Position numbers and translations under genes: made by a program
NCBI GenBank assembly: GCA_040752915.1
Contig: JBFMHB010000023.1
Span: 1-43,219, forward strand
Source of the DNA: Acidobacteriota bacterium
Lineage (GTDB): Bacteria > Acidobacteriota > UBA4820 > DSQY01
DNA length: 43,219 nt
Reading direction: 5' to 3'
Notes under the pieces: model-generated
The model's database searches: none
What the model saw: the letters and a program-made list of their open reading frames with translations, nothing else
Told to the model about the DNA's origin: nothing
In this document: piece by piece, positions 1 through 43,219 of the stretch
How the letters are laid out: every line of letters starts with the position of its first letter
Position numbering within the stretch: position 1 is the first letter of the stretch

Positions 1-1
1 C

Positions 2-622
2 TTCGATTCGCGCGAAGTATTCGCGGAGATCAACATCAAAACCCGAGCCACCGAGGCGAACGAAGACGTATGGAAGGGAGTGACCGAATCGGAGGAAGTG
101 GCGTGGGAGGTGAAGGAACCCCAAGGGGAGGACCTTCTGGCCATGGAGGCCTTACGGAAGGCCGTTCCAAATGCCCTCCGGGGATTGATTCTTGAGAATT
201 GGGCCGACCAGTTCCTCACCCGCTTCCCCACCTCCACGTATGCGGGGTATGTGCTGGTCAAGCTGGGTGGGGGGATGTCCTTGCAGGAAGCATCAAGGGT
301 GACGCCCGAGGTTCGGGATCAGGTCTGGTACGTTCCGACCGGAGCGAGCAGGGAGAAGCAGGAAGAGCATCGGCGGATGGTTCGGAAGAACTATGAGGAA
401 TTTGTTTCGCAAGCGCGAACTTTCCTCGCGGCGCACCCCGATTTTTCGCAGCGCGCGCTGTTAAGAAAGCAGTTGGCCATCCACCTTTTCTACCTGGATC
501 GGGCGCAGGAGGCATGGGTGGAAGTCGAGGCTCTTTCCAAGCTGGATGGTCCCTGGGCAGAAGAAGCAAGGGCGCTCATGGAGTGCAAGGCGGTCTCCCT
601 GAAGAACGCTGGTGCAGGCTAA
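2..622 (+). CDS. C-terminal part of an unknown protein, cut by the window edge
   Basis: The frame is open from the first complete codon to the TAA at 620-622, so the start lies outside the window. An internal GTG at 80 has no convincing ribosome binding site and is probably not the start. About 206 residues are visible. They are mostly amphipathic helices rich in Ala, Glu, Leu and Arg. The last ~80 residues (a run beginning FVSQARTFLAAHPDF and ending in an EEARALMECKA helix) resemble tetratricopeptide-like helical pairs, but no family is recognised. Base composition is less GC-biased than the genes after 1.9 kb. Function unknown. Confidence 0.55.
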   Translation, partial: FDSREVFAEINIKTRATEANEDVWKGVTESEEVAWEVKEPQGEDLLAMEALRKAVPNALRGLILENWADQFLTRFPTSTYAGYVLVKLGGGMSLQEASRVTPEVRDQVWYVPTGASREKQEEHRRMVRKNYEEFVSQARTFLAAHPDFSQRALLRKQLAIHLFYLDRAQEAWVEVEALSKLDGPWAEEARALMECKAVSLKNAGAG

Positions 623-761
623 GGGACCGCCGCCGTCGGTGTGATCTCCGGCTGCGACGCCTCGACGAACCAGATCAATGCGCCGGGCAGCGCCTTCTAC
701 GACGCGGACCTGAGGGACGTGGAGGAGCCGTTTCGGAATGCCTACGTGGAGGTAGGAAAAA
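623..761 (+). pseudogene. Remnant reading frame truncated by the RAYT element
   Basis: Directly after the upstream stop, an open frame (the same frame) encodes a protein-like stretch starting GTAAVGVISGCDAST and continuing to RNAYVEV. It has no credible start or ribosome binding site. At 762 it runs straight into the terminal repeat of the transposase element, continuing in frame to a TGA at 806-808. The simplest reading is the middle of a gene whose 3' part was lost or displaced at the insertion point. The ISGC sequence resembles a lipobox, but no preceding signal helix exists. It could also be non-coding. Confidence 0.3.
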
Positions 762-784
762 GGGGTCACATCTTGTTTTCTAGC
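762..784 (+). repeat. Left REP-like repeat of the RAYT element
   Basis: Begins GGGGTCACATCTTG. It matches the reverse complement of each right-hand copy at 20 of 23 positions, including the first 14 without mismatch. The mismatches lie in the T/C-rich inner half. Confidence 0.75.
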
Positions 785-832
785 ATAACGGGCGATACGA
801 TTGATTGAAAAGGGGCGGAGCAGGAGGCCACA

Positions 833-1702
833 GTGTCGCGTCCGCTGAGGATTGAATTTCCTGGGGCTGTTTATCATGTTTCCTCGCTCGGGAATGCCCG
901 GCAGCAAGTGTTTTATGACGACATAGACCGGGAAGCGTTTCTCGAAGCGGTGGGGACCGGCGTGACCAGGTACGGCTTCGTTGTTCATGCCTATTGTTTG
1001 ATGGACAACCACTACCACCTGCTGGTCGAGACGCCGAACGCAAATTTGTCTCTTGGGATGCAGCGCATCAACGGAGAGTATACGCAAGGGTTCAACCGTC
1101 GACATGGGCGTTGCGGGCACCTTTTCCAGGGGCGCTTCAAGGCTGTATTGGTACAGAAAGAGAGCCATTTGTTAGAAGTGTGCCGGTACGTGGTGCTGAA
1201 CCCGGTCCGGGCAAAGAGGGTGACGCGGGCGGGAGATTGGAGCTGGAGCAGCTACCGGGCAACGGCCGGAGAGGTGAGGAGTTTTCCGTATCTAAGCACG
1301 TCGTGGGTGCTGTCCCAGTTTCACCGGGAGAAAGAGAAAGCGCAAAGGCTTTACAGGCGGTATGTCGAGCAAGGGCGGAGCCAAAAGGAGAACCCGCTTG
1401 CGCGAGTGACCGCACAAATGCTGTTGGGCACTACGGAGTTTGTGGATCAATGGCGTGAGATGGTGGAGGCTAAGCGGGAAGTGAAGGAGCACCCGCGTTT
1501 TCAGCGTATGGTGGCGAGGCCTCCGATTGAGGAAATTACGGATCGGAAGAAGGTGGGCGGCAGAATTGGGTTGGCTGCGCAGGTGCGCGAGGCACACGTG
1601 ATTCACGGGTACACGCTTGCGGAGATTGCCAAACACCTTGGCGTCCATTACGCCACCGCCGGCAGGCTTCTCAAACTGGCAGAGCGCGGCGGGAAACAAT
1701 AA
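833..1702 (+). CDS. REP-associated tyrosine transposase (IS200/Y1 HUH family)
   Basis: A 289-residue single-strand DNA transposase of the Y1_Tnp/RAYT group. The opening MSRPLRIEFPGAVYHV is characteristic. The metal-binding HUH motif is H60-Y-H62 inside LMDNHYHLL. The likely nucleophile is Y119 in CRYVVLNPVRA. A C-terminal extension (about 235-285) contains a helix-turn-helix-like segment (TLAEIAKHLGVHYATAGRLL), as in longer RAYTs. It starts at GTG, with AGGAGG at 822-827 giving a 5-nt spacing. The gene appears intact. It probably nicks and moves the flanking repeats rather than spreading as a classical insertion sequence. Confidence 0.9.
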   Translation: MSRPLRIEFPGAVYHVSSLGNARQQVFYDDIDREAFLEAVGTGVTRYGFVVHAYCLMDNHYHLLVETPNANLSLGMQRINGEYTQGFNRRHGRCGHLFQGRFKAVLVQKESHLLEVCRYVVLNPVRAKRVTRAGDWSWSSYRATAGEVRSFPYLSTSWVLSQFHREKEKAQRLYRRYVEQGRSQKENPLARVTAQMLLGTTEFVDQWREMVEAKREVKEHPRFQRMVARPPIEEITDRKKVGGRIGLAAQVREAHVIHGYTLAEIAKHLGVHYATAGRLLKLAERGGKQ

Positions 1703-1703
1703 T

Positions 1704-1726
1704 GCTATAGAGCAAGATGTGACCCC
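1704..1726 (-). repeat. Right REP-like repeat, copy 1
   Basis: Reads GCTATAGAGCAAG followed by ATGTGACCCC, starting two bases after the transposase stop. It is identical to the copy at 1733-1755 and inverted relative to the copy at 762-784. Confidence 0.8.
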
Positions 1727-1732
1727 AGTATC

Positions 1733-1755
1733 GCTATAGAGCAAGATGTGACCCC
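1733..1755 (-). repeat. Right REP-like repeat, copy 2
   Basis: Exact tandem copy of 1704-1726 after a 6-nt spacer. It is followed by two shorter TCTCGACCCC units (about 1759-1780), which look like decayed ends of the same repeat family. Confidence 0.8.
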
Positions 1756-1860
1756 AGTCTCGACCCCCGGTCTCGACCCCATTCTCATTCCGCCAGTCCC
1801 TCGATTCCCTCCTTCGCCCCGGAGTCAGATGGACGCCCAAACCAGGGAAGATGGCGGCAC

Positions 1861-1889
1861 TTGCGGATTGGGCCGCCCTTTCATAAGAT
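1861..1889 (+). promoter_or_regulatory. Sigma70-like promoter for the aroF-cysS operon
   Basis: TTGCGG at 1861-1866 and TAAGAT at 1884-1889 are separated by 17 bp. The predicted transcript would start near 1896, leaving a ~16-nt leader before the TTG at 1912. This argues against a translation start at 1861, which lies inside the promoter. Confidence 0.5.
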
Positions 1890-1911
1890 TAGGGTTTCTT
1901 GCGGAGGCGCC

Positions 1912-2937
1912 TTGATCGTCGTTTTTGAAGCCGACGCCACTTCCGAGGACCTGGGCCGCGCCCGGGACCTTCTCTCCTCGCGCGCCGTGGCATTCCGGCC
2001 CCAGAAGACCGGTGATCGGGAGGTATGGGTGGTGGACGGAGAGGTCTCCGCGGAGGTCCGCGACGGCCTGGCGGCCCTGCCGGGCATCCGGCAGGCGGGC
2101 CCCCTCCGGGAAGGCTACGTCCTCGCCTCCCGCTCCATCCGCCCCGAAGGCACCGTGGTCGAGGCCGGACCCGCGCGGATCGGCGCCCGCGCCCTGGTCC
2201 TCGCGGCGGGCCCGTGCGCCGTGGAGAGCCCGGAGCAGATCTCGGCCTGCGCCGAGGCGGTGAAGGCCGCCGGCGGCGCCCTCCTGCGGGGCGGCTCCTT
2301 CAAGCCCCGGACCAGCCCCTACGCCTTCCAGGGCCTCGGCGACGAGGGCCTTCGCCTCCACCGGGAGGCGTGCGACCGCCACGGCCTGGCCATGGTGAGC
2401 GAGGTCCTGGACCGGGAGGATCTGCCCCGCGTGGCGGATTTCGCCGACGTGATCCAGGTGGGAAGCCGGAACATGCAGAACTTCCCCCTCTTGAAGGCGC
2501 TGGGGCGGCTCGGAAAGCCCGTCCTTCTCAAGCGGGGCCTCGCCGCCACCCGGGAGGAACTCCTCCTCGCCGCCGAGTACATCCTGGCGGGCGGAAATCC
2601 CCACGTGGTGCTCTGCGAGCGGGGGGTCCGCTCCTTCGACCCCTCCCTCCGAAACAGCCTGGACCTCGGATCGGTGGTCCTGCTGAAGGAGATGACCCAC
2701 CTGCCCGTCCTTGTGGATCCATCCCATGCCTCGGGAGCCCGCCGCCTCGTCCTCCCCCTGGCCCGCGCGGCGGCCGTGGCGGGCGCCGACGGCCTCCTGG
2801 TGGAGGTCCATCCCGACCCTCGCGCCGCGCTGTCGGACGGACCCCAGGCCCTCCTGCCCGAGGAGTTGGTCCGGCTGGCGGGAGATCTCAAGGCCCTGGC
2901 CCCGGTCGTGGGACGGGCCTTCGGGGACGGGGCGTGA
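1912..2937 (+). CDS. aroF: 3-deoxy-7-phosphoheptulonate synthase, type I-beta
   Basis: Condenses phosphoenolpyruvate with erythrose 4-phosphate, the first step of the shikimate pathway. The 341-residue product has an N-terminal ferredoxin-like regulatory domain (about 1-75, starting MIVVFEADAT) like that of the Thermotoga enzyme. The TIM barrel follows. Visible motifs are AGPCAVES, RGGSFKPRTSPYAFQGLG, VGSRNMQNF, LLKRG, LCERGVR, DPSHASG and VEVHPDP. These supply the metal ligands (Cys, His, Glu, Asp) and the phosphate-binding residues. TTG at 1912 is chosen because GGAGG lies just upstream at 1903-1907 and because the family begins at this point. The stop overlaps the cysS start. No chorismate mutase domain is attached. 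The N-terminal domain suggests aromatic amino acid feedback control. Confidence 0.93.
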   Translation: MIVVFEADATSEDLGRARDLLSSRAVAFRPQKTGDREVWVVDGEVSAEVRDGLAALPGIRQAGPLREGYVLASRSIRPEGTVVEAGPARIGARALVLAAGPCAVESPEQISACAEAVKAAGGALLRGGSFKPRTSPYAFQGLGDEGLRLHREACDRHGLAMVSEVLDREDLPRVADFADVIQVGSRNMQNFPLLKALGRLGKPVLLKRGLAATREELLLAAEYILAGGNPHVVLCERGVRSFDPSLRNSLDLGSVVLLKEMTHLPVLVDPSHASGARRLVLPLARAAAVAGADGLLVEVHPDPRAALSDGPQALLPEELVRLAGDLKALAPVVGRAFGDGA

Positions 2938-4310
2938 TCCGGCTGACCAATTCCCTCTCCCGGAAGGTGGAGCCCCTCGAGCCCCTCGAGCCCGGACTCG
3001 TGAAGATGTACACCTGCGGCCCCACGGTCTACGACGTGGCCCACATCGGCAACTTCCGCACCTTCTGCGCGGAGGACCTCCTGAAGCGCTTCCTCCTCTG
3101 GGAGGGGTACCGGGTCCTGCACGTGAAGAACCTCACGGACATCGACGACCGGACCATCGAGCGCTCGAACCGGGACGGGATTCCTCTGCGGGAGCTTACG
3201 GACCGCTTCGCCGCCCTCTTCTTCGAGGACATGAACACCCTGAACAACCTGCCGGCGGACGTCTATCCGCGGGCCACGGACCACATCCCCGAGATGCTCG
3301 CCCTGGTGGCCGACATGGAGCGCAACGGCCACACCTACCTGAGCCAGGGATCGGTGTACTTCCGCGTCTCCAGCCTCCCCGACTACGGCTGCCTGTGCAC
3401 CGTGGACCTGTCGGGAAACCTCGACGGCGCCCGGGTGGACAGCGACCACTACGACAAGGAGTCGGCCCGGGATTTCGTGCTGTGGAAGGGCGCTCGGCCC
3501 GGAGAACCCTCCTGGGAGAGCCCGTGGGGGCCCGGCCGGCCGGGATGGCACCTGGAGTGCTCGGCCATGAGCCGGAAGTACCTGGGCGAGGTCTTCGATC
3601 TCCACTCGGGAGGGGTGGACCTCATCTTCCCCCACCACGAAAACGAGATCGCCCAGAGCCGCGGGGCATCGGGAAAGGCGCCCGTCCGCCACTGGCTCCA
3701 CGTGGAGCACCTCATGGTGAACGGGGAGAAGATGAGCAAATCCCTCGGCAATTTCTACACGCTGCGGGACCTGCTCGAGAAGGGGGCGGATCCCATGGCC
3801 ATCCGCTACCTCCTTCTCTCCGTCCCGTACCGGAAGTCCCTGAACTTCACCTTCGAGGGCCTCGAGGCCGCCAAGGCGGCCCTGGGCCGGCTCAGGGCCT
3901 TCCGGTCACGGCTGGCAGAACCGACTCCTTCGGGCGAGGCCTCCGGCTCCTTCGCGGCGGCCCGAAGGGACTTCCGCGAGGCCCTGGAGGACGACCTCAA
4001 CACCGCCGTGGCCCTGTCGGCCCTCTTCGAGGCCGTGCGGGCCGGAAACACGGCCCTGGATCAGGGAAGGCTGGGGGCTCCGGACCGGGAGGAGGCCCTC
4101 GGCCTGATCTCGGATTTCGAGGCGGTGTTCGGAATCCCGCTCGAGGAGAAGACCCTGCTGGACGCGGACGTGGAAGACATGATCCGTCGGAGGCAGGAGG
4201 CGCGGAAGCTCCGGGACTTCGCCGAGGCCGACCGGATCCGGGACGAACTCAAGGCGCGGGGCATCCTGCTCGAAGACACCCCCCAGGGGGTCCGCTGGAA
4301 GCGCGCCTGA
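2934..4310 (+). CDS. cysS: Cysteinyl-tRNA synthetase
   Basis: Charges tRNA-Cys with cysteine in the cytoplasm. The 458-residue length is normal. The class I signature HIGH appears as HIGN at 37-40 and KMSKS is at 266-270. The zinc ligands expected for CysRS are C28, C209, H234 and E238 (in HHENE). The C-terminal anticodon-binding helical part ends with the usual ADRIRDELKARGI helix. Translation starts at GTG 2934, overlapping the aroF stop as GTGA, which implies translational coupling. Near the start a tandem DNA repeat gives a Glu-Pro-Leu triplet repeat (EPLEPLEPG, residues 13-21). Confidence 0.95.
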   Translation: MIRLTNSLSRKVEPLEPLEPGLVKMYTCGPTVYDVAHIGNFRTFCAEDLLKRFLLWEGYRVLHVKNLTDIDDRTIERSNRDGIPLRELTDRFAALFFEDMNTLNNLPADVYPRATDHIPEMLALVADMERNGHTYLSQGSVYFRVSSLPDYGCLCTVDLSGNLDGARVDSDHYDKESARDFVLWKGARPGEPSWESPWGPGRPGWHLECSAMSRKYLGEVFDLHSGGVDLIFPHHENEIAQSRGASGKAPVRHWLHVEHLMVNGEKMSKSLGNFYTLRDLLEKGADPMAIRYLLLSVPYRKSLNFTFEGLEAAKAALGRLRAFRSRLAEPTPSGEASGSFAAARRDFREALEDDLNTAVALSALFEAVRAGNTALDQGRLGAPDREEALGLISDFEAVFGIPLEEKTLLDADVEDMIRRRQEARKLRDFAEADRIRDELKARGILLEDTPQGVRWKRA

Positions 4311-4409
4311 GCCGGGGGTGTGCCTCATGCCCCTGCGAACCGGGCTTGGCGGAACCAACCTCGAGAAATTCGGTTTCGGACCGTTTCCATTTTGAGAGGG
4401 GGTGAGCCC

Positions 4410-4778
4410 ATGGCCGGTGAGCTATCGCACGTCAAATGGGTCGTTCCCGCCGCGGACCTTTTGAATCTCACGCCGGAGAAGGCCCGGGGACTCATCGTCC
4501 GGTGCTTCCTGGAGGCCCAGAAGGAGACCTTCGCCCGGGCCCGGGAGCGGCTCGGCCAGACTCCCACGGAAGAGGCCCTCCTGGCCAACGTGGAGGGCGC
4601 GGTGCGCCTGGCCTTCCGCGAGTCCGGCGGGGAGTACGACCGCCCGACCCCGGAGAGCCTTGGAAAGGTGGTGGAAGTCCTGGCGCGCAAGGCCGGCTCC
4701 TGGGGCACGCCAGACGACGTGATCCGCCACCACAGGGATCAGATCGGCCGGGTGCTCGCGGCCCTGGCCGGAGAATGA
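4410..4778 (+). CDS. Small unknown protein
   Basis: A 122-residue, mostly helical, soluble protein without signal peptide or membrane segment. ATG at 4410 is preferred over the longer frame from 4320 because GAGAGGGGGTGA lies just before it. Features include a SHVKWVVP beginning, one conserved-looking Cys (in GLIVRCFLEAQ) and a C-terminal HHRDQIGRVLAAL helix. It lies 99 nt after cysS on the same strand and may be co-transcribed with it. No family recognised. Confidence 0.7.
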   Translation: MAGELSHVKWVVPAADLLNLTPEKARGLIVRCFLEAQKETFARARERLGQTPTEEALLANVEGAVRLAFRESGGEYDRPTPESLGKVVEVLARKAGSWGTPDDVIRHHRDQIGRVLAALAGE

Positions 4779-4896
4779 AGAAGGCTCTCGAAGCGTCTCC
4801 TAATCCATCGGGCGGCCTCCGGGCGTGAAGACCCGTCGCCGATCCGGGAGGCTGGGAGGCGGTTGTAGCCCCGGCGGGATCCTGAGGACGCCCCGA

Positions 4897-4924
4897 TTGA
4901 CTTTGCCGCCGGGTCGGGTAAAGT
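4897..4924 (+). promoter_or_regulatory. Sigma70-like promoter
   Basis: TTGACT at 4897-4902 and TAAAGT at 4919-4924 with a 16-bp spacer, 29 nt before the ATG of the small Cys-containing protein. Confidence 0.55.
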
Positions 4925-4953
4925 GGCGGCTTGCGATCCTCGGGAGGAGATCC

Positions 4954-5277
4954 ATGGCCGGCGCCGCACTGCTCAACGAGATCCGGAAGGTCCTCGAGGC
5001 TTACGCCACCAACGCCAAGCCCGAGTCCATGTACGCCCTGCGGGACATGCTCGAGGAGCTGGACCGCACGGAGGCCCTCAAGGACCTCGGCTGCAACAAC
5101 GAGTGTCCCACGTGCCGCTTCGGGAAAGCCGATGCCGAGCCCTGGGAGAACCACTGCCGCATTCTAGGCTTCCTGGAAAAGGTCCAGGACGAGGACGTGG
5201 GGCGAAAGCGCGGAAACAGCCTGATCCAGCGGGAGGCCCGCGTTCTGCTGGCTTCCTTGGATTCCAGGGGGCGCTGA
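4954..5277 (+). CDS. Small unknown protein with a CNNECPTC cysteine motif
   Basis: 107 residues starting at ATG 4954. GGAGGAG at 4943-4949 and a promoter upstream decide this start over the longer in-frame start at 4825. The first half is helical (AALLNEIRKVLEAYA). A central C-x4-C-x2-C pattern (CNNECPTC) and one later Cys (in ENHCRILGF) could bind zinc or an iron-sulfur cluster. The C-terminal half is basic. No signal peptide is present. The family is not recognised. It has its own promoter and a following hairpin, so it is probably a single-gene unit. Confidence 0.7.
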   Translation: MAGAALLNEIRKVLEAYATNAKPESMYALRDMLEELDRTEALKDLGCNNECPTCRFGKADAEPWENHCRILGFLEKVQDEDVGRKRGNSLIQREARVLLASLDSRGR

Positions 5278-5307
5278 CCCGCCGAACGCCGGCTCCTCGA
5301 ACTCCCA

Positions 5308-5328
5308 CGGCCGCCCCCCAGGCGGCCG
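5308..5328 (+). terminator. GC hairpin after the small Cys protein
   Basis: Perfect 8-bp stem CGGCCGCC / GGCGGCCG with a 5-nt loop, 30 nt after the stop at 5277. No T run follows, so intrinsic termination would be weak. Confidence 0.35.
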
Positions 5329-5350
5329 AACCGCCGTTTGGAGGATCCAC

Positions 5351-8300
5351 ATGGGCCTGTCTACGAGAGTTTCCCTCGCGTCCCTCGCGGTGGCCGCCGC
5401 GGTCCTGCTCTCCCCGCCGCTCGGCGCCCAAGAAAACCCGAAGACCGACCCGGCCGCGGCCTTCGACGGCCTGGCCCTCCGGCCCCTGGGGCCCGCCCTC
5501 ATGTCGGGGCGGATCGGAGACTTCGCCGTGGACCCCCAGCGGCCCGAGCGCCGCTTCGTGGCCGTCGCCTCGGGCGGAGTCTGGCTCACGGAGAACGGGG
5601 GCACGACGTGGACGCCCGTCTTCGACGCCGAAGGTTCCTACTCCATCGGCTGCGTGACCCTGGATCCGAAGAACCCCTTCGTGGTGTGGGTGGGCACCGG
5701 AGAGAACAACAGCCAGCGAAGCGTCGGGTACGGGGACGGCGTGTACCGGTCCGAAGACTCGGGCAGGAGCTGGAAGAACGTGGGGCTCAAGGCCTCGGAG
5801 CACATCGCCAAGATCCTGGTGGATCCTCGGGATTCGAATACGGTGTACGCGGCGGCCCAGGGCCCCCTGTGGGCCCGTGGGGGGGATCGCGGCCTGTACA
5901 AGACGACGGACGGCGGCAAGACCTGGAGGCAGGTGCTGAAGATCAGCGACGACACGGGCGTCACCGACGTGGTCATGGATCCCCGGGATCCGGACGTCCT
6001 CCTGGCGGCGTCCTACCAGCGCCGCCGACACGTGTGGGGCCTCGTGAACGGGGGCCCCGAGGCGGCGATCCACAAGAGCACAGACGGCGGGGAGACCTGG
6101 CGGAAAGTATCCCAGGGCCTGCCCAAGGCGGACCTGGGCCGGGTGGGCCTGGCCATCTCCCCCGCCGATCCCGACGTGGTCTACGCCATCGTCGAGGCGG
6201 CCCTCGAGGAGGGCGGTTTCTTCCGGTCGAAGGACCGCGGCGAGACCTGGGTGAAGCAGAGCGACATCCAGACCTCTTCCGGACAGTACTACAACGAAAT
6301 CATCGCCGACCCCAAGGACCCGGACAGGGTCTACCTCATGGACACGTGGATGAAGGTCACCGAAGACGGGGGAAAGACCTTCCGGAAGGTGGGCGAGCGC
6401 TTCAAGCACGTGGACAACCACGCCCTCTGGATCGACCCCCGGGACACGGACCACCTGCTCGCGGGCTGCGACGGCGGGATTTACGAGAGCTTCGACCGCG
6501 GCGCCACGTGGAAGTTCACGGACAACCTCCCCGTGACGCAATTCTACCGGGTGACCCCGGACAACGCGCGCCCCTTTTACAACGTCTACGGAGGCACCCA
6601 GGACAACAACACCCTGGGCGGCCCCTCCCGCACGACGACCACCCACGGGATCACCAACGCCGACTGGGTCGTCACCGTTGGGGGGGACGGCTTCAAGACC
6701 CAGGTGGACCCGGACAATCCCGACATCGTCTATTCCCAATCCCAGTATGGGGGGCTCATCCGCTGGGACCGGAGGACGGGGGAGATTCTGGACATCCAGC
6801 CCCAGCCCGCCCCGGGCGGCGACCCTTTGCGGTTCAACTGGGATTCGCCCCTCCTGGTGAGCCCCCACGACCCGGCCCGGCTCTACTTCGCCGCTCAGAT
6901 GGTCTTCCGCAGCGACGACCGCGGCTCCTCCTGGCGGGCGGTGAGCCCGGACCTGTCCCGGCGGATCGACCGGAACACACTGCCCATGATGGGGAGGGTG
7001 TGGGGCGTGGACGCGGTGGCCAAGAACGCTTCCACGTCCTTTTACGGTAACGTGGTCTCCCTCAACGAGTCCCCGCTCCTGGAAGGGCTCCTCTACGCAG
7101 GGACCGACGACGGACTCATCCAGGTCACCGAGGACGGCGGAGGCGCCTGGCGCGCGGTGGCGACCTTTCCGGGGGTCCCCGAACGGGCCTACGTGAGCGA
7201 CCTGGAGGCCTCCCGCCACGAGCCGGACGTGGTCTATGCGGCCTTCGACAACCACAAGGAGGGAGACTTCAAGCCTTACCTCCTCAAGAGTTCGGACCGG
7301 GGCCGAACGTGGGCCTCCGTCGCCGGCGACCTCCCCGCCCGGGGGACCGTGTATGCCGTGGCGGAAGATCACGTGGAGAAAGACCTCCTCTTCGCGGGGA
7401 CCGAATTCGGCCTCTTTTTCTCCAGGGACGGGGGCAAAAAGTGGATCCGCCTCAAGGGGGGCCTGCCCACCATCGCCGTCCGCGACCTGGAAATCCAGCG
7501 CCGGGAGGACGACTTGGTGGTGGCCACCTTCGGGCGGGGCCTCTACATCCTCGACGACTATTCACCGCTGAGGGAGGCCACCGCCGAGGCCCTCCAACGC
7601 CCCGCCGCCCTCTACCCCGTGAAAAAGGCCTGGCTCTACGTTCCATCCTCCCCCCTCGGGCTTCCCGAAAAGGCCAGCCTGGGGGACGGCTTCTTCACCG
7701 CGCCCAACCCGCCCTTCGGCGCCGTCTTCACCTACCGGTTGAAGGAGGAGATCCGGAGCCTGAAGAAGCAGCGGCAGGAAGCCGAAAAGAAAGCCTTGGA
7801 GGAAAAGAGGGCGGTCCCCTACCCGACCTGGGACGCGCTCCGCGCCGAGGACCGGGAGGAGGCCCCGGCCGTCCTTCTCGTGGTGAGCGACGCCGACGGA
7901 AACCCGGTCCGCACGTTGACGGGCCCCGTCACCGCGGGCTTTCACCGCGTGGCCTGGGACCTGCGTTTCCCGCCTTCGGACCCGGTTCGCCTCCAGGTCC
8001 CCGAGGATTTCAATCCGTGGGCGCCGGTGCCGATGGGACCCCTCGCCGCTCCAGGGACCTACCGGGTCCAGCTGTTCTCCCGCGCGGGCGGGACGGTCAA
8101 GGCCCTGTCGGAGCCCCGCTCCTTCACCGTGGAACCGCTCTGGAGCGGGGAACTGTCTCAGGCCCAGCGGGCGGAGACCCTGGCCTTCGGTCGGAAGACC
8201 CAGAGGCTCCAGCGCGCGGTTCTGGGTTCGGACGCCTTCCTGGACGAATTAAAGGTCCGCCTGGCCCACCTGGCCAGGGCCGTCGACGATTCTCCCTCGG

Positions 8301-8638
8301 CTCCGCCCGAGGCGGCCCTCGACGTCCGGCGGCTCGAAGGGCGGCTACAGGACCTCGCCGTCCGGCTGCGCGGGGACGCGACTGTCCGGCGCCGGAACGA
8401 ACCCGATCCGCCCTCCATCCTCGAGCGGGTGCAACAGGTCGTGGGCGGCCACTTCGGGACCACCTCCCAGCCCACGGGAACTCACGAGGACGCGGTGCGG
8501 GCGGCTTCCGCCGCCTTCGGGCCCTTCCTCTCGGACCTCAGGAGGCTTGCGCAGGACGTCTCCGCCTTCGAGGCCCGCATGGAGGGCCTGGGGGCTCCTT
8601 GGACCCCCGGCCGCGTACCGGATTGGAAGGAGGAGTAG
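5351..8638 (+). CDS. Secreted multi-BNR (VPS10/sialidase-like) propeller protein
   Basis: 1095 residues with a cleavable signal peptide (about 1-26, ending LLSPPLGAQ). At least eleven Asp-box/BNR repeats of the S/T-x-D-x-G-x-T/S-W type lie between about residues 70 and 720, for example TTDGGKTW, STDGGETW and SKDRGETW. They should build two beta-propellers, as in sortilin-VPS10 domains and WD40/BNR glycosyl hydrolases. The C-terminal ~350 residues contain charged helices and a beta-rich FlgD-like stretch (DADGNPVRTLTGPVTAGFHRVAWDLR). Such proteins are abundant in Acidobacteria and are usually annotated as glycosyl hydrolases; real substrates are mostly unknown. ATG 5351 has TGGAGG upstream. 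It lies alone between hairpins. Confidence 0.85.
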   Translation: MGLSTRVSLASLAVAAAVLLSPPLGAQENPKTDPAAAFDGLALRPLGPALMSGRIGDFAVDPQRPERRFVAVASGGVWLTENGGTTWTPVFDAEGSYSIGCVTLDPKNPFVVWVGTGENNSQRSVGYGDGVYRSEDSGRSWKNVGLKASEHIAKILVDPRDSNTVYAAAQGPLWARGGDRGLYKTTDGGKTWRQVLKISDDTGVTDVVMDPRDPDVLLAASYQRRRHVWGLVNGGPEAAIHKSTDGGETWRKVSQGLPKADLGRVGLAISPADPDVVYAIVEAALEEGGFFRSKDRGETWVKQSDIQTSSGQYYNEIIADPKDPDRVYLMDTWMKVTEDGGKTFRKVGERFKHVDNHALWIDPRDTDHLLAGCDGGIYESFDRGATWKFTDNLPVTQFYRVTPDNARPFYNVYGGTQDNNTLGGPSRTTTTHGITNADWVVTVGGDGFKTQVDPDNPDIVYSQSQYGGLIRWDRRTGEILDIQPQPAPGGDPLRFNWDSPLLVSPHDPARLYFAAQMVFRSDDRGSSWRAVSPDLSRRIDRNTLPMMGRVWGVDAVAKNASTSFYGNVVSLNESPLLEGLLYAGTDDGLIQVTEDGGGAWRAVATFPGVPERAYVSDLEASRHEPDVVYAAFDNHKEGDFKPYLLKSSDRGRTWASVAGDLPARGTVYAVAEDHVEKDLLFAGTEFGLFFSRDGGKKWIRLKGGLPTIAVRDLEIQRREDDLVVATFGRGLYILDDYSPLREATAEALQRPAALYPVKKAWLYVPSSPLGLPEKASLGDGFFTAPNPPFGAVFTYRLKEEIRSLKKQRQEAEKKALEEKRAVPYPTWDALRAEDREEAPAVLLVVSDADGNPVRTLTGPVTAGFHRVAWDLRFPPSDPVRLQVPEDFNPWAPVPMGPLAAPGTYRVQLFSRAGGTVKALSEPRSFTVEPLWSGELSQAQRAETLAFGRKTQRLQRAVLGSDAFLDELKVRLAHLARAVDDSPSAPPEAALDVRRLEGRLQDLAVRLRGDATVRRRNEPDPPSILERVQQVVGGHFGTTSQPTGTHEDAVRAASAAFGPFLSDLRRLAQDVSAFEARMEGLGAPWTPGRVPDWKEE

Positions 8639-8656
8639 CCTCCCGCGGGGAAGACC

Positions 8657-9223
8657 TCAGAACGCCCCGTGCTCCCAGAGGATGTGCACGCCGATGGCGA
8701 GGAGCACGATGCCCCCCGCCCGCTCCGCCCACCGGCCCAGCCGGGCGGCGCCTCCGGCCAGGCGTCCCAGGTGAAGCCCGGCCCAGGTGAGGGCGGCGCA
8801 TACCGCGCCGATGACCGCGGCGGGCCAGAGGATTTCCACGTCGAGCAGGGAGAGGCTCAACCCCACCGCCAGCGCATCCATACTGGTCGCCAGGGAAAGA
8901 ACGACCAGAGAGACCCCGCGCGTGGGGTCTCCCCTTCCTTCCCTTTCGTCGCCTCGCCTGCTCTCCCAGATCATCCGCCCCCCGATGGCGAGGAGAAGCC
9001 CGAAGGCCACCCAATGGTCCCAGCGGGCCAGGAGGTCGGCCACGGTCCGGCCCGCCACCCATCCCAGGACGGGCATGAGGGCCTGGAAGAGGCCGAAGTG
9101 GAAGGCCAGCCGAAAGGTCTGGCGCCCGGACACGGTTCGAAGGTAGAGTCCCGTGGCCACCGCCACCGCAAAGGCATCCATGGCGAGGGCCGCGGCCAGG
9201 CCCAGGAGCGCGACGGGGTTCAC
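8657..9223 (-). CDS. mntP: Manganese efflux pump MntP
   Basis: 188 residues, the usual size for the DUF204/MntP family. It is an inner membrane protein with six predicted helices made of two homologous halves. Each half carries the family Asp motif: AMDAFAVAVATG near the start and SMDALAVGLSLS in the middle. It exports Mn(II). It starts at GTG 9223, overlapping the DedA stop (GTGA), so the two genes are translationally coupled. No yybP-ykoY riboswitch was recognised. A superoxide dismutase gene lies divergently just beyond, which fits metal/oxidative homeostasis. Confidence 0.92.
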   Translation of the reverse strand: MNPVALLGLAAALAMDAFAVAVATGLYLRTVSGRQTFRLAFHFGLFQALMPVLGWVAGRTVADLLARWDHWVAFGLLLAIGGRMIWESRRGDEREGRGDPTRGVSLVVLSLATSMDALAVGLSLSLLDVEILWPAAVIGAVCAALTWAGLHLGRLAGGAARLGRWAERAGGIVLLAIGVHILWEHGAF

Positions 9224-9798
9224 GGCGTTCCGAGGGCCGCGGCGCGCCGGGACCGGACCCGGGTGCCCGCGGCGAGGATCAACATCACCAGCAACCCCGC
9301 CAAGGCCAGGATCGCCACCACCGCCGTCCTGTGGGAGGAATGGAGCTCTCCCAGCAGAACCACCAGCGCCCGGCCGAGGGCGTGGCCGAAGAAGATCCAG
9401 AGGGCGCTCCACAGGAGCAGGGCGGGGACCTCCCTCAGAACGAAGCGAGCATAGGGGAGGGGCCGGCTTCCCAGATAGACCATGAACGGGGCCCGCGTTC
9501 CATAGAGGAAACGCACCAGGAGGAAGGCGCCCCAGCTCTCTCCGTGTCGGTGTAGGCGCTGGAGGGCGGGCCGTTCGAGGAACCGGCGGACGCGGGGGTG
9601 CGAGGACAGGAATCTCCCGGCGGCGTAAAAGGCGTTGTCCACCGAAAAGGCTCCCAGAAACGCCACGGGAAGAAGGGCCCACAGGGAGATGAGGCGCTGG
9701 TGGGCCAGGAAGCCCGAGACGAGCAAGACCGTCTCGCCCTCGACCCACATCCCCACGAAAACCGCCAGGAGCCCGTACCGGGCCAGAAAGGCTTCCAC
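9220..9798 (-). CDS. DedA family membrane protein
   Basis: 192 residues, SNARE-associated/DedA (VTT) family. The start [11 protein letters not shown]-like segment ([20 protein letters not shown]) carries the conserved acidic residue in the first membrane segment. The central [18 protein letters not shown] contains the conserved Arg-rich motif. Several hydrophobic segments follow, including a C-terminal one at about 160-180. DedA proteins are lipid transporters/scramblases (undecaprenyl phosphate or phosphatidylethanolamine) needed for envelope integrity. The start is GTG 9798 with only a poor ribosome binding site. A TAAGAT -10 box on this strand lies 24-29 nt upstream, suggesting a short leader. 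Confidence 0.85.
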
Positions 9799-9946
9799 GT
9801 CCGACCGCCCCCCGAGCGGCCCATCTTACAGGAGGCCGGGAGGAATAAGAAGAGCCGCGGACCCGTTGGACCGGGGATGCGCCCCGGCACCCCGAGCCCA
9901 TCCGAGGGGCGAGGCGGGGCGCCCTTCGATCCCAGGAGAGGAATCC

Positions 9947-10555
9947 ATGCACGAACTTCCCCAGCTCCCGTACGCCCCCGAGGCCCTTGAGCCCCACATC
10001 GACGCCCGCACGATGCAGATCCACCACGGCAAGCACCACGCCGCCTACGTGGCGAACTTGAACAAGGCCCTGGAGGGCCACCCGGACCTGCAAAAGAAGC
10101 CCGTGGAGGACCTTCTCCGCGACATCGCCACCGTTCCCGATTCCATCCGCACGGCCGTGCGCAACCACGGTGGAGGCCACGCCAACCACGGGCTCTTCTG
10201 GAAGATCATGGCCCCCGGAGCGGGCGGAGCTCCATCGGGAGACCTGGCCGCAGAACTGGAGAAGGAATTCGGTTCCTTCGAGTCCTTCAAGGAGCGGCTG
10301 ACGAACGCGGCCGCGGGACAGTTCGGCTCGGGGTGGGGTTGGCTCGTCTGGACCGGAGGGCGCCTCGAAGTCCTCGCCCGCCCGAACCAGGACAGCCCTC
10401 TGATGGAGGGGAAGGTGCCCCTGCTGGGGGTGGACGTCTGGGAGCACGCCTACTACCTCCAGTATCAGAATCGCCGTCCCGACTACCTTGCCGCCTGGTG
10501 GAACACGGTGAACTGGGCCGAGGTTTCGCGCAATTGGGTCAAGGCGAAAAGTTAG
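9947..10555 (+). CDS. sodA: Superoxide dismutase, Fe/Mn family
   Basis: 202 residues; disproportionates superoxide. The metal ligands are visible: His in MQIHHGKHH, His in the [10 protein letters not shown] segment, and Asp and His in [11 protein letters not shown]. The GGHANH and NQDSPL signatures resemble the Mn-specific group, but cambialistic use cannot be excluded. ATG 9947 has AGGAGAGG at 9933-9940; the longer frame upstream is not needed. No signal peptide is seen, so the protein is cytoplasmic. It is divergent from DedA-MntP, so a manganese exporter and a probable Mn enzyme sit side by side. Confidence 0.95.
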
Positions 10556-10672
10556 ACCCGTACGGGCCTCGCCGAAGGCTCTCCCTTCCCGGTGGGAAAG
10601 GCGGCTGGCCCCCCTCCCGGGCTTGTCCCGCGTCCTTTTGACCTGAGAGAATGCGGTCAGGGGAGGCAAGCC

Positions 10673-11065
10673 ATGGGGATCGCCCGGTTTCTCAAGGCGG
10701 CATTCGTCATCTCGGTTCTTCTCTACGGCGCGATCGCCGTCTTCGTGGCCGGCCCGCCCGACTGGTCCCTCCCGACGGTCCCCGAGGCGCCAGCGGCCCC
10801 CCTCTTCTACGCCCTCACCCTCTGTGCGCTCGGAGCGTGGGCCGCGGGGTCGATCCTGGGTCGAAAGGCGCAGGCCCCCTCCTTGTTCCGGTCGGGGCCC
10901 CGGCCCTGGCCCGTTCAGCGCTTCATCCTGGCCGCCGCCCTGGTGGAGGGGGGCGCCATTATGGGCCTGGCGCTCTCCCTCGTCCTCAGGGACTCTCGGT
11001 ACGGTCTCGCCCACGCCGCCGTGGCCGCCTTCCTCCTGGCCATTCTCCCCGCCTCGGGGGATTGA
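10673..11065 (+). CDS. Small four-helix membrane protein of unknown function
   Basis: 130 residues with hydrophobic segments at about 8-27, 43-62, 83-104 and 108-126. ATG 10673 is preceded by GGGGAGG at 10660-10666. The topology resembles other small uncharacterised membrane proteins. It has no conserved acidic residue pattern that would make it a proven ATP-synthase c-like proteolipid. It is separated by 55 nt from the FHA-EAL gene, which seems to have its own promoter. Confidence 0.7.
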   Translation: MGIARFLKAAFVISVLLYGAIAVFVAGPPDWSLPTVPEAPAAPLFYALTLCALGAWAAGSILGRKAQAPSLFRSGPRPWPVQRFILAAALVEGGAIMGLALSLVLRDSRYGLAHAAVAAFLLAILPASGD

Positions 11066-11107
11066 GCCGGGGCGGGCTCAGCCTTCCGGTGGCAGGCCCC
11101 AGGCGGG

Positions 11108-11113
11108 TATACT
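11108..11113 (+). promoter_or_regulatory. -10 box, possible leaderless transcript of the FHA-EAL gene
   Basis: TATACT ends 7 nt before the ATG at 11121, exactly the distance expected from a -10 box to a transcription start. This would place the transcript start at or next to the start codon. The only GGAG (11117-11120) touches the ATG and cannot serve as a normal ribosome binding site. The -35 region is weak. Confidence 0.35.
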
Positions 11114-11120
11114 TCTGGAG

Positions 11121-12221
11121 ATGGACGAGCGGGGAAGGCCCCTGGGCTGGTATCTGGAAGGGACGATGGACGGCGGCAAGGCGCTTCGGGTGCCCCTCCG
11201 GGACCTCCCATTCTTGGTGGGCCGACGCGCCGAATGCCACCTCCACCTCGAATCCAGGAGCATCTCCCGCGCCCACGCCCAGATCTTCTCGCGGGGCGGG
11301 GAGCTCCTCCTGCAGGACCTGGCCAGCAAGAACGGGACCTTCGTGAACCGCCTGCGCCTGGGCGAGGAGGAGGTTCCCCTCCAAGCGGGCGATGCCATCC
11401 GCTTCGGTGACCTCGAGTTCCGGCTCCGGCGTGAGGCGGAGGAATCGACGGAGGACACGAGCACGTCGTTGGAGCTTCTCGCGCCGGACCGGGACGTGGA
11501 GAGCGTGGCCGCCCGGTTTCGCGATCTCATCGACCGCAGGGCGGTGGAGCCCCGGTTCCAGCCCATTGTGGACCTGGCGACGGGACGGACCCACGGCTTC
11601 GAGATCTTCGGGCGGGGGACCGCCGAGGGCCTTCCGGAGGATCCTGAATCGTTGTTCGCCATCGCCCAGATTCTCGGGCTCGAAACCGACCTGAGCCGGA
11701 TCTTCTGGGAGGAAGGCCTCCGTGCGGGACAGGACCTGCCCGACTGTCCCACGCTCTTCATCAACGTGCATCCCGCCGAGACCGCCGACCCCGTCTTCCT
11801 GGAAGCCCTCCGGTCGGTGCGCGAGGAGCGGCCCCGGATGCCGCTCACCGTGGAGGTGAGCGAGAAGGCGGTGACGGATCCGCAATCCATGCGCCGCCTC
11901 AAGGAGGAACTCCTTTCCATCGACGTGTGGCTGGCGTACGACGACTTCGGGGCAGGCCAGGCGCGCCTGTTGGAGCTCATCGAGGTCCCCCCCCACTACC
12001 TGAAGTTTGACGCGTCCCTCGTCCGCCACCTCCCTTTGAAACCCAAACGCTACGCCAAGTTCCTCGAGGTCCTCGTGCGCATGACCCGGGACTTGGGAAT
12101 TGCCTCCCTCGCCGAGGGGGTCGAGACCGCCGAAGAGCTGGACGCGTGCCGGTCCGTGGGTTTCCGGTACGCCCAGGGATTCCACATCGGCCGCCCTGCG
12201 AGGGTGGAAGAATTGGCCTAG
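11121..12221 (+). CDS. FHA domain-EAL domain protein (putative c-di-GMP phosphodiesterase)
   Basis: 366 residues. The FHA phosphothreonine-binding domain is at about 20-95 (FLVGRRAECHLHL, SRSISRAHAQI, LASKNGTFVNR). The EAL domain is at about 130-365. The signature motif is degenerate (EIFGR for EALxR) but keeps the metal-binding Glu and the Arg. Other catalytic residues are present: Asn in FINVHP, Glu in VEVSEK, Asp pair in YDDFGAG, Lys in LKFD, Glu in EGVET and Gln in AQGF. Phosphodiesterase activity is therefore plausible. The FHA domain could link cyclic-di-GMP breakdown to Ser/Thr kinase signalling. No GGDEF or membrane segment is present, so it is cytosolic. Confidence 0.85.
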   Translation: MDERGRPLGWYLEGTMDGGKALRVPLRDLPFLVGRRAECHLHLESRSISRAHAQIFSRGGELLLQDLASKNGTFVNRLRLGEEEVPLQAGDAIRFGDLEFRLRREAEESTEDTSTSLELLAPDRDVESVAARFRDLIDRRAVEPRFQPIVDLATGRTHGFEIFGRGTAEGLPEDPESLFAIAQILGLETDLSRIFWEEGLRAGQDLPDCPTLFINVHPAETADPVFLEALRSVREERPRMPLTVEVSEKAVTDPQSMRRLKEELLSIDVWLAYDDFGAGQARLLELIEVPPHYLKFDASLVRHLPLKPKRYAKFLEVLVRMTRDLGIASLAEGVETAEELDACRSVGFRYAQGFHIGRPARVEELA

Positions 12222-12262
12222 TCCGAATCGCTCGGCGTCCGAGGGCGCCGGAGGGGGTTCCC

Positions 12263-13630
12263 ATGGTGTGGATCGTCGTGCCGTCGGCCGTAGCCGTCGT
12301 CCTCGTCGCCTTCCTCGTGCTCTGGGCCTTCAACTACCGGAAGGTGGGCCCCAACCAGGTTCTCGTCATTTCGGGACGAAGCTCCACGATGACGGAACCG
12401 GACGGGAGGTCCCGCAAGGTGGGCTACCGGCTCCAGGTAGGGGGCGGGACTTTTGTCATGCCGCTCATGGAGACGGTGGACGTGCTGCCCCTGGAGGTCA
12501 TGTCCCTCTCCCTGCGGTGCCCCGAGGTGCTCACGGCCCAGGGGGTCCTCCTCTCCGCCGAGGCCCAGGGACAGGTGAAGGCCTGCGCCGAGGAGCCGCT
12601 CCTCCACCGGGCCGTGGAGAACTTCCTCTCCAAGGGGGCCTCGGCCATCGTCTACGTGGCCCAAGAGGTCCTGGAGGGCCACATGAGGGCCATCCTCGGG
12701 ACCCTCTCCGTGGAAGAGATCTACACCCAGCGCGAGGAATTCGCTGAGCGCGTCCGCGAGCGCGCCGCCGACGACTTCGCGCGGCTGGGGCTGGAGCTCG
12801 TTTCCTTCGCCCTCAAGGACATTAGCGACTCCCAGGGCTACATCCAATCCCTGGGCGCCCGCCGCATCGCCGAGGTAAAGCGCGACGCGGCCATCGCCCA
12901 GGCCGAAACCGAGCGCGACGCCGCCATCCGCGCCTCCGAGTACCGGAAGGAGGGGGACGTGGCCCGCCTGAACGCCGAGGCCGAACTGGCCCGCGCCACG
13001 CGGGACTTCGAGATCCAGCGGGCCGAATTCCAGGCCGCCGTGAACGTCAAGAGGGCCGCCGCGGACGTCTCCTACGATCTCGAGCGGGCGAGGCTCTCGG
13101 AGGAGCTCAAGCGGCAGGAGTTCGCCGTCCGCCTCGCCGAGGTGGAACTGGCGGCGCGCGTCGGGGAGAAGGAGATCGAGCGCCGGGAGAAGGAGCTCGA
13201 GGCCACGGTGAAACGACCGGCCGAAGCCATGCAGTACCAGGCCAAGCTGGAGGCCGAAACGGAGGCGTACCGCAAGGAGCTCGAAGCCAAGGGGCGGGCG
13301 GCCGGGGTCCGCCTGGAGGGCGCGGCGGCGGCGGACGCCATCCGGGCGCGGGGGGCCGCGGAGGCCGAGGCCATGCGCGACAAGGCCTCGGCCTACAAGG
13401 AATACACCGATGCGGCCCTCCAGGAGACCGCCCTCAAGACCCTCCCGGACCTGGCCCGCGCCGTGGCCGAACCCCTCGCCAAGGTGGACAAGATCGTGAT
13501 GGTCGGGGAAAACCAGGGGGCGCCCAAGATCACCGGCCAGGTGGCCTCGGTCCTCGCCCAGCTCCCTGAGGTGGTGGAGAACCTCACCGGTATCGACCTG
13601 AAGGCCATCCTGAAGAAGAAGCAGGACTGA
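12263..13630 (+). CDS. Flotillin-like SPFH membrane scaffold protein
   Basis: 455 residues. One N-terminal membrane segment (about 3-24) is followed by KVGPNQVLVISG, the typical flotillin opening, and an SPFH/band-7 domain to about 200. A long Ala/Glu/Arg-rich coiled coil (about 205-400) contains repeated EAE-type units, then a C-terminal oligomerisation segment. Flotillins form membrane microdomains and affect signalling and envelope stress. ATG 12263 is preceded by GGAGGGGG. The gene is in a same-strand run with the FHA-EAL gene (41-nt gap) and the aminotransferase fusion (22-nt gap). A second, unrelated SPFH protein is encoded at 29363-30256. Confidence 0.9.
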   Translation: MVWIVVPSAVAVVLVAFLVLWAFNYRKVGPNQVLVISGRSSTMTEPDGRSRKVGYRLQVGGGTFVMPLMETVDVLPLEVMSLSLRCPEVLTAQGVLLSAEAQGQVKACAEEPLLHRAVENFLSKGASAIVYVAQEVLEGHMRAILGTLSVEEIYTQREEFAERVRERAADDFARLGLELVSFALKDISDSQGYIQSLGARRIAEVKRDAAIAQAETERDAAIRASEYRKEGDVARLNAEAELARATRDFEIQRAEFQAAVNVKRAAADVSYDLERARLSEELKRQEFAVRLAEVELAARVGEKEIERREKELEATVKRPAEAMQYQAKLEAETEAYRKELEAKGRAAGVRLEGAAAADAIRARGAAEAEAMRDKASAYKEYTDAALQETALKTLPDLARAVAEPLAKVDKIVMVGENQGAPKITGQVASVLAQLPEVVENLTGIDLKAILKKKQD

Positions 13631-13652
13631 CCAAGCGCTCGCAGGGGACCGC

Positions 13653-15992
13653 ATGCTTTCGGAACGGGTGAACCGAATCGGGATGAGCCCCACCCTCCGG
13701 ATCACGGCGAGGGCGCAGCAAATGAGGGCCCAGGGCGTGGACGTGGTGGACTTCTCCGTGGGGGAGCCCGACTTCCCCACGCCCGACCCGGTGATCCGGT
13801 CGGCCAAGGCGGCGCTGGACGCCGGTTTCACCAAGTACACGGCCAACGACGGAATCCCCGAACTCAAGCGGGCGATTTGCGAAAAGCTCGAGCGGGATAA
13901 CGGCCTGCGCTTTTCGCCCGAGGAGGTGATCGTCTCGACGGGCGCCAAGGCCAACCTCTTCCATCTGGCCCTTGCCCTTTTCGAGCCCGGCGACGACGTT
14001 CTGATCCCCTCGCCCTGCTGGGTCTCCTATCCCGATCAGGTCCGCGTGGCGGGCGCCAACCCGGTCCTCGTCCCCACCCGGGAAGAGGAGGGCTTTCGGC
14101 TTCAGGCCCGGGACCTGCAGGCCGCCATCACGCCCAACACCAAGGCCCTCGTGCTCAACTATCCGTGCAATCCCACGGGGGCCACCTACTCCCGCGAGGA
14201 CCTCGAGGCCCTGGCCGAGGTGTGCGTGAAGGAGCAGGTCCTCGTCCTCTCCGACGAAATCTACGAGAAGCTCCTGTACGACGGGCGGCGGTTCGTCTCC
14301 ATCGCCTCCCTCGGGGAGGCCATCCGCAAGATCACCGTGGTGGTGAACGGCTTCTCCAAGGCCTTCTCCATGACCGGTTGGCGGCTGGGTTACGCGGCGG
14401 GACCCAAGGAGATCATTTCGGCCTGCTCCAAGATCCAGTCCCACGCCACTTCCAACGCCGTGTCCTTCGTCCAGAAGGCCGCCGTGGAGGCCCTGCGATC
14501 CTGCTCCACCGATGTGGAGAGGATGCGCCAGGAGTTCGAGCGGCGCCGGAACGCCATCGTCTACCGGCTTCAGTCCATCCCGGGGCTGTCCTGCGGAACC
14601 CCGTCGGGCGCCTTCTACGTCCTGCCCAATGTCTCGGCGTACCTCGACAAGGAGTTTCAGGGAGCCCCGGTCCGGAACACCTATGGCCTGGCCTATTACC
14701 TGCTCAAGGAAGCCCACGTGGCCGTGGTTCCCGGGGAAGCCTTCCAGGCACCCGAGCACCTGCGGCTCTCCTTTGCCTCTTCCATGGATCGGATCGAGGA
14801 GGGCCTGCGCCGGATTTCCCGCGCCCTGGCCCGCCTGGAAGCCCCTCGTCGGTTGAAGCCCCGGGCCCTCAACAACGTCCTCACGAAGGTGAGGGATTGC
14901 GTGGAGGCCCGACCCATGGCGGGCTACGAGGCCCGGAACGCCCTCCTACAAGAGGCCCAGAGCGGGCTCCCCGCGGACAGCTACTTCGAGTGGAACGCTT
15001 CCCTGTGCGGGGCCGTCGTCCAGCTGAGGACCAACTCCCCCCACCTCGCGGACTTCTTCCAGGAGAACTTCTACCCCGCCTCCCTGGAAGGGGATATCGA
15101 GCCCCACGCGGTGGTCTACGCCGTAAAGGACGCTCCCGGAAGGGAGCCCCAGGCCCACCTCTCCCTGGAGACGGCCACGGCTTTCCTCTTCAACACGGCC
15201 CTGTACGGCCAGGTCCGCTCCGCGGCCCTGGCCCTCGCGGGCGAGACCGCCTCCCGGGCCTCCGGGGCCCTTCTCGCCCACGCCGCCGCCCTCGACGTCG
15301 GCGGCAAGGGGGCCCTCGTCTGGGGCGGCCCGGGGACGGGGCGGACGGGCCTCCTCGCCGCGGCCCTCGCCCGCGACGGCGCCCGACTGGTCTCCTCCGA
15401 CGTGGTCCTGGTCCGCCTCGGAGCGAGCGGCGCCACGGCGGACCTTCCGGAAAGGAAGCTCTACCTCAAAGCCAAGTGGGCCAAACATCTGCCCGAAATC
15501 GGGGCACTGCTGGAGCGGTCCAAGCTGGAGAACGTGGTCACGCGGAGGGAGGAGTGCCGGATCGAGTACTGCCAGGACTCGGACGCGTGCCCCCTGGACA
15601 AGGGCGCCGCCGCTTGCCCGGCGGCCAGCGTGGACGGACGGCTCATGCTGGACCCTTACTGGCTCGGGGGTTCCGCTCGCCACACGCGGCGGACTTCGGT
15701 GAAGCTCTGCGTGCTGCTGGCCAGGGATCCCGTCTTGCCCGCGCTGAAAACGATCGAGCCCCGGGACGCCGCCCGCATGCTGGCCGACGGCAGCCTGCCC
15801 GGTCACCGGGGCGTGGGGCCTTCCCTGCTCAATCCCCACCTCCTGGGCCTCCTCGACACGGGCCGGGTGGACCAGCTCCGAGCCCGCCACGAGCACCTCT
15901 TCGCCCTCGGCCGAACCGTCCTGCTCAACACTTCGGTGGGGAGCCCCGAAGCCCAGGCCCGACTCCTGGTGGACGCTCTGTCGGCGGTCTGA
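13653..15992 (+). CDS. Aspartate aminotransferase fused to an HPr-kinase/PEPCK-like domain
   Basis: 779 residues in one uninterrupted frame. Residues 1-395 are a complete class I aspartate-type aminotransferase: NYPCNPTG, LSDEIYEKLLYDG, PLP lysine K236 in GFSKAFSMTGWRLGY, and C-terminal Arg in LRLSFASS. Residues ~400-779 are a second unit. It has the loop GGPGTGRTG (558-566) after a DVGGKGALV strand, then RLVSSDVVLV (578-587). This is the layout of HPr kinase/PEPCK P-loops, but the Walker A lysine is Arg564. Four cysteines (C635, C640, C646, C655) could form a metal site. The aminotransferase should interconvert aspartate and oxaloacetate; the second domain may be a degenerate kinase or sensor. 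The start at ATG 13653 follows AGGGG. The fusion's role is not known. Confidence 0.85.
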   Translation: MLSERVNRIGMSPTLRITARAQQMRAQGVDVVDFSVGEPDFPTPDPVIRSAKAALDAGFTKYTANDGIPELKRAICEKLERDNGLRFSPEEVIVSTGAKANLFHLALALFEPGDDVLIPSPCWVSYPDQVRVAGANPVLVPTREEEGFRLQARDLQAAITPNTKALVLNYPCNPTGATYSREDLEALAEVCVKEQVLVLSDEIYEKLLYDGRRFVSIASLGEAIRKITVVVNGFSKAFSMTGWRLGYAAGPKEIISACSKIQSHATSNAVSFVQKAAVEALRSCSTDVERMRQEFERRRNAIVYRLQSIPGLSCGTPSGAFYVLPNVSAYLDKEFQGAPVRNTYGLAYYLLKEAHVAVVPGEAFQAPEHLRLSFASSMDRIEEGLRRISRALARLEAPRRLKPRALNNVLTKVRDCVEARPMAGYEARNALLQEAQSGLPADSYFEWNASLCGAVVQLRTNSPHLADFFQENFYPASLEGDIEPHAVVYAVKDAPGREPQAHLSLETATAFLFNTALYGQVRSAALALAGETASRASGALLAHAAALDVGGKGALVWGGPGTGRTGLLAAALARDGARLVSSDVVLVRLGASGATADLPERKLYLKAKWAKHLPEIGALLERSKLENVVTRREECRIEYCQDSDACPLDKGAAACPAASVDGRLMLDPYWLGGSARHTRRTSVKLCVLLARDPVLPALKTIEPRDAARMLADGSLPGHRGVGPSLLNPHLLGLLDTGRVDQLRARHEHLFALGRTVLLNTSVGSPEAQARLLVDALSAV

Positions 15993-16007
15993 GGGGAGAA
16001 TCCGGGA

Positions 16008-16706
16008 TCAGCGCGACGTGAAGCGGAGGGCGGCGAAGGCGCTTCGGGCGGAGGAGGCGGTGTCGTCCGAGTCGATCTGGAAGCAGACGGCGAGGGGCGC
16101 GGGCGCCGGTTCCCCGAAGGCCTTTTGGAAGTCCCCCGCCACGTCCCTCGCTTCCGAGGCCCAGACCCCCTGGCCATCGCGGCGGTTTCTCAGCACGAAG
16201 ACGCGGGTCTCGTCGTTCTTGGGCGAATGGTAGAACGTCCCGGCCTCGGGCACCGTTTCCCAGGTGTAGCCGAGGATTCGGGGCTGGAGTTTGCCGGCAA
16301 GCCCTTTGCCCGGAAAAAAGAGGTACACCTGGGCGGGCTCGTCGTCCGATTCGGCCCTCCGGCCGTCCCCCGAAGGCGGGTACGCATCCACGCGCCAGGA
16401 CCAGGCGAGAACGGGGGTCTTGGACAGGTCCACCTCGACCCTTCGAAGGAAGGCCCACGAAGAGGACCGGCTGACGAGATTCAAGGTCGGGAGGCCCTCC
16501 CACGTTCCGAAGAGCAGGTCCACCGCTCCCCGCCACTTCTTCACGGTCCAATCCGCGCGGAAGGAGGCGGCGCTGGCGAAGGTCTCCACCCATACGGTGG
16601 AGGGTCCGGGGGGCCCGGGAGGTCCGGAGGCCGAGCGGGTCGAGGCACAGAGAGCCGCGGCGGCCAGGAGCGTGAGGCCCGCCCCGAGCGGACGGCGAGT
16701 TTTCAT
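16008..16706 (-). CDS. DUF3047 family exported protein
   Basis: 232 residues from ATG 16706, with a GGTGAG-type site before it. A signal peptide occupies about 1-27. The rest matches the DUF3047 pattern: a W-rich start (WTVKKWRGAVDLLF), WSWRVDAYPP, DDEPAQVYLFFPG, an ARDVAGDFQKAFGEP block and a final IDSDDTASSARSAFAALRF, resembling a jelly-roll carbohydrate-binding fold. Function is unknown in this family. It ends 16 nt from the convergent aminotransferase fusion and is 4 nt downstream of the PEPCK gene, so it is probably co-transcribed with PEPCK. Confidence 0.8.
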   Translation of the reverse strand: MKTRRPLGAGLTLLAAAALCASTRSASGPPGPPGPSTVWVETFASAASFRADWTVKKWRGAVDLLFGTWEGLPTLNLVSRSSSWAFLRRVEVDLSKTPVLAWSWRVDAYPPSGDGRRAESDDEPAQVYLFFPGKGLAGKLQPRILGYTWETVPEAGTFYHSPKNDETRVFVLRNRRDGQGVWASEARDVAGDFQKAFGEPAPAPLAVCFQIDSDDTASSARSAFAALRFTSR

Positions 16707-16710
16707 GGAC

Positions 16711-18579
16711 TCACCGGCCTCCCCTCCGGAAGGGAAGCGGGTCGCGCCCCGATCGGCGCGGCTCCCACGGCGCGATGTAAGGGGAGAGGGGCAGGCGGTC
16801 CTCGGCGGCCTCCGAGGCGCCGGGAACCGCGGGGGCCCAGGGCTCCACCTTCGGCGTCCGCCCGTCCACCGCATCGAGTTCCCGGTGGGCGAGGTCGCGG
16901 ATCTCCTTCTTGAGTCCCTGTGCGGCGATCTCCTCGGTGAAGGCCCGCCGCCCCTCCACCATCTCCCTCACGAAGGCGGCGATCTGCGCCTCCGAATAGA
17001 AGCGCGCCGGGTCCCAGGCCGAGAGGTCGAGCCCGTCGCCGGAAACCACCTCCTCGGTCCCGAAGCGTCCCTTGCGGTATACGTTGGAGCCCCTCAGGTC
17101 CCCTCTTTGCAGGGCGGCCATGAGGTCGATGGGAACCCGCTGGACCTTCCGGACCAGGGTTTTCTTCCCGGTGGCTCCATCCACGTCGATGATCTCGCCC
17201 ATCCCGCCGGTGTTGTACTGAAGGAAGTGGACCTTCCCCGGATGGCGGGAGCAGAGGTCCTTCACGATGTCGTAGAAGGCGTTCACCTTCCGACCCTGGG
17301 CGCCGATGATGAAATCGTCCATCCCCACGATGCGAACCGATTCCCCCGCCTTGGCGGGGACGGTGGCGAAGGAGTGGCTGGATTCGCCCCACAGGTAGGC
17401 CAGGACCCCCTGGTCGGGCGTGAGCCGCTGGGCGAAGGGCAGGATGGTGTTGCGCCGGGTGATGAAGGCGAAGACGATGCCGTCCACCTCTTCGAGGGGC
17501 GGGGTGTTGATGGAGTCGTGGCAGATGGACACGGTCCGTCCGCCGCGCCTCACCTTGAGTTCACGGCGATCGAGCACGCCTCGCCCGTTCTCGCCGAGGC
17601 GCTCGTCCAGGAAGTCCACCTCCCCCCGGTGATTCACCATGACGTTCTCGAGCAGGGCGCTCCGGTGGGACAGGGCCCGGTACATGGCCTCCTGCATCGT
17701 GAGGTCCACGTCCGTCTTGACGTAGTAGTTCTGCTCCGTTCCGTAGGAGGAGCCGTCCCGGCGGAGAAACACGATGTCGTCCTGGGCCACCCAGGTTCCC
17801 TCGCCCGCCTCCGGATCGAGCCCGAGCTGGTGGCAGGACCAGGTGGACTTTCCCGTGGCCGTGAGGCCGAACATGAACACCGCGTAGGTCTTGAGCTTGC
17901 CCGACTTCTCGTCGCGGGCCCTCACGATCTTGGTGCCCGCGTGCAGACCCAGCATCCCACGCTGGTCGGCGCGGTACATGGCCTGGCGGAGGAACCCCTT
18001 CTTGCACTCCCCCGTGTAGTCGGTTCCGAGGGCCACGTTCACGTCCTGTTCGGGCAGGGTCAGCACCTGCATTCGGAGCTGGTGCTCCATGGGAATGTCG
18101 ATCATGAAGAACTCGGGCCCGGGCCGCCCCCTCTTCACGTCGCCCAGGGTGGAGGCCCATTCGTAGGCCAGGCGGTGGTTCTTGGCGTCGGCCGTGCACA
18201 CGTAGAGGTTGCAAATGGGGTTGAACTCGGGGTTGTCGCCCATCTGCCTCCGCGCGTGAACGAAGGGCATGGTGCGCACGAGCTGGAGCACTTTGTGGAG
18301 CTGCTCGGGCGCGCGCGCCACGATGGACAGCTGTTCTGCGCTGGGCCGTGGAAGGACAACATCCGACCCGGACCCGAGGTAAACGGTCTTGGAAGCGACG
18401 CGGGAAGAGACGGCCGACCACCATAGAGGGGCGCCGCTTCGCGTGCGGAAGGCCGTCTGCAAGGCCCGCTTCCGCAGACGCCGCATGGACGCCCGTTCCA
18501 CATTGTCCCCGGCAAGGGAGGCTCGCAGGTTTTCCGCGAACCTTCGGTACACATCCGGATCGTACGGTCCGTTGGCCAT
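16711..18579 (-). CDS. pckA: Divergent ATP-type phosphoenolpyruvate carboxykinase
   Basis: 622 residues, longer than the ~540 typical of ATP-PEPCK. Matching signatures: TGECKKGFLRQAMY (the GExKKG loop), the P-loop FGLTATGKSTW with K244, VAQDDIVFLRRDGS in place of the usual DDEHGW kinase motif, YYVKTDV (CYAKT) and LLENVMVN. The metal-site block differs from textbook enzymes, for example LWGESSHSFAT where ATP-PEPCKs have a GYTAK-type loop. The expected reaction is oxaloacetate + ATP to PEP + CO2 + ADP. ATG 18579 has GAGGGAG before it. Its neighbour encodes an aspartate aminotransferase, which yields oxaloacetate. The divergence leaves a small chance of a related kinase activity. Confidence 0.8.
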   Translation of the reverse strand: MANGPYDPDVYRRFAENLRASLAGDNVERASMRRLRKRALQTAFRTRSGAPLWWSAVSSRVASKTVYLGSGSDVVLPRPSAEQLSIVARAPEQLHKVLQLVRTMPFVHARRQMGDNPEFNPICNLYVCTADAKNHRLAYEWASTLGDVKRGRPGPEFFMIDIPMEHQLRMQVLTLPEQDVNVALGTDYTGECKKGFLRQAMYRADQRGMLGLHAGTKIVRARDEKSGKLKTYAVFMFGLTATGKSTWSCHQLGLDPEAGEGTWVAQDDIVFLRRDGSSYGTEQNYYVKTDVDLTMQEAMYRALSHRSALLENVMVNHRGEVDFLDERLGENGRGVLDRRELKVRRGGRTVSICHDSINTPPLEEVDGIVFAFITRRNTILPFAQRLTPDQGVLAYLWGESSHSFATVPAKAGESVRIVGMDDFIIGAQGRKVNAFYDIVKDLCSRHPGKVHFLQYNTGGMGEIIDVDGATGKKTLVRKVQRVPIDLMAALQRGDLRGSNVYRKGRFGTEEVVSGDGLDLSAWDPARFYSEAQIAAFVREMVEGRRAFTEEIAAQGLKKEIRDLAHRELDAVDGRTPKVEPWAPAVPGASEAAEDRLPLSPYIAPWEPRRSGRDPLPFRRGGR

Positions 18580-18604
18580 GGCTCCCTCGCCCTCTCGAGC
18601 AGCC

Positions 18605-18634
18605 AGAATAGGGCTCCCGGAGGTTCCTGCGCAA
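18605..18634 (-). promoter_or_regulatory. Candidate promoter for the PEPCK-DUF3047 unit
   Basis: On the minus strand TTGCGC (18634-18629) and TATTCT (18610-18605) are separated by 18 bp, 26 nt before the ATG at 18579. Confidence 0.35.
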
Positions 18635-18718
18635 GTGTGGACGGGGCGGGGGACGGCCCGTCCGCCAAGTGGCCCCATGACGGATGCGGGCAATGCGTGT
18701 GGAGGCACGGGCGTGAGG

Positions 18719-18724
18719 TACAAT
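18719..18724 (+). promoter_or_regulatory. -10 box for the methyltransferase-PrsW unit
   Basis: TACAAT lies 31 nt before ATG 18756, with no clear -35 box 16-18 bp upstream. Confidence 0.35.
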
Positions 18725-18755
18725 CTGCGGGCGAGGCTTTTTCGAGGGATCGTGC

Positions 18756-19709
18756 ATGGACGTCTCTGCCGTTATCCGCTCCGCACCGTGGGTCCTCCTG
18801 GAGGGCGCCGTGGTGGAGCGCCTTCGGCGGGACCCGGCGGTACGGCTCGATTCTCACGTGGTGCACGCGGCGCTGGTTCTCTCCGAAGCGGGACGCCGCA
18901 CCCTCCGCCGCATCTACGAGGAGTACCTGGACGTCGGCCGAATGGCGGGCGTCCCTCTTATCCTTCTCTCGCCCACCTGGCGGGCCAACTTCGAAAGGCT
19001 TCGTGCCGCGGGCCTGGAGGATTCCGACGTGAACGGGGAAGGAGTCCGATTCCTTCAGGATCTGCGCGGGGAGTGGGGTCCGTACGGGGAACGGGTGCTC
19101 GTTCTCGGCCTCATGGGAAGCCGGGGGGATTCGTATCGGCCCGAGGAGGGGCTTCCCGCCGCGGAGGCCGAGGTCTTCCATGGTCCCCAGGCGGAGGCCC
19201 TGGCCCGGGCGGGCGTCGACGGATTCCAGGCGGCCACCCAGTGCACCCTGCCCGAAGCCCTTGGCCTGTGCCGCGCCATGGCCCGAACGGGGCTTCCCTA
19301 CCTGGCGAGCTACGTGGTGCGGCCCTCGGGCCACCTCCTCGACGGGACTCCGCTGGAGCAGGCGGTGGACCGGGTGGACCAGGAAACGTCCCCTCCGCCT
19401 CTCCTTCACATGCTGAACTGCGTCCACTCCCGCAACGCGGCCGCCGCTCTCTCGGCGGCGCGAGCCCGGGCGGGGTCCAACCGATGTCTGGACAGGATTC
19501 TGGGTATCCAGGCCAACACCTCGCCCTTGAGCCCGGAGGAACTGGATGGGAGGCCCGAGCTGGATGCCGAGGCCCCCGAGGCCTTTGGCGCCGGCCTGCT
19601 GGACCTTCACCGCCGGTTCGGTCTGCGCCTCCTGGGAGGCTGCTGCGGCTCCGACGCCCGGCACCTCCGCGCCCTGGTCCATGCCATGGGCGGTCCGGGA
19701 CCGGGGTAG
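18756..19709 (+). CDS. Homocysteine S-methyltransferase family protein
   Basis: 317 residues covering the whole zinc-dependent S-methyl_trans barrel (MmuM/BHMT family). The three zinc cysteines are present: C222 in NCVHS, and C296-C297 in GGCCGSD near the C-terminus. The N-terminal LEGAVVERLRR matches the family's DGGxxxxL start loosely. Methylates homocysteine to methionine using S-methylmethionine, SAM or another donor; the donor cannot be told here. ATG 18756 has GAGGG upstream. It ends 3 nt before the PrsW-like gene, so they are likely co-transcribed, although the functional link is unclear. Confidence 0.85.
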   Translation: MDVSAVIRSAPWVLLEGAVVERLRRDPAVRLDSHVVHAALVLSEAGRRTLRRIYEEYLDVGRMAGVPLILLSPTWRANFERLRAAGLEDSDVNGEGVRFLQDLRGEWGPYGERVLVLGLMGSRGDSYRPEEGLPAAEAEVFHGPQAEALARAGVDGFQAATQCTLPEALGLCRAMARTGLPYLASYVVRPSGHLLDGTPLEQAVDRVDQETSPPPLLHMLNCVHSRNAAAALSAARARAGSNRCLDRILGIQANTSPLSPEELDGRPELDAEAPEAFGAGLLDLHRRFGLRLLGGCCGSDARHLRALVHAMGGPGPG

Positions 19710-19712
19710 CCG

Positions 19713-20672
19713 ATGGGATTGGCGTCCCTGGCCCTGTACCTGGCGGTCAACGTTCCCCTTTCCGCGCTCCTCCTCGCCCTCATCTGGCTGGCCGACCGGT
19801 ACGAGCGGGAGCCCTGGTCCATTCTGCTCCTGTGCGCCGGATGGGGGGCCGTCCCCGCGATCCTGCTCTCCTGCGTGCTCGAAACGGCCGTGCAGGTTCC
19901 CCTCCAGGCCCTCGCGGGACCGCAAATGGGGGCCTTGCTCGGCACGGTCTTCCTGGCTCCGCCGGTGGAGGAGGCGGCCAAGGCGGCCGCCCTGCTCCTC
20001 GCCGTCTTGCTCTATCAAAAGGAATTCGACGACGTTTTGGACGGAATGGTGTACGGGGCCGCCGTCGGGGTGGGGTTCTCCTTCGTGGAGGACCTCTTCT
20101 ATTTCGTCGGGGCCCTTTCCCAGGGTGGAGTGGAGCTGGGGGCCCTCGTCTTCGGCGTCCGGAACCTGGGCTTCATGCTCAACCACTCCCTTTTCACGGC
20201 GCTCACGGGAATCGGGTTCGGTCTGGGCCGGGTCTTCCACCGCAATCCCCTCGCGGTCCTTTTCTTTCCCCCCATGGGGCTGGCGGCGGCCGTCGGGCTT
20301 CACGCTCTCCACAACCTTTTGGCCTCCCTCGACCTCCCCGGAGTCGCGGCGGCCCTGTTCGTCCACTGGGTGGGCGGCGTCGGACTTCTCATGGTGGTCC
20401 CTCTTCTCTGGGCCGTGGAGAGGCGGTGGATCGTCAACCGGCTTCGACACGAGGTCCGGGAGAATCGGATTCCCCTCAAGGCCCTGGCGGTCCTCCCCTT
20501 CTCGGGCTACCGGGGCCCCCACATCCAGAAGGGCGCCGTTCAGCCCCTGAGAAGGGCCCTGGTGGAACTCGCCTTTGGGCGCAGGAGGCGGGAGGAGGGT
20601 TGGGGCCCTCGCGGGGAGGAGGACCTGGAACGCCTTCGTTCGGAAATCACAAGGCTTTGTCCGGGTCCTTGA
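19713..20672 (+). CDS. PrsW-family intramembrane metalloprotease
   Basis: 319 residues with about eight membrane segments. The family motifs are visible: EExxK at E86-E87-K90 (PPVEEAAK), a second FSFVED block and HALHN, which together provide the metal-binding Glu and His residues. PrsW-type proteases cleave membrane proteins such as anti-sigma factors. A ~90-residue basic cytosolic tail ends the protein. The start follows the preceding stop by 3 nt. The 3' end overlaps the convergent M24 gene by 26 bp. Confidence 0.85.
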   Translation: MGLASLALYLAVNVPLSALLLALIWLADRYEREPWSILLLCAGWGAVPAILLSCVLETAVQVPLQALAGPQMGALLGTVFLAPPVEEAAKAAALLLAVLLYQKEFDDVLDGMVYGAAVGVGFSFVEDLFYFVGALSQGGVELGALVFGVRNLGFMLNHSLFTALTGIGFGLGRVFHRNPLAVLFFPPMGLAAAVGLHALHNLLASLDLPGVAAALFVHWVGGVGLLMVVPLLWAVERRWIVNRLRHEVRENRIPLKALAVLPFSGYRGPHIQKGAVQPLRRALVELAFGRRRREEGWGPRGEEDLERLRSEITRLCPGP

Positions 20673-22380
20673 GGGGCTGGCCGCCCTCCGGAGGATCGAC
20701 CGGACGGTCTGCGTCCGCCAGCCCGAGTGGATCCTCGGGATACCCCCCGAGACGCTCGGCCCCCGCCTGGGTGATCAGATAGGTGTCTTCGATCCGAACG
20801 CCAAGGCCTCTGTACGCAGGATCCACCTCGGCGTCCGCCGGGATGTAGATTCCCGGTTCGATGGTCACGACCATCCCCGGGGCCAGCACCCCGGCATGGA
20901 CATCGTGAACCTTGATTCCCACATGGTGGCCGATGCCGTGGCTGAAGTACGGCCCGAAGCCGGCCTTCTCGATGACGACTCGGGCGGCCTGGTCCACGCT
21001 CGCGTAGGGCGCGCCGGGACGGGCGGCGGAGGAGGCGGCGGCCTTGGCCTGGAGCACCGTTCGATAAAGCGCTTTCTGGGCGGGCGTGGCCTCCCCCACG
21101 GGAAAGGTCCGCGTCATGTCCGAAGCATACCCCTCCACCATGCAGCCGATGTCCAGGACCAGGAAGCCATCCCGGAGCTCCGCGTCGTTGTCCATGTAGT
21201 GGGGCCGGACGGCGTTGGGCCCGGACCCCACGACGGGCTCGAAGGCAAGCCCGGAGGCCCCCAGGCTCCGGAAGGTGGCCAGCACGGCCGCTTCCACCTC
21301 CGACTCGTTCGCACCCGGCCGGATGAGGGGCCGTGCGTTCTCCATCGCCTTGGCGGTGAGGGCCGACGCCCGTCGGATGCGGTCGATTTCCTGCGCGTCC
21401 TTCACCGTTCGCAGCCCGTGCACCTTCTTGGAGGGACTCGCCCCCACCCAGGGAAGGGCCAGACGGGCGGCCCAGCCGCCGCCCTCCGAGAGGATGGCCA
21501 CGGGGTGGGCTTTCCCGAACAGGTAGTAGGAGTCCGCCGCGGAAAGGAGCAGCCCGGGACGGCCCAGCCCGCCCGATTTGCGGAGCGCGTCCATCCGCCC
21601 TGGATGGGCCTCGTCGGACCCCGGCGCCGGCGCGACCAGCGAAGGGGCCATGAACACGAGAAGCAGCATGCCGGCTCCCCACTTCAGAGCCTGCCGCCAC
21701 TCGTGTCTCAGTCGCCGGGACCGGACCTCCGCCGATTCGGTCCAGGGGAGGGGCGCCGGGGCCAGCCACAAAAGGAGAAGCGCCTGCCAGGCCAGGGAAA
21801 CCGCCGCGGCCGCGGCCAGAATCCAATACCCTTCCGCCCAGGGCGTCGCGGCCCCCAGAAGGATCGCGCCCAGGGTGGAGGCCTGGAGGACCTGGCCCGC
21901 CCTGGGAAGGAGCGCTCCGAGGAGGGCCCCCCCGGCCGCCAGGACGAGGAGGGGGATGGGTTTGGGGCGCAGCGTTCCCTGATTCAGGACATACGCCGCG
22001 TACGCCAGGGGCAGGGGCCAGAGAGCCAAGAGAGCCGACGCCAGACGGGGCAGGTGAAGGAAGACCCGCATCAGGACGGCGAGAAACAGGAAGGCGCCGG
22101 CCGCGGCGAGCAGGTAGGAAAGGGAGGAGAGGAAGAAATAGGACACCCCGCCGCCCACGATCAGGAAGAAGGCACCTGCGGACAACCTGGCCGCCTTACC
22201 CCCGGCCAGAAGGAGAACCAGGGCCAGGCCGCCCGCCAGGATGCGCAGAACGAGGACGAGGAGGGAAGGCTCGGGCGGCAGACCCACGGCCATTCCTTTG
22301 TAGGCCGACGCCGCCGCGGGTGAAACGGCGCCCCCCAGCGCCGCCCCCAGCCACACCAAGGCCCGGCTCCATCGAATCAT
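20647..22380 (-). CDS. Membrane domain fused to an M24 (Xaa-Pro) aminopeptidase
   Basis: 577 residues. The first ~215 form about seven hydrophobic segments, beginning with a signal-like helix that ends AAASA. A linker and one further hydrophobic segment at about 238-256 follow. The C-terminal ~290 residues are a pita-bread M24 peptidase with all five metal ligands: Asp and Asp in LVLDIGCMVEGYASDMTRTF, His in IGHHVGIKVHD, Glu in VTIEPGIYI and Glu in VRIEDTYLIT. The pre-catalytic domain of classical PepP is shortened. It should remove N-terminal residues preceding proline; the membrane part places this at the envelope, side unknown. ATG overlaps the stop of the acetyltransferase gene (ATGA), so they are coupled. 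Confidence 0.85.
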   Translation of the reverse strand: MIRWSRALVWLGAALGGAVSPAAASAYKGMAVGLPPEPSLLVLVLRILAGGLALVLLLAGGKAARLSAGAFFLIVGGGVSYFFLSSLSYLLAAAGAFLFLAVLMRVFLHLPRLASALLALWPLPLAYAAYVLNQGTLRPKPIPLLVLAAGGALLGALLPRAGQVLQASTLGAILLGAATPWAEGYWILAAAAAVSLAWQALLLLWLAPAPLPWTESAEVRSRRLRHEWRQALKWGAGMLLLVFMAPSLVAPAPGSDEAHPGRMDALRKSGGLGRPGLLLSAADSYYLFGKAHPVAILSEGGGWAARLALPWVGASPSKKVHGLRTVKDAQEIDRIRRASALTAKAMENARPLIRPGANESEVEAAVLATFRSLGASGLAFEPVVGSGPNAVRPHYMDNDAELRDGFLVLDIGCMVEGYASDMTRTFPVGEATPAQKALYRTVLQAKAAASSAARPGAPYASVDQAARVVIEKAGFGPYFSHGIGHHVGIKVHDVHAGVLAPGMVVTIEPGIYIPADAEVDPAYRGLGVRIEDTYLITQAGAERLGGYPEDPLGLADADRPVDPPEGGQPLKDPDKAL

Positions 22381-22931
22381 CGCGTCCCCTCTCCCTCGAC
22401 GCCGCGCACGATGCCGTACAGCCGGCAGTCCTCGTAGGCGCCCCATTTGAACACGTGGTCCCGGAGGGTTCCCTCGAACTCGAAGCCGGCCTTCAAGAGG
22501 ACCCGCCCCGAGGACGGGTTCCGATCGAAGTGGTGCGCGTGAATCCGGTGCAGCCCAAGATCCTCGAAGCCGAACCGGACCACGGCCTTGACCGACTCCG
22601 TGGCGAATCCCCGGTTCCAGTGGGCGGTTCCGATCCAGTACCCCACCTCGGCCCGGTGGTGCTCCCGCTCCAAGTGCAGGCCGATGGCCCCCAGGAGCTC
22701 CCCCGTTTCCCGGAGGGTCACGGCGAACACGGCCGCCGTTCCCTGCTCCCACGCGTCCGTCTGGGTCCGGATGAAGGAGCGGGCGTCTTCGAGCGTGTAC
22801 GGATGGGGGATGAGCAAGGTGGTGGAGGCGATTTCGCGGTCCGCGCACAGGCGGGCCAGGTGGGGGGCGTCATCCGGCGAAAAGGGTCGAAGGAGGAGGC
22901 GCTCCGTGGTCAGGACCGGACGATGATCCAA
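22377..22931 (-). CDS. GNAT N-acetyltransferase (RimJ/RimL-like)
   Basis: 184 residues with the RimJ-type pattern: TERLLLRPFSPDDA at the start, GAIGLHLEREHHRAEVGYWIG in the centre, and the acetyl-CoA-binding stretch HWNRGFATESVKAV followed by LGLHRIHAHHFDRNPSSGRVL and KAGFEFEGTLRDHVFKWG. Members acetylate ribosomal or other protein N-termini, amines or antibiotics; the substrate is unknown. It is the first gene of a two-gene unit with the membrane M24 aminopeptidase, and both could act on protein N-termini, which is only suggestive. Confidence 0.88.
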   Translation of the reverse strand: MDHRPVLTTERLLLRPFSPDDAPHLARLCADREIASTTLLIPHPYTLEDARSFIRTQTDAWEQGTAAVFAVTLRETGELLGAIGLHLEREHHRAEVGYWIGTAHWNRGFATESVKAVVRFGFEDLGLHRIHAHHFDRNPSSGRVLLKAGFEFEGTLRDHVFKWGAYEDCRLYGIVRGVEGEGTR

Positions 22932-23011
22932 ACGGACCTCCCTGGAAGGCCCCCTGGCCGAGAATCCGAGTCTATCTCACGAGAACTCGGCCGGAAAGCC
23001 CCCCAGGGTGG

Positions 23012-23049
23012 GCCGCGGCGGGGAGGAATGGATCCCCGCCCGCCGCGGC
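23012..23049 (-). terminator. Strong GC hairpin after the methyltransferase gene
   Basis: Arms GCCGCGGCGGGGA and TCCCCGCCCGCCGCGGC pair (with a small bulge) around an 8-nt loop, 13 nt past the methyltransferase stop. No T run is present on either side. Confidence 0.5.
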
Positions 23050-23061
23050 TTCCCGATGGTC

Positions 23062-24129
23062 TCAGCGGCGCAGCGCGTAGATTCGGTGCAGGGGGTTCTG
23101 AATGGGAAGGGGCTCCACGCTGGTGAAACCGGCCTCCCGAGCGAGTTCCTGGACGCCCTTGAGGCCGAGCTGCGTGCCCAGGCCTTCCCCGTGGCTGGCG
23201 AGGGAGACCGTGAGGCAGTGGAGGGGGCTCACGGCGGCGAAGGCTCGGCCCACGGGGTTCCGATTCTCGAGAGGCTGGTCGGAGGTGGCCGGTTCGGACC
23301 AGAGGTACACCCCATCGTCGGCGAGGGCGTCGTGCAGCGTGCGAAGGGTTTTCCTCGGATCGGCCATGTCGTGGATGCAGTCGAAGCTGCAGATCAGGTC
23401 GTACTTCTTGTTCTTCGGCAGTTCATGGGCGGGCGCCTGCATGAACTCCACATTGTCCACCCTCTGGGAGGACTTCAGCTTCTGGGCCCGCTGGATGCTC
23501 CGGGCGTCGTTGTCCACGCCCACCACCTTCGACTTGGGGTACGCCTTGGCGAGGGCCACGGAGGACTGGCCGGCCCCGCATCCCACATCGGCCACGAGGG
23601 CCCCCTTCTGGAGCTTCTCCGTCAGACCGGGCACCACGCCCACCCAGTCCCTGGCCAGGAAGTTGACGTAGGCCGGGCGGAAGAAGCGTTCGATGGCCTC
23701 GGGGATTTCCTCTCCGATCTCCGAGTAGGCGATGCCGCCTCCTTTCTTGAAGGCCTCGAGGATCTTCGGAACGTTGTAGATGGACGGCGTCGTGAAATGG
23801 AAGGCGCCACCCACGAAGGCGGGGCTGTCTTCCCTGGCGAGGACCTGGGCCTGCTCTTCGGTCATGTGGATGCGCCCCGACTTCGGGTCGTAGTCCAGGT
23901 AGTCCGCGGCCACCAGGGCCTTGGCCCACTCCCGGACGTACCGCTCGTTGAGGCCCATCTTCTGGGCCAGCTCCACGCTCGACATGGGGCCCTCCTGGGC
24001 CAGAACGCGAAAGAGGCCCAGGCGGTCTCCGATGTATCCCAGGGCCATGGTGAACGCGCCGCCCATGTCGTTCACGACGCGGAGGCTGAGGTCCTCCACC
24101 TTCTTGGTGTTGAGGGTTGGGGTAGGCAT
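23062..24129 (-). CDS. SAM-dependent methyltransferase with an N-terminal winged helix
   Basis: 355 residues. The N-terminal ~95 form a winged-helix dimerisation domain like that of plant O-methyltransferases and Mycobacterium Rv2258c (AFTMALGYIGDRLGLFRVLA, SVELAQKMGLNERYVREWAKAL). The SAM-binding fold starts with VADVGCGAGQSS at about 176, followed by VVGVDNDARSI and the acidic YDLICSFDCIHDM block. Methylates a small molecule of unknown identity. It stands alone behind a 307-nt upstream region with two palindromes. Confidence 0.85.
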   Translation of the reverse strand: MPTPTLNTKKVEDLSLRVVNDMGGAFTMALGYIGDRLGLFRVLAQEGPMSSVELAQKMGLNERYVREWAKALVAADYLDYDPKSGRIHMTEEQAQVLAREDSPAFVGGAFHFTTPSIYNVPKILEAFKKGGGIAYSEIGEEIPEAIERFFRPAYVNFLARDWVGVVPGLTEKLQKGALVADVGCGAGQSSVALAKAYPKSKVVGVDNDARSIQRAQKLKSSQRVDNVEFMQAPAHELPKNKKYDLICSFDCIHDMADPRKTLRTLHDALADDGVYLWSEPATSDQPLENRNPVGRAFAAVSPLHCLTVSLASHGEGLGTQLGLKGVQELAREAGFTSVEPLPIQNPLHRIYALRR

Positions 24130-24175
24130 GGTGTGCTCCTTCTGGCTGGGGGCGCCCCTCCCGGGCGAGAGCGCC

Positions 24176-24189
24176 CTTTGAATTCAAAG
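24176..24189. promoter_or_regulatory. 14-bp perfect palindrome, possible operator
   Basis: CTTTGAATTCAAAG lies 47-60 nt upstream of the methyltransferase ATG. It is an AT-rich island in very GC-rich surroundings, so a regulator site is plausible. Its binder is unknown. Confidence 0.35.
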
Positions 24190-24397
24190 CCGGACGGCCC
24201 TTTCCGGGGGGGGACCCGCCGGCGGCAGGCGTTGATGGCGGCCTTTCTCGCGGAAGGTCCGAGGCGCAGAAGGCGAATCCGCGGGCTCGTCCCGTTCCGT
24301 TCGGCCCCTCAAATGAAATGGGATGGAATCTTGCTCTGTACGGTGGAACGCCGAGGCGATGGAAGGATTCCCACTTGCCTCCCCCGGCCCGGTGGGA

Positions 24398-24413
24398 GGT
24401 GACCCGCGTCACA
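24398..24413. promoter_or_regulatory. CRP/FNR-like palindrome
   Basis: GGTGA-N6-TCACA matches the TGTGA-N6-TCACA consensus with one mismatch. It lies 24 nt after the hydrolase stop and ~270 nt before the methyltransferase start on the minus strand, so a regulatory role is uncertain. Confidence 0.25.
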
Positions 24414-24436
24414 GATCGGCGCCGCGGCGGTAGCCC

Positions 24437-25345
24437 TTACCTCAGCTTCTGAAGGAACTCGTCCAGGATGGCGTTGAAGGCCGTGGGGTCGTCCATCATG
24501 ATCCAGTGGCTCGTTCCCTGCACGATCCGGTACGGCAGGCCCGCCACGGCGTTATGGAGCGAAAAGGGCTTGGTGTTTTCCGGCGTGACAACGGTGAGCA
24601 TGGGTCCGCGGTACCTTTCCAGGGCGGGGACGGGGTCGTAGAGACTCAGGCTCATGATCGCTGCACGGACCGCCTCGGGGGTCGTGGAGGCGAAGGTCTT
24701 CAGCACCTGGTCGCGCACCTCAGGCTTCGCCGGCGCCAGCATCTCGCCCAGCCAGACGGGCCAGTACGCATCGTAGGATTCACTCGAAAAACCCTCCAGC
24801 CAGGACTCCATGCTCGCCCGCGGAATCTGATTGAGGGCGCCCACGGGGTCGTCGAAGAGGAGCCCGGCCACGCGGCCGGGATGGTCGCCCGCATACGCCC
24901 CGACGACGGCCCCCCCCAGGCTGTGGCCCACGAGGACGAACCTCTTCAAACCGAGGGCGTTCGCCACGGCCTCCACGTCCTCCGCAAAGCCTTGGGGCGC
25001 GTAGGCGCCCCGCGGGTCGGGCGAGGGGTCCGACTCCCCGTGGCCCCTCAGGTCCAGCGCGATGGCGCGACGCGTTTTCCGGAGGTGCTCGAGCTGGGCC
25101 GCCCAGACCCGGCGGTCGCCTCCGAGCCCGTGGACGAAAACGACGGGGATCCCGCCCCGTCCCCCGTCCTCCACGCGAAGCCGGCCCTCCGGCCCCTGCA
25201 CCCACAGCAGGCGGGGCGGTGCCCCGGGCGCCGGTGAGAGCCCCTCCCGGCCCACCGCGCCGCGGGGGGCGCAGGAGAAGAGCGTGAGGACGAGACAGAC
25301 CGCCGCACCGGCCCACGCCGCCGCTTGTTCCCGAGATCCGCGCAT
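24437..25345 (-). CDS. Lipoprotein alpha/beta hydrolase
   Basis: 302 residues from ATG 25345, chosen because GGAGG lies 8 nt before it; a GTG 18 nt further upstream would put the Shine-Dalgarno inside the gene. The N-terminal helix ends in the lipobox LFSC (C25), so it is probably an anchored lipoprotein. Alpha/beta hydrolase motifs: VVFVHGLGGDRRVW (oxyanion), the nucleophile elbow GHSLGGAVV, an Asp in YDPVPALERYRGPML and His in GTSHWIMMDDP. It hydrolyses an ester or a related bond; the substrate is unknown. Confidence 0.85.
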   Translation of the reverse strand: MRGSREQAAAWAGAAVCLVLTLFSCAPRGAVGREGLSPAPGAPPRLLWVQGPEGRLRVEDGGRGGIPVVFVHGLGGDRRVWAAQLEHLRKTRRAIALDLRGHGESDPSPDPRGAYAPQGFAEDVEAVANALGLKRFVLVGHSLGGAVVGAYAGDHPGRVAGLLFDDPVGALNQIPRASMESWLEGFSSESYDAYWPVWLGEMLAPAKPEVRDQVLKTFASTTPEAVRAAIMSLSLYDPVPALERYRGPMLTVVTPENTKPFSLHNAVAGLPYRIVQGTSHWIMMDDPTAFNAILDEFLQKLR

Positions 25346-25445
25346 CGATCGACCTCCACCCACAGCATACCTTGAAGCGTGATGAAAGGAAGCGGGGGCA
25401 CGGCGAACCGTGCCCCCGCGCCTTGGGCCATCCGTTGCGACGGGA

Positions 25446-28400
25446 TCAGGGCCTGGAGATGTCGGACCCGGCCGGCCTCGCCTTGTTGGGGTAGGGCGGG
25501 GGCGGAGGGACCTCCTGGGGGTTCTTGGTTACGAGGTCCATCAGGTATCCCAGCGCGGCGTCCAACTGGGCGTCCTTTCCCTTCAAGACCTCCCCGGGCA
25601 GGTTCTGCACCTCCACGTGGGGGTCCACGCCCCGTCCCTCGATGAGCCAGCGGCGGTCCAGCCCGTAAAGGCCGAACTGGGGAGGCGTGACGGTCCCACC
25701 GTCCACGAGGTCCTGGTGGGCCTCGATGCCGAAGGCGCCTCCCCAGGTCCTCATCCCGAAGATCTTGGCGAGTCCCTTGATCTTGACGGCTTCGGAGAAG
25801 AGTTCGCCGTCGCTGCCCGTGTCCTCGTTGATGAGGAGGGCGTAAGGGCCCCAGAACGCCGCCTCGGGGTTCAGGGAGGGCCTGCCTTCTCGGGGCTGGG
25901 TCACGGCCCAGACCTTTCGCTCCAGGTGATCGATGATCATGCCGCTGGTGAACCCGCCCCCGTTGTACCGGGCGTCCAGGAGGATGGCTTTCTTGTCGAT
26001 CTGGGGATAGAAGTACCGCGCGAACTCGATGAGGCCGTCCTCCATCATGCCGGGGAGGTGCACGTACCCCACGGCCCCCCCGGAGGCCTTGTCCACATAC
26101 GCCCGGTTGCGTTCCACCCACTCCCGGTAGCGCAGGGTCGCCTCGCTCCGAAGCGTCTTGACGCGGAAGGTGCGGGCGCCCTCCTTGGAGGGCCGGTCGT
26201 TCACCGTGAGGCGGACCGTCTTCCCCGCCTTGTTCTCGAAATACGCGTACAGGTTCGACGAGGGAGAGATCGTCTCCCCGTCCACGGCGATCAGGTATTG
26301 GCCCTCCCGGACAGGGAGGCCGGGCGCCCGGAGGGGCGACAGGTGGTCCGAGTCCCAGGGGTAGGAGGGGAGGATGTGGCGGATGACAGGGAACGCTCCG
26401 CCGTCGGACACTTCGAAATCGCATCCCAGAAGGCCGACGGTGGACCGCGGTCCCGAGTCCCCCAGGTCCCCACCGCTCACGTAGGTGTGGCCCGTGTTGA
26501 GTTCGGAGATCATCTCCCCGATGAGGTAGTTGAGGTCGGCCCGGTTTCCGCAGTTCGGAAGAAAGCGCCGGTACATGTCCCCCGTCTTCTTCCAGTCCAG
26601 GCCGTGGAGATTCGGGTCGTAGAACCAGTCGCGCTCGATGCGCCAGGCCTCGTCGAAGATCTGGCCGAACTCCGCCATCCGGTCCACCCGGACCTTCACG
26701 TCCGAAAGGTCCACGGCCTCATCGGGCTTGGCCTTCTGGCCGGTCCCCGACACGGAGAAGGTCCCCTTGGATCGAACCACCATCTTTTTCCGGTCCGCCG
26801 AAAGGTGGTAGTTCTCGACGCCCGAGGTCACGCTCTCGGCCTTCTTCTCGGAAAGATCGTAGGCCATGAGGTCACAGGACGTTTCGTTGGCGTCGGTGAC
26901 GGTCTGGTACTTGAGGAACTCGGGCTCGGTCTTGGAAAGGAAGAGAAATCCCGACTCCGTGGCCTCGAGCCGGAAGTAGTTGCCGGGTTCCACTCCCTCG
27001 ACGGGCAGGACGCGTTCGGCCAATCCGGCGAGGTCGATGGACGGCCCCGAGGGCATTCCCGGCTTGGCCTTCTCCTTGGAGTTCTTGTCCTTGGCCTCGG
27101 CGGAGGGCTCCGAGGCCTCGAACTCCGGACTGAAGGGAGACGGAGTTCCGGCCTTGAGGACGGCCAGGAAAGGCGAGGCCATGTTCAAGAAGACGTGGTC
27201 CTGGCCCACCGTCCCCATGACCGGATGAAAGGCCCGGTCCGAGAGGAAGTAGAGGTATTTCCCCCCCGGATCGAAGGAGGGGCTCCAGGAGTTGGCCATG
27301 CCGTCGGTCAGCGGTGTGGACTTGGCCGAGTCCAGGCTGTAGAGGTAGATGGCCTCGTACGTGTTTTCGAGCTTCTTGGTGTAGGCGATCCAGCGGGAAT
27401 CGGGAGAGAAGGTGAAATCCTGGATGCCCCACCGTTCCCACCCATCGTCGTATTCGCCCCGGTCGATCACCGTGATCTTGCCCGTCGCCGCTTCCACGAG
27501 ATTGAGTTTCATGAACTTGTCGGAGAAGAGGAGCCACTTGGAGTCGGGCGACCACGTCAGGCGCATCCGGAATCCGAGGCCGCCCGTGGTGAGGGGCTTC
27601 CAGGGCATGAGCCCCTCCGCGTCGGCGAGATAGACCTCCTCCTCGCCGGTCCGGTCCGAGAGGAAGGCCACGCGCGTTCCGTCCGGAGACCAGACGGGAT
27701 CCTTCTCGCGCGAGCCGGAGGCGCGGGTCAGGTTCACGGGCTCTCCCCTCTTCTTGTCCACGGGGACGGACAGGATCTCCCCCCGGTATTCATACAGAAG
27801 CCGGGAGCCGTCGGGGCTCAGGCCGAAGGCGCCGTGGCCGGCTTTCGCGGCGACGAATTCGGAACGGATCGGAACGCGGTCGCTGGGGATCCGGATGTCG
27901 ACCTTCCGGACGGCACCCGAGGCGAGATCCAGGAGGTGGAGGCTCTCGGCGTACTGGAAAACGATGGCGCCGGGCCCCGAGGAGGGGTACTTCACGTCGT
28001 AATCGGTGTAGTGGGTGAGCGCCCGGACCTCCCCCGTCCCCACGTCGTAGCGGAAGAGGTTCATGGTGCCGGCCTCCCGGTCGGACGCGAAGTAGATGGC
28101 CTGGCCTTCCCACATGGGGAAGTTGTCGATGCCTTTCCACGGAGCGATCACGCGGAAGTCGGCCTTCTCGAGGCTGCCCATCCAGATTTCCTGGGCGTCC
28201 CCGCCCTGGTGCCGCTTCCACGTGGCGTTTTCGTTGGAGAGCCGGCAGTAGGCCAGGCTCTTCCCGTCGGGGGAAAGGGCCGCGAGTCCGGCGCGGTCCA
28301 CGGGGAGTTTTCTTTCGGTCCCGCCTTCCGCCGGAACGGCATACACCTGCTCTCCTCGGAAGGGATACTCCCTTCGGGAGCGGAAGAGGACCGAAGCCCC

Positions 28401-28754
28401 GTCCGGCGTCCATCCCAGAACCAGATCCGGGGCCGGATGGTAGGTGAGACGCACCGGCGGGCTCCCCGCCGCGTCCATCACGTACACGTCCACCCCGCCG
28501 TCGTACTGACCCGTGAACGCGATCCGCCTTCCGTCGGGGCTGAACTTCGCGTACCGCTCGGCGCCCTCGTCCCGGGTGAGACGGGAAGCGTCCCCCCCTC
28601 GAGTGGAGGCGGTCCACAGGTCGTCCTCGTAGGTGAACACCAGCCGGTCTTCATGCACGTCCGCCAGGCGCATGAGGTGGCTTTCACCCGTCTGCGCACC
28701 GGCCGCCATCCCCGCGGCCAACAGGAGCGCCGCGGCGTAAAGAGGATTTCTCAT
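25446..28754 (-). CDS. Secreted tricorn-like S41 peptidase
   Basis: 1102 residues with a signal peptide (about 1-20, ending GMAAGAQ). In order: PD40/WD-like repeats forming two propellers (TRGGDASRLTRDEG, FSPDGRRIAFTG, WSPDGTRVAFLSD and others) to about 640; a tricorn core segment (WRIERDWFYDPNLHGLDW); a PDZ domain; and the S41 catalytic domain. The latter contains SELNTGHTYV with the catalytic His and YNGGGFTSGMI with the probable nucleophilic Ser. Tricorn cuts peptides from larger proteases into short products. Bacterial secreted homologues probably digest extracellular or periplasmic peptides. The stop is at 25446; the nearest gene on the same strand is 70 nt upstream. Confidence 0.9.
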   Translation of the reverse strand: MRNPLYAAALLLAAGMAAGAQTGESHLMRLADVHEDRLVFTYEDDLWTASTRGGDASRLTRDEGAERYAKFSPDGRRIAFTGQYDGGVDVYVMDAAGSPPVRLTYHPAPDLVLGWTPDGASVLFRSRREYPFRGEQVYAVPAEGGTERKLPVDRAGLAALSPDGKSLAYCRLSNENATWKRHQGGDAQEIWMGSLEKADFRVIAPWKGIDNFPMWEGQAIYFASDREAGTMNLFRYDVGTGEVRALTHYTDYDVKYPSSGPGAIVFQYAESLHLLDLASGAVRKVDIRIPSDRVPIRSEFVAAKAGHGAFGLSPDGSRLLYEYRGEILSVPVDKKRGEPVNLTRASGSREKDPVWSPDGTRVAFLSDRTGEEEVYLADAEGLMPWKPLTTGGLGFRMRLTWSPDSKWLLFSDKFMKLNLVEAATGKITVIDRGEYDDGWERWGIQDFTFSPDSRWIAYTKKLENTYEAIYLYSLDSAKSTPLTDGMANSWSPSFDPGGKYLYFLSDRAFHPVMGTVGQDHVFLNMASPFLAVLKAGTPSPFSPEFEASEPSAEAKDKNSKEKAKPGMPSGPSIDLAGLAERVLPVEGVEPGNYFRLEATESGFLFLSKTEPEFLKYQTVTDANETSCDLMAYDLSEKKAESVTSGVENYHLSADRKKMVVRSKGTFSVSGTGQKAKPDEAVDLSDVKVRVDRMAEFGQIFDEAWRIERDWFYDPNLHGLDWKKTGDMYRRFLPNCGNRADLNYLIGEMISELNTGHTYVSGGDLGDSGPRSTVGLLGCDFEVSDGGAFPVIRHILPSYPWDSDHLSPLRAPGLPVREGQYLIAVDGETISPSSNLYAYFENKAGKTVRLTVNDRPSKEGARTFRVKTLRSEATLRYREWVERNRAYVDKASGGAVGYVHLPGMMEDGLIEFARYFYPQIDKKAILLDARYNGGGFTSGMIIDHLERKVWAVTQPREGRPSLNPEAAFWGPYALLINEDTGSDGELFSEAVKIKGLAKIFGMRTWGGAFGIEAHQDLVDGGTVTPPQFGLYGLDRRWLIEGRGVDPHVEVQNLPGEVLKGKDAQLDAALGYLMDLVTKNPQEVPPPPPYPNKARPAGSDISRP

Positions 28755-28824
28755 CGCCTACTCCTCCATCGGTTTCGTAAGGGTCCCTAGGTTTTCGTCG
28801 GGGATGCACCCACCCCCCGGTGCT

Positions 28825-29232
28825 TTACGGGCGCACGGCCCGCTTTGTTTCGGCCCCGGGTCTTGGCCGCGGGGGGACGGAGGAACTCGAACGGCCGGCC
28901 GCCATGAGGAGCGCCCCAGCCAGCAGGGAGGGCAACACCGTGAGGGAAAAAGCGAGGAAGAAGTCCCGGGCGTAGACGCCGGGTCGAAGCCCCACGCCGA
29001 GGGAGGCGAGGGAGGCGCCGAGGAGGAGGAGGACCCCCGTTTCGCGGGGCCACCGCACCCCCAGGAAAACGGCGAGAAGGAGGACCGCCGGGGCGCCCGC
29101 CAAGACAAGGGCATCGTAAAACCCGGAGGGGGGCACCACCGGGGCCGAAGGCCCCTTCTGCGCGATCCAGAGAGCCCAGCCCGCCGCGGCGACCGCCGCC
29201 GCCGTCAATCCCGCCGCCTTGGTCCCCGCCAT
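28825..29232 (-). CDS. Small membrane protein of unknown function
   Basis: 135 residues from ATG 29232, preceded by AGGAGAGG. Four hydrophobic segments (about 8-24, 39-57, 63-80 and 88-108) are followed by a short basic, proline-rich tail. No family is recognised. It is read away from the SPFH gene, whose promoter lies in the space between them. Confidence 0.6.
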   Translation of the reverse strand: MAGTKAAGLTAAAVAAAGWALWIAQKGPSAPVVPPSGFYDALVLAGAPAVLLLAVFLGVRWPRETGVLLLLGASLASLGVGLRPGVYARDFFLAFSLTVLPSLLAGALLMAAGRSSSSVPPRPRPGAETKRAVRP

Positions 29233-29303
29233 GGTCCGCCTCTCCTGCTCGAGTGTACACGGGGGCCTTCTCGGAAGAAATGCGGGGCCGGCCAGGAAAG
29301 CCC

Positions 29304-29332
29304 TTGACAAGACGATTTCATGGTGATATCAT
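29304..29332 (+). promoter_or_regulatory. Strong sigma70 promoter of the SPFH-RHH operon
   Basis: TTGACA at 29304-29309 and TATCAT at 29327-29332 with a 17-bp spacer, 31 nt before ATG 29363. The -35 box is a perfect consensus, the best-looking promoter in the window. Confidence 0.75.
29324..29331. promoter_or_regulatory. TGATATCA palindrome overlapping the -10 box
   Basis: An 8-bp palindrome covers five of the six -10 positions. Its position suits a repressor, and the operon's own second gene encodes a ribbon-helix-helix DNA-binding protein, a class that often represses its own operon. This link is inferred. Confidence 0.4.
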
Positions 29333-29362
29333 TTTGATCGCACACAAGAGGAGACGCTGGCC

Positions 29363-30256
29363 ATGTCGAACGAGAGACCGTATCTGCCGCAGTCGGGTTG
29401 GTTCATGGTGATTCTCGACGTTCTTCTGTTCGCCCTCACGCTTCCCGTCTTTCTCCGGGGCGTTTTCCTTCTGTCCCAGAACCAAACGGGTCCAGGGATC
29501 TCCCTGGTGATCGTCGCCATGATCCTCCTTTTCCTGGCCATTCTGGCCACCAAGGGCTTTCTGATCCTCCAGCCGAACGAGGCCGCCGTCATCGTCCTCT
29601 TCGGAGACTACAAGGGATCGGTCAAGCGCAACGGGTTCTTCTGGGTCAACCCCTTCGCCACCCAGAAGAAGATCTCCCTTCGCTTCCACAACCTCAATTC
29701 GGAGAAGTTGAAGGTGAACGACAGCGCGGCCAACCCCATCGAGATCGCCGCCGTCGTCGTCTGGAAGGTGGAGGACACCTTCGCGGCCTGCTTCCAGGTG
29801 GAACACTACGTGGAGTACGTGACGGTGCAGAGCGAATCGGCCCTGAGGCATCTGGCCAGCTCGTACCCCTACGACGCCTGGGAAGAGGAAGGGGCCGTCA
29901 TTTCCCTGCGCGGCAACCTCGACGAGGTCTCGGGCGCCCTGGAGAAGGAACTCCAGGCCCGCCTGGACAAGGCGGGGGTGCGGGTGGTGGAGGCGCGCCT
30001 CAGCCACCTGGCCTACGCGCCGGAAATCGCCGAGGCCATGCTCAAGCGCCAGCAGGCCTCCGCCGTCATCGCCGCCCGCCAGAAGATCGTCGAGGGCGCC
30101 GTCGGAATGGTGCAGATGGCCCTTCACCGCCTGGGGGCGGAAGGGATCGTCCAGCTCGACGAGGAGCGCAAGGCCCAGATGGTCTCGAACCTTCTCGTGG
30201 TGCTGTGCGGGGAGCGGGAGGCCCATCCGGTGATCAACGCGGGCACGCTCTACTAG
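29363..30256 (+). CDS. SPFH/band-7 domain membrane protein
   Basis: 297 residues. Two hydrophobic segments at about 14-33 and 46-65 are followed by an SPFH domain ([51 protein letters not shown]) and a helical stretch ([32 protein letters not shown]). It belongs to the group of stomatin-like proteins often encoded next to an Arc-type regulator. It probably forms ring-like membrane assemblies. ATG 29363 has GAGGAG upstream. It is followed by the RHH gene after 9 nt. Confidence 0.9.
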
Positions 30257-30265
30257 GAGGCCCCC

Positions 30266-30475
30266 GTGCCCAGGAAAGCCTTTCTGCTCCGGCTGAGCCC
30301 CGAACTCTGGGAGGAGGTGAACCGCTGGGCCTCCGACGAACTCCGGAGCGTGAACGGGCAGATCGAATACATTCTGAGACGAGCGGTGGAGGAGCGCCGA
30401 AGACGGCGCTCCGCCCCGCTGGAGGAGGGCCCCGGCGGGGAGGAGCGCCTTGCCCCGCCCCACCGGGAAGGTTAG
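30266..30475 (+). CDS. Ribbon-helix-helix (Arc-like) DNA-binding protein
   Basis: 69 residues. The N-terminal ~45 form an Arc/MetJ-type fold: strand KAFLLRLSPE, helix LWEEVNRWASDELRS, turn VNGQIEYILRRAVEERRR. The C-terminal ~20 residues are a disordered Gly/Glu/Pro tail. It starts at GTG with AGGAGG at 30255-30260, overlapping the SPFH stop. No toxin gene accompanies it, so an antitoxin role is less likely than repression of its own operon. Confidence 0.8.
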   Translation: MPRKAFLLRLSPELWEEVNRWASDELRSVNGQIEYILRRAVEERRRRRSAPLEEGPGGEERLAPPHREG

Positions 30476-30538
30476 AGTGGGCGGCGAGCCCGGCCGCCGG
30501 TGGCCCACCTCCGCCGGCCCCCTCTCGAGGAGCCCCCC

Positions 30539-33277
30539 ATGCACTTCTTGCGCACCGTGATCCGTACCGCCCTTCTCCTGGCCCTCGCCGCCGTGGATCT
30601 TTCGGCCCAGAACGCCCCGTGCGAAACGTTCACCCTCTCCAACGGCCTCACCGTGATCCTCCACGAAGACCACCGGCTCCCCCAGGCCACCGTGAACCTC
30701 TGGTACGGAGTCGGCTCCAAGGACGAGGCCCAGGGCCGCACGGGATTTGCCCACCTTTTCGAACACCTCATGTTCATGGGCACCGGGCGGGCGCCGGGCA
30801 ACCGCTTCGACGTGCTGATGGAAAACGGAGGCGGAGCCAACAACGCCTCCACCAGCAGCGACCGCACCAACTACTACTCGTGGGGGCCCTCCAGCCTCCT
30901 TCCCACCCTCCTCTGGCTGGAGGCGGATCGCATGGAGGGCCTGGGCAAGGCCATGACCCAGGAGAAACTGGACCTCCAGCGCAGCGTCGTGAGGAACGAG
31001 CGGCGCCAGAGCTACGAGAACGCCCCTTACGGCCGCGCCTTCCTCGCCGTGCCCGCAGCGCTGTACCCCGAAGGCCACCCCTACCGCCACCCGGTCATCG
31101 GAAGCCACGAGGACCTCGAGGCGGCCACCCTCCAGGACGTGAAGGACTTTTTCGCCACCTACTACGTTCCCTCCAACGCCACCCTCGTGGTGGCGGGCGA
31201 CTTCGACCCCTCCGCCGTTCGAGACCTCGTGACCCGGCTCTTCGGAGCCGTTCCCGCCGCCCCGATCCCCCCACGGCTGACGGCGCCCGAGCCCGCCCTG
31301 AAGGGCGAGGTGCGGAGGCTCCTCCTGGACCAGGTGGAGTTTCCCCGTCTCTTCCTCGTCTGGCCCTCTCCGGCCGCCTACTCCGAAGGGGACGCCCCCA
31401 TGGACCTCGCCGCCATGGCCCTGGGGGATGGGGCCGCCTCCCGCCTCCATCGCCGCCTGGTCCTCGACGAACGGATGGCCCAGGAGGTGAACGTGTACCA
31501 GGACTCGAGACGGCTTAACGGCGAGTTCACGGTAGACGTCATCGCCTCCCAGGGGGGCGATCTGGAGCGCATCAAACGAATCGTCCTGGAGGAGATCCAC
31601 CTCCTCAAAAGGGAAGGCCCCTCGGAAGCCGAATTGAAGCGGGCCAAGGCGAAGATCGAGGCTCGTTTCCTGCGCCGGATGGAGAGCCTCCAGGAGCGCG
31701 CGGACCAGATCAACGCCTACCAGTGGGCCTTCGGAGACCCCGACTCCTTCCGCAGAGACCTCCGCCGGTGGCTGGATGTGTCGGGTGCGGAGGTTCGATT
31801 CTGGTGCGGGAAGGTGTTCGGGGAAGGGCGCCTGGACCTGAGGGTCCTTCCCGAGGGGACCGCCTCCGATCCCGCGGTCCTCGACGCCATGCCTCCGGCC
31901 TTTCCAGAGAAGGCCGTCCGGCTTCCCGTTCCGGTGGAGATGGACCTCGAGTGCGGCGCGCGCCTCTACGTCGTGCCTCGCCCTGGCACGGGGCTCGTTT
32001 CGGGCGCGGCGGTGGCAAGGGGCGGCGAGAGCCTCTTCCCGCCCACCCAGGCCGGCCTGGCCTCCCTGACCGCCACGCTCTTGACCTCGGGCGCGGGGGG
32101 CCGGGACGCGGCCGCGTTTGCGGATGCACTGGACGACCTGGGCGCCTCCGTCGAAGCCCGGTCTGCATGGAGGGATCTCACGGTCACGGTCGAGGGTCTC
32201 GCCAACCGCCTCGGCCCCACCCTCGACCTCTTTGCCGACGCCCTGCTTCGGCCCACGCTCGCCGACGCGGACTTCGAGCGGGAAAGGGCCCAGGCCCTGG
32301 ATTCGGTGCGTGCGCGTCCCGAGAACCCCCAACGCGTGGCGAGCCTCGTGGCGAGGGCCGCCGTCTTCGGCCGCGAGGACCCGCGAGGAAGACCCCCGGA
32401 GGGCTTCGAGGAGACGCTCTTGGCCCTCTCTCCCGCCGATGCGCGGTCGGCTCACCGAAGCCTGATCCAGCCCTCCCGTTGCCGGTTTGTCTTCGCCGGG
32501 GACGTGGAGCCCTCCCTTTTGAAGGCCGAGCTGGACCGGCGTCTGGCGGGCTGGAAGGCTTCCTACGGACCCGCCCCAGACGACCCTCCCGCCGTGGAGG
32601 CCAAAGGGCGGCTGATCCTGGTGGACCGGCCCGGTGCCCCTCAGACGTATCTGCTGTGCATGAGGCCCACGGCTCCTCCCTCGAACGAGACGGACCGGGC
32701 GGCGCGGGCCTGCGCCACGACGGTGCTCGGGGGCACCTTCACGAGCCGGCTCATGCAGAACATCCGTGAGAAGCACGGCTTCTCCTACGGCGCCCGAAGC
32801 CTCCTCATCGAGGAGGGGGGCCAGGGATGGCTCCTGGCCTACTCGGCCGTGCAGACGGAAGTGACCGGCAAGGCCCTTGTGGAATTCCGGCGGGAATTCG
32901 ACCGCCTGGCTTCGGGGGACGTGACGGAGGAGGAGGCGGCCAAGGCCGCGCGCTCTCTCCGATTCGACCTTCTCGCCGCGGCCGAAACGGCGGGAGGTCT
33001 CGCCGGTGCCCTGTCGGACGCTCTCTCGGCGGGGCGCCCGGTCAACGCCCTCCCCTCCGCGAACGCCGCGCTCGAAGCCCTCGAACCCGGAGCGGTGAAT
33101 GTGGCCGCCCGATTGGGGTTGTTCGATTGGAACTCGCTGACGGTCGTTCTCGTGGGGGACCGGGCCGCCGTCCTGCCCCAGCTTCGGGAGGCCGGACTCC
33201 CCGAACCCGAATCCTGGGACCCCGAGGGGAAGCCCCTGACCCCCCGCACCCCATCCGGCCTTCCGAACGCGCGGTGA
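30539..33277 (+). CDS. Secreted M16 zinc metallopeptidase
   Basis: 912 residues from ATG 30539 (GAGGAG upstream), giving a proper signal peptide to about residue 24 (DLSAQ). The inverted zinc motif HLFEH is at 72-76 and the third ligand is E154 in NERRQSYEN. The protein has the two clamshell halves in one chain, like pitrilysin/PqqL. The second half (from about 475) lacks a zinc motif, as expected. It ends with the typical NIREKHGFSYGARS substrate-binding block. It degrades peptides in the periplasm. It ends 20 nt before ispG. Confidence 0.92.
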   Translation: MHFLRTVIRTALLLALAAVDLSAQNAPCETFTLSNGLTVILHEDHRLPQATVNLWYGVGSKDEAQGRTGFAHLFEHLMFMGTGRAPGNRFDVLMENGGGANNASTSSDRTNYYSWGPSSLLPTLLWLEADRMEGLGKAMTQEKLDLQRSVVRNERRQSYENAPYGRAFLAVPAALYPEGHPYRHPVIGSHEDLEAATLQDVKDFFATYYVPSNATLVVAGDFDPSAVRDLVTRLFGAVPAAPIPPRLTAPEPALKGEVRRLLLDQVEFPRLFLVWPSPAAYSEGDAPMDLAAMALGDGAASRLHRRLVLDERMAQEVNVYQDSRRLNGEFTVDVIASQGGDLERIKRIVLEEIHLLKREGPSEAELKRAKAKIEARFLRRMESLQERADQINAYQWAFGDPDSFRRDLRRWLDVSGAEVRFWCGKVFGEGRLDLRVLPEGTASDPAVLDAMPPAFPEKAVRLPVPVEMDLECGARLYVVPRPGTGLVSGAAVARGGESLFPPTQAGLASLTATLLTSGAGGRDAAAFADALDDLGASVEARSAWRDLTVTVEGLANRLGPTLDLFADALLRPTLADADFERERAQALDSVRARPENPQRVASLVARAAVFGREDPRGRPPEGFEETLLALSPADARSAHRSLIQPSRCRFVFAGDVEPSLLKAELDRRLAGWKASYGPAPDDPPAVEAKGRLILVDRPGAPQTYLLCMRPTAPPSNETDRAARACATTVLGGTFTSRLMQNIREKHGFSYGARSLLIEEGGQGWLLAYSAVQTEVTGKALVEFRREFDRLASGDVTEEEAAKAARSLRFDLLAAAETAGGLAGALSDALSAGRPVNALPSANAALEALEPGAVNVAARLGLFDWNSLTVVLVGDRAAVLPQLREAGLPEPESWDPEGKPLTPRTPSGLPNAR

Positions 33278-33296
33278 GAAACAGGAGAGGATAGAG

Positions 33297-34517
33297 ATGA
33301 CGAACTCCGTTGCAAGGACTTCCGTGGGGGTGCGAATCGGCCGACTTCAGGTGGGCGGAGGCGCCCCGGTGGTCATTCAATCCATGGCCAACACGGACAC
33401 CGCCGACGCCGCGTCCACGGCCTCCCAGTGCCTGGATCTCATCCGCGCCGGATCCGAGATGGTCCGCGTCACGGTCAACACACCGGAGGCCGCCCGGGCC
33501 GTCCCCGAGATCAAGCAACGCCTCCTGGACGCCGGAGCCGATGCCCCTCTCATCGGAGATTTTCACTACAACGGACACCTCCTCCTCACCCAGTTCCCCG
33601 AGTGCGCTCAGGCCCTGGACAAATACCGCGTCAACCCGGGCAACGTGGGCCAGGGGAAGCGCCGCGACGAGCAGTTCTCCACGATCTGCCAGGTCGCCGC
33701 GGATCGGGGCAAGCCCATCCGCATCGGGGTCAACGCGGGTTCCCTCAACCAGGATCTCGTCCTGAGGAAGATGCAGGAAAACACGGACCGCGCGCTGGGG
33801 CGGACCTCGGAGCAAATCCTGGCCGAGTGCATGGTCCTTTCGGCCGTCGAGTCCACCGAACTCGCCCTCCGGTGCGGCCTGTCCAGGGACCGGATCATCC
33901 TTTCCTGCAAGACGAGCCGCCCCGAGGAGCTGGTCGCCTTGTACCGGGATCTCTCCCGGCGGACCGAGCAGCCTCTCCACCTCGGCCTCACGGAGGCGGG
34001 GATGGGGCTCAAGGGCCTCGTCTGGTCCGCGGCCCCAATGGCGATCCTGCTCTCGGAGGGAATCGGGGACACCATTCGAATCTCCCTCACGCCCCGGCCG
34101 GGCGGGGACCGCAGGGAGGAGGTCTACGCCTGCATCGAGCTCCTGCAGGCCCTGGGTCTCCGGCGCTTCGCGCCCACGATCACCTCATGCCCCGGTTGCG
34201 GGCGCACCACGAGCACGACCTTCCAGCGCCTCGCCGAGCGCGTGGATACCTACATCAAGGACCGCCTTCCCGTCTGGCGGAGGGACTATCCGGGCGTGGA
34301 GGCACTGACCGTCGCCGTCATGGGGTGCGTGGTGAACGGACCGGGGGAGTCGAAGGCCGCCCACATCGGCATCAGCCTTCCGGGCACCGGGGAAGCCCCC
34401 AAGTGCCCCGTGTACGTGGACGGCAAACCCTTCACGACCTTGCAGGGAACCTACGAGGAGCTCGCCACTGCCTTCCAGGACCTCTTGGAAGCCTACGTCA
34501 CCAAGAGGTGGGGGTGA
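33297..34517 (+). CDS. ispG: 4-hydroxy-3-methylbut-2-en-1-yl diphosphate synthase
   Basis: 406 residues; converts methylerythritol cyclodiphosphate to HMBPP in the MEP isoprenoid pathway. Diagnostic blocks: IQSMANTDTAD near the start, GDFHYNGHLLL, RVNPGNVG, RIGVNAGSLN, LGLTEAG, and the 4Fe-4S cysteines in ITSCPGCGRTT together with GCVVNGPGE. Length fits the bacterial form without the large insert. ATG 33297 is preceded by AGGAGAGG. It is followed by a strong hairpin shared with the convergent gene. Confidence 0.97.
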   Translation: MTNSVARTSVGVRIGRLQVGGGAPVVIQSMANTDTADAASTASQCLDLIRAGSEMVRVTVNTPEAARAVPEIKQRLLDAGADAPLIGDFHYNGHLLLTQFPECAQALDKYRVNPGNVGQGKRRDEQFSTICQVAADRGKPIRIGVNAGSLNQDLVLRKMQENTDRALGRTSEQILAECMVLSAVESTELALRCGLSRDRIILSCKTSRPEELVALYRDLSRRTEQPLHLGLTEAGMGLKGLVWSAAPMAILLSEGIGDTIRISLTPRPGGDRREEVYACIELLQALGLRRFAPTITSCPGCGRTTSTTFQRLAERVDTYIKDRLPVWRRDYPGVEALTVAVMGCVVNGPGESKAAHIGISLPGTGEAPKCPVYVDGKPFTTLQGTYEELATAFQDLLEAYVTKRWG

Positions 34518-34549
34518 GTCGGAATCTCCCCCCCGGCCCCGAAAGAGGT

Positions 34550-34574
34550 CCGGCCGGTCTGTTGGACCGGCCGG
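34550..34574. terminator. Bidirectional hairpin between ispG and the convergent secreted-protein gene
   Basis: Perfect 10-bp stem CCGGCCGGTC / GACCGGCCGG with a 5-nt loop, 33 nt after ispG and 68 nt beyond the end of the minus-strand gene. T runs are absent on both strands. Confidence 0.55.
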
Positions 34575-34641
34575 CAAGGGTGGGAGGGAGGGGTGGGAAA
34601 GCAAGGAAGGGATAAGGCCGTTGGGCCTGGGTGTGCTCGAA

Positions 34642-35814
34642 CTACCGGCGCCCCGGCTTGATGACCCGCACGACGGGGGACAACGCCGTCTTGCCGTCGG
34701 ACAGCGTGGCCGCCACCTGAAGGTACGGCCCCGTGGACCCGGCCAGGGACTCCAGGTAGACGAAGGGGCCGGCGCCGCCGTTGGGCGAGCGGGGTCCCGT
34801 GGCGGCCTTGAAGGGGCCGGCCGCGGACCGTGCGCTCAGGACGGTGTAGAACTTCACGTCCGACTCCGAGCGGGTGACCCACTTGACCTGAACGCTCGAA
34901 CCGAAGGCCGAGGCCGACACTTGGTCGAAGGTCGGCGCCGAGGCGGGAAGGGCTTTGAGCACGGCGGCTCCGCCCACGAACTCCGTCTCCGTCAGTTCCG
35001 TCTTGCCCACGCCGGGCTTGCCTCCGTCGAACACGAGGCTGAAAGCCACGTAAGTGTTGAGCCCGGTGGAGCGCGGGAGCTGGACGACGGCCTTGCCCGG
35101 ATCGCCGCCGGTCACGGCGAAGTCCAGGTAGGCGGCCAGGGGCCAGTCCGCCGACTGGGTGGACTCGGGCGCGGAAACGGACTGGTAGTAGCGAACCGCG
35201 ATGCCCGACACCAGGGGCGTCGTGGGCCTTACGTCATAGAAGCCCATCAGGTCACGCATCGTCGTCCAGGAGAGGTACACGGTCTGAACATCACCGGTGG
35301 AGGGACCCTCCGCGACGGTCGGCACGGGGATGGACTTGGGAAGGGTGGTGTTGGGGCCGTAGTACCCATCCCCGTTCGTCACCTGGTCGAAGTCCCAGGA
35401 CTCGTAGTACTCGTTGAAGGAGGCGCTGGTCAGAAGGTACTGGCCCTGGCCATTGTTCGCGATCGAATACAGGAATACGGTGCGGTCCTTGGGAGAAGGG
35501 CAGCCTTCCAGGCCGGGAACCCAGTCCCACGAGGTCCAGATGTAGTAGCTGTTGGTTCCCCAGGGGAAGGCCTGGAAATGGGTGGGCAGGCTCCCCGAGT
35601 GGTAGGTCTCGGCGGCGCCCTGGATCCAGAATTTGGTCCGGATGGTTCCGGCGCCGCTCCCGTCGTCCAGGGTGCCCGCGATGTCGAGCTGGCCTCCGCT
35701 GATGGGGTTGAGGACCGCGTAGTTCTGGGAGCACTGGGCGAGCACCGGAGCCGAGAAGGCCGTGAGGACCAGGGTGAGTGCCATCATCGTCAGATAAGTG
35801 ATTGTGCGTTTCAT
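34642..35814 (-). CDS. Secreted protein of unknown function with a fibronectin-like C-terminus
   Basis: 390 residues from ATG 35814, preceded by GGAGGG. The signal peptide spans about 1-25 (ending FSAPVLAQ). The mature part is rich in Tyr, Trp, Ser, Thr and Gly. It contains a ~250-residue region with no recognised family (FWIQGAAETYHSGSLPTHF, WTSWDWVPGLEGC). A final ~100-residue fibronectin-III-like domain has VQVKWVTRSESDVKFYTVLS and ends SPVVRVIKPGRR. It could be cell-surface or extracellular. It stands alone behind a 278-nt region holding the divergent promoter of the next gene. Confidence 0.7.
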   Translation of the reverse strand: MKRTITYLTMMALTLVLTAFSAPVLAQCSQNYAVLNPISGGQLDIAGTLDDGSGAGTIRTKFWIQGAAETYHSGSLPTHFQAFPWGTNSYYIWTSWDWVPGLEGCPSPKDRTVFLYSIANNGQGQYLLTSASFNEYYESWDFDQVTNGDGYYGPNTTLPKSIPVPTVAEGPSTGDVQTVYLSWTTMRDLMGFYDVRPTTPLVSGIAVRYYQSVSAPESTQSADWPLAAYLDFAVTGGDPGKAVVQLPRSTGLNTYVAFSLVFDGGKPGVGKTELTETEFVGGAAVLKALPASAPTFDQVSASAFGSSVQVKWVTRSESDVKFYTVLSARSAAGPFKAATGPRSPNGGAGPFVYLESLAGSTGPYLQVAATLSDGKTALSPVVRVIKPGRR

Positions 35815-36021
35815 TGGACTACCCTCCTTCGCCGTACGCTCTCCTCTTTGCAGGGGGTGTGCCAAGGCACTTCCACGGCATGACTCGTCCTGGTTTCCGC
35901 CATATTCCACCGTACCAAACGGCCCAACGCCCTGGACCCGAGACCCGCGAATCCCCTCCAAGGCATTCTCACTTTTGAGATGAGATCGGGCTCAGTCTTG
36001 AGACGGAACGGTCGGCCGGGG

Positions 36022-36030
36022 TGGTAAGAT
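36022..36030 (+). promoter_or_regulatory. Extended -10 promoter for the IUNH-FmdE gene
   Basis: TGGTAAGAT combines a TG extension with TAAGAT, 62 nt before ATG 36093. A TTGAGA upstream at 35998-36003 is too far (21 bp) to serve as a regular -35. Confidence 0.4.
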
Positions 36031-36092
36031 CGATCTCCTCCCGCGCCTCCGGCTTGGGGACCCATCCGGCGCTCACAGAGGAGTCCGAAAGC

Positions 36093-37559
36093 ATGGTCAG
36101 GATTCTCGCGCTCGCCGCCCTCCTGCTCTGGAGCCTCCTGCCCCGGACCGCCGCCGCCCACGGCGGACCCCTTCCCCTGATCGTGGATACGGACCTGGCC
36201 GCCGACGATGTCCGCGCCCTGGCCTTTCTTCTCGCAAGCCCAGCCGTCCGCGTCGAGGCGGTGGTGACCTCGGGCGAAGGGAGGTCCCCAGAAATTTCCG
36301 CCCACAGGATCCTTCAGATCCTCGAGCACCTGGACAGGTCGGGAATCCCCGTGGGAGCGGGAAACCCGGTGGACGGACCTCCCCCTCCGTGGAGGACCGT
36401 CGTGGACTCCCTGGCCTGGCCCTCCCTCGCCCCGGCCCGCGGAGTCCCCGAGCGCGCCGCGGACGTCCTGGCCCGGTCGCTCTCCGGATCGGAACACGGG
36501 GTGACCTACCTCTGTCTTGGACCCACAACCAACCTCGCCGCCCTGTTGCGGGACGAGCCGATCCTGTGCCGGCGGATTCGCGAGGTCTGGTTCTACGGAT
36601 CGGCGCCCGGACGGGACGAGGCCTGCTGGAATCGGGACGCCGACCTCGAGGCGGCCCGACGCGTCTTCGCCTCGGACCTCCCCATCCGAACGATCCGACT
36701 CGAGGAGGACGAGACCTTCCCCTTCGATGAGGGGCTTCTGACAGGCCTGGAGCGCGCTTCGACGCCTTCGGCCCGGCTCCTGGCGACCCTCTTTGGGGCC
36801 CCGGGCCCGCGGGAGAAGGTCAGGCAGGGCCACTTTCGCTCCTGGGACGAGGCGGTGGCCCTGTGCGCCGCCCATCCGGACCTGGCCGCCTTCGCCCCGA
36901 CGCAAACGGGGACGGGCCGAACCCTCCTCCGGTGGGACCGCGATGCCGGCAGGGCCCTTTGGCTCCAGGTGGTCGCAGGGGACGGAAGAAAACGGATGTC
37001 TGAAACGTCCCCCGTCGGCCTGTCGGCCTTTCCCGCCTCGCCGGATCAGTTCCGCCCCGACCTCAAAGGGTCTGTCCCGCGGATCCTCGCCCGCCACGGA
37101 GGCGAGGAGTGGAGGGCGGCCGTCCTGACGAACGAGCTCCACGGCCACGTCGGCACGTACTCCCTCGTGGGGGTCAAGATGGGAATTCTCGCCCGGGAGC
37201 GCCTCGGCGCGGCCCTGGACGAGGTGGAGGTCCTGAGTTTCGCGGGCGATTCACCCCCTTTGAGCTGTATGAACGACGGCCTCCAGGTCTCCACGGGAGC
37301 CACATTGGGACGGGGCACGATTCGGGTGGACGGTGGAGGCGGGGCGCGGCCCGAGGCCGAGTTCATCCGGGGCGGCGAGCGCTTGCGCCTGCGCCTGAAG
37401 GAGTCGGTGCGCCTCCGCATCGACTCGGACATTCGCGAGGCCCTCCGCCGGTACGGAAACCTTACCCCCGAGTACTTCCGTGAAATCCGTCGCCTGTCCA
37501 TCCTCCACTGGGAGGAGCTGGATCGGGCGGAGATTTTCGAGGAGGTGCCCGCCCAGTGA
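36093..37559 (+). CDS. Exported nucleoside-hydrolase-like domain fused to an FmdE domain
   Basis: 488 residues from ATG 36093 (CAGAGGAG upstream). A signal peptide covers about 1-22 (RTAAAH). Residues 28-330 resemble inosine-uridine nucleoside hydrolases: the calcium-binding start IVDTDLAADDVRAL, then VTYLCLGPTTNLAALL and a late acidic EAVALCAAHPDLAAF block. Residues ~340-460 match FmdE (formylmethanofuran dehydrogenase subunit E): NELHGHVGTYSLVGVKMG, then SCMNDGLQVSTGATLGRGT, with the His/Cys residues that bind metal in FmdE. The combination is rare. The next gene, 30 nt later, encodes a cysteine desulfidase, so a link to sulfur or metal handling is possible. The real substrate is unknown. 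Confidence 0.75.
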   Translation: MVRILALAALLLWSLLPRTAAAHGGPLPLIVDTDLAADDVRALAFLLASPAVRVEAVVTSGEGRSPEISAHRILQILEHLDRSGIPVGAGNPVDGPPPPWRTVVDSLAWPSLAPARGVPERAADVLARSLSGSEHGVTYLCLGPTTNLAALLRDEPILCRRIREVWFYGSAPGRDEACWNRDADLEAARRVFASDLPIRTIRLEEDETFPFDEGLLTGLERASTPSARLLATLFGAPGPREKVRQGHFRSWDEAVALCAAHPDLAAFAPTQTGTGRTLLRWDRDAGRALWLQVVAGDGRKRMSETSPVGLSAFPASPDQFRPDLKGSVPRILARHGGEEWRAAVLTNELHGHVGTYSLVGVKMGILARERLGAALDEVEVLSFAGDSPPLSCMNDGLQVSTGATLGRGTIRVDGGGGARPEAEFIRGGERLRLRLKESVRLRIDSDIREALRRYGNLTPEYFREIRRLSILHWEELDRAEIFEEVPAQ

Positions 37560-37589
37560 CCGGACTCCACCAATCCGAAAGCGGCGATC

Positions 37590-38876
37590 ATGATTCAGTT
37601 TTCTGATTACCTGGCCCAGGAGTGGAAGCCCGCCCTGGGTTGCACGGAACCGGCGGCCATCGCCTACGCGGCTTCCCTGGCGGCGGCCCAGGGCGAAGGT
37701 CCGGTCCGGGCGGTCCACCTGAGGTGCGACCCGCGAATCTATAAGAACTGCTACGCCGTGGGCATCCCCAATTCGGAGAAAAAGGTGGGCATTCGCTGGG
37801 CCCTGGCCCTCGGAAGCCTCCTTCCGGATCCCTCCGCCGGGCTCCAGGTGTTCCGTCAGATCGACGAAGGAGCCCTCCGCGAAGCGGGCAGGCTCCTTAG
37901 CGAGAATGCCGTCTCCGTGGAAGTGGATCCCTCCCGCCCCGAGCTCCTGGTGGACTGCACCGTGGTCCGGTCGGAGGGAATGGGGAGAGCGGTCCTCGAA
38001 AGGGACCACACCCGCCTCACCCGGCTTGAAAAGAACGGGAAGCCCTGCGATCCGACCCGTGGAGGACCCTCCGCCCCGTCCCGGGAGGAGGCGGTGCGCG
38101 CCCCCTCCCTTCGCGAGGCCCTGGCCCGCCTTTCCTTTGAAGAACTCCTTCAAATGGCTCGGGACATCCGGGCCTCGGACCGGCAGTCCTTGAGAGAGGG
38201 AGCGGAGATGAACCTGGCCATCGCGCGCCACGGCCTCACGCTCTTTCCCCGTCCCTTCATGGACCTCATCGGGATGGACCCTCTCACCCGCATCAGCCGC
38301 CTGGTCTGCGCCGGCGTGTACGCGCGCATGTGCGGAGAGGATTTCCCGGTCATGTCTCTGGCCGGGTCGGGCAACAAGGGGATCGTTACGGCCGTTCCCC
38401 TGACCCTCTGGGCCCGGGAAACGGGGGCCGACCCCTCCCGGGCGGAGGAGGCCCTCGCCCTGGCCTGTCTCGTCACGTCGGCCACGACCTTCCACCTGGG
38501 CACCCTCTCGGCCGCGTGCGGCTGCTCCAACGCCGCGGGGGTGGGCCTCGCCGTGGGGCTGGTGAGCCTCCAGGGCGGAGGGCCGGGGGACCTTTCACTC
38601 GCCGTGAACAATGTTGTGGGAAACGTGACGGGCATGATCTGCGACGGGGCCAAGATGGGGTGCGCGCTCAAGACCATGACGTCCGTGGACGCGGCCTTCC
38701 GCGCCGCATCGCTGGCCATGAGCGGCATCGGCATCCCCTCCACGGACGGCATCGTCGGAAGGGACGGCGCCCAGTCCCTCGCTCACCTGGGCCGCATCGC
38801 GGGCCCCGGCATGGCAGCCATGGACGCCCAGATCCTGGAAATCATGCAAGCCAAATTGCGCCGCGAGGACTCTTAG
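37590..38876 (+). CDS. L-cysteine desulfidase family protein (UPF0597/CyuA-like)
   Basis: 428 residues, the full length of the family. It splits L-cysteine to pyruvate, ammonia and sulfide, using a 4Fe-4S cluster. The N-terminal ALGCTEPAAIAYA holds the first cluster cysteine (C18). Further cysteines lie in SAACGCSNAAG and MICDGAKMGC. The blocks AGSGNKGIVTAVP and GNVTGMICDGAK are the family's strongest signatures. It follows the IUNH-FmdE gene by 30 nt on the same strand and is probably co-transcribed. It lacks a signal peptide, unlike its partner. The closest E. coli relative is CyuA/YhaM. Confidence 0.85.
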   Translation: MIQFSDYLAQEWKPALGCTEPAAIAYAASLAAAQGEGPVRAVHLRCDPRIYKNCYAVGIPNSEKKVGIRWALALGSLLPDPSAGLQVFRQIDEGALREAGRLLSENAVSVEVDPSRPELLVDCTVVRSEGMGRAVLERDHTRLTRLEKNGKPCDPTRGGPSAPSREEAVRAPSLREALARLSFEELLQMARDIRASDRQSLREGAEMNLAIARHGLTLFPRPFMDLIGMDPLTRISRLVCAGVYARMCGEDFPVMSLAGSGNKGIVTAVPLTLWARETGADPSRAEEALALACLVTSATTFHLGTLSAACGCSNAAGVGLAVGLVSLQGGGPGDLSLAVNNVVGNVTGMICDGAKMGCALKTMTSVDAAFRAASLAMSGIGIPSTDGIVGRDGAQSLAHLGRIAGPGMAAMDAQILEIMQAKLRREDS

Positions 38877-38887
38877 CAGGATCACGA

Positions 38888-38916
38888 CTCGGGCCCGAGC
38901 CGATGGGCTTGTTTTC
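38888..38916 (+). terminator. Hairpin with T-rich tail after the desulfidase gene
   Basis: CTCGGGCCCGAG palindrome (38888-38899); the GCCC in its second half can also pair with GGGC before a TTGTTTT tail. It lies 12 nt after the stop. Confidence 0.4.
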
Positions 38917-38943
38917 CTCCGAGGGGGTCGCTACATTTGGAAT

Positions 38944-38974
38944 AAATACGATAATAATTTTAGTTATCGTATTT
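38944..38974. promoter_or_regulatory. Fur/PerR-type operator of the peroxide operon
   Basis: Perfect inverted repeat AAATACGATAA / TTATCGTATTT with 11-bp arms and a 9-bp AT-rich spacer, ending 16 nt before the ATG of the Fur-family gene. It is the most AT-rich stretch in the window and must overlap the core promoter. Size and composition fit a Fur/PerR-like box, so autoregulation of the perR-katG-ferritin-peroxiredoxin operon is the obvious reading. Confidence 0.65.
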
Positions 38975-38980
38975 TGGTAG

Positions 38981-41682
<2,702 letters not shown>

Positions 41683-41683
<1 letters not shown>

Positions 41684-42186
41684 TGGGCACGCGAGGACGA
41701 GAGATCATCGGAATGGACGTGGAGAAGCTCCTGGACCTGCTGAACCGGGCCTACGCCAGCGAGTGGCTCGCCTACTACCAGTACTGGCTCGGCGCGAAGG
41801 TCATCAAAGGTCCCATGAAGGACGCCGTGGCGGCGGAGCTGAACCTCCACGCCACGGAAGAACTCGCGCACGCGGTCCTCCTGGCGGACCGGATCCTCCA
41901 GCTCGGGGGTACGCCGGTCCTGGCTCCCGAGGGATGGGCCCGCCTCAGCCCCTGCACCTACGATCCGCCTGAAGATCCTTACGTCGCCGTCCTGCTCGAC
42001 CAGAACATCGCCGGCGAGCAGTGCGCGATCACAACGTACAAGGAACTGATGGACGCGACGCGGGAGGCCGATCCGGTCACCTACAACGTGGCCCTGTCCA
42101 TTCTCCAGCAGGAGGTGGAACACGAGGAGGACCTCCAGAGCCTGCGGGAGGATCTCGACTTGATGGCCCAGAGGAGCGTCCGGTAA
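41683..42186 (+). CDS. Dps-like ferritin with a conserved cysteine pair (DPSL/thioferritin type)
   Basis: 167 residues in a four-helix bundle. Di-iron ligands are visible: E27, E60-x2-H63, E112 and E144-x2-H147. Cysteines C91 and C114 lie 23 residues apart next to the iron site, as in archaeal and bacterial Dps-like proteins (DPSL, thioferritin), which use peroxide to oxidise iron. This differs from ordinary bacterioferritin (no haem Met recognised) and from Dps. It stores iron and consumes peroxide. The ATG overlaps the katG stop (TGATG), with GGAGGAG at 41672-41678. It links iron removal to peroxide defence in this operon. Confidence 0.8.
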
Positions 42187-42227
42187 GGGGGCGTTCCCAA
42201 GGAGCAGCGGACTCGAAAGGAGGTGCC

Positions 42228-42947
42228 ATGCCCCAGAAGAAAGCGGAGGGGTGCGTCTCTTCGGCCGCGGGACCCGCGGTCCGGAAGCCCGAAACCGAGG
42301 GGGCCCAGGCGGCTCCCCCCATGCGCCGTGAGGAGGGTGCCCGAATACACGTGAGCGTCGGCAAGGAAGCCCCGGATTTCGAGGCCTCCGCGTACCACGA
42401 GGGCGGGTTCAAAAACGTCCGGCTGTCGGATTTCCGGGGGAAGTGGGTCTTCCTCTGCTTCTACCCGGGCGACTTCACCTTCGTCTGACCCACCGAATTG
42501 TCGGCGGTCGCCGACAAGGCCGGTGAGTTCAAGAAGCTGGGCGTCCAGGTCCTGTCGTGCAGCACGGACAGCCGGTTCGTCCACAAGATCTGGCAGGAGC
42601 AGGAACTGTCCAAGATGGTGAAGGGGGGGTTCCCCTTTCCCATGCTCTCCGACGCGGGGGGAAAGATCGGTTCGGTTTACGGCGTTTACGACGAGGCCGC
42701 CGGCGTCGATGTCCGGGGCCGGTTCATCATCGATCCCGACGGGGTCGTCCAGGCCATCGAGATCCTCACGCCGCCCGTGGGCCGAAAGGTCTCCGAGTCC
42801 ATCCGCCAAGTGAAGGCCTTCCAGCACGTTCGGAAAACGAAGGGGGCGGAGGTGTGCCCCGCCGGGTGGGAGCCGGGGCAACCCACCTTGAAGGTCAGCC
42901 CGAATCTCGCCGGAAACGTGTGGAAGGTCTGGAAACCCAACGAATAG
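42228..42947 (+). CDS. Selenocysteine peroxiredoxin (AhpC/2-Cys type, UGA = Sec87)
   Basis: 239 residues if the in-frame TGA at 42486-42488 is read as selenocysteine. The ORF is open on both sides of it in the same frame. The TGA falls exactly where the peroxidatic Cys of AhpC-type peroxiredoxins sits, GDFTFV-U-PTEL, in place of the usual FTFVCPTE. The resolving Cys is C210 in VCPAGW. Residues 1-45 are a Cys/Pro/Ala-rich extension (C9) not typical of AhpC. ATG 42228 has a perfect AAAGGAGGT. Predicted function: reduction of peroxides in the cytoplasm, probably under the Fur/PerR regulator. A stem-loop right after the UGA serves as SECIS. Without selenocysteine insertion only an 86-residue fragment would form. 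Confidence 0.9.
42498..42517 (+). promoter_or_regulatory. Bacterial SECIS stem-loop for the peroxiredoxin UGA
   Basis: Perfect 8-bp stem TTGTCGGC / GCCGACAA with loop GGTC (GGUC), beginning 9 nt after the UGA at 42486-42488. Bacterial SECIS elements are hairpins directly behind the UGA, read inside the coding sequence, with G and U bases in the apical loop. From memory, the E. coli fdhF hairpin also exposes GGUC at nearly the same distance. The hairpin recruits SelB with Sec-tRNA. Confidence 0.85.
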
Positions 42948-42978
42948 GACCGCATCTCCGCCAAGGCGGGACCACCCT

Positions 42979-43014
42979 GGGGGCCCCTTCTTGGAGGGGC
43001 CTCCCCCTCTATTT
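42979..43014 (+). terminator. Terminator of the peroxide operon
   Basis: GCCCCT (42983-42988) pairs with AGGGGC (42995-43000) around a 6-nt loop. The outer G and C bases extend the stem with a bulge, and a CTCTATTT tail follows. It lies 35 nt after the peroxiredoxin stop. Confidence 0.5.
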
Positions 43015-43163
43015 GGACGTCTCCTCGCGGACCCCTTCCCCCTCCCGAATCTCCGCGGCAGACCGGGACGGCCCTTCGAATCCCTCTCCAAGACCGTTCT
43101 GTGCGGGATGCCTTCGAAGAAGCCCTTTGGCGGAGGACCCCTTGGAGGTTGGATTCCTTTCGA

Positions 43164-43219
43164 GCCCCGCTAGGAGCCTCGCTCGCGTCGGAGTCCGCTC
43201 GCTGCGTTCCAAGCGGGGC
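43164..43219. repeat. Inverted repeat at the window edge
   Basis: GCCCCGCT at 43164-43171 pairs with AGCGGGGC at 43212-43219 across a 40-nt middle containing related CTCGCTCG and GCTCGCTG words. No gene was recognised between 42948 and the end. It is too short to identify and may continue beyond the window. Confidence 0.35.

Follow-up and report, generated by a model that had tools for sequence, protein, structure and literature searches.

What is the role of a domain of about 380 residues that follows an entire aspartate aminotransferase (AAT) in the same polypeptide? The window, by which we mean the whole stretch of 43,219 nucleotides analysed here, contains a single open frame of 779 residues (13653-15992, + strand, ATG to TGA) in which the aminotransferase, residues 1-396, runs without pause into this second domain, the two parts forming one gene. 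An earlier note on this DNA had described the frame as a complete PLP aminotransferase joined to a unit of ~380 residues, and both the open reading frame and the Pfam match to Aminotran_1_2 (E 5e-80) agree with that description. It had also placed a PEPCK gene two genes away on the opposite strand; the gene is indeed found there, separated from the fusion gene by one DUF3047 gene. The features of the locus are as follows.

12254..13630, + strand: SPFH / flotillin-like gene, 22 bp upstream of the fusion gene (Band_7, E 1e-24)
13653..14840, + strand: AAT domain, residues 1-396 (Pfam Aminotran_1_2, solved relatives, invariant core residues)
14841..14900, + strand: linker, residues ~397-416 (low pLDDT when the whole protein is modelled)
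14901..15989, + strand: predicted degenerate PEPCK-fold domain, residues ~417-779 (AF2, Foldseek, hhalign)
15324..15347, + strand: Walker A-like loop, residues 558-565 (codon of Arg564: 15342-15344)
15555..15617, + strand: Cys-rich insert, Cys635/640/646/655 (C-x4-C-x5-C-x8-C), a candidate metal site
16711..18579, - strand: divergent ATP-PEPCK gene (Pfam PEPCK_ATP, E 3e-25)

Other genes of the window deserve brief mention. Just upstream of the SPFH gene, 11103-12221 (+) encodes a 372-aa protein in which an FHA domain is fused to an EAL domain (c-di-GMP phosphodiesterase-type); neighbour clustering showed that this gene is not kept beside the fusion in other phyla. The 718-aa frame at 20647-22803 (-) ends in Peptidase M24 behind a long, hydrophobic-looking N-terminal part that has no Pfam match, and in the 512-aa frame at 36021-37556 (+) a nucleoside hydrolase (IU_nuc_hydro, residues 53-308) is followed by an FmdE domain (residues 373-474). 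Two long frames of 1126 and 1151 aa, at 25410-28787 (+) and 29318-32773 (-), have no Pfam match at E 1e-5; because the genome is G+C-rich, one or both members of every overlapping pair must be shadow frames.

The aminotransferase and the spread of the fusion

The N-terminal 396 residues match the solved class I aspartate aminotransferases 6f35 and 1bkg (Thermus) over their full length (E ~1e-95 to 1e-104), and from these solved relatives we infer that aspartate is the substrate of this part. The PLP lysine (K236, 14358-14360), the Asn of the NPTG motif (N173), the Asp (D201), the Tyr (Y204) and the C-terminal Arg (R371) are all present, and all five are invariant in 56 of 56 aligned fusions. 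Unlike the known enzymes, the window protein bears a C-terminal fusion, and it misses the NCBIfam equivalog cut-offs for AAT (403 versus 550-617 bits). Past the aminotransferase, around residues 401-420, the pLDDT of the full-length model drops to 59-69. The pTM of this model, which was run as a monomer, is only 0.54 even though both domains are well folded, and the relative orientation of the two is therefore undefined.

How widespread is the fusion, and is it real? The 56 non-redundant fusions that we aligned come from about ten phyla, and nearly all are about 770-800 aa long. A scan of a public collection, with one genome per species, yielded 34 AAT fusions labelled as Acidobacteria, KSB1, Latescibacterota, Myxococcales, Planctomycetota, Zixibacteria, Fischerbacteria, Caldisericaceae, Caldithrix, Ignavibacteria/Bacteroidetes and one Ectothiorhodospiraceae MAG, some of which labels may be binning errors. 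Within the window's phylum, 32 of 297 genomes have the second domain, all intact copies of which share a frame of 769-799 aa with AAT; within the window's own family, the fusion is carried by six of the eight other genomes, and the two genomes without it are 64-67% complete. In the AAT tree all fusions fall into one clade, within which one later loss is clear, and a single long-branched unfused row stands at the base of this clade in an unsettled position. Purifying selection acts on the second domain (dN/dS 0.08-0.26, versus 0.05-0.11 for the AAT part). The earlier note had allowed for a sequencing error that merged two genes. All of the sequences do come from draft genomes, most of them labelled as metagenome-assembled, as an assembly error or a neutral read-through of two adjacent genes would require; however, the fusion recurs 56 times in independent assemblies, its tree points to a single origin across phyla and its second domain is selectively maintained, and we exclude a merger by sequencing or assembly error, giving this explanation next to no chance.

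Fold and residues of the second domain

What fold does the second domain adopt? No Pfam or NCBIfam family model reaches its cut-off in the last ~380 residues, and PF01293 (PEPCK_ATP) gives no match to the window protein at E up to 1. The AlphaFold (AF2) model of the domain, run on 14847-15989, is confident (pLDDT 89, pTM 0.88), and its best 50 PDB matches in Foldseek are all PEPCK, mostly ATP-dependent, with a best E of ~1e-17 and TM (query) of 0.57-0.73. Profile-profile comparison with hhalign aligns the domain to the linked PEPCK family over 267 columns (97%, E 8e-11), and the profile matches of relatives in the phylum scan (E < 1e-90) span the entire domain. Full-length profile matches and a confidently predicted fold show that this is no P-loop arisen by chance, and on the strength of the model we identify the domain as a compact ATP-PEPCK fold and not as HprK.

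Likeness to HprK (1ko7, 1jb1) goes no further than the ~60 residues that surround the P-loop (profile E 3e-4). Residues 400-779 contain neither the HprK signature GxGIINVxxLFG nor an intact GxxGxGKS, and the window protein misses the family cut-offs of TIGR00679 (17.8 versus 240 bits) and PF07475 (14.1 versus 33.3 bits); the HprK-related kinases A and B (TIGR04352, TIGR04355) give weak partial matches of 29.5 and 23.5 bits, the cut-off being 200 for both. The host genome encodes a canonical HprK elsewhere (L171:1653-2618, signature GLGIINVKELFG), with RapZ and HPr alongside. A classification study places HprK and PEPCK in one group (PMC1079889). The domain had been described beforehand as HprK/PEPCK-like; the PEPCK half of that description stands, and its HprK half is ruled out by the fold, by the family cut-offs and by the real HprK, RapZ and HPr of the same genome. 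The PEPCK fold, together with the canonical HprK beside RapZ and HPr, likewise makes phosphorylation of HPr by the second domain unlikely. HPr is present in all 23 fusion genomes tested, and since it is also common elsewhere, its presence says nothing for a link.

Likeness to the ATP-PEPCKs (PckA, PF01293; 1ayl, 1xkv, 2pc9) extends across the whole second domain and includes the order of the motifs: Y-G-x-x-R at the KK position, the Walker A-like loop, S-D at DD, E-N, Arg or His near R333, and N-T near the C-terminus. In contrast to these enzymes, the domain is short (~380 versus ~520 aa), carries the extra Cys-rich insert, is fused behind an aminotransferase, does not keep K213 and H232 and, in many members, has the Walker lysine replaced. 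The PEPCK residue equivalents (E. coli numbering) were placed by the hhalign profile alignment and not by superposed coordinates, and this match leaves the R65 region of PEPCK uncovered. By this placement, K212 corresponds to R522 (Arg in 55 of 56 fusions), K213 to S523, H232 roughly to L540, K254, the Walker A lysine, to R564, D268/D269 to S582/D583, and R333 to R663 (Arg in 28 fusions, His in 14, and others in the rest). Of the Mn2+ ligands, K213 and H232 are not kept, the former position being Ser in 39 of 56 fusions and the latter Leu, His or Asn; D269 is kept, as D583 in the window protein and as Asp in 44 and Glu in 12 of the 56. Since the equivalents of K213 and H232 and, in the window protein, the Walker lysine are replaced, PEPCK catalysis is improbable, and as far as the profile placement can be relied upon it has very probably been lost. 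The domain may nonetheless bind a nucleotide or a metabolite.

Could the domain still be a second active enzyme, either completing a bifunctional aspartate-to-PEP protein or acting as an HprK-type kinase of small molecules or proteins? A canonical Walker A is retained in some members (PPGTGKST in L055, PPASGKST in L060), and GKTT and DD occur in stand-alone archaeal relatives. However, besides the poor conservation at K213 and H232, the position of D268 is Asn or Ser in the fusion family, the residue after the Walker lysine position, usually Thr or Ser, is Met, Lys, Gln or Gly in some fusions, a real PEPCK is already present in many of these genomes, and a real HprK in the host. We consider an active second enzyme improbable; of the two roles raised by the earlier note, kinase and sensor, the kinase is less likely than the sensor discussed below.

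The loop reads GGPGTGRTG in the window protein, and the replacement of the Walker lysine by Arg564, to which the earlier note had drawn attention, is true of this protein and not of the family as a whole: the position is Lys in 32 fusions, Arg in 23 and Met in one. Arg564 is a lineage-specific state, and with Lys in 32 of 56 it is ruled out as a defining trait of the family. Similarly, the four cysteines noticed before in the C-x4-C-x5-C-x8-C arrangement are present in the window protein and mostly kept in the bacterial fusions, but the quartet is conserved only in part. C635 is found in 53 of 56 fusions, C646 in 55 and C655 in 50, and C640 is Cys in 36 and His in six. The Ignavibacteria/Bacteroidetes group has His for the second Cys and Ser for the fourth, a further Cys standing three positions downstream; in part of the Acidobacteria the insert has a two-residue deletion, with a His nearby. 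This Cys/His pattern would fit a metal site undergoing ligand exchange.

Twelve charged or polar residues of the second domain are near-invariant in the 56 fusions: R459, H485, Y489, Y518, R522, E600, R601, K602, E626, N627, D667 and R680. Their conservation also fits a working ligand site, and this raises the question of whether the domain is an allosteric sensor, turning AAT on or off when it binds oxaloacetate, PEP or a nucleotide, the link to SPFH being secondary. The PEPCK fold offers a natural pocket for oxaloacetate, PEP or ATP; R522, the K212 equivalent, and the charged set of R601, K602, E626, N627 and D667 are invariant or nearly so; all 56 fusions have Asp or Glu where PEPCK has D269; and 55 of them have Lys or Arg where it has the Walker lysine. 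We regard such a sensor as doubtful, since the flexible tether of the monomer model (pTM 0.54) shows no fixed interface with AAT, and since sensing leaves unexplained the constant SPFH linkage, the joint loss and the archaeal domain-PEPCK fusion that are described in the next section.

Genomic partners of the fusion

Which genes accompany the fusion? The SPFH gene lies on the same strand as the fusion gene with a gap of only 22 bp, and the two genes are therefore probably co-transcribed. Its product belongs to the SPFH proteins by its Band_7 domain and has a partial Flot match; the FloT model matches it with E 2e-99, but at 334 versus 700 bits it is below the equivalog cut-off, and, in a further difference from FloT, it belongs to a clade of its own that is tied to the fusion. 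SPFH is directly upstream of the fusion in 44 of 46 loci, the remaining two being cut by contig ends. Likewise, in the phylum scan SPFH is found in 32 of 32 fusion genomes, adjacent in 31 and split by a contig end in one. Fusion-linked SPFHs from all sampled phyla form one clade (100/100) apart from the unlinked flotillins, and none of the unlinked flotillins elsewhere in the phylum lies beside AAT, PEPCK or the second domain. With the exception of SPFH and PEPCK, no neighbour is conserved across phyla, the other clusters being lineage-specific or shadow frames.

A sister family, f2, bears on this linkage. G011 has the fusion, SPFH and PEPCK; G009, G010 and G012 keep PEPCK without the second domain and SPFH, and the stand-alone AATs of G009 and G010 nest inside the fused clade beside the G011 protein (AAT tree, 100/100). 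This nesting suggests that the second domain and SPFH were probably lost together while both enzymes were kept, an event that counts once and not three times and that is seen in draft genomes 88-95% complete. As the f2 genomes retain both enzymes in the absence of the domain, the latter is dispensable for the AAT and PEPCK reactions.

The divergent PEPCK family has an intact active site, with equivalents of R65, K212/K213, H232, the Walker lysine, DD and R333. In the window's phylum, 19 of 32 fusion genomes have this PEPCK, versus 4 of 265 others (Fisher p 6e-18, uncorrected for relatedness). Its gene is directly downstream of the fusion on the same strand in L061-L070, and in many other loci it is divergently oriented upstream of SPFH. 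It is absent from 13 of the 32 fusion genomes, 11 of which have an unlinked GTP-PEPCK instead; the phylum scan found neither the divergent PEPCK nor a GTP-PEPCK in G145 and G231, and neither type is found in G297 and G300, which are fusion-bearing genomes of other phyla. Thus SPFH, which the earlier note leaves out, and not PEPCK, is the most constant partner of the fusion.

The same domain stands in front of PEPCK in intact proteins of 895-908 aa in five archaeal genomes (phylum of a Helarchaeota MAG), and a sixth copy is cut by a contig end. L071 and L168, the two archaeal fusions whose loops we read, have Val in place of the Walker lysine (GxxGxGVST). The Cys-rich insert is missing from the archaeal PEPCK fusions, and no close SPFH is found in their genomes. 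Stand-alone archaeal relatives of 325-392 aa retain GK[ST]T and DD, and their neighbourhoods gave no functional hint. The stand-alone archaeal genes L160-L163 (325-329 aa, intact Walker A and DD) represent an HprK/PEPCK-superfamily group. We read this distribution as an ancestral P-loop enzyme having lost its catalytic residues on becoming a partner domain, a putative direction drawn from sequence comparison.

Does the domain then simply anchor AAT on an SPFH assembly at the membrane or scaffold, with PEPCK as a mere bystander from the carbon metabolism that they share? No partner other than SPFH is always there, SPFH probably disappeared along with the domain, and the linked PEPCK is missing from 13 fusion genomes. 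Anchoring alone would not account for the association with PEPCK (p 6e-18), for the same-strand adjacency in one bacterial group or for the independent archaeal domain-PEPCK fusions, and we consider it unlikely.

A proposed role and its meaning

We propose, tentatively and with a probability of roughly 0.4, that the second domain is a non-catalytic PEPCK-fold docking or regulatory module that ties AAT to the SPFH scaffold and to the PEPCK step. First, the AAT part would convert aspartate to oxaloacetate. Second, the flexible linker would join AAT to a PEPCK-fold domain devoid of PEPCK catalysis. Third, this domain would dock AAT onto the co-encoded SPFH scaffold and, again by a putative physical contact, place oxaloacetate production beside PEPCK. 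Finally, through presumed channelling or control, the carbon of aspartate would reach PEP while free oxaloacetate stays low. What suggests an adaptor bringing these parts together is the linkage of the domain to SPFH, to AAT, which makes oxaloacetate, and, in archaea, to PEPCK, which uses it. Against the adaptor stand the 13 fusion genomes without the divergent PEPCK, the archaeal fusions without a close SPFH, the dispensability of the domain in the f2 genomes and the near-invariant residues, which would also suit a ligand site. A partner domain fits the evidence better than a second active enzyme does, and adaptor and metabolite-sensing roles may coexist. In its widest form, the proposal would have a dead PEPCK-fold adaptor build an aspartate-oxaloacetate-PEP assembly on an SPFH scaffold across numerous uncultured bacterial phyla, the domain-PEPCK fusion of archaea being a parallel case; so extended, we think it rather doubtful.

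PEPCK-fold proteins are known as enzymes, namely PEPCK and HprK. Our search, which covered an open library of 5.39 million papers, found no paper on the fusion or the module; the parts are known folds, and their combination appears to be new. If our proposal is true, a degenerate PEPCK-fold partner module on an oxaloacetate-making enzyme, and in archaea on PEPCK, would be a new use of this fold. Oxaloacetate is scarce and unstable, and its direct hand-over between enzymes is a long-standing question, which a natural AAT fusion renders testable. The clients of bacterial flotillin-like scaffolds are poorly known, and the constant SPFH linkage provides a concrete client candidate for one of them. 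A fusion that travels with an SPFH gene across many phyla points to an undescribed organisation of the oxaloacetate step.
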